Below are positions 1 to 50,189 of a stretch of DNA of 50,189 nt, one piece after another; position 1 is the stretch's first letter, and every line of letters begins with the position of its first letter. The translations under genes and the position numbers were made by a program. The notes under the pieces were generated by a model. The model was given only the letters and a program-made list of their open reading frames with translations. It ran no database searches and was not told the origin of the DNA. Source of the DNA: Terriglobia bacterium (GTDB taxonomy: Bacteria > Acidobacteriota > Terriglobia > Acidiferrales > UBA7541); contig JAIQGC010000044.1 in NCBI GenBank assembly GCA_020072805.1, forward strand, positions 1-50,189, given 5' to 3'.

Positions 1-383
1 ATCCCCTTGCGGATCTGCTGCTCGTCCGGCTGCGGATTCTTTTTCAGCAGGTGCAGCGTCGAAAGCATCAGCCCCGGCGTGCAGAATCCGCACTGCAATC
101 CGTGGTTGCTGGCGAAGGCCTCCTGAATCGGATGCAGCGCCTCCCCGCTCGCCAGCCCCTCCACCGTCATGATCTCCCCGCCGTCGGCCATCGCCGCGAA
201 CATCGTGCACGACTTCACCGTCCGCCCGTTGTACAGCACCGTACACGCCCCGCAATACGTCGTGTCGCACCCGATGTGCGTCCCGCTCAGGTTTAGCGCC
301 TCGCGGATGAACTCCACCAGCAGCGTACGCGGCTCCACCCACGCTTCGCGCATCTCTCCGTTCACCTTCATGCGCACCTTCAT
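1..383 (-). CDS. Molybdenum hydroxylase 2Fe-2S subunit (CoxS/XdhC-like), partial
   Basis: Small iron-sulphur subunit of a xanthine dehydrogenase/CO dehydrogenase-type enzyme. It passes electrons from the molybdenum subunit to the FAD subunit in the cytoplasm. The plant-type ferredoxin cluster shows as [12 protein letters not shown] with a later Cys (KSC), and the second [2Fe-2S] domain begins at CGFCTPG. The ATG at 383 gives a normal N-terminus ([16 protein letters not shown]). The gene runs off the left edge after about 127 codons of an expected 150-170. It lies 13 bp downstream of the FAD subunit gene on the same strand, so the two form an operon. The large molybdopterin subunit is not visible and may follow beyond the edge. 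The substrate cannot be told. Confidence 0.93.
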
Positions 384-396
384 TTTTCCGTCCTGC

Positions 397-1299
397 TCAC
401 CGTGCGGCATATTCGTGTCCGCCTTCCACTTTTTCTCCGCGCGCCCGTCGCGCCGCGATCCCCACCGCCCTCTTCACCAGCGCCGCCACCAGCGTCCTCT
501 TGTACTCCGCCGAACCCCGCATGTCGCTCTGCGGGTCCGCCGCCGCCCGCGCAGCTTCCGCCGCCCTCTTCAGCGTTTTTTCATCCAGCCGCTTCCCGCG
601 CAACTCCGCTTCCGCTTCCTGCGCCCGGATGGCCACCAACCCCACGCATCCCAGCACAATCCGCGCATCCGCAACGGTATCCTTGTCCCCCAGCGTCAGT
701 TGCGCCGCCACGCTCGCCGTCGCATACACTGGCGCGCTTCTCTTAAACGCCACGCACGCTCCTCCGCTTCCCGCCGGAGGGATCTTCACGATGATCTCCC
801 GCACCAACTCCCCTTGCCCCAGCACCGTCGTGTACGCGTCCTTCACGAACTCTTCCAGCGCCACCGTGCGCTCCCCGTTCGGCCCGACGCACACCACCCG
901 CGTCTCCAGCGTCAGCAGCGTCGCTCCCCAGTCTCCGCTGGGGTCCGCTTCGGCAACAGAACCCCCAATCGTCCCCATGTTGCGCACCTGCACGTCCGCA
1001 ATCCCCGCCGCGCAGTCATGCACAATCGGTATCGCCGCCGCTGCAGCCGATGCTTCAATCTCCGCGTGCCGCGCCAGCGCACCCAGTCGCAGCTCCCCGC
1101 CTCTCCCCTCGATCCCGGAAATCCCCGGAATATGATTGATGTCCACCAGCGCCACCGGCCGCGCCAGCCTCATCTTCATCAAGGGAATCAGGCTCTGCCC
1201 CCCGGCGATCAGCCGCGCCTCTTCGCCAAGGTCCGTCATCAATTGAATTGCTTTCTTGAGTGAATCCGCCCGGTGGTATTGGAATGAGTGAGGATACAC
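397..1299 (-). CDS. Molybdenum hydroxylase FAD-binding subunit (CoxM-like)
   Basis: FAD-binding medium subunit of the molybdenum hydroxylase family, 300 residues, which is the usual length. Near the N-terminus [21 protein letters not shown] matches the pyrophosphate-binding loop (AGGQSL), and [18 protein letters not shown] matches the second FAD motif. The C-terminal CO dehydrogenase flavoprotein domain follows. I place the start at GTG 1299 (protein begins [10 protein letters not shown], as in the family) because AGGA lies about 7 nt upstream. The reading frame stays open upstream to 1572, but that extension is unrelated to the family and crosses a dispersed repeat. The gene is first in an operon with the 2Fe-2S subunit. 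Confidence 0.92.
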
Positions 1300-1427
1300 G
1301 ATAGTTCCTGAGGTCCCCGCAGGGGACGATGTTGTCGCGCGCGCCCTCCGCAAGAACCGCGGGAACGCCACAACGTGCTTCAGAATTTTAGTGCCAATCC
1401 CGCCTCCAACGCAAGGCGGAAACCGAC

Positions 1428-1441
1428 GAAACAATTGTTTC
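1428..1441. promoter_or_regulatory. Perfect 14-bp palindrome, possible operator
   Basis: GAAACAATTGTTTC is an exact inverted repeat about 130 bp upstream of the CoxM-like start codon. An AT-rich perfect palindrome in a GC-rich intergenic region suits a dimeric repressor site. No matching regulator is encoded next to it, so the role is a guess. Confidence 0.3.
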
Positions 1442-1532
1442 TCTGCACAGCCCGCGGCGCGCACGACAAAATAGTGAAATTCAGCATGGTCTTCGCACGG
1501 CGCGGCTTCACTGTCCGCAAAAAAGTGTCTCT

Positions 1533-1561
1533 TGTCATCCCGAGCGCAGCGAGGGATCTGC
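1533..1561. repeat. Mosaic palindromic repeat, short form
   Basis: The element begins TGTCATCCCGAG and ends GAGGGATCTGC around a short core, GCGCAGC. The same flanks with different central hairpins recur at 3972-4025 and, as an inverted pair, at 19600-19716. Such elements are widespread small non-coding repeats in bacterial genomes; mobility is not shown here. Confidence 0.6.
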
Positions 1562-1624
1562 TTTTTTCGCAAAACCGGCGAGGTTTCTCACCTTTCTGTC
1601 GTGCACCCTAGCCCGCGCCGCCTT

Positions 1625-1653
1625 TTGCCATTCCCCGCGCGCTCGTCTATAGT
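1625..1653 (+). promoter_or_regulatory. Sigma-70-type promoter for the nucleotidyltransferase gene
   Basis: TTGCCA (1625-1630), a 17-nt spacer and TATAGT (1648-1653) form a good vegetative promoter. Transcription would start near 1660, giving a leader of about 11 nt before ATG 1671. Confidence 0.6.
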
Positions 1654-1670
1654 TTCCTTCTCTGCTTCCC

Positions 1671-2270
1671 ATGAAACCGCGCGACATCGTCCCCATACTT
1701 CTCGCCGCAGGAGGCTCCCAGCGCCTCGGCTTCCCCCGCCCGCTCGCCCTCTTCGGCCGCCGCTCCGCTCTGCAAATTGCTCTGGCCAATTGCCGCGGCC
1801 TCGGTCGCCCCATCCTCGTCCTTGGCTGCGACGCTTCCGCCATCCTCCCCCATGTTCCCCGCGGCGTCCGTGTCGTCCTAAACCGCCGCTGGCGCTCCGG
1901 CGGCCAGCTCAGTTCCCTGCTCGCGGCCCTGCGCCACGTTCCCCCGGCCTCCGCCTTCCTCCTCTACCCCATCGACCAGCCTCTCCTCCAGCGCCACACC
2001 ATTCAATCCCTCGTGCGCGCCTTCCTCTCCCGCCTTCCCCACCAGCAAATCGTTCTTCCCCGCCACGGCCGCGAGACCGGCCACCCCATCCTCGTCTCCG
2101 CCGCCCTCCGCCACGAATTCGAATCCGCACCCACCGCCCGCCACGTCATTTACAAAAAAAAATCCCGCATCCGCGAACTCCCCGTCCCCACCACCGCCAT
2201 CTTCACCGACTTTTCCACCCCCGACTCTTACCTCTCCTGCCTCAAGAAATTCCTCTCCCGCCGCCGTTGA
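1671..2270 (+). CDS. MobA/MocA-like molybdopterin nucleotidyltransferase
   Basis: A 199-residue NTP-transferase of the MobA/MocA type, likely attaching CMP or GMP to molybdopterin. It sits next to a molybdenum hydroxylase, which fits MocA-like cytidylyltransferases. The nucleotide-binding signature is PILLAAGGSQRLGFP at residues 8-22. The position usually held by a conserved Lys in LAAGxSxRxGxxK is Arg23 here. Later family motifs are WRSGGQLSSL (cf. GMxSSL), YPIDQPLL and GRETGHPIL (cf. RGHP). The C-terminus is Arg-rich. It is transcribed away from the CoxM/CoxS-like operon from its own promoter. The molybdopterin role is well supported; CTP against GTP preference is not. Confidence 0.82.
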   Translation: MKPRDIVPILLAAGGSQRLGFPRPLALFGRRSALQIALANCRGLGRPILVLGCDASAILPHVPRGVRVVLNRRWRSGGQLSSLLAALRHVPPASAFLLYPIDQPLLQRHTIQSLVRAFLSRLPHQQIVLPRHGRETGHPILVSAALRHEFESAPTARHVIYKKKSRIRELPVPTTAIFTDFSTPDSYLSCLKKFLSRRR

Positions 2271-2318
2271 ACTGGTTCTATGGTTGCCACACAGTCTCTT
2301 CAGCCCGGCATCTTGCCT

Positions 2319-2804
2319 TTACTCCGCCCTCTCCTTCAACATCCCCGCCGCCATCCCCCCCATCGCCGCAATCACCAACCCCGCCGCCACTCCCGCCACC
2401 ACCCTCGGCCCCGCCCCATGATCCACCGTCTGCAAATACACTCCCAGCGGAAATACCACCGCCCCCGCCAGCATCCCCGCTGCTAATATCGTCTTCACCC
2501 GCTCGGAATACCCCACCCGCTCCATCGCCATCCCCAAAATCATCAGCACCATGGCCAGCCCGATCCAATGCCCGTGAATATCCACCTGCCGGTCATAGAC
2601 GTACTTCGTCTCCTTATACCGCTCCATCGCCGCCCGCATCCCCGCCGCGTCCCTTTGCGCCGCCGCCGCAAACCCCGTCGCCAGCGACACCCCCATCCCT
2701 TCCAGCGCCTGGTGCTCCGCAAACACCGCGTACCAGAATCCGTACCCCATCCCCCAGATCAGCAGCGCCAGCCCTCCCACAACCAATATCTTCCGCGCCT
2801 TCAT
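2319..2804 (-). CDS. Membrane protein, third copy of a repeated four-helix His-bearing unit
   Basis: A 161-residue integral membrane protein of unknown function. It has about four hydrophobic segments: residues 6-28, 77-98, 106-125 and 134-155. His31 follows helix 1, and an H-x-H pair (His77, His79 in VDIHGHWIG) opens helix 2. The 46-residue spacing between these sites matches both halves of the upstream protein, so this gene is a third copy of one ancestral unit. ATG 2804 overlaps the upstream stop codon as ATGA, so the two are translationally coupled; an in-frame start further upstream would intrude into the neighbour. Conserved histidines suggest metal or haem binding, but I do not recognise the family. 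Confidence 0.75.
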   Translation of the reverse strand: MKARKILVVGGLALLIWGMGYGFWYAVFAEHQALEGMGVSLATGFAAAAQRDAAGMRAAMERYKETKYVYDRQVDIHGHWIGLAMVLMILGMAMERVGYSERVKTILAAGMLAGAVVFPLGVYLQTVDHGAGPRVVAGVAAGLVIAAMGGMAAGMLKERAE

Positions 2805-3898
2805 CGCCCGCCTCCCGCCGCCGCATCCAGCTCGCCCGTATACCGCAAAATCCCCACCCACATCGCCATCAGCGCCACAATCACCAGCAACCCTCCCGTA
2901 TCCGCCAATCCCCCCGCCAGCAACCCAAATCTAAGCTCCAGCAGCACGCACACCGGAAGCATCACTGACCCCGCCAGCAGCACCCACGCCCATCTCCGCC
3001 GCCACGCATCCCGCAGCCTCACGTACGGCTGAAAAAACGCCACCAGGATCGCCAGCAACCCGAACTCAATGCTGTGCGCGTGCGCCGCGATGTTCACCGC
3101 CTTCTCCCCCTGCAGCTGCCCGTACTCCCCCAGCGCCCGCTCCACCGCACCGCCGTCCCGCGCTGCCGCCCCCGCTGCCATCCCCGTCAAAATCGTCGAG
3201 TCCGCCGCCTCATGCCGGTACAAATCCACCGCTGCATACCACGCCCCATGCGCAAACCCCATCAAAATCAGCGCCACTCCTCCCGCCATCAGCACACGCC
3301 CCGCTCCGTCCCGCGCCGCCAGCAACGAATCCTCAACCGCCCCGCGCGTCGCGTCCGCAAAATGCTTCCACAATCCCCACAAACTCCCTGCCGCCGCTAA
3401 AATCACCAGCAACCCGCCCGCATCCGCGAAAATGCTCGCCCATCCAATCGCCGCCAGCGGACTGTACGCCATCCCCACATAGTGAATCAGAAACACACCC
3501 ACCGGCAGCGTCACCGCCCCCGCCAGAAACACCACCGCCAGCCTCTTCTTCGTCATTTCGCATATCGCTATCCACGGCTGCATCACCGCCAGCATCAGCG
3601 CCAGATACCCGAACCCGATCATGTGCACATGCGTGTCCACCTTCGTCCCGCGGTTCTCCAGGAACCCGCCCACCGCCCCAAACTCCCTCAGCACCGCCCC
3701 TGCATCTCCCGCCAGCGCCGCCTCCGCCGCCCCCGCCAGCGCTCCGCCCACTCGCGCCGCATTCTGATGCAAAACAAAAATCGCAAACAAATCCCCAAAA
3801 ATCATCCCCGCCACAATCAATCCAATCCCGCCCAGCACCAGCAGCCTCCGCGCCCCCATCGCTGCAAACTCCCCCGCAACCGCCTTCTCCGTCGCCAT
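2801..3898 (-). CDS. Membrane protein with two tandem four-helix His-bearing units
   Basis: A 365-residue integral membrane protein made of two homologous halves, residues about 19-178 and 202-350. Each half has a first helix followed by a His (His44; His229), a helical loop, an H-x-H motif opening helix 2 (His90/His92 in DTHVHMIGFG; His273/His275 in AAHAHSIEFG), helix 3 with a VxLPV motif (TLPVGVFLI; MLPVCVLLE) and helix 4 with ADxGGLLVI. The His to H-x-H spacing is 46 and 44 residues. ATG 3898 is preferred to the ATG at 3925 because GGTGAGG lies just upstream. It is coupled to the single-unit gene downstream. Resemblance to haem-bearing membrane proteins is inference only. Confidence 0.75.
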   Translation of the reverse strand: MATEKAVAGEFAAMGARRLLVLGGIGLIVAGMIFGDLFAIFVLHQNAARVGGALAGAAEAALAGDAGAVLREFGAVGGFLENRGTKVDTHVHMIGFGYLALMLAVMQPWIAICEMTKKRLAVVFLAGAVTLPVGVFLIHYVGMAYSPLAAIGWASIFADAGGLLVILAAAGSLWGLWKHFADATRGAVEDSLLAARDGAGRVLMAGGVALILMGFAHGAWYAAVDLYRHEAADSTILTGMAAGAAARDGGAVERALGEYGQLQGEKAVNIAAHAHSIEFGLLAILVAFFQPYVRLRDAWRRRWAWVLLAGSVMLPVCVLLELRFGLLAGGLADTGGLLVIVALMAMWVGILRYTGELDAAAGGGR

Positions 3899-3971
3899 AC
3901 CCTCACCTCGCAAAATCTTCCTCAAACATCCATCCCAAAAATAGTGTGCTCATCCCTAAATAAATCAAATC

Positions 3972-4025
3972 GGTCATTCCGACCGGAGGGACGGCGTTTT
4001 TGCCGTCCCGGAGTGGAGGAATCCC
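3972..4025. repeat. Mosaic palindromic repeat with GGGACGGC hairpin
   Basis: The flanks GGTCATTCCGA and GGAGGAATCCC enclose a hairpin with stem GGGACGGC (3988-3995) and GCCGTCCC (4002-4009) around a GTTTTT loop. The architecture matches the repeats at 1533 and 19600, but the hairpin sequence differs. It lies between the membrane-protein operon and the terminator of the receptor gene. Confidence 0.6.
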
Positions 4026-4102
4026 TCTTCGACTTCGGAATTCAGTCTAAACGCATCCCCATCCCGTTCAGTGAACACTCTCCCCCGCCCCACCCCAAAA
4101 AC

Positions 4103-4141
4103 AACGGGCCCGGCCGCAGTATCCCTGCAACCGGGCCCGTT
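4103..4141 (-). terminator. Rho-independent terminator of the Oar-like receptor gene
   Basis: An 11-bp stem, AACGGGCCCGG with CCGGGCCCGTT, encloses a 17-nt loop. On the minus strand the stem is followed by GTTTTTGGGG. It lies about 50 bp past the stop codon at 4192. The other side (TCTTTCTT) is also T-rich, so it could act in both directions. Confidence 0.75.
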
Positions 4142-4191
4142 CTTTCTTAATCTTTCAATCATCCCTCCCCGGAATTTCTCCCGGCCAGGGG

Positions 4192-7100
4192 TTAGAAGTT
4201 AAACTTCACCGCCAGCTGCAACTGCCGCGGATTGTTCACCGCCCGGGGTGTTCCGTAGTACTGGTTCGGCGAACTTTCCGGATTGCTCGTCGGCCCGGCG
4301 CAACCGAACGCCCCCGGATCCGGGGTACAGAAGTCCGCTGCTCCGTAGACCGTATTGAAATACTTCACGTTCAGCGTGTTGGAGAAGTTGAACGCCTCGA
4401 ACATCAGTTCCAGGCTCTTTTTCTCCTTCAGGTTGATCGTCCGCGATAGCCGCAGGTCCACCGTCCGGAAATTATCTCCCACGAACGTATTGCGCGGCTC
4501 GATTCCCACCCGGTCATTGTTCCCGAACACGTCTCCGTTGGCGTCAAATCCCGCGAACTTCGTGAAGCGCATCGGCGATTGGATGGTGATGATGCTGCTG
4601 AGCATGAAGTCCTGCCCGATCTTCCCCCAGCTCTTCGGCGTCGTCACCGACCCGTTAATCACCAGCCGCTGCCTCACGTCGTCGCTCGACAGCGCCCGCT
4701 CCGCACGGAAGTTCCGGCTGTCCTGCGGCACCAGCACGAAGCTCGGATTCGGCCCGTCGTCCAGGCTCTTTCCCAGCGTGTAGCCGATTCCGTAAGCGAA
4801 GTTGTGCGACATCCTCTTATTCACGCTCAGCAGGAATCCGTCATACGTCGAATCCCACAGTGAATTCGCCTCGAAGTAAATTCCCCACCGAGGATCGGCC
4901 ATCCCCGGCGTAAACGGGCAGATAAACGTCAGTCCGCAATACACGTTCTTGTTCCCCAGGCGCCCCTGCGAATCATACATGGGCATTTGCGCCGTCGCCG
5001 GCGGCTGGTTCACGTTATAAAAGCTCCCCAAATGCACGCCGCGAATGTGCATCACGCTCGCGCTCACCGTTGTGTCCTTCATCGGCTCGAACTCGATCGC
5101 CAGGCTCGCCTGAATCCCGTACGGATTCTTGTGGTCCTTGGCGAACCGCACCACCGTCGCATCTCCCCAGAACGCGCATTGCGAAAGCACCGTTTCGCCC
5201 GGGAAGCACACATTCGGGAACGGCACTGCGTCCGGATACGTGCCTGTGGTCAGAAGCTGGTTCAGTCCGTAGGCCGTAATTCCCGGCGAGCTGGCAAACG
5301 CAAACAACCGCGTCGTCGCATCCAGCGAGTTCTCGTTCGGACTCGCCAGCCCATTCGTCCCCGGTCCTGTCGGATATGTTCCCAGCGTTCCTCCGCAGGA
5401 CGGTCGCTGGCACGCCAGCAGCGGCGACGGAATCATCCCGTGGAACAATCCGAACCCGCCACGCACCACCACGTTGTGCTTTCCGCCCACGTTGTAGGCC
5501 ATGCCCACCCGCGGGTCGAAGTTCTTCCATTGCGTATCCAGCACGCCCGAGGGCCAGGTCTCCCATTCCCAGCGGATCCCTCCGTTCAGCGTCAGCTTGT
5601 TCGTCGCCCTCCACTTATCCTGCAGATAGATGCCGTTGTACGTGTGGTTCAGCTTGCCCGTGGCCTGGTCCCGAATGGCCGGCGTAAACGCTGTCCCTTG
5701 ATACACCGCCGTATTGATCGTCGGCTCCGTAAAGTTCGACGCCGCATCAAACCGCTCCGCGAAAATCACGTTCGGATGCTGGCAGCCCGCCGGCCCGACC
5801 CCGGTCAGCGGATCCGCAACACATCCCCCTCCCACGGCCGTGTCCGTCCCGAAAAACGCCCCCAGGCTCGGGAAGTCCGCCTCGAAGGGATAGAACAGCG
5901 GAAACGATTCCGTCGTGCTGACCCAGTTCATATTCCCGCCGAAGGAAAGCGTGTGCTTATCCATCGTCCGCGTCACGCTGTCCACCACCTCGAACCGCGA
6001 TTCCTTGTAGTAGTCCGGATTCCCGCGGTTCACGCCCACCGTGAACAGGTTGGTCACCTCCAAATGCGGCTGCGTGGTCACCGTCGGGAAGTTGAAGAAC
6101 CGCCGCGCGAACTGCACGCGCACCTCGTTCACCAGCTTCGGCGAAAACACCGACGCCAGGCTCCCCACAATCGACTGGTCCCGGTACTGCGTGTTCTTGA
6201 ACGCCGACGGCAGGTCGAACCCGTCGTTCAGCGGCGACTGGTTCGTCAGCCGCCCGTCATTGATGAAATACCGCAGATACAGGTTCTGCTTTTCGTTGAA
6301 GCTGTGATCCAGCCGGATAAATCCGTTGTCGTTATTATTGTCCCGGATCACCGAGGAAAGCACCGGCTCGGCCGGCAGCCCGAACACCAGCGTCTTTACG
6401 TTATTGATCGCGTCAATATTCTGCAACACCGCCTGGTTATAAAACGGCGATTCATTGCGCCTCTGCGCTTCATAGTTCGTGAACAAGAACGTCTTGTCCT
6501 TCCGGATCGGCCCGCCCAGCGCCACGCCAAACTGGTTCTGATGCAACTGGTGCACTCCGTTGGCCTGCAGGATGCTCACCGCGTCCATCGCATCGTTGCG
6601 GAAATATTCATACGCCGTCCCGTGCCAGTCGTTGGTCCCGCTGCGCGTAATAATGTTCACGATCCCGCCCACCGCGCGCCCGAACTCCGTCGAGTAGTCC
6701 GAATTGATTACGCGAAACTCCTGCACCGACTCCTGCGGCGGCGTTCCCCGCTGAATCCCCGAAGCCGTCGAAATATCGTCCGCCCCGTCCACCGCGATGA
6801 AATTGTAGTGAATGTTCTGCCCCGCGAAGGACAGCTTGGTCACCGGCTCCACGATCACGTCCGTGCTTCCCGACGTCGTATCGCCAATCGTCACCGCCGG
6901 CGAGAGCAGCGCAAAACTGATGAACTCGCGCCCGTTCACCGGCAACTCCGTGATCTGCCTCTCCGTGATCACCGTGGACACCTGCGTCCTCGTCGGCTCG
7001 GCCACTTCCGTCGTCGCCGACACTTCCACCTTCTGCTCCACCTGCCCCGGCGTCAGATTAAAAACCAGTTCCGCCGACTGCCCCACCTGCAGCGTGATCA

Positions 7101-7392
7101 CTTTGGTCTGCTTGCCGAACCCGGTGAATGTCACCGCCACGTTATATTCCCCCGCCGGCAGCGCCGGGATCACGTACTCGCCCGTCGCCGATGTCTGCGC
7201 GCTCCGCGATAGCCCCGTCGCCGTGTTCGTCGCCGTCACCGTCGCGCCCGCGATGCTTCCGCCGCTCGCGTCCAGCACCCGCCCATCCAGCGTCGCCGTC
7301 ACCGCTTGCCCGTACGCGCTATTCACCGCGCCGCTTACGCACAGCAGCAGCGCCATCATTCCCACAACAATAGTCAGTTTCTTGAATTTCAT
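4192..7392 (-). CDS. Oar-like TonB-dependent outer-membrane receptor
   Basis: A 1066-residue outer-membrane beta-barrel of the TonB-dependent, Oar-like class that is greatly expanded in Acidobacteriota. The signal peptide (MKFKKLTIVVGMMALLLC) leads to cleavage near AYGQA. A carboxypeptidase-regulatory-like beta-sandwich follows (ATLDGRVLDASGGSIAGATV through YVIPALPAGEY). A plug-type region contains ITELPVNGREF and GGIVNIITRSGTNDWHG, and a long barrel ends in the terminal aromatic KFNF. The family imports or binds bulky substrates, often glycans; the substrate is unknown. ATG 7392 is chosen over upstream in-frame starts because the predicted transcription start lies near 7444 and GGTGAGGG precedes it. 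It is a single gene with its own terminator. Confidence 0.93.
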   Translation of the reverse strand: MKFKKLTIVVGMMALLLCVSGAVNSAYGQAVTATLDGRVLDASGGSIAGATVTATNTATGLSRSAQTSATGEYVIPALPAGEYNVAVTFTGFGKQTKVITLQVGQSAELVFNLTPGQVEQKVEVSATTEVAEPTRTQVSTVITERQITELPVNGREFISFALLSPAVTIGDTTSGSTDVIVEPVTKLSFAGQNIHYNFIAVDGADDISTASGIQRGTPPQESVQEFRVINSDYSTEFGRAVGGIVNIITRSGTNDWHGTAYEYFRNDAMDAVSILQANGVHQLHQNQFGVALGGPIRKDKTFLFTNYEAQRRNESPFYNQAVLQNIDAINNVKTLVFGLPAEPVLSSVIRDNNNDNGFIRLDHSFNEKQNLYLRYFINDGRLTNQSPLNDGFDLPSAFKNTQYRDQSIVGSLASVFSPKLVNEVRVQFARRFFNFPTVTTQPHLEVTNLFTVGVNRGNPDYYKESRFEVVDSVTRTMDKHTLSFGGNMNWVSTTESFPLFYPFEADFPSLGAFFGTDTAVGGGCVADPLTGVGPAGCQHPNVIFAERFDAASNFTEPTINTAVYQGTAFTPAIRDQATGKLNHTYNGIYLQDKWRATNKLTLNGGIRWEWETWPSGVLDTQWKNFDPRVGMAYNVGGKHNVVVRGGFGLFHGMIPSPLLACQRPSCGGTLGTYPTGPGTNGLASPNENSLDATTRLFAFASSPGITAYGLNQLLTTGTYPDAVPFPNVCFPGETVLSQCAFWGDATVVRFAKDHKNPYGIQASLAIEFEPMKDTTVSASVMHIRGVHLGSFYNVNQPPATAQMPMYDSQGRLGNKNVYCGLTFICPFTPGMADPRWGIYFEANSLWDSTYDGFLLSVNKRMSHNFAYGIGYTLGKSLDDGPNPSFVLVPQDSRNFRAERALSSDDVRQRLVINGSVTTPKSWGKIGQDFMLSSIITIQSPMRFTKFAGFDANGDVFGNNDRVGIEPRNTFVGDNFRTVDLRLSRTINLKEKKSLELMFEAFNFSNTLNVKYFNTVYGAADFCTPDPGAFGCAGPTSNPESSPNQYYGTPRAVNNPRQLQLAVKFNF

Positions 7393-7450
7393 CTGGACCC
7401 TCACCCCTTGCCCGTCCCCTTCGCTCTGAAACGGGCGTTTCGATTCACAA

Positions 7451-7478
7451 AGCATACCTCACCCCGGAACACAGTCAA
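7451..7478 (-). promoter_or_regulatory. Sigma-70-type promoter of the Oar-like receptor gene
   Basis: On the minus strand, TTGACT (7478-7473), a 16-nt spacer and TATGCT (7456-7451) form a strong vegetative promoter. Transcription would start near 7444, leaving about 50 nt of leader before ATG 7392. This rules out the in-frame ATG at 7455. Confidence 0.65.
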
Positions 7479-7546
7479 GCATTTCTCTTTCAAGAACAAA
7501 CGGTCGTTTTTATCCCCCGCCCGTCGCCCCGCGCCCCTCCCCGCTC

Positions 7547-8350
7547 CTAGCTGAACCTTGCCTTGGCCCGGCACTCCGCCGCCACTTGCTCAAGTAGTTT
7601 TTCCGCACCTATCTGCTCTCCCCCAGCCATCGTCAGCTTCGGCTTGATCCTTCTCAAGATCTCCCGCGCCATCCGCTCCCGCACTTCCCCCTCCAGCGCC
7701 TCCCGCCGGTTCAAAAAGGTCTCGATCAACCCGAACTCTTCCGCGCTCAGCCCCGCCCCTCCATACGCCGTTCCCGCCTCCCCGCTCTGCGTCGCCGCCT
7801 GCCACGCCGGCCGCACCTCCTCCAGCGTCCTCTCCTGCACCACAATGCTCCCCGCCACGTAATCTCCCAGCCTCTTGTTCTGCGCACTCAGCAGCACGCT
7901 CACGATTCCCACCGCATAAAATCCCGGCATCTGGTCCACGATCCGCAGCAGGTTCCTCCCCACCGCTTCCGCCGCCGTAATCGGCCGGCCCGATTCGTGG
8001 ATCACCCGCAGCCGGATGATCCTCTTTCCCGGCGTCTGCCCGTTCCACATCGCCTCGAAAAACGCGAAGTACCCGAAATACAAAGCGAAAATCATCAGCC
8101 CCGCCAGCGCCAAATACCAGATCGCCGACTTCGGGAAGTACGCCGCCAGCCCCGCCCCGATGAATATGCTCATAAAAATCAGCGCCAGCCCCACCGCCAT
8201 CTGAATCAAAGTATCCAGCGCCAGCGCCAGGAACCGGCTGCCGATTCCCGCAACCGCGAATTCCAGCACCGTCTGTTCTGGCGTGTCGATGGTATGCTTG
8301 TCGGCGGTAGCGCCGTGCAACGTCTCCGCACCGGGAGTGTTTTCGGACAT
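7547..8350 (-). CDS. RDD family membrane protein
   Basis: A 267-residue inner-membrane protein with an RDD domain. The family Arg is in AGIGSRFLALALDTLIQ and the Asp pair follows (LDTL). Three hydrophobic segments come next, and the family motif NGQTPGKRIIRLRV precedes GRNLLRIVDQMPGFYAVGI. The C-terminal 100 residues are soluble and charged. RDD proteins are often paired with SpoIIM-family proteins, as here; some act as cation antiporters, but the role is usually unknown. ATG 8350 has GGTGGAG upstream. Its start codon overlaps that of the divergent SpoIIM-like gene inside a single CATG, so each gene's promoter must lie in the other's coding sequence. Confidence 0.88.
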   Translation of the reverse strand: MSENTPGAETLHGATADKHTIDTPEQTVLEFAVAGIGSRFLALALDTLIQMAVGLALIFMSIFIGAGLAAYFPKSAIWYLALAGLMIFALYFGYFAFFEAMWNGQTPGKRIIRLRVIHESGRPITAAEAVGRNLLRIVDQMPGFYAVGIVSVLLSAQNKRLGDYVAGSIVVQERTLEEVRPAWQAATQSGEAGTAYGGAGLSAEEFGLIETFLNRREALEGEVRERMAREILRRIKPKLTMAGGEQIGAEKLLEQVAAECRAKARFS

Positions 8351-9314
8351 GATCTCCACCCGCTGGCTTGAAAAGCGCAAGCCCTACTGGTCCAGACTCG
8401 AACTCTTCGTTAACCGCTCCGCTCGCAGCGGCCCCTCTTCCCTCTCCCACCACGAACTTCAGGAACTCGGCCTTCTATATCGTCAAACCGCTTCCGACCT
8501 CGCCGTCGTCCGCGAAGACCCCACCAGCCGTCACGCCGCATTCTATCTGAACCAGCTCCTCGGCCGCGCCCATAATCTTATCTATATGGGCCATCGCCCG
8601 CGCTTCAATAGCCTCCTCCGTTTCTTCACCCACACCTACCCCCGCATCTTCCGCGAAACCCTTCCCCAAATCCTCCTGGCACTCGCCGTCTTCCTCCTCG
8701 CCGCCATCGCCTCCTGCGCCCTCACCCTCCGCGACCCCACCTTCGCTCACCGCATCCTCGGCCCGCAAATGATGGCCAAAATCGAACACCGCGAAATGTG
8801 GACCGATTCCATCCTCGCCATCAAACCCATGGCCGCCTCCGGCATCATGACCAACAACCTCGCCGTCACCTTCACCACCTTCGCCCTCGGCATCACTGCC
8901 GGCCTCGGCACCCTCTGGATGATGCTCGTCAACGGCATGCTCATCGGCGTCATCGGCGCCGCCACCTTCCAGTCCGGCATGGCCCTCCAACTCTGGAGCT
9001 TCGTCGCCCCTCACGGCGTCCTCGAACTTCCCGCCATTTTCATCGCCGGCGGCGCCGGCCTGGAAATCGCCCGCGGCCTCCTCTTCCCCGCCCTCCTCCC
9101 CCGCCGCGATTCCCTCGCCCAAGCCGGCGCCCGCGCCTCGCAACTCCTCCTCGGCGCCATCCCCATGCTCATCCTCGCCGGCCTAATCGAAGGCTTCCTC
9201 TCCCCCTCCGGCATCCCCGCCCCCCGAAAATTCCTCTTCGCCGCACTCCTCTTCGCCATGCTCCTCTCCTACCTCTTCTCCTCCCCCCGCCCCGCCCACC
9301 ACGCCACCAACTAA
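8349..9314 (+). CDS. SpoIIM (stage II sporulation protein M) family membrane protein
   Basis: A 321-residue integral membrane protein of the SpoIIM/DUF95 family, named after Bacillus SpoIIM but common in non-sporulating bacteria. The soluble N-terminal part (residues 1-90) includes the family-typical ELGLLYRQTASDLAVVRE and the AHNLIYMG motif. At least five transmembrane segments follow, with NNLAVTFTTFALGITAGLGT and a LPAIFIAGGAGLEIARGLL motif in the second half. The start ATG 8349 sits in the shared CATG with the divergent RDD gene; an upstream in-frame start at 8283 would be wholly inside the RDD gene. The pair probably works together in envelope biology, by association only. Confidence 0.87.
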   Translation: MISTRWLEKRKPYWSRLELFVNRSARSGPSSLSHHELQELGLLYRQTASDLAVVREDPTSRHAAFYLNQLLGRAHNLIYMGHRPRFNSLLRFFTHTYPRIFRETLPQILLALAVFLLAAIASCALTLRDPTFAHRILGPQMMAKIEHREMWTDSILAIKPMAASGIMTNNLAVTFTTFALGITAGLGTLWMMLVNGMLIGVIGAATFQSGMALQLWSFVAPHGVLELPAIFIAGGAGLEIARGLLFPALLPRRDSLAQAGARASQLLLGAIPMLILAGLIEGFLSPSGIPAPRKFLFAALLFAMLLSYLFSSPRPAHHATN

Positions 9315-9371
9315 CCCTCGCCCAAACACACCCGCAGCCTCCCCCCGGCGCACTCAGCCCACCCGCCAGGC

Positions 9372-9755
9372 TCACTCGCCTGTCAAAAATTTATATTGTT
9401 CCCTGCTCAGCGCAACCACCGACAACCGCCCCTGGCGCACCAGCGGCGAATCTCTAAAAACTTTCTCCGCCTTGATCTGTTCCAGCCCCACAGCCGCAAT
9501 CGCTCTTCCCGCTTTGATCCTGACCACCGGCCTCTTCGCATCCGTTGCGTCCACCGACACCACCACCGCCGTCCCCACCGCGCTCTTCCGCGCCCCCGTT
9601 TCGTAAATCACCAGCCGCGCCCCGGGAACCATCTCCCGCAGATTTTTCACCGCCGCCGGATTGGCCACTCCCTCCCACTCCGTCACGCCGTCGCGCAAAA
9701 GATCCGCGAAGGAATAGTCCGCCGGTTCGGTCTTCAGCAAGTAATCCGAAGCCAT
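9372..9755 (-). CDS. EVE domain protein (thymocyte nuclear protein 1-like)
   Basis: A 127-residue single-domain EVE protein. The domain belongs to the PUA-like fold and binds modified bases in nucleic acids. Typical motifs are YLLKTEPADYSFADL at the N-terminus, EWEGVANPAAVKNLREM, GARLVIYETGARKSAVGTA, and FRDSPLVRQGRLSVVALSREQ near the C-terminus (cf. LVRQGRLSV in the family). Length and motif order are complete. It is followed by an alpha/beta hydrolase gene upstream on the same strand (about 35 bp gap), which may be co-transcribed without functional connection. It converges with the SpoIIM-like gene. Confidence 0.9.
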   Translation of the reverse strand: MASDYLLKTEPADYSFADLLRDGVTEWEGVANPAAVKNLREMVPGARLVIYETGARKSAVGTAVVVSVDATDAKRPVVRIKAGRAIAAVGLEQIKAEKVFRDSPLVRQGRLSVVALSREQYKFLTGE

Positions 9756-9791
9756 CGTTCTCCCATCTTTCCGAACAAAAAACTCCTTCTT

Positions 9792-10499
9792 CTACTCCGC
9801 CGCCTTCATCAGCTCCCGGCTCAGCTCTTCCGGCAAATCCAGCATCGCGTCATGCCCGCAGGCCAGCTCCCGCGTCTTCCATCCCCGCGCCTTGGCCTTC
9901 TCGTAAAACTGCGGAAACGGCGAGGGCGCCCACCCGCTGGCCAGAAGATACGTAATGTTTTTGATCTCCTCGATTCCTCCACGCAGATCGAGCTTCTGCT
10001 GAAACGTCGCTAGCGGCTGCACCGTGCACTGCCGGTTCACCCAATCGCGGTCCCTCTCATTCACGTGAAAAACTTCGGCAGGAATCGGCGGCACTCTCCA
10101 GCCCTCTCCCGTTTCCCGCGCTTGGGCCACCTGCCCGTCGCGCATCTCCGCCGGAAGTGTGTCGTGCAGGCTCTGGCCCTTCTCCGGAAGGAAGGCATCC
10201 AGATACACCAGCGCCTTGATCTGCTCCGCAATGCGGTCGGCCGCCCCGCTCACCACGCATCCCGCATAGGAATGCCCGCACAGCACCACGTTGGAAAGCT
10301 CCTCCCAGTGAATCAGGTTCACCACGTCGGCGATGTGCGTCTCCAGATTCACCTGCGGCGACAACAAATGCGCGCGCTCCCCCACCCCCGTCAGCGTCGG
10401 CGTAAACACTTCATGCCCGCGCGCCTGCAAAATTCTCCGCACCCGCTTCCAGCACCAACTGCCGTGCCACGCTCCATGCACCAGCACAAAATTGCTCAT
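9792..10499 (-). CDS. Alpha/beta hydrolase (salicylate esterase/hydroxynitrile lyase-like)
   Basis: A 235-residue alpha/beta hydrolase, probably a cytoplasmic esterase. The oxyanion-hole motif HGAWHGSW is at residues 8-15, the nucleophile elbow is GHSYAG, and the catalytic His is in ACGHDAMLD near the C-terminus. The overall pattern (FVLVHGAWHGSWCWKRV, TLTGVGERAHL) fits the group of plant-methylesterase-like bacterial esterases. The substrate cannot be told. ATG 10499 has GAGGTGG just upstream; the GTG at 10502 is one codon earlier and less likely. It lies upstream of the EVE gene on the same strand. Confidence 0.87.
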   Translation of the reverse strand: MSNFVLVHGAWHGSWCWKRVRRILQARGHEVFTPTLTGVGERAHLLSPQVNLETHIADVVNLIHWEELSNVVLCGHSYAGCVVSGAADRIAEQIKALVYLDAFLPEKGQSLHDTLPAEMRDGQVAQARETGEGWRVPPIPAEVFHVNERDRDWVNRQCTVQPLATFQQKLDLRGGIEEIKNITYLLASGWAPSPFPQFYEKAKARGWKTRELACGHDAMLDLPEELSRELMKAAE

Positions 10500-10634
10500 C
10501 ACCCACCTCGCTCACTTCGCATCGCCGGAAAAATTCCCGTTCCCGCCCACACCTTCGGCGTTTGCGGAAAAGACACAATAACACGCCTGCCGCGCTCCGT
10601 TAAATTCGCAGGGAGGCGTCCGTTTCAGGTCGTT

Positions 10635-10664
10635 ATCCATCCTGCGATGGATTGCAGGATGGAT
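10635..10664. repeat. Inverted repeat downstream of the Kelch lipoprotein gene
   Basis: ATCCATCCTGC (10635-10645) and GCAGGATGGAT (10654-10664) form an 11-bp stem with an 8-nt loop, 60-90 bp beyond the Kelch lipoprotein stop codon. There is no T-tract on either side, so it is more likely an mRNA 3' stem than a classical terminator. Confidence 0.45.
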
Positions 10665-10724
10665 GGGGCTTGTGAATTGCTTTCGCGGAGTCCGCCTAAG
10701 CCGGCCGCAACTTTAGAATCTAGA

Positions 10725-12899
10725 TCAAGGGTAAGGCAAATAGCGCCACAGATCGTTGAGCTGGCCATTTCCATTTGTGCCGCCCGAATCGTAGCCTTCT
10801 CCGCCGAAGATCCAGAGCTGATCGTAGGGGTCCATCCAATAGGCGGGAGCCCAACGACCGCCTGGGTAGTCAATGACGTGTGGCCAGACTGTGGGGTTGG
10901 CCTGGATGCCATAGACGCCCGCCTGATTGACGGAACTGGGACCCTTCATCCAAGTCCACTGCCCTCCGCTGTATTGCCAGAGGTCGCTGAGAGAGCCGTT
11001 GGCGGTGGTATCGTAGCCTCGTCCGCCGAACAGCCATAGTCTTCCGGCAGGATCCGTCCACGCGGCGGAACTCCACCGTGCGCCGGGAACGTTGGTCGCG
11101 GCAGCGACGCCTAGCGTGCCGTAAACGCCAGTCTGATTGACACCGCTCGATCCGCTCACCCAGGTCCACTGTCCTCCGCTGTATTTCCACAAATCGTTGA
11201 AAGCGTTGGGCTGACCTGTCGGAGAGAGATTGTAACCGCCAAAAACCAAGAAATTACCTGCGCCGTCAATCCAGGAGATAGGAGCCTGGCGTCCGCCAGG
11301 AACATTGGAGGCCGCGGCTGTGCCCTGCGTGCCATAAACGCCGCTTTGATTAACGGTATTCGCACCACTCACCCAGGTCCACTGGCCACCGCTGAATTCC
11401 CAGAGGTCATTGAGCAAACCAGGGCTGGAGGTGACCGAGTCGAACCCATATCCGCCAAAGAGCCACAAAGTGCCCGCAGCATCGACTCGTGCTGTCGCAC
11501 CCCAGCGCCCTCCGGGCCAATTCGAGGCCGAGGCAACCCCTAAAGTGCCGTAAACGCCATTTTGATTGGCGCCTCCGTTAACATACGTCCAAGTATTTGT
11601 CGTGGTGTCGTAACTCCACAAATCGTTCATGAAATTCGTGCCCGCATCTTGACCGGCGAATAGCCAGAGCTTTCCTGCTGCATCGGTCCAACTGACGGAC
11701 CCCCATCGCGCAACGGGGTCCGTGGGAAGAGGCGTAGTCGGTCTCGTCTGCGTCCAGCCGGTGTTGAAGCCGGCAAGGTAGACTTGCGTGCCCGTGTACT
11801 TCCACATGTCATTCATTCTTACCGTATTTGCTGTCTTGACCGTATCCCAGCCATCGCCTCCAAACAGCCAGAGATTCCCGCTGAGGTCGGTCCAAGTTGC
11901 CGAGTATTTGCGTCCGCCTGGCGATCCGTTGTCTTGCGCCGTAGGCGACACGGTCCCGGAAACGGCCAACTGGTCGGCAGAGCTTGAACCGGCCATCCAT
12001 GTCCAATCATTGTGTCCGCAATCCACCAGAACGTCCGTGACATTGGCGAGGACTGTGCCCTGGAAGCCCCATATCACGCACCCCTGAGGCTGCGTGCCGG
12101 GCCCCACAAACATGCTGACATCGTAGGTGCTTTTATAGGCGATGGTGGTGGAAAACGTGAAAGGTCCGTTTCCGGAGAGGGGCAGGTTGTCGCCGCCGTT
12201 GTTCTGTATCACCATGCCCCCGCCATTGCCGAGTACACCAACGGTCTGACCGCCCACGGTGAAGAAGACAGCCGGGCAGGTGACTTGAACACTGGTGACG
12301 TTGGCGCTGGCCGTGCCGCTGCCGTTGGTGACAACGCAGGTTTGCGCCGGGCTGGTAGGCTGCGTCTTGACAATTACAGCGTAGGCGGCGCCGCTGGCGA
12401 GCAGGGTCGCAAACGTAAATGTGCCGTTGGCGGTGACCGTGAGGTCATCGCCGCCGTTGTCCTGCAACACCAGGCCCGTACCGGCCAGTCCGGAGACGGT
12501 GCCGCCAATAGATATCGTGCCGGACGTGCAGCTAACCACAATGGTGCCCACGTTCGCCGTGGCGGTGCCGGAACCGGCGGCGACCGAGCAGACCTGCGTG
12601 GGGTTGGTGGGTTGGATCAGGACCGTAACGCTGTATGCGGCGTTTACGGCAAGAAGAGTTTTAAAAGTGAAGGCGCCGTTCGCGTTAATGGTGAGGTTGT
12701 CTCCGCCGTTGTTCAGGAGCACCAATCCCGTGCCGGCCAATCCGGAGACGGTGCCGCCAATCGTGAGCGTGCCGGAGCCCGTACCGGAGCCCGTGCCGGA
12801 ACTTAAACTCGCGCTCTTGGGGGCACCGCTGCAGGCTGCCAGGAGAAGCGACATCATCAGTAGGGACAAGACAGAGGTGAGTTTCATGACCAGCTTCAT
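10725..12899 (-). CDS. Kelch-repeat lipoprotein with three N-terminal beta repeats
   Basis: A 724-residue secreted lipoprotein. The signal peptide ends in the lipobox LLAAC with Cys23. Three repeats of about 77-90 residues follow, each built on GGTVSGLAGTGLVL, NNGGDNLT, ANGxFTF and a Cys pair. These resemble short beta-sandwich modules common in Acidobacteriota and Myxococcota. From about residue 330 come roughly six Kelch-type units (WLFGGxGYD, LNDLW, WTWVSG, VNQxGVYGT, PGGR), likely forming a beta-propeller. Propellers of this kind bind glycans or proteins at the surface. ATG 12899 has CAGGAG 8-10 nt upstream; the open frame to 12953 lacks such a site. No enzyme active site is visible. Confidence 0.85.
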   Translation of the reverse strand: MKLVMKLTSVLSLLMMSLLLAACSGAPKSASLSSGTGSGTGSGTLTIGGTVSGLAGTGLVLLNNGGDNLTINANGAFTFKTLLAVNAAYSVTVLIQPTNPTQVCSVAAGSGTATANVGTIVVSCTSGTISIGGTVSGLAGTGLVLQDNGGDDLTVTANGTFTFATLLASGAAYAVIVKTQPTSPAQTCVVTNGSGTASANVTSVQVTCPAVFFTVGGQTVGVLGNGGGMVIQNNGGDNLPLSGNGPFTFSTTIAYKSTYDVSMFVGPGTQPQGCVIWGFQGTVLANVTDVLVDCGHNDWTWMAGSSSADQLAVSGTVSPTAQDNGSPGGRKYSATWTDLSGNLWLFGGDGWDTVKTANTVRMNDMWKYTGTQVYLAGFNTGWTQTRPTTPLPTDPVARWGSVSWTDAAGKLWLFAGQDAGTNFMNDLWSYDTTTNTWTYVNGGANQNGVYGTLGVASASNWPGGRWGATARVDAAGTLWLFGGYGFDSVTSSPGLLNDLWEFSGGQWTWVSGANTVNQSGVYGTQGTAAASNVPGGRQAPISWIDGAGNFLVFGGYNLSPTGQPNAFNDLWKYSGGQWTWVSGSSGVNQTGVYGTLGVAAATNVPGARWSSAAWTDPAGRLWLFGGRGYDTTANGSLSDLWQYSGGQWTWMKGPSSVNQAGVYGIQANPTVWPHVIDYPGGRWAPAYWMDPYDQLWIFGGEGYDSGGTNGNGQLNDLWRYLPYP

Positions 12900-13264
12900 G
12901 GTGATATGGCTCCTGACGATCTGGCGTCTTGGTGCCAGTGAATTGTGACGCATGGCAACACCTTCGCCTCTCCCGGCCGCGCTACGGCCTGGTTATGCGA
13001 ATCCGCAGCTGCTCCCGCGATGGCCCGAGCTGCGAAACGAACCGATATTCTATTGCATATCTCCGCTATGCGGTATTAGTGTATGAGCGTCGTACATTGT
13101 GCATCAATCTGTATTTATCGTGAGTGTGCCTATGTAATCAACAAGCCAGCGCGCAGGCTTTTGCGGCAGCCCGGGACGCGTAAATGGAGTTGGTGACGAG
13201 TTTAGGGATCGGAAGAGACGACTGCTCAACGTACCGGGAGAGGGGGTACTAAGGACAGTAAAGT
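12900..13264 (-). other. Long 5' leader and upstream region of the Kelch lipoprotein gene
   Basis: No gene is visible in these 365 bp. A sigma-70-like promoter at 13078-13107 implies a leader of about 170 nt before ATG 12899. The leader starts with a small stem (CCGC-TAT-GCGG near 13063-13073) and holds GC-rich self-complementary stretches nearer the start codon. I could not match it to a known riboswitch. Confidence 0.4.
13078..13107 (-). promoter_or_regulatory. Putative sigma-70 promoter of the Kelch lipoprotein gene
   Basis: On the minus strand, TTGATG (13107-13102), an 18-nt spacer and TACACT (13083-13078). Start of transcription would be near 13071. Confidence 0.45.
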
Positions 13265-13339
13265 TGGCTGGGAGGCCTGGACTCGAACCAGGATAGCCAG
13301 ATTCAGAGTCTGGAGTCCTACCGATTGGACGACCTCCCA
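13265..13339 (-). tRNA. tRNA-Gln (anticodon CUG), CCA encoded
   Basis: Read on the minus strand, a complete cloverleaf folds. The acceptor is TGGGAGG/CCTCCCA, the D stem GTCC/GGAC, the anticodon stem CCAGA/TCTGG around the loop CTCTGAA (anticodon CTG), and the T arm CCTGG-TTCGAGT-CCAGG. The discriminator base is G, and CCA is encoded at 13267-13265. The U1-A72 pair is typical of bacterial tRNA-Gln. It has its own promoter at 13405-13433. Confidence 0.95.
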
Positions 13340-13404
13340 GCGGGGAGGAAGAAAAGCGAATCGCGGCAGGACCGGCTGTCCCGGCGGCCACGATTCACAC
13401 TACT

Positions 13405-13433
13405 AATTTAAACGGGAAATCCGGAGCCGTCAA
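13405..13433 (-). promoter_or_regulatory. Sigma-70-type promoter of tRNA-Gln
   Basis: On the minus strand, TTGACG (13433-13428), a 17-nt spacer and TAAATT (13410-13405). Transcription would begin about 60 nt upstream of the mature tRNA. Confidence 0.6.
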
Positions 13434-13509
13434 CCTGGCTCCCGATGAAAAAGGCGAAAATCGAAATTCGAGAAAGGCTGGCGAGGGGAGAACGAGTTGC
13501 GCCCGGAGG

Positions 13510-14706
13510 CTATTCGCTCTTGCGGCTGGGCGGGGTCGCCCCGGCAGGTTCCCGGATAGGGGCCATGCGGTCCTTGCGGATTTCGAATTCGGTTTCGCCC
13601 CAGACGATGCGGTTGGAGGCAAAGCTCCACAGCCAGATAAAGAAATTGCCCGCGTCGCGCAGCGGCACAAGCCACAGCCTGCGCCGCAGCACTTCGTCGC
13701 CCACGACCCAGACGCCCACGACCCAGGCCTGGGTCAGGCGCAGAAGCAGATAAGCGCCCAGATAGCCAGCGGCGACGGCGCGGGTGGGAGCTACCAGCGC
13801 GGCGGCCACGGCCCAGGGTAAGCCGTGTGTGAACAGAAGACCGGCATAAGAAAGCGGGCGGCAGAGGCGCACAGTGCGCGCCCAGCGCACTTGATGGTCC
13901 ACATAGCCGCGGAAACTTTGCGCGGGATACATGGTCCAGACGGGTTCGCGGGAGAGAACGATGCGGCCGCCCTGGAGAAAAATGCGGTGGCCCAGTTCGT
14001 AGTCGTCCGAATGGAGATCGGCGATAGTTTCCAAGCCGCCGATGCGGACGATCCAGGATTTGGTGGTGACCATGGTGGCGCCGAGAGCGAAAGTGAGGCC
14101 TTCGAGCAGGCCGGCCATCAGAACGCCGGCGAAGAAGTCGGAAGCCGCGCCGACGGCTTCGAGTTCGGCGAAGAGGTTGCCCTGGGCGATGCCGCGGTAG
14201 AAGCAGGTGACCAGACCGGTGCGCGGATCGGCGAAGGGCGCCACCACTTCGCGCAGATAGCGCGGACCCACGCGCACGTCGCCGTCGCTGAGAACCAGAA
14301 TCTCGTGGCGGGCTTCGGGCACGATGCGGCAGAGATTGCTGATTTTGCGGTTGGCGCCCAGAGGCGCGGCACCGGAAAAGATTCGAATGCTTCGCTGGGG
14401 AAACTCCGCCTGCAGGCGCTCGATGAGCGGCACGGCGGGGTCGGTCATCTCGTTGACGACAAAGAGCAATTCGTAGTCCGGGTAGTCCTGGCGGCAAAAG
14501 CTTGAAAAATTTTCGTAGGAGGCGAAATCCACGCCGCGCACGGGCTTGAGCAGGCTCACCGGAGAAGTAAAATCCGGCAGCGTGCGCGCGCATTCGCGGC
14601 GGAAGAAGCGCCAGGCGGCCAGCGCGGAGAGAACGTAATAGGCGAGGGGGGCCAGCGCCGCGAGAAGCAGCCCGTACCGCAGGATGGATTGCAACAGAAC
14701 AGGCAA
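13510..14706 (-). CDS. HpnI-like GT2 glycosyltransferase (module 1)
   Basis: A 398-residue membrane-anchored family 2 glycosyltransferase of the ceramide glucosyltransferase/HpnI type. HpnI adds N-acetylglucosamine to bacteriohopanetetrol. An N-terminal transmembrane helix is followed by SLLKPVRGVDFASYENFSSF. The catalytic DxD is in LVLSDGDVRVGPRYL, the acceptor-side acid in DDYELGHRIF and the (Q/R)xxRW motif in HQVRWARTV. Two or three C-terminal helices follow. The start is TTG 14706, with GGAG close upstream. It is last in an apparent operon after the ArnT-like gene (30-bp gap) and the AsnB-type gene. It is a paralogue of the gene at 19782. The exact acceptor lipid is unproven. Confidence 0.85.
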   Translation of the reverse strand: MPVLLQSILRYGLLLAALAPLAYYVLSALAAWRFFRRECARTLPDFTSPVSLLKPVRGVDFASYENFSSFCRQDYPDYELLFVVNEMTDPAVPLIERLQAEFPQRSIRIFSGAAPLGANRKISNLCRIVPEARHEILVLSDGDVRVGPRYLREVVAPFADPRTGLVTCFYRGIAQGNLFAELEAVGAASDFFAGVLMAGLLEGLTFALGATMVTTKSWIVRIGGLETIADLHSDDYELGHRIFLQGGRIVLSREPVWTMYPAQSFRGYVDHQVRWARTVRLCRPLSYAGLLFTHGLPWAVAAALVAPTRAVAAGYLGAYLLLRLTQAWVVGVWVVGDEVLRRRLWLVPLRDAGNFFIWLWSFASNRIVWGETEFEIRKDRMAPIREPAGATPPSRKSE

Positions 14707-14736
14707 AGGACTCCGTCCGCGCGCCGTTTCACGCCG

Positions 14737-16563
14737 CTACTTGTTCGTGAAAAGAAACTTTCCGCCGCTGGCGGCGACCGAATGAAGATTTTCGGCGCCG
14801 ACCAGTTCCTTCAGATGCGCCAGCCGCGTTTCGTCGCTCAACACGTAGAAACGCTCGGCGCCCATCCACAGCGCTGCGAATTTCACGTCATCAATGAACA
14901 CGTTGGGGCTGCCCGGCGAATAAGAGCCGTATTCGAGATTGTTGCGGCGGCCGTTGAGCAGCAGCGCGGTGCGATTGGTATAGAAAAAGACGGAAGAGAA
15001 GCCGTAATACTCGTCATTGAGAATCAGACGCCCCTGCGGAGCGCGCAACAGGGCTTCGGCGAGGGGCCGCGAACCCATAAAGGGATCGAAAACAACGAGA
15101 GCGACGCGCGCGGCATGGAAAAAGAGAACCATCATCAGCGCGAAGGCCAGATAGACGCGCGGCACGGATAAACGCCACGCGGCCACCGCCCCCAGCAGCA
15201 TGGCCAGCCCGGCCAGCACGAGCGGAGTGCGCAAGTAGGCGAAGGAGTTCAGCGTGAGGTCGCCCATATGGCCGAGGGAAAGCGTGTAGGCATCGGGATG
15301 CTGTTCAAGGGCGCGGGAAATGTCGCCGGGAGCGGGCATGTGGCGGGTGAGAAAGAGAACGGCGGCGATCACGGCGGCCGCCGCGGCGGAAATCACGCCC
15401 ACGGCGCGCGAGCCGAAGCGCAGCCAGCGGCTTTCTCCGGCCATCACGCAGCCCAGCAGGAGCGCCAGCGCGGGATAGACGGGCATGGAATAGTATTCCT
15501 GCGTGGTGGAAAACGTGAAAAACGTCAGCAGGAATCCGCACCAGCACAGGGCCAGCAGGCGCGTGCGCCCGGCGCGGTCCACCGGCTTGTAGCCGAGCGC
15601 GGCGGCGCCGGGAAAAAACGCGGACCAGGGGAAGAGCCACAGCAGGTGAAAGAGCCAGAAGGCCGCGCGGGGCACGGTGTTGTAGTCGCGCGGATAGCGA
15701 AGATTGAGGAAGCGCAGGACGTGTTCGTTGATGAAATAAAACCAGAAGAAGCCGCGATATTCGCCGGGGCCGCTGTGCATGGTGAAATCGAAATAGGGCG
15801 GCATGCGCCGCATGGCCAGGATGTGCCAGGGAGCGGCGATGGCCAGCAGGAGGAGCAGTCCGGAGAAAACGTGCAGCCGCCGCCACAGGTCGCGCGAAAA
15901 AAGCTGCCGGGTTACCGCCAGATAGACAAAGATGCCGCCCACAGGAGTCACCAGCGCGATCAGGCCCTTGAGCAGCAGGCCCACGCCCAGGCACGCGGCC
16001 AGCGATGCGGCCCACCAGCGCGGATGCGGCTCCTCGGGGTCGGTGGCGCGCTGAAACGACCAGAAGGCCAGGCCGACGGTGAGGGTGATCATCACGTCGG
16101 GAATCTGGATGCGCGTGAACATGAACAGGCCGGTGCTGGTGGCGATGCACAGCCCGGCAAAAAATCCGGCGCGCTGCCCGAAGGCCCAGCGGCCGTAGCG
16201 GAAAGTCATCCAGGCCAGCAGGACGGCGGTGAGAGCGTTGGGGATGCGCGCGGCCCAGTCGTGCGCGCCGAAAATCCAAAAGCACAGGGCCATGATCCAG
16301 TAGTTCAGGGGAGATTTTTCGATGTAGGGAACACCATCAAGGTGGGCAATCACCCAGTCACCCGACTGGAGAAAGTTGCGGGCGATCTGCGCCTGCACGG
16401 CGTCCACATCGTCCATCAGGGAAGGCGGGGAAACCATGCAGCCGAAAAAGACGGCGGCGGCGAAGAGGACGACGATCAGGCCCGCGTGGCGGAAAAGCCC
16501 GTCAGACTCCGGCCCGCCGGCGGCGCCGCGCTGTCCGTTTGAATGTTCCACTGTTTGATCCAT
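14737..16563 (-). CDS. ArnT-like GT39/83 lipid-linked sugar transferase (module 1)
   Basis: A 608-residue polytopic glycosyltransferase of the PMT/ArnT class, which moves a sugar from a polyprenyl phosphate to a lipid or protein on the outer face of the inner membrane. After the first helix comes the acidic PPSLMDDVDAVQAQIARN loop (the catalytic Asp region). IEKSPLNYWIM corresponds to the K-x-PLxYW substrate loop. About eleven more helices and a soluble C-terminal domain follow. The start at ATG 16563 overlaps the AsnB-type gene by 88 bp. No start lies between the asnB stop and the first helix, so the overlap is real. It pairs with the following HpnI-like GT2, as in module 2. Confidence 0.83.
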   Translation of the reverse strand: MDQTVEHSNGQRGAAGGPESDGLFRHAGLIVVLFAAAVFFGCMVSPPSLMDDVDAVQAQIARNFLQSGDWVIAHLDGVPYIEKSPLNYWIMALCFWIFGAHDWAARIPNALTAVLLAWMTFRYGRWAFGQRAGFFAGLCIATSTGLFMFTRIQIPDVMITLTVGLAFWSFQRATDPEEPHPRWWAASLAACLGVGLLLKGLIALVTPVGGIFVYLAVTRQLFSRDLWRRLHVFSGLLLLLAIAAPWHILAMRRMPPYFDFTMHSGPGEYRGFFWFYFINEHVLRFLNLRYPRDYNTVPRAAFWLFHLLWLFPWSAFFPGAAALGYKPVDRAGRTRLLALCWCGFLLTFFTFSTTQEYYSMPVYPALALLLGCVMAGESRWLRFGSRAVGVISAAAAAVIAAVLFLTRHMPAPGDISRALEQHPDAYTLSLGHMGDLTLNSFAYLRTPLVLAGLAMLLGAVAAWRLSVPRVYLAFALMMVLFFHAARVALVVFDPFMGSRPLAEALLRAPQGRLILNDEYYGFSSVFFYTNRTALLLNGRRNNLEYGSYSPGSPNVFIDDVKFAALWMGAERFYVLSDETRLAHLKELVGAENLHSVAASGGKFLFTNK

Positions 16564-18398
16564 AGAAAGAGAATCACCAGGCCCCAAAGATGATAGCCGA
16601 AGCTCTCGTGCCTTTCGAGATGTAGTTTCATGATGTTCTCGACGCCGTCCCAGCGGAAGACACCACTATCCTTGACGGCGCGCTCGTTCAGCGTATCCAG
16701 CAGCAAGGGCTTGAGCACGCCGCGGAACCAGTCGTGCGCGGGAATATCGAATCCCACCTTCTTGCGGTGCAGGATGGACTCCGGCAGCTTCCCTTTCATC
16801 AGCTGGTGCAGGATGTATTTCAGGCTCGAGCCATGCACCTTGTAGCTTTCCGGGAGCGAGGCGGCGAATTCGGCGATTCGGTGATCGAGGAAGGGCGGGC
16901 GCACTTCGAGGGAATGGGCCATGCTCATGCGGTCGGCCTTATAGAGGATGTCGTCGGCCAGGTAATAGCGCTGGTCGAAGAGCATGTAGCGGTTGAGGCC
17001 GCCGGTTTGCGGCATGTTTTCGAGCAGCTTGCGCATGGGCGCGGCGTCCGCGCGCAGGAAAAATTTCCGCTTCTGCTCCTCGGAGAACGTGCCGTTCCAG
17101 TAGATATGCGCTTCGTCGGCAGGAAGCAGCGAACCTTCCAGGAAGCGCTTGAGCTTGTACTCGAGGCTGATCTTTTCGTCGGAGACGGGCCAGTAACGCA
17201 TGCTGGCCAGCGCCGCGCGGCGCAGCGGCGAAGGAACCAGCCGCGCCAGGCGCGCGTATCGGTCGGCGCGGTAGGTCAGGTAGCCGCCGAAAAGCTCGTC
17301 CGCGCCTTCTCCGCTGAGCGCCACGGTGACTTCCTGCGAGCTCATCTTGGCCAGAAACCAAACCGGGAGGCAGCCGGCGTCGGCGCTGGGTTCGTCGGAA
17401 TAGTAGGCGAACTTCTCGATGGCCCCGCGCAGATCGATTTCCGTGCTCAGGTCGAATTCGGTGTGGTCGGTGCCGTAGCGCGCGGCCACTTCGCGGATGT
17501 AGGCGCCTTCGTCGAAGCTGCGGCCCTTGAAGGTGATCGAGAAAGTTTTCAGCGGCGTGGCGGAAGCCTCCGCGGCGTAATGGAGAATGGTCGAGGAGTC
17601 CAGCCCGCCGCTGGCCCACACGCCCAGGGGAACGTCGGCCACCAGATGCTCGCGGACGGATTTTCTCAGCAGATCGTCGAGCTGTTCCTTGGCCTCTTCG
17701 AAGCCGATCTCGTGTTTGCTGCGCGGGCGCGCTTCGCAGCGCCAGTAACGTTCGGTGCTGACCTTACCGTTTTCCCACGCGAGAAAATGGCCGGGCAGCA
17801 GCTTTTCGATTCCTTCCACCAGCGTGTACGGCGCAGGAACGTAGTTCAGCCGCAGGTAGCAGTTGAGCGCTTCCAGATTCAGGCGGCGGTCAATCTCCGG
17901 ATGGAACAGGATGCCCTTGAGTTCCGAGCTGAAATAAATGTCCTCGCCCTTGGAAGCGTAATAGACCGGCTTGATGCCCATGCGGTCACGGGCCAGGACC
18001 AGGCGCTGGCGCGATTCGCTCCAGAGAGCCAGGCCGAACATCCCGCGCAGCCGCTGAAAGCAGGCGGTATCCCACTGCAGGAAAGCGTGCAGCACCACTT
18101 CGGTGTCCGTGCGGGTCTTGAAACGGTGGCCCAGGGCTTCCAGTTCCGCGCGCAGTTCGTTGTGATTGTAGACTTCGCCGTTGTAGGTGAGAGCCACGTC
18201 GCCATCGTCGCTGCGCATGGGCTGTTCCACGGTGGTCAGGTCGATGATGGTCAGCCGCGCCGCGCCGAGGGAGACGTGCGGCGTTTCGAAAACGCCCTGC
18301 TGGTCGGGTCCGCGGTGGATCAGGCAGGAGGTGACGTCTTGGATGAGACCGCCGGGCACCACGCGGTTTTTATGTGTGAACCCGGCAATTCCGCACAC
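16476..18398 (-). CDS. asnB: AsnB-type glutamine-dependent amidotransferase
   Basis: A 640-residue class II glutamine amidotransferase/asparagine synthetase. The start is GTG 18398, so that Cys2 (MCGIAGF) becomes the catalytic N-terminal nucleophile. The glutaminase domain has LIHRGPDQQG, LTYNGEVYNH and TDTEVVLHAF. The synthetase domain carries the PP-loop VWASGGLDSST around residue 265 and VALSGEGADELFGGY. The final 25 residues (from about IKQWNIQTD) are not family-like and overlap the next gene by 88 bp. Enzymes of this type in glycan clusters often amidate sugar acids or glycan intermediates rather than make free asparagine. The nearby transferases favour that reading, but the sequence does not prove it. 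Confidence 0.88.
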   Translation of the reverse strand: MCGIAGFTHKNRVVPGGLIQDVTSCLIHRGPDQQGVFETPHVSLGAARLTIIDLTTVEQPMRSDDGDVALTYNGEVYNHNELRAELEALGHRFKTRTDTEVVLHAFLQWDTACFQRLRGMFGLALWSESRQRLVLARDRMGIKPVYYASKGEDIYFSSELKGILFHPEIDRRLNLEALNCYLRLNYVPAPYTLVEGIEKLLPGHFLAWENGKVSTERYWRCEARPRSKHEIGFEEAKEQLDDLLRKSVREHLVADVPLGVWASGGLDSSTILHYAAEASATPLKTFSITFKGRSFDEGAYIREVAARYGTDHTEFDLSTEIDLRGAIEKFAYYSDEPSADAGCLPVWFLAKMSSQEVTVALSGEGADELFGGYLTYRADRYARLARLVPSPLRRAALASMRYWPVSDEKISLEYKLKRFLEGSLLPADEAHIYWNGTFSEEQKRKFFLRADAAPMRKLLENMPQTGGLNRYMLFDQRYYLADDILYKADRMSMAHSLEVRPPFLDHRIAEFAASLPESYKVHGSSLKYILHQLMKGKLPESILHRKKVGFDIPAHDWFRGVLKPLLLDTLNERAVKDSGVFRWDGVENIMKLHLERHESFGYHLWGLVILFLWIKQWNIQTDSAAPPAGRSLTGFSATRA

Positions 18399-18515
18399 GC
18401 TGGAGATCCCCCCGCCTGGAAATAGACTCGTTCCTTAAACTACTAGTCTAATCGCATGGGCGCATTTGTGAAAGAGACGCGGCGCGGCGCGTTGTTCTGT
18501 TTTATTGGACGCTAC

Positions 18516-18545
18516 TTGACTCTTCTCGGAAGCTGCCCTTATTCT
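18516..18545 (+). promoter_or_regulatory. Sigma-70-type promoter of the methyltransferase gene
   Basis: TTGACT (18516-18521), an 18-nt spacer and TATTCT (18540-18545). Transcription would start near 18552, 18 nt before ATG 18570. Confidence 0.55.
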
Positions 18546-18569
18546 TGAATTTCACCGGCAACCTATTCA

Positions 18570-19574
18570 ATGAAACGAAAACTTCTCACCTATCTGACCT
18601 GTCCCCGCTGCCGCCTGCCATTCACGCTCACCGTCGAACGGGCGGAATGTGAGGAGATTCTGGAAGGCGAGCTGGACTGCGCGTCCTGTTCGGCGCGATT
18701 TCCCATTCTGCGCGGCATTCCCCGCTTCCTGCCGCCGGACCTTTCCGCGGAGAAACAGGCCACCGCCGCCGCGTTCGGTTACGAATGGACGCACTATTCG
18801 GAAATCACCGAAGCGGACCAGGAAGAGTTTCTCGACTGGATTCGCCCGCTGACCGCGGCGGATTTTGCCGGGAAAGTGGTTTTGGACGGCGGTTGCGGCA
18901 AGGGGCGGCACATTTTTCAGGTGGCGCGCTTCGGGGCGGCAGACGTCATCGGCATCGACCTTTCCGACGCCGTCGAGGCGGCCTACCCCAACACGCGGCA
19001 CCTTCCCAACGCGCACGTCATTCAGGCGGACATTTATAATTTGCCGTTTCTCGCGCCCTTCGATCTGGCCTACAGCATCGGCGTGATTCACCACCTGCCC
19101 GATCCCAAACAGGGTTTTCTCAGTTTGGTCAAGCACGTGAAGCCTGGAGGGCGGGCGTCGCTGTGGGTCTACGGCAAAGAGGGCAACGCGTGGATTGAAA
19201 ATCTGGTGGACCCGGTGCGCATTCACGTCACTTCGCGGCTGCCGAAATTTTTGACTCAGGTCATTTCGTTCTTCGTAAGCTTGCCGCTTTATGCGGCGCT
19301 GAAGCTGCTCTATGGACCGGCCGAGCGCCGCCCGGGACTGGCCTGGCTGAAGCGCCGGCTGCCTTACTCCGGCTATCTCTGCGCGATTTCCGGCTATTCC
19401 TTCGCGGAAAATATGTGGAACGTATTTGACCAACTGGTGGCGCCTACGGCGAATTACATCAGCGAGGCGGAGATGAAGGATTGGATGGCAACCGCCAAGC
19501 TCGGCGAGGTGCGCATCAGCCAGCGCAACAACAACAGCTGGCGCGGCACGGGCGTCAAGCCCCGCGAAGCGTAG
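18570..19574 (+). CDS. SAM-dependent methyltransferase with N-terminal zinc-ribbon
   Basis: A 334-residue class I methyltransferase. The N-terminal Trm112-like zinc-binding part has CPRC (residues 11-14) and CASC near residue 37, ending in the typical FPILRGIPRFLP. The SAM-binding fold shows motif I VVLDGGCGKGRH, motif II GIDLSD, and LAYSIGVIHHLPDP as motif IV. The C-terminal third contains a hydrophobic stretch (VISFFVSLPLYAALKLL) that may contact the membrane. Proteins of this layout are common in surface glycan and glycolipid loci and methylate lipid-linked or sugar substrates. It is transcribed alone between two GT modules facing the other way, from its own promoter. Confidence 0.87.
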   Translation: MKRKLLTYLTCPRCRLPFTLTVERAECEEILEGELDCASCSARFPILRGIPRFLPPDLSAEKQATAAAFGYEWTHYSEITEADQEEFLDWIRPLTAADFAGKVVLDGGCGKGRHIFQVARFGAADVIGIDLSDAVEAAYPNTRHLPNAHVIQADIYNLPFLAPFDLAYSIGVIHHLPDPKQGFLSLVKHVKPGGRASLWVYGKEGNAWIENLVDPVRIHVTSRLPKFLTQVISFFVSLPLYAALKLLYGPAERRPGLAWLKRRLPYSGYLCAISGYSFAENMWNVFDQLVAPTANYISEAEMKDWMATAKLGEVRISQRNNNSWRGTGVKPREA

Positions 19575-19599
19575 CTGGGCAGGGAAACCCAGCTAAAGA

Positions 19600-19716
19600 T
19601 GTCATCCTGAGGCCCCGATGTCTTATATCGGGGCAGAAGGATCTCAACGGAAAGCCTCAGCAACACGTGAAGCTGAGATTCTTCGCCCATCCTCGCCGGA
19701 TGGGCTCAGAATGACA
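19600..19716. repeat. Inverted pair of mosaic palindromic repeats
   Basis: The left element begins TGTCATCCTGAGG, carries the hairpin GCCCCGAT (19612-19619)/ATCGGGGC (19627-19634) and ends AGAAGGATCTCA. The right element, read on the minus strand, begins TGTCATTCTGAG, carries the hairpin CCCATCC/GGATGGG and ends GAAGAATCTCA. The two form a roughly 117-bp imperfect palindrome between convergent genes. Flanks match the single repeats at 1533 and 3972. Confidence 0.7.
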
Positions 19717-19781
19717 GATTTCGTTTTTCCCGCGGCCCGCAAGAACTTCATCGCCAACATCCGCGAAATGGAACGATTGCT

Positions 19782-20975
19782 CTATTCGGCGGCGGAAGCG
19801 CTTTCCTTGCTCACGCGCACCAGCAGACCCTTCTTCACGCGATACTCGATGCCCCGCCAGCGGATTTTGCTGGCGAAGAATCCCGCAACCCACACCACAA
19901 AATTGATGGCATCGCGCAGCGGCACCAGCCACAGGCTGCGCCGCGTCACCGGGTCGCCCAGCCCCCACACGCCCACCGTCCAGACCAGCAGCAGGCGTAG
20001 CGCCAGATAAGCGCCCAGATAACCGGCGGCCAGCGAGATCGAAGGCGCGAGCGCGGCGGCCAACACGGCCCAGGGCAGGCCGAAGGTCATCAGCAGGCCC
20101 ACGTAGCCCGCGGGACGCACATTGCGCAGGCCGATGGCCCAGCGCAATTCGTGCTGCAAAAATTCCTTCATAGTTTCGCGCGGAAAGACCATGGTCACCG
20201 GCGTGCGCAGCAGCTCGATGCGCAGGCCCAGCGCGGAGATGCGGTTGCCGAATTCGAAATCGTCGGAGTGGTGATAGACCATGGCCTCGAAGCCGCCGAT
20301 GGCCTCGAGATGCTTTTTCGTGGTGGCCATGGTCCAGCCAAAGGCGAACTGTACTTTGCCTTCGATTTTGCGGGCCACCAGCGCGTTGGGCACCGTTTCG
20401 GCCGCCAGCACCAGCGCTTCGAATTCCGCTCCCAAGCTGCCTTCGACCTGCCCGCGAAAAAAGGAAGTGACCGCGCCGACTTGCGCATCGGCAATGGGCG
20501 CGGCGACCTCGCGCAGATAGTTTGGCTCGACGCGCACGTCGCTGTCGCTCATCACCAGCAGGCCGTGGCGCGCTTCGCGGGTCAGCCGGCAAAGATTGTT
20601 GACCTTGCGGTTGGGGCCCAGTTGCTCGATTCCGGTGAGCAGGCGGATTTGCCGCTCGGGAAAATCGCGGCGCAGTTTTTCGACCAGGGGGATGACCGGG
20701 TCGTCGTCATCGCCCACGGCGAAGAGAATTTCATATTCGGGATAGTCCAGGCGGCAGAAACTGGCGAAATTTTCATACGCGCCGTGGTCCACGCCGCGCA
20801 CCGGCTTCAGGATGCTGGCCGGGGGCGTGTGCGAGGACGCCACGGCCTTGCGCCGGTGCTCGCCACGAAAAAAATCCCAGCCGCAATAAATGGCCAGCGC
20901 GTAATAGACCAGCGGCCCCGCCGCCGCGGCCAACGCCGCCCAGCGCAGTCCCTGCAATACAGCGTGCACGCTCAT
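19782..20975 (-). CDS. HpnI-like GT2 glycosyltransferase (module 2)
   Basis: A 397-residue paralogue of the GT2 at 13510. An N-terminal membrane anchor precedes SILKPVRGVDHGAYENFASF. The DxD motif is in LLVMSDSDVRVEPNYL, the third acidic motif is HSDDFEFGNRI and the terminal motif is HELRWAIGLRNVRPAG. Three hydrophobic segments close the protein. This arrangement matches ceramide glucosyltransferase/HpnI enzymes that glycosylate membrane lipids on the cytoplasmic side. It is the last gene of the hpnJ-to-GT operon, 6 bp after the GT39 stop, and ATG 20975 follows AGGA at about 10 nt. Acceptor could be a hopanoid polyol, a ceramide-like lipid or a polyprenyl phosphate. Confidence 0.85.
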   Translation of the reverse strand: MSVHAVLQGLRWAALAAAAGPLVYYALAIYCGWDFFRGEHRRKAVASSHTPPASILKPVRGVDHGAYENFASFCRLDYPEYEILFAVGDDDDPVIPLVEKLRRDFPERQIRLLTGIEQLGPNRKVNNLCRLTREARHGLLVMSDSDVRVEPNYLREVAAPIADAQVGAVTSFFRGQVEGSLGAEFEALVLAAETVPNALVARKIEGKVQFAFGWTMATTKKHLEAIGGFEAMVYHHSDDFEFGNRISALGLRIELLRTPVTMVFPRETMKEFLQHELRWAIGLRNVRPAGYVGLLMTFGLPWAVLAAALAPSISLAAGYLGAYLALRLLLVWTVGVWGLGDPVTRRSLWLVPLRDAINFVVWVAGFFASKIRWRGIEYRVKKGLLVRVSKESASAAE

Positions 20976-20981
20976 TCGCGC

Positions 20982-22304
20982 TTATCCTTCCGCCGCCGCG
21001 GAGTCCGCCGCGCCCGCCCCGATGGGATCGGGGCCCGCACCGGTGGAATCGGGGCGGGCCAGCAGCACGCCGATGAATACGGCGGCCACCGTGTCCAGCG
21101 GGTGGCGGTACTCGATTCCCGGATGCGTAAAATAATAGATCATGGGATAGACGAGCAACACCAGCGCGAGGGGAATCACCGCATGGCGATTTCGCCGCCA
21201 GGCTTTGCGCAGCCCGGCCAGCAGCAGCGCCGTGAGCGCGCTGCAGAATCCGATATTGGGGATGGTCAGCGGCTCGGCTTCGCGGTACTCCCGGCTGAGC
21301 GACCAATAGCCTGTCCAGGTAAAAAAGAAGCGCCGCACGCTGGTGCGCAGAAACAGTCCCGGATTTTGCCGCAGAATCCCGATCGCAGCGGCGCGCTTCT
21401 CCCGCATGTAACCCAGTTCTCCCAGGCTGTAATATTTCGCGAGTTCCGCGTCGTTGTGCGCGGGATTGGTCCAGTCGGGATAGAGGTCGGAGCCGTCGCC
21501 GGTATTGCCCTGCCAGAAAACCAGCCAGAAGGTGTCGCGGAACGGAACGAAGCGGCCAAACGCGGCGTAGTTGCGCGCAAACCACGGTGCCACCGTCAGC
21601 GTCAGCAGCAACAACGCCACCACGGATTGCCTGCTCCAGCCCAGCCCGCGCCGATGCCGCCGCCAGGCGATCCAGCCGAGCAGGAACGGCAGCGTGGCGA
21701 GCATCACGGCGTTGCTGAGCGCCGCCACGCCCCACAAAATTCCGTAGCCCGCCCAGGCCAGCAGCCCGGCCCGCCCTTCGGCTGCTTCGAGAGCGGCTGT
21801 GGCCCAGAGAACCAGCGCCAGCATCATCGCGTCCAGGGTGTAGTCCCAGACGAGGCTGCTGGAAATGAAAATGGAATAGGGATGCAGCGCCCAAACCAGT
21901 CCCGCCCAGAACGCCGCCGAACATCCGAAAAATCGGCGCGTCAGAAAATAGACCGGGAGGACGGTGAGCGCGGCAAAGATTGCGTTGAGAAGAAGCGCAG
22001 CCCAGGCGGACGCCGGCGTAAACGTGCCGAAAATCCGGAAGATACCGGCAAGGAGCGCGGGATAGACCGGAGTGGTCCACGCGGTCGGGCCCGTGCGCGC
22101 AAAAAGCGGTGAACTGAATCCTTCGCCATTCGCGAGCGAGCGCGCGATGCGCCCTTCCTCGCAGCCGAAGGCCCAGTGATCGCGCGTGGGATCGAGCTGA
22201 TCGCCGATGAGGAACGGAATGACCACGGCGCGCACCACCAGCGCCAGCAGCATCAGCAACAGGATGGCGCGCCAGGCGCGGCCTCGGTCAGTGGAATCGT
22301 TCAC
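20982..22304 (-). CDS. ArnT-like GT39 glycosyltransferase (module 2)
   Basis: A 440-residue polytopic transferase of the dolichyl-phosphate-mannose/ArnT superfamily. After the first helix comes the acidic loop CEEGRIARSLANGEGF and the TPVYPALLAGIF segment, followed by about nine further helices and a soluble tail. The HPGIEYRHPLDT motif near the C-terminus is typical of this group (cf. RY-x-P at the end of many GT39 proteins). The start is GTG 22304 with GGAG upstream. The last 25 codons (21060-20985) are occupied by a palindromic repeat and read ARPDSTGAGPDPIGAG, so the tail appears to be an insertion-derived extension. It lies between the small transporters and the HpnI-like GT2. Confidence 0.82.
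   Translation of the reverse strand: MNDSTDRGRAWRAILLLMLLALVVRAVVIPFLIGDQLDPTRDHWAFGCEEGRIARSLANGEGFSSPLFARTGPTAWTTPVYPALLAGIFRIFGTFTPASAWAALLLNAIFAALTVLPVYFLTRRFFGCSAAFWAGLVWALHPYSIFISSSLVWDYTLDAMMLALVLWATAALEAAEGRAGLLAWAGYGILWGVAALSNAVMLATLPFLLGWIAWRRHRRGLGWSRQSVVALLLLTLTVAPWFARNYAAFGRFVPFRDTFWLVFWQGNTGDGSDLYPDWTNPAHNDAELAKYYSLGELGYMREKRAAAIGILRQNPGLFLRTSVRRFFFTWTGYWSLSREYREAEPLTIPNIGFCSALTALLLAGLRKAWRRNRHAVIPLALVLLVYPMIYYFTHPGIEYRHPLDTVAAVFIGVLLARPDSTGAGPDPIGAGAADSAAAEG
21012..21060. repeat. Intragenic GPD-type palindromic repeat (copy 1)
   Basis: GCCCCGAT-GGG-ATCGGGGC is an exact 8-bp inverted repeat, followed by a second, partial copy (GGAATCGGGGCGGGC). It lies inside the 3' end of the GT39 gene and adds the peptide GAGPDPIGAG. 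Related sequence occurs at 40740 and 42530 inside kinase genes, and the same 8-bp arms form the hairpin in the repeat at 19612. Confidence 0.6.
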
Positions 22305-22360
22305 TCGCCAGCTCCAAATTCGTTTGCGCTAAAAGTCCCGAAACTCCTGCCGCGCCGCGT

Positions 22361-22738
22361 TCACCCCGCGGTGACCAGCAGCACACCCGCGCACACCAGC
22401 AGCACGCCCGCCCAGCGCCCCGCGCTTACCTGTTCGCCGAGCAGATACTTCGCGCCCAGCGTGCCCACCACGTAATTGAACGCGGAAGCGGGAATCACCA
22501 GGCTGGCCGGTTCCCAGGAGAGCAGCACCAGCAGCGAATAGAACGATATGGCCAGCAGCGGGACGCCCGCCCAGAACCATCCGCTCCGCAGCGCGCGCCA
22601 AAGAAAAGCCAGCAGCGCGCGCGGGCGCAGGCGTTCCGGCTCGCCCACTTTCTTCATTCCGTGGGTGATGGAGATCTCCCCGCCCGTGCTGCTGAAGATG
22701 AGCACGGCGAGCAGGATGGCGCTGCGCGCATGGATCAT
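22361..22738 (-). CDS. EamA/SMR-type small membrane transporter, second of pair (ArnE/F-like)
   Basis: A 125-residue protein with four transmembrane helices of the drug/metabolite transporter (EamA/SMR) type. The motif ISITHGMKKVG in helix 1 resembles ArnE/ArnF and EmrE-like proteins. PASAFNYVVGTLGAKYLLGEQVSAGRWAG is the conserved helix 4 approach, with Glu in GEQV. ArnE/ArnF act as a pair to move undecaprenyl-phosphate-linked sugar across the inner membrane. The start overlaps the stop of the partner gene as ATGA (22735-22738), which fits production of a heteromer. Its position just ahead of an ArnT-like gene supports a flippase role by context. Confidence 0.82.
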   Translation of the reverse strand: MIHARSAILLAVLIFSSTGGEISITHGMKKVGEPERLRPRALLAFLWRALRSGWFWAGVPLLAISFYSLLVLLSWEPASLVIPASAFNYVVGTLGAKYLLGEQVSAGRWAGVLLVCAGVLLVTAG

Positions 22739-23163
22739 GGCAACGCTCCGCCAGCCGCGTGCGTGGTGCGCGGCTTGGTCTGCCCCACCAGCAGCACGCC
22801 GATGCAGATCAGCGCCACGCCGGCCCAGCGCCGCGCGCTGACGCGTTCGCCCAGAAAAATCATGGCGAAGAAAGTGAACGCAGCATAGCCGAAGGCTCCC
22901 GCGGGCATCACGTAGCTGTAATCGGCCCAGGAGACCGCGGTCATGTAGCTGAACATGAAGCCCGAAAGGAAAAGAATAGCCAGCCAGATGGTGGGATTGA
23001 CCACGGTTTGCACGAAGGCATGGGCCAGGCCCGCGGCGCTTAACTCCACCGCGCCCACCTGGGTCATGCCGTGCTTCAGCAGCAGGTCGCCCGCGTTGGC
23101 GCAGAGCACCAGCAGGAAGACCATGGCCAGCGTCTTGATCCGGAGCTTGCGCTCGTGTGGCAT
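22735..23163 (-). CDS. EamA/SMR-type small membrane transporter, first of pair (ArnE/F-like)
   Basis: A 142-residue, four-helix member of the same transporter class as its downstream partner. Helix 1 holds ANAGDLLLKHGMTQVGAVE, and the last two helices include MPAGAFGYAAFTFFAMIFLGERVSARRWAG. The Glu of GERVS matches the conserved GE motif of EamA proteins. The C-terminal 15 residues are hydrophilic. It starts 10 bp after the hpnJ stop codon and overlaps its partner by 4 bp. The two proteins are clear paralogues of each other and probably form one functional unit. Drug efflux is the alternative, but glycolipid neighbours make lipid-linked sugar translocation more likely. Confidence 0.82.
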   Translation of the reverse strand: MPHERKLRIKTLAMVFLLVLCANAGDLLLKHGMTQVGAVELSAAGLAHAFVQTVVNPTIWLAILFLSGFMFSYMTAVSWADYSYVMPAGAFGYAAFTFFAMIFLGERVSARRWAGVALICIGVLLVGQTKPRTTHAAGGALP

Positions 23164-23173
23164 TTTGCGCGGG

Positions 23174-24632
23174 TCAGTCGTTTCCCGAAGCGGAAGGCAT
23201 TTCCGGCACGGAGACCATCGCTTTTTCCGCGCCTCCGCCCTGCTTGACCCACTTCAGCCGCTCGGCGCGCAGCGAGAGAAATTCCCGGGCCTCGGTGTAG
23301 AGCCGTTTGCGCTCGTTGCTGTCCCACAGCGCTTCCTTCACGATGCGCCAGACCACCCGCGGCCGGAAATAGTATTCGTCATAAAAGCGATTGACCCCGG
23401 CCATCATCTCCGCCTTCGAAAGATGCGGATATTCGAGATGCGGCAACTGGTGCCCGCCCGCATCGGCCAGCGCTTCCACGCGCAGGAAACCCTCGCGCTG
23501 CATCTGCTCGTGCATTTCCGTGCCGGGCATGGCGTGGGCAATGGAAACCTGAATGGTTTCGCAGTCCAGTTCCTTGGCGAATTCGATGGTCTTCTGAATG
23601 GTCTCCCTGGTTTCTCCGGGCAAGCCCAGGATGAAATCGCCGTGAACGCGGATGCCCACCTTGCGGCAGTTCTTCATGAAGTTGCGGGCCATCTCGACCG
23701 TCGCGCCCTTCTTCACGTTCTTCAGAATCTGCGGGTCGCCCGATTCGAATCCCACGATCAGCAGGCGCGCGCCGGCGTCGGCCATGGCCTTCAGCGTTTC
23801 GTAGTCGCTGTGCACGCGCGCCGTCGCCGACCAGCGGAACTTCAGCGGCTTGAACAGGGCGCACAGTTCCAACACGCGGTCCTTGCGAATGTTGAACGTG
23901 TCGTCGTCGAAGAAGATTTCCTTCATCTGCGGGAACATCTCGATGGCTTGCTTCACTTCCCGCGCCACGTTGGCCGCCGAGCGCACCCGCCAGGCGTGCC
24001 CGGAAAGCGTCTGCGGCCACATGCAGAAGGTGCACAGCGCGGGGCAGCCCCGGCTGGAATAAAAGGCCACGAAGGGATTCAACAGGAAGGGAACGTTGTA
24101 GCGCTCGATCTGCAGGTCGCGCTTGTACACTTCAGTCGCAAAGGGCAGCGCGTCCAGCTCTTCGGTGTGCAGTTGCGGCCGGTCCGGGTTATGCACCACC
24201 TTGCCGTCCTTGCGGTAGCTGGCGTTGCGGATCTGCTCGACGGGCACGCCCTTGGCGTATTCCACCACGGCGTGATCGAACTCCCCGCGCACGATGAAGT
24301 CAATGTCCTCGCTGCCCAGCAGGGTCTCGTTGGGCTTGGTGTGCGCGTGCGGCCCCACGAAGGTCCGTTCCCCTCTCAAATCCCACCGTCGAGGTAAACA
24401 GCACCAGGAACTCGTAGTCCTTGGCGATCTCCACGGTCTGTTTCCAATCAATCTTGTGCGGGCAGGCGTCCACCAGCCGGCTCCCCGGCAGCATCCCCGC
24501 GGGATAGGCCAGCCACACCGGATACCAATACGATTCAATCTCGCGCGTCGCGGGCCACCGCGAACTCGCTCCCCCGTCAAAATTCTCGAAGCTCGGCGGG
24601 TTCAGGAACAGCGTTTTCAGCACATCGGTCAT
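23174..24632 (-). pseudogene. hpnJ: Hopanoid-type B12-binding radical SAM protein HpnJ, frameshifted
   Basis: HpnJ-family protein. HpnJ is linked to formation of the cyclitol headgroup of bacteriohopanepolyols from an amino-sugar precursor. Two frames must be joined. Codons from ATG 24632 encode the N-terminal half of the B12-binding-like domain (KTLFLNPPSFENFDGG, FWYP-like SYWYPVWLAYPA, LVLFTSTVGFE). The other frame resumes at GERTFVGPHAHTKPNETL and continues through the radical SAM core (SRGCPALCTFCMWPQT with the CxxxCxxC cluster, EIFFDDDTF, VGFESG, GLPGETRETI) to TGA 23174. The break is near 24370-24382. About 13-16 residues expected between these parts are missing, so it looks like a deletion rather than one lost base. 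A sequencing or assembly error is possible. Confidence 0.8.
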
Positions 24633-24704
24633 TCTTCACCTTTGGTCCGCAACGGGGACACACGCACAACTCTCGGGCCAATCGCCCGGCAATCCTATTC
24701 TTCT

Positions 24705-24733
24705 ATTCTACCTAACCCGGAGACATGGCCCAA
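24705..24733 (-). promoter_or_regulatory. Putative sigma-70 promoter of the hpnJ operon
   Basis: On the minus strand, TTGGGC (24733-24728), a 17-nt spacer and TAGAAT (24710-24705). Transcription would start near 24698, about 65 nt before ATG 24632. Confidence 0.45.
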
Positions 24734-24844
24734 AGCAATTCCGTGCGCCCGGTGCTGCCGAAGCGCCCCCGGCCGCACTCGCTCGGAAGACGACAAAACC
24801 CGTGAAATAAAAGGAGTTAAGGAGATGAAAATCGTATCCCCGCC

Positions 24845-26203
24845 TTACCGCTTCCCCGCTCCCGCATCTTCCGTCGCCGCATCCAGAATCTCCCAAATTT
24901 TTCCCAGCCATTCCTCATGCTCCGGCTTCATCAGCGTCAGGCGCAGGCAGGTAAGTTCCCCGGCGTCGCGCACGGCTGCGGCGGCGGTGGAAAAGAATCT
25001 TCCCGGCAATTTCGCCAGCGCCACATGCAGATTGCGCCGCGCCGCGCATTCGAAAATCCGCCGGGAAAGCGCCGAGACTTCCTCGGCCGTCTCTGCCGCG
25101 GGCGCGAAGACCAGCACATCCAGCTCAGGCTCGAACGCGGTCACGAAACGCGCATCGCCGCGCAACTTTTCGAAAAGCGCCAGCGCCGCCGAGCGTCCCT
25201 TCGCCAGCCCCCGCGCCAGCTCGCCGCCGCGCACCAGCGGCAGCAGCTTCTGCGTGGCCCACAGGGCCACGGCCGAAGCGCCCGGGCGGGAACATTCCAG
25301 GCTGATTTCGCCCAGATGCAGTTCCGTCGAACTGAAATAGGTGTACGGCGAATCGTGTTTGTAATGGCGGCCCGCCGCCGGATCGCGAAAGAGCACACAG
25401 CCGCAGCCGTAAGGCTGCAAGCCGTGCTTGTGCGGGTCAATCACGATGGAATCGGCTTCCCCGATGCGCGCAAAGGCCCGCAGCGCCGCGGCACCCAAAT
25501 TATCCGCCAGCGTAAAATAGCCGCCGTAAGCGGCGTCCACATGCACGCGCGCGCCATGCCGCCCGCACAGCTCCAGAATTTCCGGCAGCGGGTCCACCGC
25601 TCCTGTGCCCGTCGCTCCCAGCGTAGCCACCACCGCGCCCACGCCGCCGCGCTCCAGCCGCGCCTTCAGCGCCGCCATGTCCATGCGGCCCCGCGCGTCG
25701 CAGGCCACGCTCTCATAGGAAATCCGCAGCACCGCGCTGATACGGTTGTGCGTGTAGTGGGCTTGCTCGGACGCCAGGATCGTTTTCCCCGGCCGCTCCT
25801 GCCCGGCCACCCACAGAGCCTCCAGATTGGCCATAGTCCCGCCGCCGCACAGGTGCCCCAAAAATTCGCTCCAGCCGAACATAGCCGCCAGTTCCGCCAC
25901 GGCCTCCTTCTCCATGCGCGAACTGGCGCGCCCGCCGTCCAGCGCGTGATTATTGGGATTGATCCACAAGGAGAGCATGTAAGCCAGGCGCGCCACGGGA
26001 TGCGGCGGCTTGAGCATCTGCCCGGCATAAAGCGGATGAAAATAGGGAAAATTGTCGCGCAGGCGGTCGGCCGCGGCGAAGAGGACCTCGCGCAGCCCCT
26101 GCTCGTCCGGCTGCTCCGGGGAAAACGGCGGCAACCCCGCGAAACCCTGCTCCAGCCGCTGCGCCGCCTGCAAGAGCAGTTTCATGGATTCCAGTTCAAA
26201 CAT
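24845..26203 (-). CDS. Group II PLP-dependent amino acid decarboxylase
   Basis: A 452-residue pyridoxal-phosphate enzyme of the aromatic-L-amino-acid/glutamate decarboxylase family (group II). The active-site Lys lies in [17 protein letters not shown], preceded by the PLP-binding [10 protein letters not shown] (Asp and Ala contacts). The N-terminal half has [22 protein letters not shown] and [16 protein letters not shown], also typical of the family. It may convert an amino acid to its amine; the substrate is not readable. Length fits the shorter bacterial members. It is the last gene of a probable operon with a tripartite efflux system, 36 bp after tolC, which suggests the amine or a derivative is exported. 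A second ATG at 26185 is possible. Confidence 0.86.
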
Positions 26204-26239
26204 CCCGTGGCCCCGCCCGCCGTTTTCCGCCGTTTGAGT

Positions 26240-27559
26240 CTACTGCAGGATTTTCTCGATCTGCCCCGCGCTGCGCAGAAGCTCCAGTTGCGCCTGCTGC
26301 CGCTGAAAATTGGCGTCCAGATAGGCCATCCACTTCTCGTTTTCCTCGACCCGCGCCTTTTCCACCTCGCGCAGATTCGCGCGCCCCTCGCCAAACCTCG
26401 CCTGCAGCGCCTCGACATCCTGCTGCGCCAGTTGCAGCTCCAGCCGCGCCACTTCCTTGCCCGCTTCCATCTCCTTCACCCGGCGCGTCCGCTGCCGCAC
26501 TTCCCCGCTCACCTCGCCGCGCTTGCCCTCCAGCGCCACCTTCGCGGCAACCAGATTCTCCCGCGCCAGGCCCACCGCCTCCCATGTCCGCGGGCTGAAC
26601 AACGGGATCTGGATCTGCACACCGGCGTTCACGTTATCCTTGTGGTAGCGCTTGTAAAAGAGGTCAATGTTGTTGAGCTTCGAAAGCAGGCTATAGACCG
26701 TGAAGAATTGAATGGTGGGCAGATAGCCCCCCCTCTCTCCGTTCAGACGGAACTCCCGGGCGCGCACATCCGATTCGGCCATGCGCAGTCCCGGACTGTG
26801 CAGCATGGCCAGCGCCACCAAGTTCGCGCCTTCCTGCTCCGCCGCGCCGGGAAGATCCTCGACGCTAACCTCCACCGCCTGTTCCGCCGTCAGCCCCAGT
26901 TGCCTGCGCAAAAAAATCGTCACGTCCTCCTCGCGCCCCTCCAGTTGCAGCAGCCGCTGCGTCACCTGGGCCTTCAGCAGTTCCGCGCGGGTCGCCTCCG
27001 TCGGCAGTTCCAGCCCTTCCGCCTGCCGGTCCTTCGTGATTTGCACGATCTTCTCCGCGCTCTCCCTTTCCTTGCTCAGTAATTCGATCTCGTGGCGCAG
27101 CTTGCCCAGCTCCAGATACGCCGAAGCGGTCCGCGCCATCACCGAGTTGCGCACTTCCTCGACCTGAATCTGCTGCGCGCGCGCCTGCTCCTTCAGCTCG
27201 CGGGCCTGGCCCAGCAGCGGCTTGTTGAACACCTGTTCGCTGTAAGTCGCGCTCACCACGGAAGGCAAGCCTCCTCCGGCCGCTTCGGGCATCCCGTAGG
27301 TAAATCCCAGCCCCGAACCCGCATAGATATTGGGCAAAAAGTCCGCCATGCCAGCCTTCGCCGTGCGCTCCGCCACGCTGGCCTGGATCTTGGCAACCTG
27401 AATGTCCTTGCTGTTCTGCAGCGCCAACTCCACCGCCCGTTTCAGCGTCAGCAGCACCGGAGCGGGCGCGGCAGGAGCCTCTTGCGCCGCCGCCGGAAGC
27501 GCCGTCAAGAGCGCCAGCGCCGCCACGGACACCCGCAAGCGCCAATTGTTCCGTACCAT
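26240..27559 (-). CDS. TolC-family outer membrane efflux protein
   Basis: A 439-residue TolC-like outer membrane channel. A cleavable signal peptide (VSVAALALLTALPAAAQ) is followed by two OEP repeats rich in long coiled helices: LKRAVELALQNSKDIQVAKIQ in the first half, and GVQIQIPLFSPRTWEAVGLAREN in the second, where the P-L-F motif marks the second barrel strand region. No Cys lipobox is present. ATG 27559 is chosen because AGGAGAGGTG lies about 7 nt upstream; a GTG three codons earlier falls inside that ribosome-binding site. It is the fourth gene of the efflux operon, giving the outer-membrane exit for the adaptor and permease encoded upstream. Confidence 0.88.
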   Translation of the reverse strand: MVRNNWRLRVSVAALALLTALPAAAQEAPAAPAPVLLTLKRAVELALQNSKDIQVAKIQASVAERTAKAGMADFLPNIYAGSGLGFTYGMPEAAGGGLPSVVSATYSEQVFNKPLLGQARELKEQARAQQIQVEEVRNSVMARTASAYLELGKLRHEIELLSKERESAEKIVQITKDRQAEGLELPTEATRAELLKAQVTQRLLQLEGREEDVTIFLRRQLGLTAEQAVEVSVEDLPGAAEQEGANLVALAMLHSPGLRMAESDVRAREFRLNGERGGYLPTIQFFTVYSLLSKLNNIDLFYKRYHKDNVNAGVQIQIPLFSPRTWEAVGLARENLVAAKVALEGKRGEVSGEVRQRTRRVKEMEAGKEVARLELQLAQQDVEALQARFGEGRANLREVEKARVEENEKWMAYLDANFQRQQAQLELLRSAGQIEKILQ

Positions 27560-27574
27560 CTCTTTCACCTCTCC

Positions 27575-28777
27575 TTATTCATAGCGCAGTGAATCCACCG
27601 GCATCAGCTTGGCCGCCTTGTTCGCCGGCAGATAGCCGAACAGCAACCCGGTCGAGCAGGACACCACGAAGGCCACAATCACGGACAGCTCCGAGATGGG
27701 CACGCGCATATTCCCCGGCAGAAACGGCTGAATGGCCACGGGAATGGCCAGCCCGATCAGGATGCCCACCACCGCGCCTCCGCCGCTGATAAAAAACGAT
27801 TCCAGCAGAAACTGGTAGAGAATCTCCTGCCGCCGCGCCCCGATGGCCTTGCGGATGCCGATCTCCCGCGTGCGCTCGGTCACAGTCACCAGCATGATGT
27901 TCATGATCCCGATGCCGCTGATGAGCAGCGCGATGGACGCCACGATCAGCAGCACAATGGTCAGCGCCAGGGAGATATTCTTGGCCGCGTCCAGGATGGA
28001 AGCCAGCGTCTGCACCCGGTAATCGGCGCCCGCGGGATGGCGGCTGCGCAGCAGCATCAGCACCTGCCGCTGCACCAGCGGCACGTCCTCGGCGCGCGCC
28101 GCCTGCACGTTCAGCGTGCGCACCACCTCCGTTCCGGTGTAATACTTCATCAGCGTGAAGGGAATGAGCACGGACTCATCCTGAATCTCGCTCTGGCCGA
28201 ACGTCTCGGTCCGCTCGCGAAAGACGCCGATCACCGTGAAGGTCATCTCCCCCATGCGCATCTGCCGGTCCACGGGATTTTCCGCTCCGAAGATCACCCG
28301 CGCCAGCTTCTCCGTGACCAGGCAGACCTTGCTGCGCGTCTCCATGTCCGCATCGTCGAAGAAGCGGCCGCGCAGGACCAGCAAACGACGGATAGCCTGA
28401 TAGCCCGAGGTCACCCCGATCAGCCCCACCGGCCTCGTCCGGCCGTTCACCACCACGGTCGAGGGGAATTCGCGGATGCCGGCCACTTCGGCAACCTCGG
28501 GAATCCCGGCCTTCACCGCGGCCATGTCTTCGACCGAAATTTCGAAGTTGAGCGGCTGCGCGCGGTCCGCGGGCGAGACCATCTCCGCCCACACCAGGTT
28601 CGACCCCACGCCCTCGATCTGCGAAATCACGAATTTCCGGCTGGTCAGCGCCACCGTCACCACCAGCACCAGCGACGCGCTCCCGATGATCACCCCGATG
28701 GACGTCAGAACCGCCCGCAGCTTGTTGGCCCGCAACGCATCCACCGATACCGACACCGTTTCTCGAAAGTCCATCAT
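27575..28777 (-). CDS. MacB/FtsX-type ABC transporter permease (no ATPase domain)
   Basis: A 400-residue permease of the MacB type. The N-terminal helix (LRANKLRAVLTSIGVIIGSASLVLVV) leads into a large periplasmic domain (MacB_PCD, about residues 45-255). The C-terminal FtsX domain has three helices and the typical GIGIMNIMLVTVTERTREIG and RKAIGARRQEILYQFLLES. It lacks the fused N-terminal ATPase of E. coli MacB, so it needs a separate LolD/MacB-type ATPase, which is not encoded in this operon. Such type VII ABC systems use mechanical force on periplasmic substrates and export through TolC. It lies between the TPR gene and tolC, 15 bp before the latter. Two tandem ATGs (28777, 28774) are possible starts. 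Confidence 0.88.
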   Translation of the reverse strand: MMDFRETVSVSVDALRANKLRAVLTSIGVIIGSASLVLVVTVALTSRKFVISQIEGVGSNLVWAEMVSPADRAQPLNFEISVEDMAAVKAGIPEVAEVAGIREFPSTVVVNGRTRPVGLIGVTSGYQAIRRLLVLRGRFFDDADMETRSKVCLVTEKLARVIFGAENPVDRQMRMGEMTFTVIGVFRERTETFGQSEIQDESVLIPFTLMKYYTGTEVVRTLNVQAARAEDVPLVQRQVLMLLRSRHPAGADYRVQTLASILDAAKNISLALTIVLLIVASIALLISGIGIMNIMLVTVTERTREIGIRKAIGARRQEILYQFLLESFFISGGGAVVGILIGLAIPVAIQPFLPGNMRVPISELSVIVAFVVSCSTGLLFGYLPANKAAKLMPVDSLRYE

Positions 28778-28814
28778 GGCTTATTCGCCGCTCGTTTCCT
28801 CTTCGCCGCCATTT

Positions 28815-29825
28815 TCAATTCCCTCCCAGGCGCCGCAGCGCTTCCTGGGCCTCCTGGTTCTTGGCATCGTCCCGCAGCACGCCCTGGTATTCCTTGCGCG
28901 CATCCGCGTTCCGCCCCAGCCTCTCGCAGACATGCCCCAGCAGCAGGCGCGCGGCGGCCGGCCGCGGGTAATCCGAGCGCACCGGCGCGCGCGCCAGATA
29001 GGACCGCAGCATTCGCTCGGCCTCTTCCAACTTCTCGTTTTTCAAAAAACAGGCAGCCCCGCGGTAGAACTCCGCGCGGGCATCGCCCGGCGCCGCTTTC
29101 ACTCCGGCCTCCGCCACTTTCTCCAGCAGCGTTCCGCGCTTCCCCTGAAAAAAATAATCGCCCATATCGTAGATCCGCTCCGGCGATTTCGGCGCGGACT
29201 CCAGCGCCTGCGTGAATTCCCTGTCCGTGGCCGCGAAATCTTTCTTCTGCCGCCGGCAATTCCCCCGCGCGTAATGCCCTTCGGCCGCATCGAGCGCAGC
29301 CAGCCGCGCGATATGCGCCTGGGCCTTGTCCTCTCCCCCGCCCACGATGCCCGGCGCGGCGCAATAGAATTCAATCAGGTTCTGCCGCGCGGAAATATTC
29401 AGATCGTCGAGCTGCACCGCCATTTCAAATTCCTTGCGCGTCTTCTTGGCCAGCCCCAGCGCCGAAAACCAGGATGAGCGATCCGCCTTTTCTCCGTACG
29501 CCCGCCCCAGCCACTGGTGATAAAGCGAACTGCCCGGCGCCAGCGCCACGGCGCGCTCCGCGCTTTCCACGGCCGCGTCATAGCGTCCCAGCTCCATCTG
29601 GCATTGGCTTAGAAAATGGTAAATTTCGCCGTTGCGCGCGTCGCCGGCGGCCGCCGCCTGCAGGAGTTGCGCGGCTTTTTCATACTGCCCGGCATCCCAG
29701 GCCTGCCGCGCTCCCGCCATCGCCGGGGATGGGAAAGCGGGCGCTGCCGCTTGCTCTGCCGCGGGACTGGCCCCGGCCAGAAACGCAATGAGCACAGCGG
29801 CGAGAATGGTCTCTGGCAATTTCAT
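28815..29825 (-). CDS. Periplasmic tetratricopeptide-repeat protein in efflux operon
   Basis: A 336-residue secreted protein with a signal peptide (residues 1-22, ending ASPAAEQ) and several tetratricopeptide-like repeats. Examples are ARQAWDAGQYEKAAQLLQAA, IYHFLSQCQMELGRYDAAVE, SSLYHQWLGRAYGEKA and a C-terminal set with LLLGHVCERLGRNADARKEY. TPR solenoids act as protein docking scaffolds. It sits between the adaptor and permease genes (25 and 37 bp gaps), so it is probably a dedicated accessory of the efflux complex, though efflux pumps do not normally need one. ATG 29825 has GGAG 6 nt upstream. No enzymatic motif is visible. Confidence 0.83.
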   Translation of the reverse strand: MKLPETILAAVLIAFLAGASPAAEQAAAPAFPSPAMAGARQAWDAGQYEKAAQLLQAAAAGDARNGEIYHFLSQCQMELGRYDAAVESAERAVALAPGSSLYHQWLGRAYGEKADRSSWFSALGLAKKTRKEFEMAVQLDDLNISARQNLIEFYCAAPGIVGGGEDKAQAHIARLAALDAAEGHYARGNCRRQKKDFAATDREFTQALESAPKSPERIYDMGDYFFQGKRGTLLEKVAEAGVKAAPGDARAEFYRGAACFLKNEKLEEAERMLRSYLARAPVRSDYPRPAAARLLLGHVCERLGRNADARKEYQGVLRDDAKNQEAQEALRRLGGN

Positions 29826-29850
29826 TTCCGCTCCGCCGTTCGCAGGCTCC

Positions 29851-31098
29851 CTATCGCGGATTCGCGATCTGCACAGTCATGCCGTCGGCCAGGTCCACCG
29901 CGCCGGGCAGGGCCACCCGGTCGTCTTCCTTCAACCCGCCGAGAATTTCGTAGCTGGTCGCGCTGGCGATGCCCACCTGCACTTCCCGCTTCACCACGAG
30001 AGTCTTCCCGATTCCCTCCTGGACCAGATAAACGAACCGCCGCCCGCTTTCGACCTGCACCGCCCCGCGCGGAATCGCCAGTACATCATGGCGTTCCTTC
30101 GAATGGATTTTGACGTTCACGTTGATGTTGGGCAGCAGCTCCAGTTTCTCGTTGTTCACCGCGCACAACAGCTCCCCCACGCTGCGCGTCCCCCGCGCCA
30201 CCACCTGCTTGGGGATCACCGCCGTCTTTCCCTGCCAGCTGCGATTGGGCAAGGCGTCCCAGGTGATCACCACCGGCTGGTCCGGCTCCAGCACTCCCAG
30301 TTCCGGCTCGTCAATGAACGCGCGCACCTGCACCTTGCGCAAATCCGCCATCTCCGCCAGCAAATCCCCCACTTTCACGAACGACCCGGCCCGCGCCGGC
30401 AGCGCATACAGCGTCCCGGGCGATGGCGCGGTCACCCGCCCCATGCGCACTTTCTTTTCCAGCGCCGCCACATCGTTCCCCGCCTGCAGCACCTGCAACG
30501 TGGCCCGCTCCAGATTCACTTTGATCTGCCGGTCAAACTCTTCCTTGCTCCCCGCCAGGCGCCGGAATTCACCCTCCGCCTTGGCCAGATCCACCTCGTT
30601 CGAGGCCAGTTCCTCCGCCGTGGCGGCGTGCTGTCCCACCAGTCTTTTCAGCGCATTATTTTCCCGCCTCAGCCGGTCTCGTTCGGCCGTGGCATACTCC
30701 AAATCTCCCTTCACCCGCGCCACGTCATCCGCTCGTCCCCCCGCCCGCGCCGCCCGCAATTCCTCCTGCGCGCGCAGCAGGTTACCCCGCGCCTGCGCCA
30801 GGCTCGCCGCCGCCGATTTCACGTCCAGCTCCAGAATCGCCTGGCCCTTCTTCACGTTCTCGCCTTCCTTCACCAGCACCCGCTCGACGAACGTATCCAG
30901 CCGCGCCGCAACCGCGTAGGGCGCGATTGGCTCCACCTTCCCGTTGCTGCTGATCGAGGCCACCATGTCTTCCTTCTTCGGTTTCACCACCTCCACCTGC
31001 GTGACCGGCTCGCGCCCGCTCCACTCCACCAGCAAAAAAGCGATGATCCCCGCCGCGACGAGGGCTATCAGCACCCGATTTCTCAGTTTACGATCCAT
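29851..31098 (-). CDS. MacA/HlyD-like periplasmic adaptor protein
   Basis: A 415-residue membrane-fusion (adaptor) protein. One N-terminal membrane helix (LIALVAAGIIAFLLVEW) is followed by the lipoyl half-motif (VASISSNGKVEPI), a long coiled-coil hairpin (about residues 95-215) and the second lipoyl half (GRVTAPSPGTLYALPARAGSFVKVG). The beta-barrel and membrane-proximal domains close the protein (AIPRGAVQV, GLKEDDRVALPG). Adaptors of this type connect the inner-membrane permease to TolC. It is the first gene of the operon adaptor-TPR-permease-TolC-decarboxylase, and the 5' region must carry the operon promoter. ATG 31098 gives the normal short cytoplasmic N-terminus MDRKLRNR. Confidence 0.9.
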   Translation of the reverse strand: MDRKLRNRVLIALVAAGIIAFLLVEWSGREPVTQVEVVKPKKEDMVASISSNGKVEPIAPYAVAARLDTFVERVLVKEGENVKKGQAILELDVKSAAASLAQARGNLLRAQEELRAARAGGRADDVARVKGDLEYATAERDRLRRENNALKRLVGQHAATAEELASNEVDLAKAEGEFRRLAGSKEEFDRQIKVNLERATLQVLQAGNDVAALEKKVRMGRVTAPSPGTLYALPARAGSFVKVGDLLAEMADLRKVQVRAFIDEPELGVLEPDQPVVITWDALPNRSWQGKTAVIPKQVVARGTRSVGELLCAVNNEKLELLPNINVNVKIHSKERHDVLAIPRGAVQVESGRRFVYLVQEGIGKTLVVKREVQVGIASATSYEILGGLKEDDRVALPGAVDLADGMTVQIANPR

Positions 31099-31355
31099 AG
31101 CTCTTTCTTCGCGGACACGGGCCGCAACAGTCCTCTCTTCCCAGACTTCGGTGTGACACGGACAGCTTTCCTAGGGTTGATTGCGCCGGCAACCGGATAT
31201 GAGGCTCCGGCTGCCCCCTCGTCGATTGTATGCCATTTTAGGACAATCCCCGGGGGCATTCTAGAACAACTCCTGCGCGGTTTGGCGCAAAAGTCACGCT
31301 CTTCAATAGATGCCCGGGAAGCCCGATTGGGTGCATTATCCCCTTGAAAACAAAA
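31099..31355 (-). other. Upstream region of the efflux operon
   Basis: No gene is visible between the adaptor start and the ric terminator. The minus strand carries AT-rich, -10-like hexamers (TAGAAT near 31260, TAAAAT near 31238), but I find no partner -35 at proper spacing. The operon promoter should lie here. Confidence 0.4.
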
Positions 31356-31385
31356 GGCCCGCCGGGGGAGGAATCCCGGCGGGCC
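31356..31385 (-). terminator. Rho-independent terminator of ric
   Basis: An 11-bp stem, GGCCCGCCGGG (31356-31366) with CCCGGCGGGCC (31375-31385), encloses an 8-nt loop. On the minus strand it is followed by TTTTGTTTTC. It lies about 20 bp past the ric stop codon. Confidence 0.85.
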
Positions 31386-31404
31386 CGGCCATTGCTTCTG
31401 GCGC

Positions 31405-32133
31405 TCAGTGCCCGGTGATCTGCGCTTCCATCTCCACCGCCCGCGGAAACAGAATATTGTTTTCCAGGTGGATGTGCAGCCGCAGGTCGTGGTCGAACTC
31501 TTCCACCTCCCGATAGACCAGCGCAAACGTCGTACAGGCATCCGCTGGAGCCGTAAAGCCCCCGCTCACCTCCTTGATCTGCGCGATCAGTTCCCCGGCC
31601 GAATCGTGCTCCTTCATCATCATGGCCACAGGATTCTGCACCGTGCCGAAAAACGGCGGGTGCAGCTTCGTTCCCCTCTCCGCCGCCGCGGACATCTGCT
31701 CCACGTACGGGAATACGATCATCTCTTCCTTCTGCATGTGCTGCATCAATTCATTGGCCAGCACCTCGAAGAGATCCTGTATCCGCTCCGTCTCCGGATG
31801 ATTGGTCCCGTGCTTGTGCGCCACTTTCGCCAGGTGGTCGCTGATCCGCGGGATGGCTTCCCGCACATAGGAATGGTGCTTGTTCACGATATGCCGCGCC
31901 AGATCGCCCATCGGCGCCGCCGTCCAGTCTTTCGCCTCCGGCGAAACCTGGCTTGTCGCTTCCCGCAGCCGCTCCAGCAGAACTTCCGGCGGCATCCCCG
32001 CCTTCAGACAGGCTTCCCCTACCGTCTGCTTCCCTCCGCAGCAGTAATCCATTCCGGCCTTTTCCAGAATGGGCGCCGCCGCCGGATTCGTCAGGATCAC
32101 ATCCTTCAATTTCGTCTCTTGCGTCAGGTTCAT
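31405..32133 (-). CDS. ric: Iron-sulphur cluster repair di-iron protein (Ric/ScdA/YtfE)
   Basis: A 242-residue Ric protein, which helps restore iron-sulphur clusters damaged by nitric oxide or oxidants. The N-terminal ScdA_N domain has the Cys pair in AGMDYCCGGKQTV. The hemerythrin-like domain supplies di-iron ligands: HIVNKHHSYVREAIPR, ELMQHMQKEEMIVFP, MMMKEHDSAGELI and HDLRLHIHLENNILFP, a full set of His and Glu positions. ATG 32133 is used because GGAGG lies upstream and the family N-terminus begins here; the open frame to 32196 would run through the operator. A CRP/FNR-type palindrome lies 50 bp upstream, and a Crp/Fnr gene is the next gene upstream. It is monocistronic with a strong terminator. 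Confidence 0.92.
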   Translation of the reverse strand: MNLTQETKLKDVILTNPAAAPILEKAGMDYCCGGKQTVGEACLKAGMPPEVLLERLREATSQVSPEAKDWTAAPMGDLARHIVNKHHSYVREAIPRISDHLAKVAHKHGTNHPETERIQDLFEVLANELMQHMQKEEMIVFPYVEQMSAAAERGTKLHPPFFGTVQNPVAMMMKEHDSAGELIAQIKEVSGGFTAPADACTTFALVYREVEEFDHDLRLHIHLENNILFPRAVEMEAQITGH

Positions 32134-32182
32134 GGCCTTTTCCCTCCGCCACTTATCCTGAGGCAACCCCTCCTCCTCCACA

Positions 32183-32196
32183 GTGACCAAAGTCAC
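32183..32196. promoter_or_regulatory. CRP/FNR-type operator upstream of ric
   Basis: GTGACCAAAGTCAC is a perfect palindrome of the form GTGA-N6-TCAC, the core of CRP-family sites. Its centre (32189.5) lies 41.5 bp upstream of a start point near 32148. That start is suggested by CAGGAT (32160-32155) as a weak -10 box, which is the classic class II activator geometry. The neighbouring Crp/Fnr protein has recognition residues compatible with GTGA half-sites. Confidence 0.55.
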
Positions 32197-32281
32197 GCCG
32201 CCTCCAGTGCGCGCAAAGCCATGCTGGCGGCCTGCGCGCCGTCCGGGTTAACACTGCAAATCGATGGGGATACCGCCCGAA

Positions 32282-32926
32282 CTACTCGCCCGCGCCCTGC
32301 TCGCTTTTCAACCCCGCAAGGTCCTTCACCACGATCTCCCGCCCTTCCACTTCGATCAGCCCCTCCGCCTGCAACCGCCCCAGATTCCGCGACACCAGTT
32401 CCCGCACCGTTCCCAGCTCCGCCGCCAGTTCCTGATGACTGGCCCCCAGCTCGATGCGTATGCCCTGCTTGCCCGCCGGCCCCTTCTCCTGCGCCAGCCG
32501 CACCAGCAGCGCAATCAGCCGCTGCCGCACCGTCGTGAACGACAACTCCTCGATAATCCCCACCAGACGCCGCAGCCGCCCACCCACCACCGCGATCACC
32601 TTCAGCGCCATCGCCGGATGCTCCAGGCAAAACGCCTGAAACTCCTTGCGCGAAATGAACAGAATCTCCGCATCCTCCGCCGCCAGCGCCGACGCCGGAT
32701 AGTTTCCTCCGTCAAACACGGGCAGCTCCGCAATCGTGCTCCCTGCTCCTTCCAGCGATAGAATCTGCTCCCGCCCCGAGGGCGACATCTTGAAAATCCG
32801 CACCTTCCCCGAGGCCACGATATACCTCTTCGCGCTCATCCGCGCCGCCAACGCCCGCGTCTCTCCCTCCGTAATTCCCGCGAACAACGGGATCCGCCGC
32901 AGTATCTCTTCCGCTTTCGCCAGCAT
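32282..32926 (-). CDS. Crp/Fnr-family transcription regulator with shortened sensor domain
   Basis: A 214-residue regulator of the Crp/Fnr superfamily. The cNMP-binding-like beta-roll is followed by the dimerisation helix (VGGRLRRLVGIIEELSFTTVRQRL) and a helix-turn-helix (LGASHQELAAELGTVRELVSRNLGRL). The recognition helix has Arg-Glu and Ser-Arg in the key positions. There is no FNR-like Cys cluster. Compared with the family, residues expected between RMSAKR and YIVASGKVRIF (the conserved yxxGexIFxeGdpgdxlY stretch, about 17-20 residues) are absent without a frameshift. The sensor fold may therefore be altered. ATG 32926 has GGTGGAG just upstream. It probably controls ric, by position and operator type. 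Confidence 0.86.
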   Translation of the reverse strand: MLAKAEEILRRIPLFAGITEGETRALAARMSAKRYIVASGKVRIFKMSPSGREQILSLEGAGSTIAELPVFDGGNYPASALAAEDAEILFISRKEFQAFCLEHPAMALKVIAVVGGRLRRLVGIIEELSFTTVRQRLIALLVRLAQEKGPAGKQGIRIELGASHQELAAELGTVRELVSRNLGRLQAEGLIEVEGREIVVKDLAGLKSEQGAGE

Positions 32927-33074
32927 CGTCTCCACCGCCTCTCCGCAGCAGCCCGATTCTACAAGCCTTTTCCCGCTCCCGAAAGTCGTTGACTCCCCCG
33001 CCCTTGCTCGCGTAGCTTCTCACTTCCCGGACGCGGCCTACTGCGCACCTGCCGACCGCCCGGCCGAGGTGACC

Positions 33075-33500
33075 ATGCCATCCTGCTCCGGCTTCTACGC
33101 TCCCCTTCAAGTCCGCTTCGCCGAAACCGACATGCAGGGCCAGGTCTTCTTCGGCAACTACCTCACCTATTTCGACGTGGCCATCACCGAATACGTCAAA
33201 GCCCTGGGCTTCGGCGTCGCCGAGTTCCTCCGCGAGGGTCTGGACTTCTACTACGTCGAATCCCTCTGCCAGTACAAGTCCCGCGCCCTGTTCGACGAAA
33301 AGCTCCACGTGCATGTGAGCATCAGCCACCTCGGCAACACCAGCTTCAAGTTCTCCTTCGAAATCCACGAGGAGACCACCGCCCGCCTTGTCTGCACCGG
33401 CCACGTCGTCAGCGTCGTCGTCAATAAGTCCACTCACCAGCCCGCTCCCATCCCCCAGGCCTTCCGCGACGCCGTCGCCCGATTCCAATCCCCACAGTAG
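33075..33500 (+). CDS. 4HBT-family acyl-CoA thioesterase (YbgC/FadM-like)
   Basis: A 141-residue hotdog-fold thioesterase. The 4HBT active-site region is intact: VRFAETDMQGQVFFGNYLTYFD, with the catalytic Asp of the ETDMQG motif (cf. DTDxxGHV). Continuing segments ALFDEKLHVHVSISHLG and VCTGHVVSVVVNKST fit the five-stranded sheet. It probably hydrolyses medium- or long-chain or aromatic acyl-CoA. The start ATG 33075 follows GAGGTGACC. An open frame runs upstream to 32736, but that part overlaps the divergent Crp/Fnr gene and has no family similarity. It precedes a zinc-ribbon gene and ABC genes on the same strand without clear functional connection. Confidence 0.88.
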   Translation: MPSCSGFYAPLQVRFAETDMQGQVFFGNYLTYFDVAITEYVKALGFGVAEFLREGLDFYYVESLCQYKSRALFDEKLHVHVSISHLGNTSFKFSFEIHEETTARLVCTGHVVSVVVNKSTHQPAPIPQAFRDAVARFQSPQ

Positions 33501-33512
33501 CCCTTCCTTTCG

Positions 33513-33521
33513 TGCTAGAAT
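33513..33521 (+). promoter_or_regulatory. Extended -10 promoter giving a leaderless small-gene transcript
   Basis: TGCTAGAAT (extended -10, TGn-TAGAAT) ends 6 nt before ATG 33528, so transcription would start at or next to the start codon. The same nonamer stands before the ABC ATPase gene at 35820. Confidence 0.45.
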
Positions 33522-33527
33522 CCGCCC

Positions 33528-33704
33528 ATGAGCGACGAATCGCCCGCCACACCGCCCAGCAAAGCCGCGCACAAGCCTCCTCCACCTGTTCCCGCACCGG
33601 GCGCTCCCGCTCTTCATCGCGTCTGCATCCAGTGCAACAACATGTTCCGCGTGCCCCCCGAGTATTTCGACGCCAAGCAGTGCCCCAACTGCCATAAAGG
33701 ATAG
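33528..33704 (+). CDS. Small zinc-ribbon protein (58 aa)
   Basis: A short open frame with clear domain content: 58 residues starting MSDESPATPPSK. It has a Pro/Ala-rich, probably disordered N-terminal half (residues 6-28) and a C-terminal zinc ribbon with CIQC (33-36) and CPNC (52-55) enclosing NMFRVPPEYFDAKQ. The two CxxC knuckles and their spacing support zinc binding and argue that the frame is real. No Shine-Dalgarno sequence is present; an extended -10 box just upstream suggests a leaderless mRNA. It lies 22 bp before the ABC ATPase gene and could be co-transcribed with the NatAB-like exporter. Function is unknown. Confidence 0.75.
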   Translation: MSDESPATPPSKAAHKPPPPVPAPGAPALHRVCIQCNNMFRVPPEYFDAKQCPNCHKG

Positions 33705-33726
33705 AACCTGCGCCGCCGCAGCGCCC

Positions 33727-34482
33727 ATGATCGAAGCCCGCGACCTCTGCAAGCATTTCCACGATAAAAAGCGCGGCCTCATCCGCGCCGTCGATCACGT
33801 CTCCTTCACCTGCCAACCAGGCCGCATCTACGGCCTGCTCGGCGCCAACGGCGCCGGAAAAACCACCACCCTGCGCATGCTCGCCACCATCCTCGAACCC
33901 ACCTCCGGCGACGCCATCGTCGCCGGCCACGACGTCATCGAGCACCCGGAAAGAGTCCGCGCCGCCGTCGGCTTCCTCTCCACCGCCACCGCCCTCTACC
34001 CGCGCCTTACCGCCCAGGAAATGGTCGAATACTTCGGCCGCCTCTGCGGCCTCGATGAATCCACCCTCAAGCTTCGCGTGGACGACCTATTCGCCCGCCT
34101 CGAGATGGACTCCTACCGCGATCGCCGCTGCGACAAGCTCTCCACCGGCATGAAGCAGAAAGTCTCCATCGCCCGCACCCTCGTCCATGATCCCCCCGTC
34201 ATGATCTTCGACGAGCCCACCCTCGGCCTCGACGTCATGGCCGCGCGCTCCATCGTCTCCTTCATCCGCGAATGCCGCGACCGAGGCAAAACCGTCATCT
34301 TCTCCACCCACGTCATGAGCGAAGTCGAAAAGCTCTGTGATTCCATCGGCATCATCCACGATGGCAAACTTCTCGCCGAAGGATCTCTTGCCGACCTCCG
34401 CGCCCGATACGCCGAAACGGACCTCGAGGAAATCTTCGTGCGCATCGTCGCCCCGCTGGCCCCCGCCGAGGCCTCCTCATGA
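33727..34482 (+). CDS. ABC transporter ATPase (NatA-like)
   Basis: A 251-residue ABC ATPase for a two-gene exporter. Walker A is GANGAGKTT (near residue 40), the signature is LSTGMKQKVSIARTLV, Walker B is VMIFDEPTLGLDVM and the switch His is in VIFSTHVMSE. The best match by pattern is the NatA group, whose Bacillus member exports sodium ions; the substrate here is unknown. The start ATG 33727 lacks an obvious Shine-Dalgarno sequence. The stop overlaps the permease start as ATGA (34479-34482), so translation is coupled and the two form one transporter. Confidence 0.88.
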   Translation: MIEARDLCKHFHDKKRGLIRAVDHVSFTCQPGRIYGLLGANGAGKTTTLRMLATILEPTSGDAIVAGHDVIEHPERVRAAVGFLSTATALYPRLTAQEMVEYFGRLCGLDESTLKLRVDDLFARLEMDSYRDRRCDKLSTGMKQKVSIARTLVHDPPVMIFDEPTLGLDVMAARSIVSFIRECRDRGKTVIFSTHVMSEVEKLCDSIGIIHDGKLLAEGSLADLRARYAETDLEEIFVRIVAPLAPAEASS

Positions 34483-35696
34483 GCGCCCGCAACGCTCTCT
34501 GCATCTATCGCAAGGAGCTCACCGAATGGCTCCGCGACCGCCGCACCCTCATCTCCACCGTCGTCGTTCCCCTCCTGCTCTTTCCCCTGCTCACCGCCGG
34601 TTTCGCCGGAGTCGCCGGCTCCCTGCTCGAAAAAGCCAAGACCGGCGCCATCCGCGTCATGGTCCTTGGCGGCGCCGATTCCCCCGCCGTCCTCGACGAA
34701 CTCCGCCAGCTCAAGGATTTCGAAATCGTCCCCGCCGCCGAGAACTGGAAGGAACAGATCTCCTCGAAAAACCTCCGCGCCGCCGTCGCCCTCCCCGATA
34801 ATTTCCAGACTTCCCTGGCCACCGGCGAATCCGCCGAAGTGAAAATCTATTTCCACCAGGGCGACCTGAAATCCTCCCTGGACGCCAACCGCATTGAAAA
34901 ATCCCTCAAGGAGTACCGCGACCGCATCGTCCGTGATCGCATCGCCGCCCGCCATCTTCCCGATTCCCTCCTCCGCCCCTTCGCCGTCAAGCAGGAAAAC
35001 GTCGCCCCCGCCGAAAAAGTCAGCGGCGCCGCCCTCGGCGGCCTCATCGGCTACATGGTCCTCCTTCTGTGCATGACCGGCGGCATGTATCCCGCCATCG
35101 ACCTCACCGCCGGCGAAAAAGAGCGCGGCACCATGGAAACTCTCCTCACCAGCCCCGTCTCCCGCCTGCACATCGTCCTCGGAAAATTTTTCCTCGTCCT
35201 CACCGCCTCCCTGACCACCGCCGCGCTCTCCGTCGCCTCCATGGGCGTCTCCTTTCTCCTCGTCGGAAGAAACGCCGCCGCCCTGCACACCGCCCAGTCC
35301 GCAGACGCCCAGGCCTTGCAACTTCACGTCAGCCTCGCTTCCGCCGCCGCCATTTTTCTCCTCGTCCTCCCCACCGCCGTCTTCTTCTCCGCCGCCATGC
35401 TGGCGATCGCCCTCGTTGCCCGTACCACCAAGGAAGCCCAAAGCTATCTCATGCCCATGACCTTCCTGGTCATCATTCCCGCCGTGGCCGCCCTGCTCCC
35501 CGGCATCGAACTCACTCCCCGCCTCGCCGTCATCCCCGTCCTCAGCACCAGCCTGCTCATCAAGGAAATCATCTCCGGCACCTACCACTGGAACTACATT
35601 GCCCTCATCTTCGCCTCCACCTGCCTCTACGCCTCCGCCGCGATGTTCCTCGCCGTAAAAATGTTCCAGCGCGAATCCGTCCTCTTCCGCTCCTGA
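34479..35696 (+). CDS. ABC-2 type permease (NatB-like)
   Basis: A 405-residue ABC-2 permease. The first helix (TLISTVVVPLLLFPLLTAGFAGVAG) is followed by a large extracytoplasmic loop (about residues 50-185) and five further helices. GGLIGYMVLLLCMTGGMYPAIDLTAGEKERGTMETLLTSP contains the conserved E-K-E-R-G-T-x-E-x-L motif of NatB-type permeases. It starts by ATGA overlap with the ATPase gene, and the pair makes a complete exporter. A hairpin with a T-rich tail lies 20 bp past the stop codon. The transported substrate (ions, lipid or peptide) cannot be read from the sequence. Confidence 0.88.
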   Translation: MSARNALCIYRKELTEWLRDRRTLISTVVVPLLLFPLLTAGFAGVAGSLLEKAKTGAIRVMVLGGADSPAVLDELRQLKDFEIVPAAENWKEQISSKNLRAAVALPDNFQTSLATGESAEVKIYFHQGDLKSSLDANRIEKSLKEYRDRIVRDRIAARHLPDSLLRPFAVKQENVAPAEKVSGAALGGLIGYMVLLLCMTGGMYPAIDLTAGEKERGTMETLLTSPVSRLHIVLGKFFLVLTASLTTAALSVASMGVSFLLVGRNAAALHTAQSADAQALQLHVSLASAAAIFLLVLPTAVFFSAAMLAIALVARTTKEAQSYLMPMTFLVIIPAVAALLPGIELTPRLAVIPVLSTSLLIKEIISGTYHWNYIALIFASTCLYASAAMFLAVKMFQRESVLFRS

Positions 35697-35718
35697 TTTT
35701 TTTCTTGCTTATGTAGGG

Positions 35719-35736
35719 GCCGGCCTTTAGGCCGGC
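35719..35736 (+). terminator. Terminator-like hairpin after the NatB-like gene
   Basis: GCCGGCC (35719-35725), loop TTTA and GGCCGGC (35730-35736), followed by GCTTTTCTCTTTC. It lies just after the permease stop codon. The flanking TGTAGGGGC- form resembles dispersed short repeats, so it may be a repeat recruited as terminator. Confidence 0.6.
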
Positions 35737-35819
35737 GCTTTTCTCTTTCATCTTTCCCCGCGCCACACTCCCCAACAAATCTCCCTGACCCCTCACGCTC
35801 CTCACTCCCCTCCCACCAA

Positions 35820-35828
35820 TGCTAGAAT
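35820..35828 (+). promoter_or_regulatory. Extended -10 promoter of the ABC-2 exporter operon
   Basis: TGCTAGAAT, the same nonamer as at 33513, lies 9 nt before ATG 35838. It implies a leader of only about 3 nt. No clear -35 box is seen. Confidence 0.45.
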
Positions 35829-35837
35829 GACCTCTCC

Positions 35838-36902
35838 ATGTCTTCCGCCCCGCTCATCTCCGTAAAAAACCTTTCCAAACACTTCCGCACCTTTAAACGC
35901 CGCGAAGGCATCCTCGGCGGCCTCGTCAATCTCTTCCATCGCGACTACCAGACCCTCAAAGCCGTCGAAAACGTCAATTTCGAAATCGCCCAGGGCGAAA
36001 TGGTCGGCTACATCGGCCCCAACGGCGCCGGCAAATCCACCACCATCAAAATGCTCACCGGCATCCTCGTGCCCACCTCCGGCGAGATTTTTTCCAACGG
36101 CTTCGTGCCCTTCCGCCAGCGCGCCGACTACGTCAAGACCATCGGCGTGGTCTTCGGCCAGCGCACCCAGCTCTGGTGGGACATCGCCGTCATCGAATCC
36201 TTCAAGCTCCTCCGGCGCATCTACGACGTCTCCCAGCGCGATTTCGACGCCCGCATGGAACTCTTCGACCAGGTCCTGGCCCTGCGCGATTTTCTCCACA
36301 CCCCCGTGCGCAAACTTTCCCTCGGCCAGCGCATGCGCTGCGACCTCGCCGCCGCCCTCCTCCACAATCCCCCCATCCTCTTTCTCGACGAGCCCACCAT
36401 CGGCCTCGACGTCGTCGCCAAGGACCACATCCGCCAGTTCCTCAAAGTCATCAACGCCCAGTACAAAACCACCATCCTGCTCACCACCCACGACCTCGAC
36501 GACATCGAGGAACTCTGCCGCCGCATTATGATCATCGACCGCGGCACTCTCCTCTTCGACGGCCCCCTCGCCGGTCTCAAGGAGCGCCTCCTGCGCACCA
36601 AACAGATCAAATTCATCCTCCGTGACGGCGAACAAGCCCCCCGCCTCGCCGCCTTTGAAAAATCCCTCGCCGCCTACCCCGCCAACGGCGCTCTGCGCCT
36701 CGAACGCCTCGACGAACTCACCTGCCGCATCATCTTCGACCGCAAACTCATCTCCTCCGCCGACCTCATCCGCCAAATCCTCGCCGCCGTGGAAGTCCGC
36801 GACTTCCTCATCGAAGACGAACCCATCGAAGAAATCATCAAACGCATCTACGCCGGCGAAGACCCCGGCGGAGGCATCCCCGTGCCTGCGGCGCAACCAT
36901 GA
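35838..36902 (+). CDS. ABC-2 transporter ATPase (YbhF/DrrA-type)
   Basis: A 354-residue ABC ATPase of the type that serves paired ABC-2 permeases (DUF4162/CcmA-like). The N-terminus LISVKNLSKHFRTFKR is followed by an insertion with GGLVNLFHRDYQ. Walker A is IGPNGAGKSTT, the signature LSLGQRMRCDLAAALLH, Walker B ILFLDEPTIGLDVV and the switch motif LLTTHDLDD. The C-terminal 100 residues form the extra domain typical of this class, ending with the IEEIIKRIYAG tail. The stop overlaps the next start as ATGA (36899-36902). It is the first gene of a three-gene exporter operon. The substrate is unknown. Confidence 0.9.
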   Translation: MSSAPLISVKNLSKHFRTFKRREGILGGLVNLFHRDYQTLKAVENVNFEIAQGEMVGYIGPNGAGKSTTIKMLTGILVPTSGEIFSNGFVPFRQRADYVKTIGVVFGQRTQLWWDIAVIESFKLLRRIYDVSQRDFDARMELFDQVLALRDFLHTPVRKLSLGQRMRCDLAAALLHNPPILFLDEPTIGLDVVAKDHIRQFLKVINAQYKTTILLTTHDLDDIEELCRRIMIIDRGTLLFDGPLAGLKERLLRTKQIKFILRDGEQAPRLAAFEKSLAAYPANGALRLERLDELTCRIIFDRKLISSADLIRQILAAVEVRDFLIEDEPIEEIIKRIYAGEDPGGGIPVPAAQP

Positions 36903-37747
36903 CCACCGCCACTCACCTTCTCGCCGCCCAGAAAACTCCCCTGCGGGCCACGCTGGCCACCTACGGCGAATTCGCCCGCATCGGCTTCGTCAATATCCTG
37001 GCCTTCCGCCTGCGCTATTACACCGGCATCCTCACCTACCTCATCAACGTCACCGTCTACTACTTCATCTGGCGTGCGGTCTTTTCCCAATCCGCCGCGC
37101 CCATCGCCGGCTTCGCCCTGCCGCAGATACTCACCTACGTCAGCGTCGGCTGGATCCTGCGCTCTTTCTACTGGAACACCATTGATCAGGAGATGGCCCA
37201 CGAAGTCATCGAAGGCAAAATCGCCATGGACCTGATCAAACCCGTCTCCGTGCAGGCCATGTGGCTCTCGCGCGCCATGGGCGAATCCGCTTTCCGGCTG
37301 ATCCTGCTCACCGCTCCGGTCGCGGTCGTGATCTGGCTGCTCTTCCCGGTGCTCGCGCCCGCTTCGGCCGTACATTTTCTGCTTTTCTTTCTTGGCGCCG
37401 TCGGCAGTTTTTTCCTGATGGGCGCGATTAACTTCATGATCGGCGTCTGCGCCATCCCGCTCAAATCCATCCTGGCGCTCATCCGCGCCAAATTCTGGCT
37501 GATCGAGCTGCTCTCCGGCCTGCTCATCCCACTGCAATTTTTCCCCCGCCCGCTGCAACTGCTCTCCTCGGCTCTGCCCTTCGAGCACATCGCCTACACG
37601 CCCCTGCGCATTTATCTCGGCCTGCTCACTCCCGCGCAGTCGCTGCGCGTGATCGCCCTGCAATACGCCTGGGTCGTGGCCCTGCTCGGCCTCGGGCATC
37701 TCTGGTGGCGCCGCGCCACGCGAAAGATCACCATTCATGGCGGCTAG
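36899..37747 (+). CDS. ABC-2 family permease, subunit 1
   Basis: A 282-residue inner-membrane permease with about six helices of the ABC-2/DUF990-like group. YGEFARIGFVNILAFRLRYYTGILTYLINVTVYYFIW marks the first cytoplasmic helix and first membrane segment. VEGKIAMDLIKPVSV-like text (IEGKIAMDLIKPVSVQ) is a family motif between helices 2 and 3, where I-x-G-x-(I/L)-x-x-x-L-(I/L)-x-P is typical. It is coupled by ATGA to the ATPase gene and overlaps the second permease by 11 bp. The two permeases probably form a heterodimer with the ATPase. Members of this class export lipids or toxic compounds in other bacteria. Confidence 0.85.
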   Translation: MTTATHLLAAQKTPLRATLATYGEFARIGFVNILAFRLRYYTGILTYLINVTVYYFIWRAVFSQSAAPIAGFALPQILTYVSVGWILRSFYWNTIDQEMAHEVIEGKIAMDLIKPVSVQAMWLSRAMGESAFRLILLTAPVAVVIWLLFPVLAPASAVHFLLFFLGAVGSFFLMGAINFMIGVCAIPLKSILALIRAKFWLIELLSGLLIPLQFFPRPLQLLSSALPFEHIAYTPLRIYLGLLTPAQSLRVIALQYAWVVALLGLGHLWWRRATRKITIHGG

Positions 37748-38561
37748 AACGATGCGCAATTTTTTCTCTCAATTCCGCCGCCACGCCCTGCTCCTGGGCG
37801 ACTACTTCGCCCAGTACACCAAGGTCCGCGTCAGCTACCGCGGCGACTTCTTCGTCGCCCTTTTCACATCTCTCTCCGGCACCGTCTTTCAGTTTTTCTT
37901 CTACTGGTTCCTGCTCAAGCGCGTGGATTTTCCTCACTGGCGCAAGGAAGAACTCTTCTTCCTGTGGGGCTTCGCGCTCATTCCCTTCGGCGTCTTCAAC
38001 GTGCTCTCCCTCAACCTCTACGAATTCGGCTCCATCTACATCATGGAAGGAAAATTCGACCGCGTCCTTCTCCGCCCGCTCTCCTCTCTTTTTCAAGTGC
38101 TTTTTGAATCCTTCCGCATCGAATCGCTTCATGAAGTCGTGACCGGTCTGGTCATTCTCATCTGGGCCTCGCGCCATCTCGGCTACCACTGGACGCTGCT
38201 TGACGTGGCCCTGCTGGCCTTCTTCGGCCTCTGCGGCGGCGTCATCTACATTTCCGTCTTTCTCTTCCTCACCACCTTCTCCTTCTGGTTCGAGGATCGC
38301 ATCGGACTGCACCCGCCCTTCTGGAACCTCCTGGCCTTCGGCCGCTACCCGCTCTCCATCTACAGCAGCTACATCCGCTTCCTGCTCAGCTGGATCATTC
38401 CCTTCGGCTTCGCCACGTTTTATCCCAGCGTGCGCCTGCTGGGCCGCCCCGAATTCCGCTCCTACGCCGCGCTGGTTCCGCTGGTCGCCGCGGCCTCCTT
38501 CGCCGTCGCCGCTTTTTCCTGGCGCATCGGCCTGCGCCGCTATTCCTCCACCGGTTCATGA
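37737..38561 (+). CDS. ABC-2 family permease, subunit 2
   Basis: A 274-residue partner permease with six predicted helices. The family motif is MEGKFDRVLLRPLSSLFQVLFES, where E-G-x-x-D-x-x-L-x-R-P matches the corresponding motif in subunit 1. The N-terminus YFAQYTKVRVSYRGDFFVAL resembles that of subunit 1 as well, so the two are divergent paralogues. The start is either ATG 37737, overlapping the previous gene by 11 bp, or ATG 37752 four bases after its stop; I cannot decide between them. It is the last transporter gene; a hydrolase gene follows 52 bp later on the same strand. Confidence 0.85.
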   Translation: MAARTMRNFFSQFRRHALLLGDYFAQYTKVRVSYRGDFFVALFTSLSGTVFQFFFYWFLLKRVDFPHWRKEELFFLWGFALIPFGVFNVLSLNLYEFGSIYIMEGKFDRVLLRPLSSLFQVLFESFRIESLHEVVTGLVILIWASRHLGYHWTLLDVALLAFFGLCGGVIYISVFLFLTTFSFWFEDRIGLHPPFWNLLAFGRYPLSIYSSYIRFLLSWIIPFGFATFYPSVRLLGRPEFRSYAALVPLVAAASFAVAAFSWRIGLRRYSSTGS

Positions 38562-38613
38562 CCGCCCGTGGAGCGAACGACCGGGAAACTTTTCCGGAGG
38601 AAAAAGCGTATTG

Positions 38614-39645
38614 ATGAAGAGAGCCATGAAAATCATTCTTCGCATCGCGCTCGGGTTCGCGCTGCTCATCTCCGCGCTTTCCGCCTGGCTTGGCTGGCAG
38701 GCCGCTCCGGCCCTGCTGCATCTTCCGCGCCGGGAGTTCACCGCCGAGAACCGCGCTGCCGCCGCCGCGTTCTTCTCCCGCCGCGGTGCCGTCCTCGAAG
38801 ATTTTACGGTGCGCGCGCCCGACGGAGCCGCGCTGCGCGGATGGAAAGTCCGCGCCGAGTCCTCCACCGGCGATTGGGTTCTGCTTTTTCACGGGCAAGG
38901 CGATAACCGCGCGGGAATGATCAGCCACGCGGCTCTCCTGCTCGCCGCCGGCTACAACGTGGTGATGATGGATTCCCGCGCGCATGGAGCCAGCGGCGGG
39001 GACATCTCCACCTACGGATGGAAGGAGCGCGAGGATTCCCGCGCCGTGGTCAGCGCGCTCGAAGCCGCGGAGCACGTCCGGCATCTTTTCGCCCTCGGCG
39101 AATCCATGGGCGCGAGCATCGCCCTGCAATCCGCCGGCGCGGACCCGCGCATCGAAGCCGTGGTGGCCGAAGCTCCCTTCCGCGATCTCCGCGAAGCCGC
39201 CTACGACTACGCCGGGCTGCACTGGAGCCCCCTGCTGGGAAAAACTCTTTTCTTTCCCGGCGCGTGGGCCGTTATCCGCCGCGGCGAGCGCGACGCCGGC
39301 TTTTCCGCCGAGGAAACTTCACCGGAAAAATCTGTCGCCGCCCGCGCCTTTCCCGTCCTGCTCATCTGCGACGAAGACGACGTCGTTCTTCCCTGCCGCC
39401 ACAGCGAAAGCCTCTACGCCGCCGCGCGCGGCCCCAAAATCCTCTGGGAAGTCCCCGGCGCAACGCACACCGCCGCGCTGGGCGTGGCTCCCAAGGAGTT
39501 CCAGCGCCGCGTTCTGGGCTTTTTCGCCAGCACCGTTCCCGCGCCGCATGCCCAGGCCCTGCCTGCTCCCGACCCGGTCACAAAAACAGACGCCGCGAAT
39601 TCGACGGCTCGAGGAAAAATAACAATCGTGACGGTGGACCGATGA
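38614..39645 (+). CDS. Membrane-anchored alpha/beta hydrolase (BEM46/YqkD-like)
   Basis: A 343-residue serine hydrolase with an N-terminal signal anchor (IILRIALGFALLISALSAWLG), so the catalytic domain is extracytoplasmic. WVLLFHGQGDNRAGMISHAALL carries the oxyanion-hole HGQG, the nucleophile elbow is ALGESMGASIA, the acid is probably in LLICDEDDVVLP and the His is in GATHTAALG. This pattern fits the family of membrane-linked hydrolases near lysophospholipase/BEM46. The last 35 residues are low-complexity. ATG 38614 has CCGGAGG 13-18 nt upstream; ATG 38626 is the alternative. The much longer open frame upstream belongs to the permease region. The stop overlaps the next start as ATGA. Confidence 0.85.
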   Translation: MKRAMKIILRIALGFALLISALSAWLGWQAAPALLHLPRREFTAENRAAAAAFFSRRGAVLEDFTVRAPDGAALRGWKVRAESSTGDWVLLFHGQGDNRAGMISHAALLLAAGYNVVMMDSRAHGASGGDISTYGWKEREDSRAVVSALEAAEHVRHLFALGESMGASIALQSAGADPRIEAVVAEAPFRDLREAAYDYAGLHWSPLLGKTLFFPGAWAVIRRGERDAGFSAEETSPEKSVAARAFPVLLICDEDDVVLPCRHSESLYAAARGPKILWEVPGATHTAALGVAPKEFQRRVLGFFASTVPAPHAQALPAPDPVTKTDAANSTARGKITIVTVDR

Positions 39646-40139
39646 TTCGCGACGCCGCTATCTCCGATTTTCCGGCCATCCTGGCGCTCAACGCCGAGTC
39701 GGAACATTTCCTCAGCCCGCTCAGCCGCGCGCATCTTGAACACCTGCACAGCCAGGCGGCTTATCACCGCGTAGTCGAGCGGAATTCGGCCGTCGTGGCT
39801 TTTCTACTGGCCTTCCGCGAAGGCGCCGACTACGACAGCCCCAATTACCTCTGGTTCAACGCCCGCTATGAAAATTTTCTGTACGTGGATCGCGTGGTGG
39901 TCGCCGTGGCGGCGCAGGGAAAACGGCTGGGTGCGGCGCTCTACGACGATCTTTTCGCTTTCGCGCGGAAGGAAAAAATTCCCGTGGTGACCTGCGAGTT
40001 CTACATCCAGCCGCTCAACGAAGTTTCCAGCCGTTTTCATGCGCGCTTCGGCTTCCGCGAAGTCGGCACGCAATGGGTCGCGGACGGCAAAAAGCAGGTT
40101 TCCCTGCAGGAGGCTTCCACGCGGAGTTCCGGCGGCTGA
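39642..40139 (+). CDS. GNAT-family N-acetyltransferase
   Basis: A 165-residue acetyltransferase of the GNAT superfamily. It begins MIRDAAISDFPAILALNAES, the typical first strand and helix. The central strand YENFLYVDRVVVAVAAQGKRLGAALYDDL holds the acetyl-CoA pyrophosphate-binding motif (Q/R-x-x-G-x-G/A as QGKRLGA). The ending PLNEVSSRFHARFGFREVG is the usual N-x-x-S-x-x-(F/L)-x-x-x-x-G-F motif. The acceptor amine is unknown. ATG 39642 overlaps the hydrolase stop as ATGA, so the two are translated together. It converges with the receiver/HisKA gene, only 13 bp from its stop codon. Confidence 0.88.
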   Translation: MIRDAAISDFPAILALNAESEHFLSPLSRAHLEHLHSQAAYHRVVERNSAVVAFLLAFREGADYDSPNYLWFNARYENFLYVDRVVVAVAAQGKRLGAALYDDLFAFARKEKIPVVTCEFYIQPLNEVSSRFHARFGFREVGTQWVADGKKQVSLQEASTRSSGG

Positions 40140-40152
40140 GCGTGCCGCCGCT

Positions 40153-40773
40153 TCAAACCGCCGTGCGGGTGTGGCGTTCTTCGAGCTGCTGGCTCAAGCG
40201 GCGAACGGTTTCGCGCAGGCGCACGGCCAGTGCGGTGATGGTTTCCAGGCGCTGCTGGGCGTCCTGCGGCAGGCGGCCGTCATTCCTGCGGCGCACTTCG
40301 GTGAGCAGCAGTTCGGCATTGCCCAAAATTCCGGTGAGCGGATTGTTCAGCTCGTGGCGCAGAATTTCGCCGAAGTCCTCGTCGGACAGCCCGGCTTGCA
40401 GTTCCACCACCGGCAGAGCCACGGATTCGCGCCTGCTCTGCCACAGCCTCCGCTCGATCCGCGCCAGGACTTCCGAGAGTTGATTTCCGGACAGGGCGAT
40501 GAACTCCGCAGATTTGGCCGCCAGCAGCGGAGCCAGTTCCTCCTGGAAGTGCGGCGGGGCCAGCACGATCATCGGGGCAAAGCCCGAGAGCAGCGTCAGA
40601 GCCGCGGCCAGGGCTGGCGCGGGCTCCATTGCGCTTGCCGGCCCGCGGCAGGCGGATTCCTCCAGCACGATCAGGCCGGGATCTTCGTCCCAGGCCATGC
40701 GCCGGGCCTCATCGGGAGAAGCGGCCACGCGCAGTTGCAGGCCGGCCCCGGTCTTATCGGGACCCGCGCCCAC
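40153..40773 (-). CDS. Receiver-like/HisKA protein lacking an ATPase domain
   Basis: About 206 residues. Residues 12-110 look like a degenerate receiver domain (LRVAASPDEARRMAWDEDPGLIVLEE, then FAPMIVLAPPHF), with the phosphoacceptor position not clearly an Asp. Residues 125-200 form a HisKA dimerisation domain with the H-box EILRHELNNPLTGILGNAELLL. No HATPase_c domain follows, so it cannot phosphorylate itself and may accept phosphate or dimerise with other kinases. The start is uncertain: GTG 40773 lies inside a palindromic repeat and within the 3' end of the kinase gene (103-bp overlap), and the first residues (MGAGPDKTGAG) come from the repeat. It may once have been part of one protein with the kinase. 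Confidence 0.65.
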   Translation of the reverse strand: MGAGPDKTGAGLQLRVAASPDEARRMAWDEDPGLIVLEESACRGPASAMEPAPALAAALTLLSGFAPMIVLAPPHFQEELAPLLAAKSAEFIALSGNQLSEVLARIERRLWQSRRESVALPVVELQAGLSDEDFGEILRHELNNPLTGILGNAELLLTEVRRRNDGRLPQDAQQRLETITALAVRLRETVRRLSQQLEERHTRTAV

Positions 40774-42902
40774 CGGGGCCGCGTCAATTCCTCGACGCGA
40801 AAAGGCTTATGGACGCAGGCCAGACGGTTGCGCTTCAAGAAATCCATGGTGGAAGCGGAGAGCGCGTCCCCGGTAACGAAAAGGAAGCGTTCGCACAGCG
40901 GGCTGCCCTGGCGCTCGAGGGCCTGGTAGAAATGCCGGCCGTCGAGCCCGGGCATTCTCAAGTCGCAAATGATCAGGTCGAAGCTGCGGCGTGCGGCGCG
41001 GCCCAGCGCATCGCCGGCGTCCAGCAGCACTTCCACGTGCATGCCTTCCTCGCGCAGCACGTCGGCGATCAGCTGCGCCACGGTGGGCTCGTCCTCGACC
41101 ACCAGCACGCGCGCTCCCGGCGCGCGGCGCCCGCCGGGCAGGGCTTCCAGCTTGCGCGCCGCCTCGACAGGCGCGGCGCGCTCGGGGCGCTTGCGGAGCC
41201 GCAAGGGAGCCGCCGCGCCCTCCGGCTCCAGCAGGGGCAGTTCCACGGTGAACACCGCGCCGCCGCCGGGCTGGTTGGCCGCCTGGATTTGCCCGCCATG
41301 CTCGCGCACGATCTCCCGCACGATGGAAAGACCAAGGCCGGTGCCTGCGCTGGCCGGCTTGGTGGTAAAAAAGGGATCGAAGATGCGCTCGAGCAGTTCG
41401 GGAGAAATTCCCGGCCCGTCGTCGCTGACTTCCAGCCGCAAGCGCCCGTCCGCACCGCACCGGGTGGTCACGCGAATCACGCCCCGGCCCTCTCCGGGCC
41501 CCTGCTCGATGGCCTGCTGGGCATTGGCCACCAGATTGAGAACCACCTGCTGCAGCCGGTCGGGGTCCGCCGCCAGCAGCGGGGCCTGGGGATCGAGCGA
41601 GGTTTCCAGGCGCACGCGCTGTTCGGGCAGGACCGCGCGGCGCAGTTCGAGGGAGCGCAAGACAATCTGGTTGAGGGAGACTTGGCGGCGATCCAGGCCG
41701 TTTTCCCGCCCGGTGCCCAACAACTGGCGCAGCATGCGCGCGGCGCGGCCGGCTTCGTCGTGGATCTTGCGCACTTCTTCGCTCCGGGCGAACTCCTCGC
41801 GCAGCAGCAGGCGCTGCGCGTAGCCCAGGATGCTGGTGAGGGGATTGCTCAGTTCGTGGGCGATGCCACTGACCATCTGCCCCAGGGCCGCCAGCTTTTC
41901 CGCGCGCGGCAGGCGCGCGGCGCGCGCCACGGCCAGCTCCCCGTCGTTTCCCCGGCTGAGAATTTGCGCGGCCAGGGCTCCCCCGTGGCCGCGGCGAACT
42001 CCCGCCAGCAGCACGCCCAGGCGCGCGCCGCCGGCATCGAGCGGCAGCGCCATCCACTTCTCGCAGGCGTTTCCAGGAAAATCCGCCAGCGGTCCCGCGG
42101 CGGTCACCCGTCCGGTTTCGAAGGCGTCCCGCCATAAACCGCGCAGCGGCTCGCTTTCGATTTGCGGCAGGAGAGACTCTTCCTCCGCGGTCCAAATCAA
42201 CGCCGGAGTTTCCTGTCCCTCTCCGGCCCGCCAGCCCGCTGCCAGAAAGTCCACGCCGGCCTCGTGCGCGCCACGGCGGAGAACTTCGCGGAGGTCCGCA
42301 TACGCATCGCGGGCGCCGCCCGCCAGAACCTTCCGCACAAAGTCAAGTTCCCGCGCGCGCGCTCCCGCGGCAGCCTCCGCCTCCCGGTAATTCAGCGCCA
42401 GCGCCAGCTCCGCGGCAATCTCTTCGACCGCATCCCGCGGCGGAGTTTCTTCCTGATTTTTCCAGCCCGCCAGCACCACCCCGCGCCAGCCGCCCGGCCC
42501 TTGCACCGGCGCCCACAGTACGTGCCGCAGGCCAGCCGTGATCTTGTCGGGGCCCGCAAGCGGGGCCAGCGCCGGCCCGCTGCGCGGCTCCCTCCGCGAC
42601 GGGGAAAAAACTTCCGGCGCGAAGCTTCTTCCCGTGCCGCGCGCTCCTTGCGGGAAAACGGTTTCCAGGCTCAAACGAGACCATTCCCGAGGAGGAATTG
42701 CCCGGGCCGCGTCGCGCACTTCTCCCCGGCAGGAATCATCTCCGGGAGTTTCCGCGAGCCACACGCCGAGGCGATCGGCCCCGGCGCGTTCGCGCAGGGC
42801 GGCCAACGCGGCCTGAATGAGTTCGGCGGGCGAAGCCCCGCGCGCAGCCGCCAGGGCCACTCCCGCTGCGCTGCGCGCTCTCGCCTGTGCTTGTTTGCGC
42901 AT
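40671..42902 (-). CDS. Hybrid histidine kinase (GAF-like, HisKA, HATPase, receiver)
   Basis: A 743-residue soluble hybrid sensor kinase; no membrane helix is visible. The N-terminal 330 residues contain one or two GAF-like regions (LRHVLWAPVQGPGGWRGVVLAG; WMALPLDAGGARLGVLLAGV). The kinase core has the H-box VSGIAHELSNPLTSILGYA, N-box LVLNLVANAQQAIEQG-like (VVLNLVANAQQAI), G1 DDGPGISPELLERIFDPFFTTK and G2 GTGLGLSIVREIV. The receiver has VLVVEDEPTVAQL, phosphoacceptor Asp in DLIICDLRMPGLDG and Lys in VHKPFRVEEL. Similarity ends there: the last 35 residues pass through a palindromic repeat. ATG 42902 follows GGAG; the frame is open to 43043 without a start site. It follows the NtrC-type gene. 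Confidence 0.87.
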   Translation of the reverse strand: MRKQAQARARSAAGVALAAARGASPAELIQAALAALRERAGADRLGVWLAETPGDDSCRGEVRDAARAIPPREWSRLSLETVFPQGARGTGRSFAPEVFSPSRREPRSGPALAPLAGPDKITAGLRHVLWAPVQGPGGWRGVVLAGWKNQEETPPRDAVEEIAAELALALNYREAEAAAGARARELDFVRKVLAGGARDAYADLREVLRRGAHEAGVDFLAAGWRAGEGQETPALIWTAEEESLLPQIESEPLRGLWRDAFETGRVTAAGPLADFPGNACEKWMALPLDAGGARLGVLLAGVRRGHGGALAAQILSRGNDGELAVARAARLPRAEKLAALGQMVSGIAHELSNPLTSILGYAQRLLLREEFARSEEVRKIHDEAGRAARMLRQLLGTGRENGLDRRQVSLNQIVLRSLELRRAVLPEQRVRLETSLDPQAPLLAADPDRLQQVVLNLVANAQQAIEQGPGEGRGVIRVTTRCGADGRLRLEVSDDGPGISPELLERIFDPFFTTKPASAGTGLGLSIVREIVREHGGQIQAANQPGGGAVFTVELPLLEPEGAAAPLRLRKRPERAAPVEAARKLEALPGGRRAPGARVLVVEDEPTVAQLIADVLREEGMHVEVLLDAGDALGRAARRSFDLIICDLRMPGLDGRHFYQALERQGSPLCERFLFVTGDALSASTMDFLKRNRLACVHKPFRVEELTRPRWARVPIRPGPACNCAWPLLPMRPGAWPGTKIPA
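40740..40781. repeat. Intragenic GPD-type palindromic repeat (copy 2)
   Basis: On the minus strand, GGCCCCGGTGGGCGCGGGTC is followed by CCGATAAGACCGGGGCCGGC. It marks the exact point where the kinase receiver domain loses similarity and where the next frame begins (peptide GAGPDKTGAG). It is related to the copies at 21012 and 42530. Confidence 0.6.
42530..42578. repeat. Intragenic GPD-type palindromic repeat (copy 3)
   Basis: On the minus strand the sequence includes GGCCCCGCTTGCGGGCCCCG followed by ACAAGATCACGGCTGGC, encoding LAPLAGPDKITAG in the kinase N-terminal region. The central GGGCCCCGACAAGA matches GGGTCCCGATAAGA of copy 2. Confidence 0.5.
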
Positions 42903-43192
42903 GTTCTCCGTTACGCCCGGCCAAGGACTTCGAGGCCTGCCCGCACCCCAGGGCCGGCAGCCCCGCAAGAATGAATAAGCACAGACCTCGCCAATGCGGC
43001 GCGTTATAACGCTGCGTGTTTTCAATCTCTTAGGGATGCGCAAACAAGCTCTTCGCCGAGAAAAGTTTCATCTCGGCACTTTCCTGAAGACAATTCCCGG
43101 AGTGGGCCGGGTGAGTTTTCAGTTTTCGGCGGTCAGTTTTTAATCAGAAGCGAAGCGCGACGAGTCACGAGTCACGTCTCATCCGTCACGCG

Positions 43193-44581
43193 CTAGTGAA
43201 CGGCGGAGTCCATATGATACAGCTTGAGTTTGCGGTAGAGGGTGGTCTTGCCGATGCCCAGCAGACGCGCGGTGGCCAGTTTGTCGCCGCCGGTCTCGCG
43301 CAGGGTGCGCAGGATGGCGCGGCGCTCGAGTTCTTCAAGGGGCAGCAACTCACCTTTCTCGGGGAGGCGATCGCCGCTGGGATAAATCAGATTGGAAGGC
43401 AGGTCGGCCACGTGCAGGACCGGGCCGGAGCTGAGGGCCACGGCGCGCTCGATGGCGTTTTCCAGCTCGCGCACGTTGCCGGGCCAGTCGTAGGCCATCA
43501 GGCGCTGCATGGCGTCGTTGGAAATGGTCAGCGCGGATTTTTTCGCGTCGCTGAATTTTTCCAGAAACGAGGCGGCCAGGATGGGAATGTCGCTCTTGCG
43601 CTCGCGCAGCGGCGGCAGCTTGACCTGCACCACGTTGAGGCGGAAAAAAAGATCCTGGCGGAATTCTCCGCTGCGGATGGCCTGCTCCAGATCACGGTGG
43701 GTGGCGGCAATGATGCGCACATTGATGGGCCGGCGTTCGGTCGAGCCCACCGGCTTGATTTCGTGCTCCTGCAGGGCGCGCAGCAGCTTGGCCTGCAGGT
43801 CCACGGGCAACTCCCCGATTTCATCGAGGAAGAGCGTGCCGCCCTGGGCGGCCTCGAGCAGGCCCTGCTTGGCATGAAAGGCGCCGGTAAAGGCGCCCTT
43901 GACGTAGCCGAACAGCTCCGATTCGATCAGCGTGGGCACCAGCGCGGAGCAGTCCACGGGAATAAAGGGCTTGTCCTTGCGCGGCCCGGAAAAATGAATG
44001 GAGCGGGCCACCAGTTCCTTGCCCGTGCCGCTCTCCCCCAGGATCAGCACGGGGTAGTCGTGCTGGCTGATTTTTTCCACAAGTTTAAAAACCCGCTGCA
44101 TCTTGGCGGTCATCCCGATGAGACCGCCGAAGCCCGGGCGGGTGCGCAACTGCTCGCGCAGCAGGCGGTTTTCCTGATCCAGGTCCACTACGTGGGCCAC
44201 TTTCAGCAACTCTCTCCGCAAGTCCTCCACGTGAAACGGCTTGGTCACGTAGCCCTTCGCGCCCATGCCCATGGCCTCGACCGCGGACTGGATGGTGCCG
44301 TATTGCGTCAGCATCAACACCACCGTTTGCGGATACAGGTTGCGCACGCGCTGGAGCAGTTCGACCCCGCTGGCCCGCGGCAGCTTCAGGTCGGTGAGCA
44401 CGATGTCGATGGGAAACTGTTCGAGGATTTCGAGGCCTTCCTCGGCGCTGGAGGCCGTCTGTACCTTCATGCCGCAACCCGCGGCCACATCGGCGCAAAG
44501 CTCCCGGGTGGTCTGCTCGTCGTCCACGATCAGGATATTCATGGGGATCGTCGGACGAACCGCAAGCTCTTCGCCTTCCAT
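43193..44581 (-). CDS. NtrC-family sigma-54-dependent response regulator
   Basis: A 462-residue activator. The receiver has MNILIVDDEQTTREL, phosphoacceptor Asp in DIVLTDLKLPRASG and Lys in VTKPFHVEDL. The AAA+ domain has Walker A ILGESGTGKELVAR, the sigma-54 contact loop GAFTGA, Walker B GGTLFLDEIGELP, and the Arg fingers in RQDLFFRLNVVQV. The Fis-type helix-turn-helix ends LATARLLGIGKTTLYRKLK. ATG 44602 heads the open frame but would leave almost no leader after the predicted sigma-54 start near 44604. I therefore prefer ATG 44581; ATG 44542 (MNILIVDD) is also possible. The hybrid kinase gene follows 290 bp downstream on the same strand. Confidence 0.9.
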   Translation of the reverse strand: MEGEELAVRPTIPMNILIVDDEQTTRELCADVAAGCGMKVQTASSAEEGLEILEQFPIDIVLTDLKLPRASGVELLQRVRNLYPQTVVLMLTQYGTIQSAVEAMGMGAKGYVTKPFHVEDLRRELLKVAHVVDLDQENRLLREQLRTRPGFGGLIGMTAKMQRVFKLVEKISQHDYPVLILGESGTGKELVARSIHFSGPRKDKPFIPVDCSALVPTLIESELFGYVKGAFTGAFHAKQGLLEAAQGGTLFLDEIGELPVDLQAKLLRALQEHEIKPVGSTERRPINVRIIAATHRDLEQAIRSGEFRQDLFFRLNVVQVKLPPLRERKSDIPILAASFLEKFSDAKKSALTISNDAMQRLMAYDWPGNVRELENAIERAVALSSGPVLHVADLPSNLIYPSGDRLPEKGELLPLEELERRAILRTLRETGGDKLATARLLGIGKTTLYRKLKLYHMDSAVH

Positions 44582-44614
44582 CTCATAGTCTCTGCTGTGC
44601 ATGTCTACTATTGA

Positions 44615-44631
44615 TGCACTTGGGGTGCCAA
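44615..44631 (-). promoter_or_regulatory. Sigma-54 (-24/-12) promoter of the NtrC-type gene
   Basis: On the minus strand, TTGGCACCCCAAGTGCA matches the consensus YTGGCACGRNNNTTGCW, with GG and GC exactly 12 bp apart. Transcription would start near 44604. The downstream gene encodes a sigma-54 activator, so autoregulation is likely. Confidence 0.75.
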
Positions 44632-44638
44632 TTTGGAA
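44626..44638. promoter_or_regulatory. TTCCA-N3-TGGAA-like site overlapping the sigma-54 promoter
   Basis: TGCCAATTTGGAA is a one-mismatch version of the palindrome TTCCA-N3-TGGAA. It overlaps the -24 element, so protein bound here would block sigma-54 polymerase. Confidence 0.45.
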
Positions 44639-44696
44639 TAAATCATTACCCCTATACGAATCAATCCTTTAGTTACGTCCACGAAACTCCCTTGTA

Positions 44697-44800
44697 TTCC
44701 AAAATGGAACTGAAGTCAATTCCAGAAAGCGAACGAGCAATTTAATTCCTTTAATTTCATGCAATTCCGTTTTGGTACTGCCAAGAATTCCATTATGGAA
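44697..44800. promoter_or_regulatory. Array of TTCCA-N3-TGGAA sites (putative enhancer)
   Basis: Two perfect sites, TTCCAAAATGGAA (44697-44709) and TTCCATTATGGAA (44788-44800, within the 17-bp palindrome AATTCCATTATGGAATT), plus two degenerate ones (TTCCAGAAAGCGA at 44720, TTCCGTTTTGGTA at 44765). Start-to-start spacings are 23, 45 and 23 bp, about two, four and two helical turns. The centres lie about 99, 122, 167 and 190 bp upstream of the sigma-54 start, the normal range for NtrC-type enhancers. Confidence 0.6.
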
Positions 44801-44896
44801 TTGGCGCCTCCTCTCTTTTTCCCACCTTTATTCTCCCCTCCTCGGTCGCTCCTCCAGGAAGTTTTTTTCAATTTGCGGTACACTTAATTTTTATCC

Positions 44897-45814
44897 ATGG
44901 CTGAACTGCATCGCATCGATCTCAACTGGACGGGCCGCCCGCGCTCCATCGCCGCCGGCCTGATCCAATCCAACGGTCAGGTGGCGCTGATTGACCCCGG
45001 GCCCGCGTCCACGCTGGAGACGCTGCGCGGGGCCCTGCTCACGCGCGGCCTGCAGGTTTCCCATCTGAACGCCATTCTACTGACGCACATTCACATGGAC
45101 CATGCCGGAGCCACCGGGACTCTGGTGCGCGAGAATCCGGGGCTGGCCGTCTACGTCCACGAGAAGGGCGCGCCGCACATGGCCAATCCGGCCAAGCTGG
45201 CGGCGAGCGCCAAGCGGCTTTACGGCGACCACTTGCAGCGGTTGTTCGGCGATTTCCTGCCGGTGCCGGCGGAAAACCTGCGGCCGCTGGCGGGCGGGGA
45301 GAGCGTGGCAATCGGGGCGCACAAATTGGATGTCCTCTATACGCCGGGGCACGCTTCGCACCACGTCACCTACTTCGATGCGCGCGAGGGCATAGCCTGC
45401 GTGGGGGATACGGCGGGAATCCGCATCGAGGGCCACTCCTACCTGATGCCGGCCACGCCGCCGCCGGACATTGACCTGGAAGTATGGGAAACCTCGTTGG
45501 GAAAAATTCTGGAACGCAGCCCGGCGCGGCTCTTCCTGACGCACTTCGGATTCGTGAACGACCCCGCCGAGCACATCGCACGCTACCGCGAGGCCCTGCA
45601 TGGCTGGGGAGCGATCATCGGCATCCTCCTGCGCGCCTATGGGGAAGAGGGAGCGCCGGCCGCGTTCGTGGAACAGATGAGCGACGAGATCAGGCGTTCG
45701 GTTTCGCCGGCCGATGCCGAGCATTATCTTTTCAACGGCGGGCTGGAGCTTTCCTGGGCGGGCCTGGCGCGCTACTGGCGCAAGCAGTCGGCGGCTCCCG
45801 CGCCGTCCGCCTGA
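44897..45814 (+). CDS. Metallo-beta-lactamase-fold hydrolase
   Basis: A 305-residue MBL-fold metallohydrolase. The metal-binding motif HIHMDHAG (residues about 64-71) supplies H-x-H-x-D-H. Further ligands are His in YTPGHASHHVTYF, Asp in GIACVGDTAGI and the final His in LFLTHFGFV. This is the full di-metal set of the glyoxalase II-like group. The C-terminal 80 residues form an extra helical part, with YLFNGGLELSWAGLARYW. The substrate is unknown; members hydrolyse thioesters, lactones or phosphodiesters. Its upstream region contains the TTCCA-N3-TGGAA array, so the divergent activator might also control it. It has no sigma-54 box on this strand. It is convergent with the arginase-like gene. 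Confidence 0.88.
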   Translation: MAELHRIDLNWTGRPRSIAAGLIQSNGQVALIDPGPASTLETLRGALLTRGLQVSHLNAILLTHIHMDHAGATGTLVRENPGLAVYVHEKGAPHMANPAKLAASAKRLYGDHLQRLFGDFLPVPAENLRPLAGGESVAIGAHKLDVLYTPGHASHHVTYFDAREGIACVGDTAGIRIEGHSYLMPATPPPDIDLEVWETSLGKILERSPARLFLTHFGFVNDPAEHIARYREALHGWGAIIGILLRAYGEEGAPAAFVEQMSDEIRRSVSPADAEHYLFNGGLELSWAGLARYWRKQSAAPAPSA

Positions 45815-45900
45815 CGCGCTGCGCACCGCGTTTTCTTCCTGACGTCAATCCTACTCTGTGTGATTTTTCCGCTGCGGACTTCCGCGGACGGGAAACCGCT

Positions 45901-46887
45901 TCAGGAAGCGGAGTGGGAAGCGCCCTCGGTGGTTTCCGCGGAGGGTACTTCAGCAGCAGGGCGGCTAAGAGCTTCGGCGCGGGCGGCAAAGGCTTCCGCC
46001 AGCATGTCTACAATCAGGCGGGCGCCGCTTCCGTCGGGGTCTTTATCGGGGTTGTATTGGGCCACGGCCATACCCAGGAGATTTTTTCCGGAGACAAACG
46101 CGCGCAGCGCTTCGCGCGTCTCGTTCCGCCCGAAACCGCCGCTTCCCGGAACATTGACCGCGCCGAACTCCTCCTGGGCCATCACGTCCACGTCGAAGTG
46201 CAGCACATAGTCGCGGGTATCCGCGTGCATGTCGCGCAGGGTCTGCTCCGCCGCCGCTCCCACGCCCTTGCGCTGCGCATCCACCGCCAGTACGCGGCGG
46301 ATCGGCGATTTATCGAGGAACTCCCGCTCGGGCGGGTCCAGGCGCTCGACGCCAAACAGGGTGATATCCGGCTCGCGCACCAGCGGCGGTTCGCCCAAGA
46401 AGCGCACCAGTTCGGCGGCGCCGCGGCCGATGAAATGGGCCACGCCCATGCCGTCGAGGCGTCCGGAAGGCGTCGTCGCCGGAGTATTGAGGTCCGCGTC
46501 GCGGTCGAGCCAGAGCAAATTGACGTGCTTATAATAACGCCGCGCGCCGGCCACCAGGGCCAGGGTCTGCACGCACTCGCCGCCGAGCACCAGCACGATC
46601 GCGCCGGATTTTACCGCCAGTTCCACCTGCAGGCGCAGGTCATTCAATCCCGCAACCACCACGGCGGCGTTGCGCGCACGGGGATGCTCGTCATCCTCGG
46701 CAAAAAAACGCGGAGGGCAGTCGCCCATGTCGGCGACTTCGTAGCCCGCCGCCTGCAATTTTTCCACCAGGCCCGCGGCGCGCAGCGCCACCGGAGCCTT
46801 TTCGAGCCCCGGCGCGAAGGCTGCGGCGCTCGAGGGCGCCCCGATCAGGGCAATCTTCCTGGGCTGACGGACGATGCGAACCGCCAA
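45901..46887 (-). CDS. Arginase/agmatinase-fold protein with altered metal site
   Basis: A 328-residue ureohydrolase-fold protein. Family motifs are recognisable but changed. The GGDH motif is GGECV, so the first metal His is Cys105. The D-A-H-x-D motif is WLDRDADLNTP, with Asp128, Asp130 in place of His, and Asp132. The third motif, normally S-x-D-x-D-x-x-D-P, is HFDVDVMAQ, keeping Asp232 and Asp234. Changing both metal-binding His residues could mean a different metal, a different reaction or loss of activity. The start is TTG 46887 with AAGGAG 7 nt upstream. The last 25 residues are Ala/Ser/Glu-rich. It lies upstream of no obvious arginine pathway gene. Confidence 0.82.
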   Translation of the reverse strand: MAVRIVRQPRKIALIGAPSSAAAFAPGLEKAPVALRAAGLVEKLQAAGYEVADMGDCPPRFFAEDDEHPRARNAAVVVAGLNDLRLQVELAVKSGAIVLVLGGECVQTLALVAGARRYYKHVNLLWLDRDADLNTPATTPSGRLDGMGVAHFIGRGAAELVRFLGEPPLVREPDITLFGVERLDPPEREFLDKSPIRRVLAVDAQRKGVGAAAEQTLRDMHADTRDYVLHFDVDVMAQEEFGAVNVPGSGGFGRNETREALRAFVSGKNLLGMAVAQYNPDKDPDGSGARLIVDMLAEAFAARAEALSRPAAEVPSAETTEGASHSAS

Positions 46888-46982
46888 TGGAGTCTCCTTG
46901 TCCCGTGGTTCTCTGCTACCTGTTCTCTAATTGGCCCGCAAACTTTTTTCGCGCGCGGCCGCGATCGCCGGCCGCTTCGCGC

Positions 46983-47969
46983 TTAGCGTCGCGGCGCCGG
47001 CGCGATGGTGGCCAGTTCCGGCGGCAGCGTGAAGCGCACATCCTCGCGGATCAGATCCAGGTCCTGCTGATCGGTGAACCCAAACGAAGCCAGTCGCTCG
47101 CTGACCTGCTGCACCAGCACCTCCGGCGCGGAGGCTCCGGCGGTCAGGCCGATGCTTTCCACTCCGGCGAGCCAGGCGGGGTCGATGTCCTCGGCCGAGT
47201 CAATCAACTGGGCCTTGACGCCGTGGCGGTTGGCCACTTCCACCAGGCGGTTGGAATTGGAGCTGTTGGGCGAGCCCACCACCAGGATGAGGCCCACGTC
47301 CTTGGCCACCTGCTCGACCGCTTCCTGGCGGTTCTGCGTGGCGTAGCAGATGTCATCACTGGCCGGCCCTAGAATCTTGGGGAAGCGCTGGCGCAGGCGA
47401 GCCACGATTTCCTGGGTGTCATAGAGGCTGAGGGTGGTCTGGGTCAGGAACGCCAGTTTTTCAGGATCGGTTACCTGGAGCGCGTTCACCGCTTCCACCG
47501 AATCCACCACGATGGTCTGTTCGGGGGCTTCGCCGGAAGTGCCCACGATCTCCTGGTGGTCCTTGTGGCCGATGAGGATGATGGTGCGCTTTTCACGGGC
47601 GAATTTCAGGGCTTCCAGATGCACCTTGGTGACCAGCGGGCAGGTAGCGTCAATGACGCGCAGTTCGCGTTCCTTGGCTTCGCCGCGAACGGTGGGGGGC
47701 ACGCCGTGGGCGCTGAAGACCAGCACGGCGCCATGAGGAACTTCCGTGATGGTTTCGACGAAAATGGCGCCGCGCCGGCGCAACTGCTCGACGACGTAGC
47801 GGTTATGCACGATCTCGTGATGCACGTAGACCGGCGCGCCATAGGCTTCCAGCGCCAGTTCGACGATATCCACCGCGCGCACCACGCCCGCGCAGAATCC
47901 CCGCGGGCGCACCCGCAGGAGCACTTTTCCCTTTTTGTCCGGGCCGTTCTTGGTCTGTAGGTTCGTCAT
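46983..47969 (-). CDS. ispH: 4-hydroxy-3-methylbut-2-enyl diphosphate reductase (IspH/LytB)
   Basis: The last enzyme of the MEP isoprenoid pathway, reducing HMBPP to IPP and DMAPP with a [4Fe-4S] cluster. The 328-residue length is normal. The three cluster Cys residues are in RPRGFCAGVVRAV, IDATCPLVTKVH and SDDICYATQNRQ. Substrate-binding motifs are VHHEIVHNRYVVE, FSAHGVPP, LTQTTLS and the VGSPNSSNSNRL Ser/Asn cluster. The N-terminal 15 residues are a hydrophilic extension. IPP and DMAPP feed hopanoids and polyprenyl phosphates, the likely lipids of the cluster at 13.5-24.7 kb. It appears to be a single gene; the two MacB-like genes upstream end 127 bp before it. Confidence 0.96.
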   Translation of the reverse strand: MTNLQTKNGPDKKGKVLLRVRPRGFCAGVVRAVDIVELALEAYGAPVYVHHEIVHNRYVVEQLRRRGAIFVETITEVPHGAVLVFSAHGVPPTVRGEAKERELRVIDATCPLVTKVHLEALKFAREKRTIILIGHKDHQEIVGTSGEAPEQTIVVDSVEAVNALQVTDPEKLAFLTQTTLSLYDTQEIVARLRQRFPKILGPASDDICYATQNRQEAVEQVAKDVGLILVVGSPNSSNSNRLVEVANRHGVKAQLIDSAEDIDPAWLAGVESIGLTAGASAPEVLVQQVSERLASFGFTDQQDLDLIREDVRFTLPPELATIAPAPRR

Positions 47970-48096
47970 AAAGTTAAGGTTGTACGACAGTCCTAGATTT
48001 TACCCTAAACCCCCTCTCGCGGGCCACCCGAGTTTTCTTCCGCTTTTACTCCCGGGAAAACCCTCTTCCATGCACCGCAGGGCAGAAGAAAAACCC

Positions 48097-49362
48097 TCAT
48101 TCGTGGCGCAGGCAGTCGATGGGGTCGAGCTTGGCCGCCAGATTGGCCGGGTAATAGCCAAAAAAGATGCCCACCGCAGCGGAGATGATAAATCCAATGG
48201 CCACCCAGAGGTAAGAGATCGTGGCCGGAATCGAGGGCGCCAGCGCGCGCACCAGGGCCGCGACCACCGCCCCGGCGAGGATTCCCAGCGTGCCGCCGAT
48301 CAGCGTCAGCACCACGGCTTCCAGCAGGAATTGCAGACGGATGTCCGCGCGGCGCGCGCCGATGGCCTTGCGCACGCCGATCTCCTGGGTGCGCTCGGTC
48401 ACGGAGATGAGCATGATGTTCATCACGCCGATGCCGCCCACCAGCAGGCCGATGGAGCTGATGGCCGCGGTGAGGATGACCAGCGCGCCGGTGAGCTGGT
48501 TCCACAGGTTGCTCAGGAAATCGGGCGAACTTACCTCGAAATCGTTTTCCTGGCCGGGGGGAACGCGGCGCAGGCGGCGCATGGCCTGAATCACCTGGCC
48601 CTGCGCGTCCTCCACGCTCACGCCCTCGGGAACGGTGAAGGCCATGATCAATTCCTTGGCCTCCGGGTAGGTTTTGCGGAAGGCGCTCAGGGGAATGACC
48701 GCAAACATATCCACGCCAGGGCCGATGAAAAAGCCCTGGTCGTGCTCGAAGACGCCGATGACCTCGAAGAGCGAGCCGTTGATGCGCACGTTCTTGCCGA
48801 TGGCGTCCTCGTAGGGAAACAGGGATTCGTTGATGGCCGCGCCCAGCACCACCACGGGGCGGGCGTGCTCCTGGTCGAAGGCGCTGAGGAAGCGGCCGCG
48901 GCCGACGCTGAAGAGGGGAATGGCCTGGGAATATTCGGGCTCGGCGCCGCGCAGGATGACTTTTTCCACGCTGTTGTTGCCGCTGGTGATCAGGTTGCTG
49001 TCGCCGAAGAAAAATCCGCGCGTGCCGAAGGTGGTGACGATGGCCACGTCCGGCGCGGATTCGCGGATGGAGGCGGCGTAGTGCGCTTCAAAATATTTTC
49101 GCGTGCGGATGCGCTCCGGCCAGCGCGCCGGGTCCAGGCCGGGAGGAAAGCGCGTGACGAAGTAGGTGCGCGAGCCCAGCGCTTCCACTTTGTCCTGCAC
49201 GAATTTGTTCAACCCCTGGATGATCGCGGCCATGGAGATGACCGAGGAAACGCCGATGACGATGCCCAGCACGGTGAGCGCCGAGCGCACCTTCGAGGAA
49301 CGCAGCGTCTGCATGGCCGCCAGAAAATTTTCGCGCGCCTGCGCGAAGGTCATCAGGGGCAT
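48097..49362 (-). CDS. MacB/FtsX-type ABC transporter permease
   Basis: A 421-residue MacB-like permease without an ATPase domain. The first helix is in SKVRSALTVLGIVIGVSSVISMAA. A periplasmic MacB_PCD domain follows (about residues 50-270, with GRFLSAFDQEHARPVVVLG and IGKNVRINGSLFEVIGV). The three-helix FtsX domain has GGIGVMNIMLISVTERTQEIG, VRKAIGARRADIRLQFLLEA and the end motif AKLDPIDCLRHE. Start and preceding stop overlap as TGATG at 49362, so it is translationally coupled to the upstream permease and the two may form a heterodimer. The partner ATPase is probably encoded beyond the right edge. A far longer open frame on this strand upstream is spurious. Confidence 0.9.
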   Translation of the reverse strand: MPLMTFAQARENFLAAMQTLRSSKVRSALTVLGIVIGVSSVISMAAIIQGLNKFVQDKVEALGSRTYFVTRFPPGLDPARWPERIRTRKYFEAHYAASIRESAPDVAIVTTFGTRGFFFGDSNLITSGNNSVEKVILRGAEPEYSQAIPLFSVGRGRFLSAFDQEHARPVVVLGAAINESLFPYEDAIGKNVRINGSLFEVIGVFEHDQGFFIGPGVDMFAVIPLSAFRKTYPEAKELIMAFTVPEGVSVEDAQGQVIQAMRRLRRVPPGQENDFEVSSPDFLSNLWNQLTGALVILTAAISSIGLLVGGIGVMNIMLISVTERTQEIGVRKAIGARRADIRLQFLLEAVVLTLIGGTLGILAGAVVAALVRALAPSIPATISYLWVAIGFIISAAVGIFFGYYPANLAAKLDPIDCLRHE

Positions 49363-50189
49363 CAGTCCGACCTCAGGGCGATGACCGGGTCCAGCCGGGC
49401 CGCGCGCAGCGCCGGATAGATCCCGAAGAAGAGTCCCACCGCGCTGCTCAGCAGCACGCCCAGCAGGGCCACCCAGGTGCGCACCGAAGCCGGGAACGGG
49501 GTATAGGTCCGCAGCAGTACGGCCACCAGGAAGCCCATGGAGATTCCGGCCAGCCCTCCGGCAATGCACTGCAGCAGGCTTTCCAGAAGGAACTGGCGGA
49601 GGATATCGCGCTGCGTGGCGCCCACGGCGCGGCGCACGCCGATCTCCCGGCGGCGCAGGGTCACGCTCACCAGCATCACGTTCATGATCACGATGCCGCC
49701 GATCAGCACGGAAATGGCGCTGACCAGGATGAAGACGGCGAAAAAGGCGGAGCTGATGCTGCTCCACAGAGCCATGTAGCTTTCCTTGGTGCCGATGAAG
49801 AAATCGTCTTCCATCCTTCCGGTGCGGTGGCGGCGCGCGCGCAGGATCAGCTCGGCCTGGTCCTGGGCCTTCACGAAATTCTTTTCGCTGGTCTTGACGT
49901 TGATGGTCAGGCTGCTGTGCGCGCCCTGCATGCGCAGGAAGACGGGCAGCGGGACCATCACGAAGTTGTCCTGGTCCTGGCCGAGCACGCTGCCGACTTT
50001 TTCCATCACGCCCACGACCACCAGTTCCTCGTTGCCCGCGCGCAGCGTCCTGCCGATGGGGTCGGCGCCGGCGAAGAGCTGGTCCATGATTGTCTGGCCA
50101 ATGAGGCAGACGCCGGCGCGGTGCTCGGCTTCCGCTTCGGTGAAGTAGCGGCCGCGCTCGACCGTGCGCGTATCGATTTCGGCCATGTT
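49362..50189 (-). CDS. MacB/FtsX-type ABC transporter permease, 5' end missing
   Basis: The C-terminal 275 residues of a second MacB-like permease, cut by the right window edge. The visible part begins in the periplasmic domain (RYFTEAEAEHRAGVCLIGQTI, DPIGRTLRAGNEELVVVGVMEK). It ends with the FtsX domain (GGIVIMNVMLVSVTLRRREIG, VRRAVGATQRDILRQFLLES, AARLDPVIALRSD). The conserved order shows the same family as the downstream gene, to which it is coupled by TGATG. The missing N-terminus should hold the first helix; an ATPase or adaptor gene may lie further upstream. Confidence 0.9.
   Translation of the reverse strand, partial: NMAEIDTRTVERGRYFTEAEAEHRAGVCLIGQTIMDQLFAGADPIGRTLRAGNEELVVVGVMEKVGSVLGQDQDNFVMVPLPVFLRMQGAHSSLTINVKTSEKNFVKAQDQAELILRARRHRTGRMEDDFFIGTKESYMALWSSISSAFFAVFILVSAISVLIGGIVIMNVMLVSVTLRRREIGVRRAVGATQRDILRQFLLESLLQCIAGGLAGISMGFLVAVLLRTYTPFPASVRTWVALLGVLLSSAVGLFFGIYPALRAARLDPVIALRSD

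Follow-up and report, generated by a model that had tools for sequence, protein, structure and literature searches.

Hopanoids, the bacterial counterparts of cholesterol, serve widely as molecular fossils. HpnJ is the radical SAM enzyme of the pathway that leads to one of their decorated forms, bacteriohopanetetrol cyclitol ether. Its known genes form the hpnI-hpnK-hpnJ system, which accounts for three steps towards the cyclitol ether, as cited from Schmerk et al. 2015 in an excerpt of PMC12583986. In the same excerpt, HpnN is said to deliver hopanoids to the outer membrane, whereas no function is given as established for HpnL. In subdivision 1 and 3 Acidobacteria, hpnI and hpnJ are reported to be present and hpnK to be lacking, according to an excerpt of PMC5462960.

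How a hopanoid that already bears its headgroup crosses the inner membrane is a question to which the literature search gave no answer: among the matches listed from openly licensed PMC papers, no title or abstract linked hopanoids to SMR, EamA, flippase or HpnL, and none named a protein that flips such a lipid. The locus described here supplies a two-gene candidate for this step, SMR1/SMR2. On the strength of sequence comparisons, the locus is probably a hopanoid headgroup and flipping module of Acidobacteriota, in which SMR1/SMR2 would be the dedicated flippase.

Organisation of the locus

The window, i.e., the whole stretch of DNA that was analysed (50,189 nucleotides of a Terriglobia contig), contains the following genes of interest.

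13510..14706, minus strand: hpnI-a, glycosyltransferase (TIGR03472, 328.1 bits, cut-off 310)
14737..16587, minus strand: GT39a, ArnT-like membrane glycosyltransferase (PDB 5ezm, 99.4 bits; NF009784, 101.5 bits, cut-off 567)
16476..18398, minus strand: AsnB-type glutamine amidotransferase (TIGR01536, 477.4 bits, cut-off 267.1)
18570..19574, plus strand: class I methyltransferase with a Trm112-like N-terminus, between the two minus-strand gene groups
19782..20975, minus strand: hpnI-b, glycosyltransferase (TIGR03472, 333.9 bits, cut-off 310)
20982..22304, minus strand: GT39b, PMT_2-family membrane glycosyltransferase (PF13231, 37.1 bits, cut-off 26.1)
22361..22738, minus strand: SMR2, second subunit of the candidate flippase (ArnE model, 25.7 bits, cut-off 92)
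22735..23163, minus strand: SMR1, first subunit of the candidate flippase (EamA 23.6, phn_DUF6 24.0 and ArnE 20.2 bits, all below cut-off)
23174..24632, minus strand: hpnJ, radical SAM enzyme, broken (TIGR03471)
24845..26203, minus strand: PLP-dependent decarboxylase, upstream of hpnJ (PF00282, 101 bits)
26240-27568, minus strand: TolC-type OEP
27575-28777, minus strand: MacB/FtsX permease (with the OEP, block 26240..28777: PF02321/PF12704/PF02687)

The original prediction, made from the sequence alone, had most of this inventory right: AsnB, two GT39, two GT2, HpnJ, two SMR proteins and the intervening methyltransferase. The reading frames of SMR1 and SMR2 share 4 nt. The frame called for GT39a (16587-14737) overlaps that of AsnB (18398-16476), and its true start may lie further inside.

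The hpnJ gene is split over two frames, the N-terminal part running from 24632 to about 24366 and the C-terminal part from about 24364 to 23174, and lacks about 44 nt relative to the two relatives compared. This break had been overlooked earlier. Against TIGR03471, the C-terminal part scores 539.6 bits, below a cut-off of 577.6 that applies to the full-length protein, and the N-terminal part 137.2. The gene for squalene-hopene cyclase (SHC), like hpnJ, looks broken in the source genome. An HpnJ copy above the TIGR03471 cut-off is present in 44 of 61 related genomes. A match on a Lawsonia plasmid, at 33.8% identity, proved to be only a distant member of the radical SAM proteins and was left out.

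A conserved core and its accessory genes

A survey of relatives covered these 61 genomes and 46 HpnJ loci, whose counts are not phylogenetically independent. The SMR pair lies directly 3' of HpnJ at 43 of the 46, and one more locus stops at a contig edge. Gene order, whose loss in relatives was to count against the original prediction, is conserved. A TolC gene stands upstream of HpnJ on the same strand at 37/46 loci, and the PLP-dependent decarboxylase is also found upstream of HpnJ in other members of the genus. The TolC-type OEP and the MacB/FtsX permease are a possible export partner.

The arrangement extends to other phyla. Two SMR genes occur within 4 kb of HpnJ at 68 of 80 named loci (one SMR gene at 2, none at 10), and these 68 comprise 64 loci from Acidobacteriota, 2 from Myxococcota, 1 from Nitrospirota and 1 labelled Actinomycetota. 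Ten HpnJ loci lying off contig ends are accompanied neither by an SMR gene in the surrounding 4 kb nor by HpnL in the surrounding 5 kb; G188 has its pair 8 kb away. Operons that contain HpnK occur in several phyla: the order HpnJ-HpnK-SMR-SMR, with HpnK over its cut-off, was found at L143, L150, L157, G121, G154, G181 and G109, and HpnI comes next in all of these except G109. Other operons (L156, G131, G179, G142, G153, G124) adjoin SHC/HpnA/C/D/E/H genes, the cluster being SHC, HpnH and HpnA in G124 and HpnC/D/E/A/H in G153.

The proteins also co-occur with SHC. In a sample of 199 Acidobacteriota genomes, HpnJ (at least 430 bits) is present in 29, all of which have SHC, and SMR2 (at least 80 bits) in 32, of which 30 have SHC (Fisher 1e-19); at E<=1e-12, SMR2 is matched in 35/199. 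Among the 61 relatives the HpnJ x SHC table reads 45/2/2/12. The SMR pair is also met apart from hopanoid genes: G132 and G227 have it without SHC and with no HpnI match in the stretch.

The remaining genes are less constant. GT39 is found downstream of HpnJ on the same strand at 8/46 loci and on the other strand at 6 more, AsnB is near HpnJ at 5/46 (at one of these on the other strand), and the methyltransferase, probably an insertion peculiar to the source genome, was found in none of the 40 other genomic stretches examined. The conserved core is HpnJ-SMR-SMR-HpnI, to which these three kinds of gene are accessories. The original prediction had seen two parallel GT2/GT39 modules. As a conserved design this is rejected on these gene counts and on the HpnI tree: in a tree of 88 rows, HpnI-a and HpnI-b form two separate clades, each with members of this genus only.

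The pairing itself fared unevenly. The GT2 paralogy is real, since each of the two scores above the equivalog cut-off for HpnI and they share 51% identity across 386 columns. GT39a and GT39b both belong to PMT_2 (75.6 and 37.1 bits, cut-off 26.1) but paralogy between them could not be demonstrated, and they were rejected as recent paralogues, their best match reaching only E = 0.006 over 67 residues. GT39a resembles ArnT of known structure (5ezm, E 1.5e-27) and misses the ArnT equivalog cut-off. For GT39b, a PDB sequence search was empty at E<=0.1 and the predicted structure (pLDDT 43.2) is too poor for use; its close relatives are found in G005, G007 and G009.

HpnI and the missing deacetylase step

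The D, DxD, D and RW motifs of GT2 enzymes are intact in both HpnI copies, as compared with 129 homologues. No ArnC model is among the profile matches of either protein. ArnC or a polysaccharide synthase was rejected as the identity of the two GT2 proteins, both of which score as HpnI.

HpnK had been noted as missing, and none was found among the window genes. The best HpnK match of the source genome (185.1 bits against a TIGR03473 cut-off of 232.6) is a YdjC deacetylase on another contig. Only two of the 61 genomes, G053 and G060, have HpnK over the cut-off, and both are without the SMR pair. In a tree of 23 rows the YdjC protein does not group with the clade in which HpnK proteins from hpn operons are placed. 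Of 14 polar residues that never vary among nine reference HpnK proteins, it keeps 12; the two that differ are His->Ile/Leu/Val and Tyr->Met. The YdjC gene adjoins a gene for an ArnC-like GT2 (219 bits, cut-off 529), and in G059 relatives of both follow directly after HpnJ-SMR-SMR-HpnI. Because of these two placements, the divergent deacetylase is a candidate for the missing HpnK step, and it bears on the puzzle of the absent hpnK set out in PMC5462960. In G046, relatives of the ArnC-like/YdjC pair lie beside a GT39a-type gene.

Neither HpnL nor HpnN exceeds its cut-off in any of the 61 genomes, with weaker matches in 8 and 56, respectively. In Mycetohabitans and G087, HpnL comes after HpnI-J-K. 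Where the SMR pair would be expected, HpnL is found instead at three loci from proteobacteria and one from an acidobacterium, a complementarity that is drawn from these 4 HpnL loci, which also seeded the HpnL profile, and from an SMR profile built from the class of the source genome.

The SMR pair and its substrate

The two SMR proteins are related to each other (profile comparison, E 8e-40) and lie closer to ArnE than to EmrE, whereas a place among drug exporters was to count against the original prediction: SMR1 matches ArnE with a profile probability of 92.9% and EmrE with 63.4%, E. coli ArnF alone not being matched in this comparison. The ArnE model matches 9/16 SMR1 and 14/15 SMR2, and the ArnF model 2/16 and 8/15. 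The longer DMT model phn_DUF6 matches more SMR1 proteins than ArnE does (15/16). The window pair itself stays below the ArnE equivalog cut-off and is not classed as ArnE; an ArnE-like mode of action is proposed for it. The predicted SMR1 model is helical (pLDDT 78.9), and EmrE and Gdx are its top solved folds in Foldseek (probability 0.97-1.00, with weak E values of 0.17-0.18). According to an excerpt of PMC9574504, lipid SMRs often carry Asn in place of the central glutamate. At the EmrE Glu14 column, SMR1 has Asn in 56/68 sequences and an acid in none, and SMR2 has Thr in 56/69, Asp in 2 and Glu in none; the window's own residues are Ala in SMR1 and Ser in SMR2, not Asn. The switch column of SMR1 holds Tyr (44/68) or Phe (23/68), that of SMR2 mostly Val as aligned.

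Taken as a hopanoid pathway, a reading supported by the HpnI- and HpnJ-family genes, by the conserved SMR pair beside or between them, by the near-perfect co-occurrence of HpnJ with SHC and by the pair's lack of the central glutamate of drug-exporting SMRs, the locus would probably work as follows. On the cytoplasmic side, HpnI would attach an N-acetylhexosamine to bacteriohopanetetrol, and a deacetylase and HpnJ would convert this headgroup, although the HpnJ step is probably missing here if the break is real. SMR1/SMR2 would act as an ArnE/ArnF-like heterodimer that moves the finished glycolipid to the periplasmic leaflet. GT39, AsnB and the second HpnI would have been added in particular lineages, where they could vary the headgroup. 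Weighing against this reading are the low ArnE scores of the window pair and its Ala and Ser at the Glu14 column, the wider match of phn_DUF6 to SMR1, the weak Foldseek values, the SMR pairs of G132, G227 and G049, the HpnJ loci and the two HpnK genomes that lack the pair, and the broken hpnJ and SHC. A bolder version seems doubtful to us: SMR1/SMR2 would be the first dedicated hopanoid-glycolipid flippase, an alternative to HpnL, and in this lineage the second HpnI, AsnB and GT39 would extend the flipped headgroup periplasmically to give an undescribed composite hopanoid.

The pair could instead flip an undecaprenyl-phosphate aminosugar, which GT39 would move onto a hopanoid or lipid A, HpnI and HpnJ then belonging to a neighbouring pathway. 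Such a division of labour would suit the standing of ArnE and ArnF as the nearest known relatives among SMR models, the ArnC-like GT2 beside the YdjC deacetylase in the source genome, and the placements in G059 and G046. We nevertheless hold it to be unlikely, given that GT39 follows on the same strand at so few loci, that the six operons in which HpnI comes after HpnJ-HpnK-SMR-SMR keep the pair with no GT39 match, and that SMR2 tracks SHC.

A non-hopanoid lipid, e.g., a ceramide or a glycerolipid, is a still poorer candidate for the substrate of the HpnI/SMR set; the correlation with SHC would then be phylogenetic. Both HpnI proteins contain a Glyco_transf_21 domain, a family that takes in ceramide glucosyltransferase, and G049 has SMR-SMR-HpnI without SHC or a true HpnJ, while G055 and G060 (2 of 47 HpnJ genomes) have no SHC. 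Against this stand the hopanoid gene clusters of G124 and G153 and the presence of SHC in 29/29 HpnJ genomes of the phylum sample. Export of cations or drugs by a pair that only happens to adjoin hopanoid genes is very improbable: the fold predicted for SMR1 resembles the SMR type, with weak E values, and EbrA and EbrB, both drug-SMR models, each match 2/16 SMR1 and 1/15 SMR2, but a central Glu is found in none of the 68 SMR1 and 69 SMR2, which makes EmrE-type export unlikely, and the pair is conserved beside HpnJ and HpnI in several phyla.

Comparison with known systems

The locus shares the HpnI and HpnJ families with the hpnI-hpnK-hpnJ system, including HpnK within the operon in several phyla. 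It differs from that system by its SMR pair, the lack of HpnK in the window, a duplicated HpnI, GT39 and AsnB, and a broken hpnJ. HpnL (TIGR03476; Pfam LPG_synthase_TM) is likewise a membrane protein encoded beside hpnI, hpnJ and hpnK, in Mycetohabitans and G087, but belongs to another Pfam family; it may do the job of the SMR pair in proteobacteria.

The likeness to the Arn pathway holds for the candidate flippase and for GT39a and fails for the two GT2 proteins. With ArnC/ArnT aminosugar transfer the source genome has in common the ArnT-like GT39a and, elsewhere, an ArnC-like GT2 with a deacetylase, whereas both GT2 proteins of the locus score as HpnI and GT39 is not conserved. With ArnE/ArnF, as described in PMC9574504, the resemblance lies in a glycolipid operon with a pair of neighbouring genes for small SMR-type proteins, in the absence of a central glutamate and in the Tyr (or Phe) at the switch column of SMR1. 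The SMR pair differs in falling below the ArnE cut-off, in the Val that prevails at the switch column of SMR2 and in being linked to hopanoid rather than lipid A genes.

Gene organization in the window

The source genome (3.98 Mb) is distributed over 157 contigs, and the window is one entire contig of 50,189 bases. Its minus strand carries, in this order, the genes for HpnJ, SMR1, SMR2, GT39b, HpnI-b, AsnB, GT39a and HpnI-a, with a plus-strand methyltransferase gene between HpnI-b and AsnB. Since the two SMR genes share 4 nt and gaps of 10 nt and 6 nt separate the end of HpnJ from SMR1 and the end of GT39b from HpnI-b, the stretch from HpnJ to HpnI-b looks, from its layout, like a single transcription unit. 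On the 5' side of hpnJ, the first gene is that of a PLP decarboxylase; it is followed by those of a TolC-type protein and a MacB/FtsX permease, and further out by those of a TPR protein and an HlyD-type protein:

24845-26203, PLP-dependent decarboxylase, between TolC and hpnJ
26240-31098, genes for the HlyD-type protein, the TPR protein, the MacB/FtsX permease and TolC, 5' of both the decarboxylase gene and hpnJ

The decarboxylase recurs at this place in many members of the genus, and FtsX and TolC are also found 5' of HpnJ in genomes G036, G037, G055, G059 and G153. Neither HpnN nor HpnL scored above cut-off in any of 61 related genomes, with weaker matches in 56 (HpnN) and 8 (HpnL). The HlyD/TPR/FtsX/TolC set may serve hopanoid export where HpnN is missing.

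Two hopanoid genes look broken in the assembled sequence. The window hpnJ has a normal start in one frame, lacks about 44 nt relative to two aligned relatives and continues in another frame; a copy above cut-off is present in 44 of the 61 genomes. For the gene of squalene-hopene cyclase (SHC; L081, contig C141, 5478-7217), the alignment shows an internal gap, and its frame contains a stop codon. This could reflect either pathway decay or assembly error; HpnG of the same genome contains a run of Ns.

The original prediction of paralogous GT39 genes, part of two parallel modules, is not borne out: the best match between GT39a and GT39b covers 67 residues (E = 0.006). GT39a resembles the solved ArnT (PDB 5ezm, 99.4 bits); for GT39b, no PDB sequence was matched at E<=0.1. 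As for the two HpnI, 129 homologues were collected, and in a tree of 88 rows HpnI-a and HpnI-b fall into clades of 23 and 16 rows (support 100 each), both restricted to the source genus.

Conservation of gene order

HpnJ was found at >=420 bits in 47 of the 61 genomes, and its locus was surveyed in 46, leaving out G025, where it sits at a contig end. The check originally proposed was conserved co-occurrence of hpnJ, two adjacent SMR genes, GT39 and GT2; it holds for the SMR pair, immediately after HpnJ in 43/46 loci, but not for GT39, downstream on the same strand in only 8/46 (on the opposite strand in 6 further loci). Among the remaining three loci, the pair is absent from G053 and G060, and G002 stops at a contig edge. 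AsnB is near HpnJ in 5/46 loci, once on the opposite strand; a co-directional TolC gene precedes HpnJ in 37/46.

A scan of genome contigs with an acidobacterial query gave 583 confirmed loci. In the best 80, a sample biased and interrelated because it was chosen as the best matches to that query (L084 and L075 are apparently one contig, and duplicates may remain), two SMR genes lie within 4 kb downstream of HpnJ in 68, one in 2 and none in 10, 4 of which end <2.5 kb past HpnJ. Regions with two SMR pairs, in which the other strand bears AsnB and an additional HpnI, were seen at L044, L062, L187 and L204 (G015, G031, G006); the pairs of G031 come from two overlapping stretches.

The SMR pair

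EamA was matched by all 16 SMR1 members tested (best E 2e-9). Among NCBIfam models, all with weak scores, ArnE matched 9/16 SMR1 and 14/15 SMR2, the longer DMT model phn_DUF6 15/16 and 6/15, ArnF 2/16 and 8/15, and EbrA and EbrB each 2/16 and 1/15. In comparisons with individual E. coli sequences, probabilities for the SMR1 profile were 92.9% (ArnE), 63.4% (EmrE) and 0.08% (ArnF), and for the SMR2 profile 85.8, 18.3 and 0.06%, respectively. Among solved folds, the predicted SMR1 model (pLDDT 78.9) came closest to EmrE and Gdx, at weak E-values.

The central glutamates of SMR proteins bind substrate and protons, asparagine often replaces them in lipid SMRs, and a tyrosine switch is conserved (PMC9574504). 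The column of EmrE Glu14 holds Asn in 56/68 SMR1 and never an acid; in SMR2 it is Thr in 56/69, Asp in 2 and Glu in none, and the window proteins have Ala (SMR1) and Ser (SMR2). At Tyr60, SMR1 has Tyr in 44/68 and Phe in 23/68, and SMR2 Val in 60/69, in a gapped part of the alignment. We infer, with good genomic support, that the SMR pair is a flippase.

Association with hopanoid genes

In the source genome, SHC, HpnH (425 bits) and HpnA (435 bits) are adjacent on C141. Scoring large fragments as present (SHC of G014 and G029; HpnJ of G000, G002 and G060), 45 of the 61 genomes have both HpnJ and SHC, 2 HpnJ alone (G055, G060), 2 SHC alone (G011, G014) and 12 neither; by genus the figures are 11/2/0/9 (Fisher 2e-4, ignoring kinship among genomes). 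Across the phylum, HpnJ reaches >=430 bits in 29/199 genomes, all 29 with SHC. SMR2 reaches >=80 bits in at least 32/199, some copies possibly being missed because at most 22 candidates per genome were scored; 30 of these have SHC (Fisher 1e-19, again ignoring kinship and excluding three weaker matches, in G113, G139 and G173, all without SHC).

Neighbourhoods were called with single-sequence or small profiles. FtsX-TolC-HpnJ-SMR-SMR-HpnI adjoins HpnC, D, E, A and H in G153; SMR-SMR-HpnJ is faced by HpnC-D-E in G131 and G179, and HpnJ-SMR-SMR by HpnE-D-C at L156. The G124 neighbourhood reads SHC-HpnH-HpnA-HpnI-HpnK-SMR (HpnK 393 bits), the HpnI-HpnK-SMR unit (L213) being directly 3' of the others. 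At L216 and L217 (G095, G253), too, a lone SMR gene comes after HpnI-HpnK, and as at L213 the stretch gave no HpnJ match. The SMR family is not confined to hopanoids, since G049, which lacks SHC and a true HpnJ, carries a stand-alone SMR-SMR-HpnI unit (L079; SMRs 10300-11074, HpnI 9148-10287), and SMR pairs also occur in G132 and G227, two genomes without SHC, in stretches that gave no HpnI match.

A candidate for the absent deacetylase

The best HpnK-like protein of the source genome (185.1 bits) is encoded on contig C110, adjoining an ArnC-like GT2 (219 bits, cut-off 529). A tree of 23 rows places it with the genus's other copies (100/99) and, weakly, with a G059 protein (83/87), separate from the clade of hpn-operon HpnK (97/95). 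The G059 relative directly follows HpnJ-SMR-SMR-HpnI and precedes an ArnC-like gene. Nine reference HpnK share 14 invariant polar columns, 12 of which are retained in the six HpnK-like proteins. The C110 protein is a candidate HpnK rather than a demonstrated one. G053 and G060, the two genomes without the SMR pair, are the only ones of the 61 with HpnK above cut-off, which counts against a simple story. In G046 (L173), a GT39a-type gene, an ArnC-like GT2 and an HpnK-like deacetylase are consecutive, a row reminiscent of the Francisella lipid A aminosugar genes.

Comparison with known headgroup gene sets

Operons bearing HpnK have the order HpnJ-HpnK-SMR-SMR-HpnI in L143, L150, L157, G121, G154 and G181, and HpnJ-HpnK-SMR-SMR, without HpnI in the stretch seen, in G109 (HpnK 266 to 306 bits in all seven, cut-off 232.6). 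G154, G181 and G223 are probably Chloracidobacterium. A cyclitol ether is cited for C. thermophilum in PMC5462960.

In Mycetohabitans, HpnL (325.7 bits, cut-off 195.65) comes after hpnI-hpnJ-hpnK, and in the acidobacterial G087 an HpnL-like gene follows HpnI-HpnJ-HpnK (HpnK 340 bits). The 142 HpnJ loci divide into 121 with an SMR pair and no HpnL, 2 with one SMR and no HpnL, 4 with HpnL and no SMR, 10 with neither and 5 that end too early to score; distant SMR or HpnL genes could escape detection in this count because the HpnL profile was built from the same 4 HpnL loci and that for SMR from this class, and one locus scored as neither (G188) has an SMR pair 8 kb off. Any accessory chemistry by GT39 and AsnB is guesswork. 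Overall, the locus is a variant form of the known bacteriohopanetetrol (BHT) headgroup gene set that includes a conserved pair of lipid-type SMR genes, of which we found no description.
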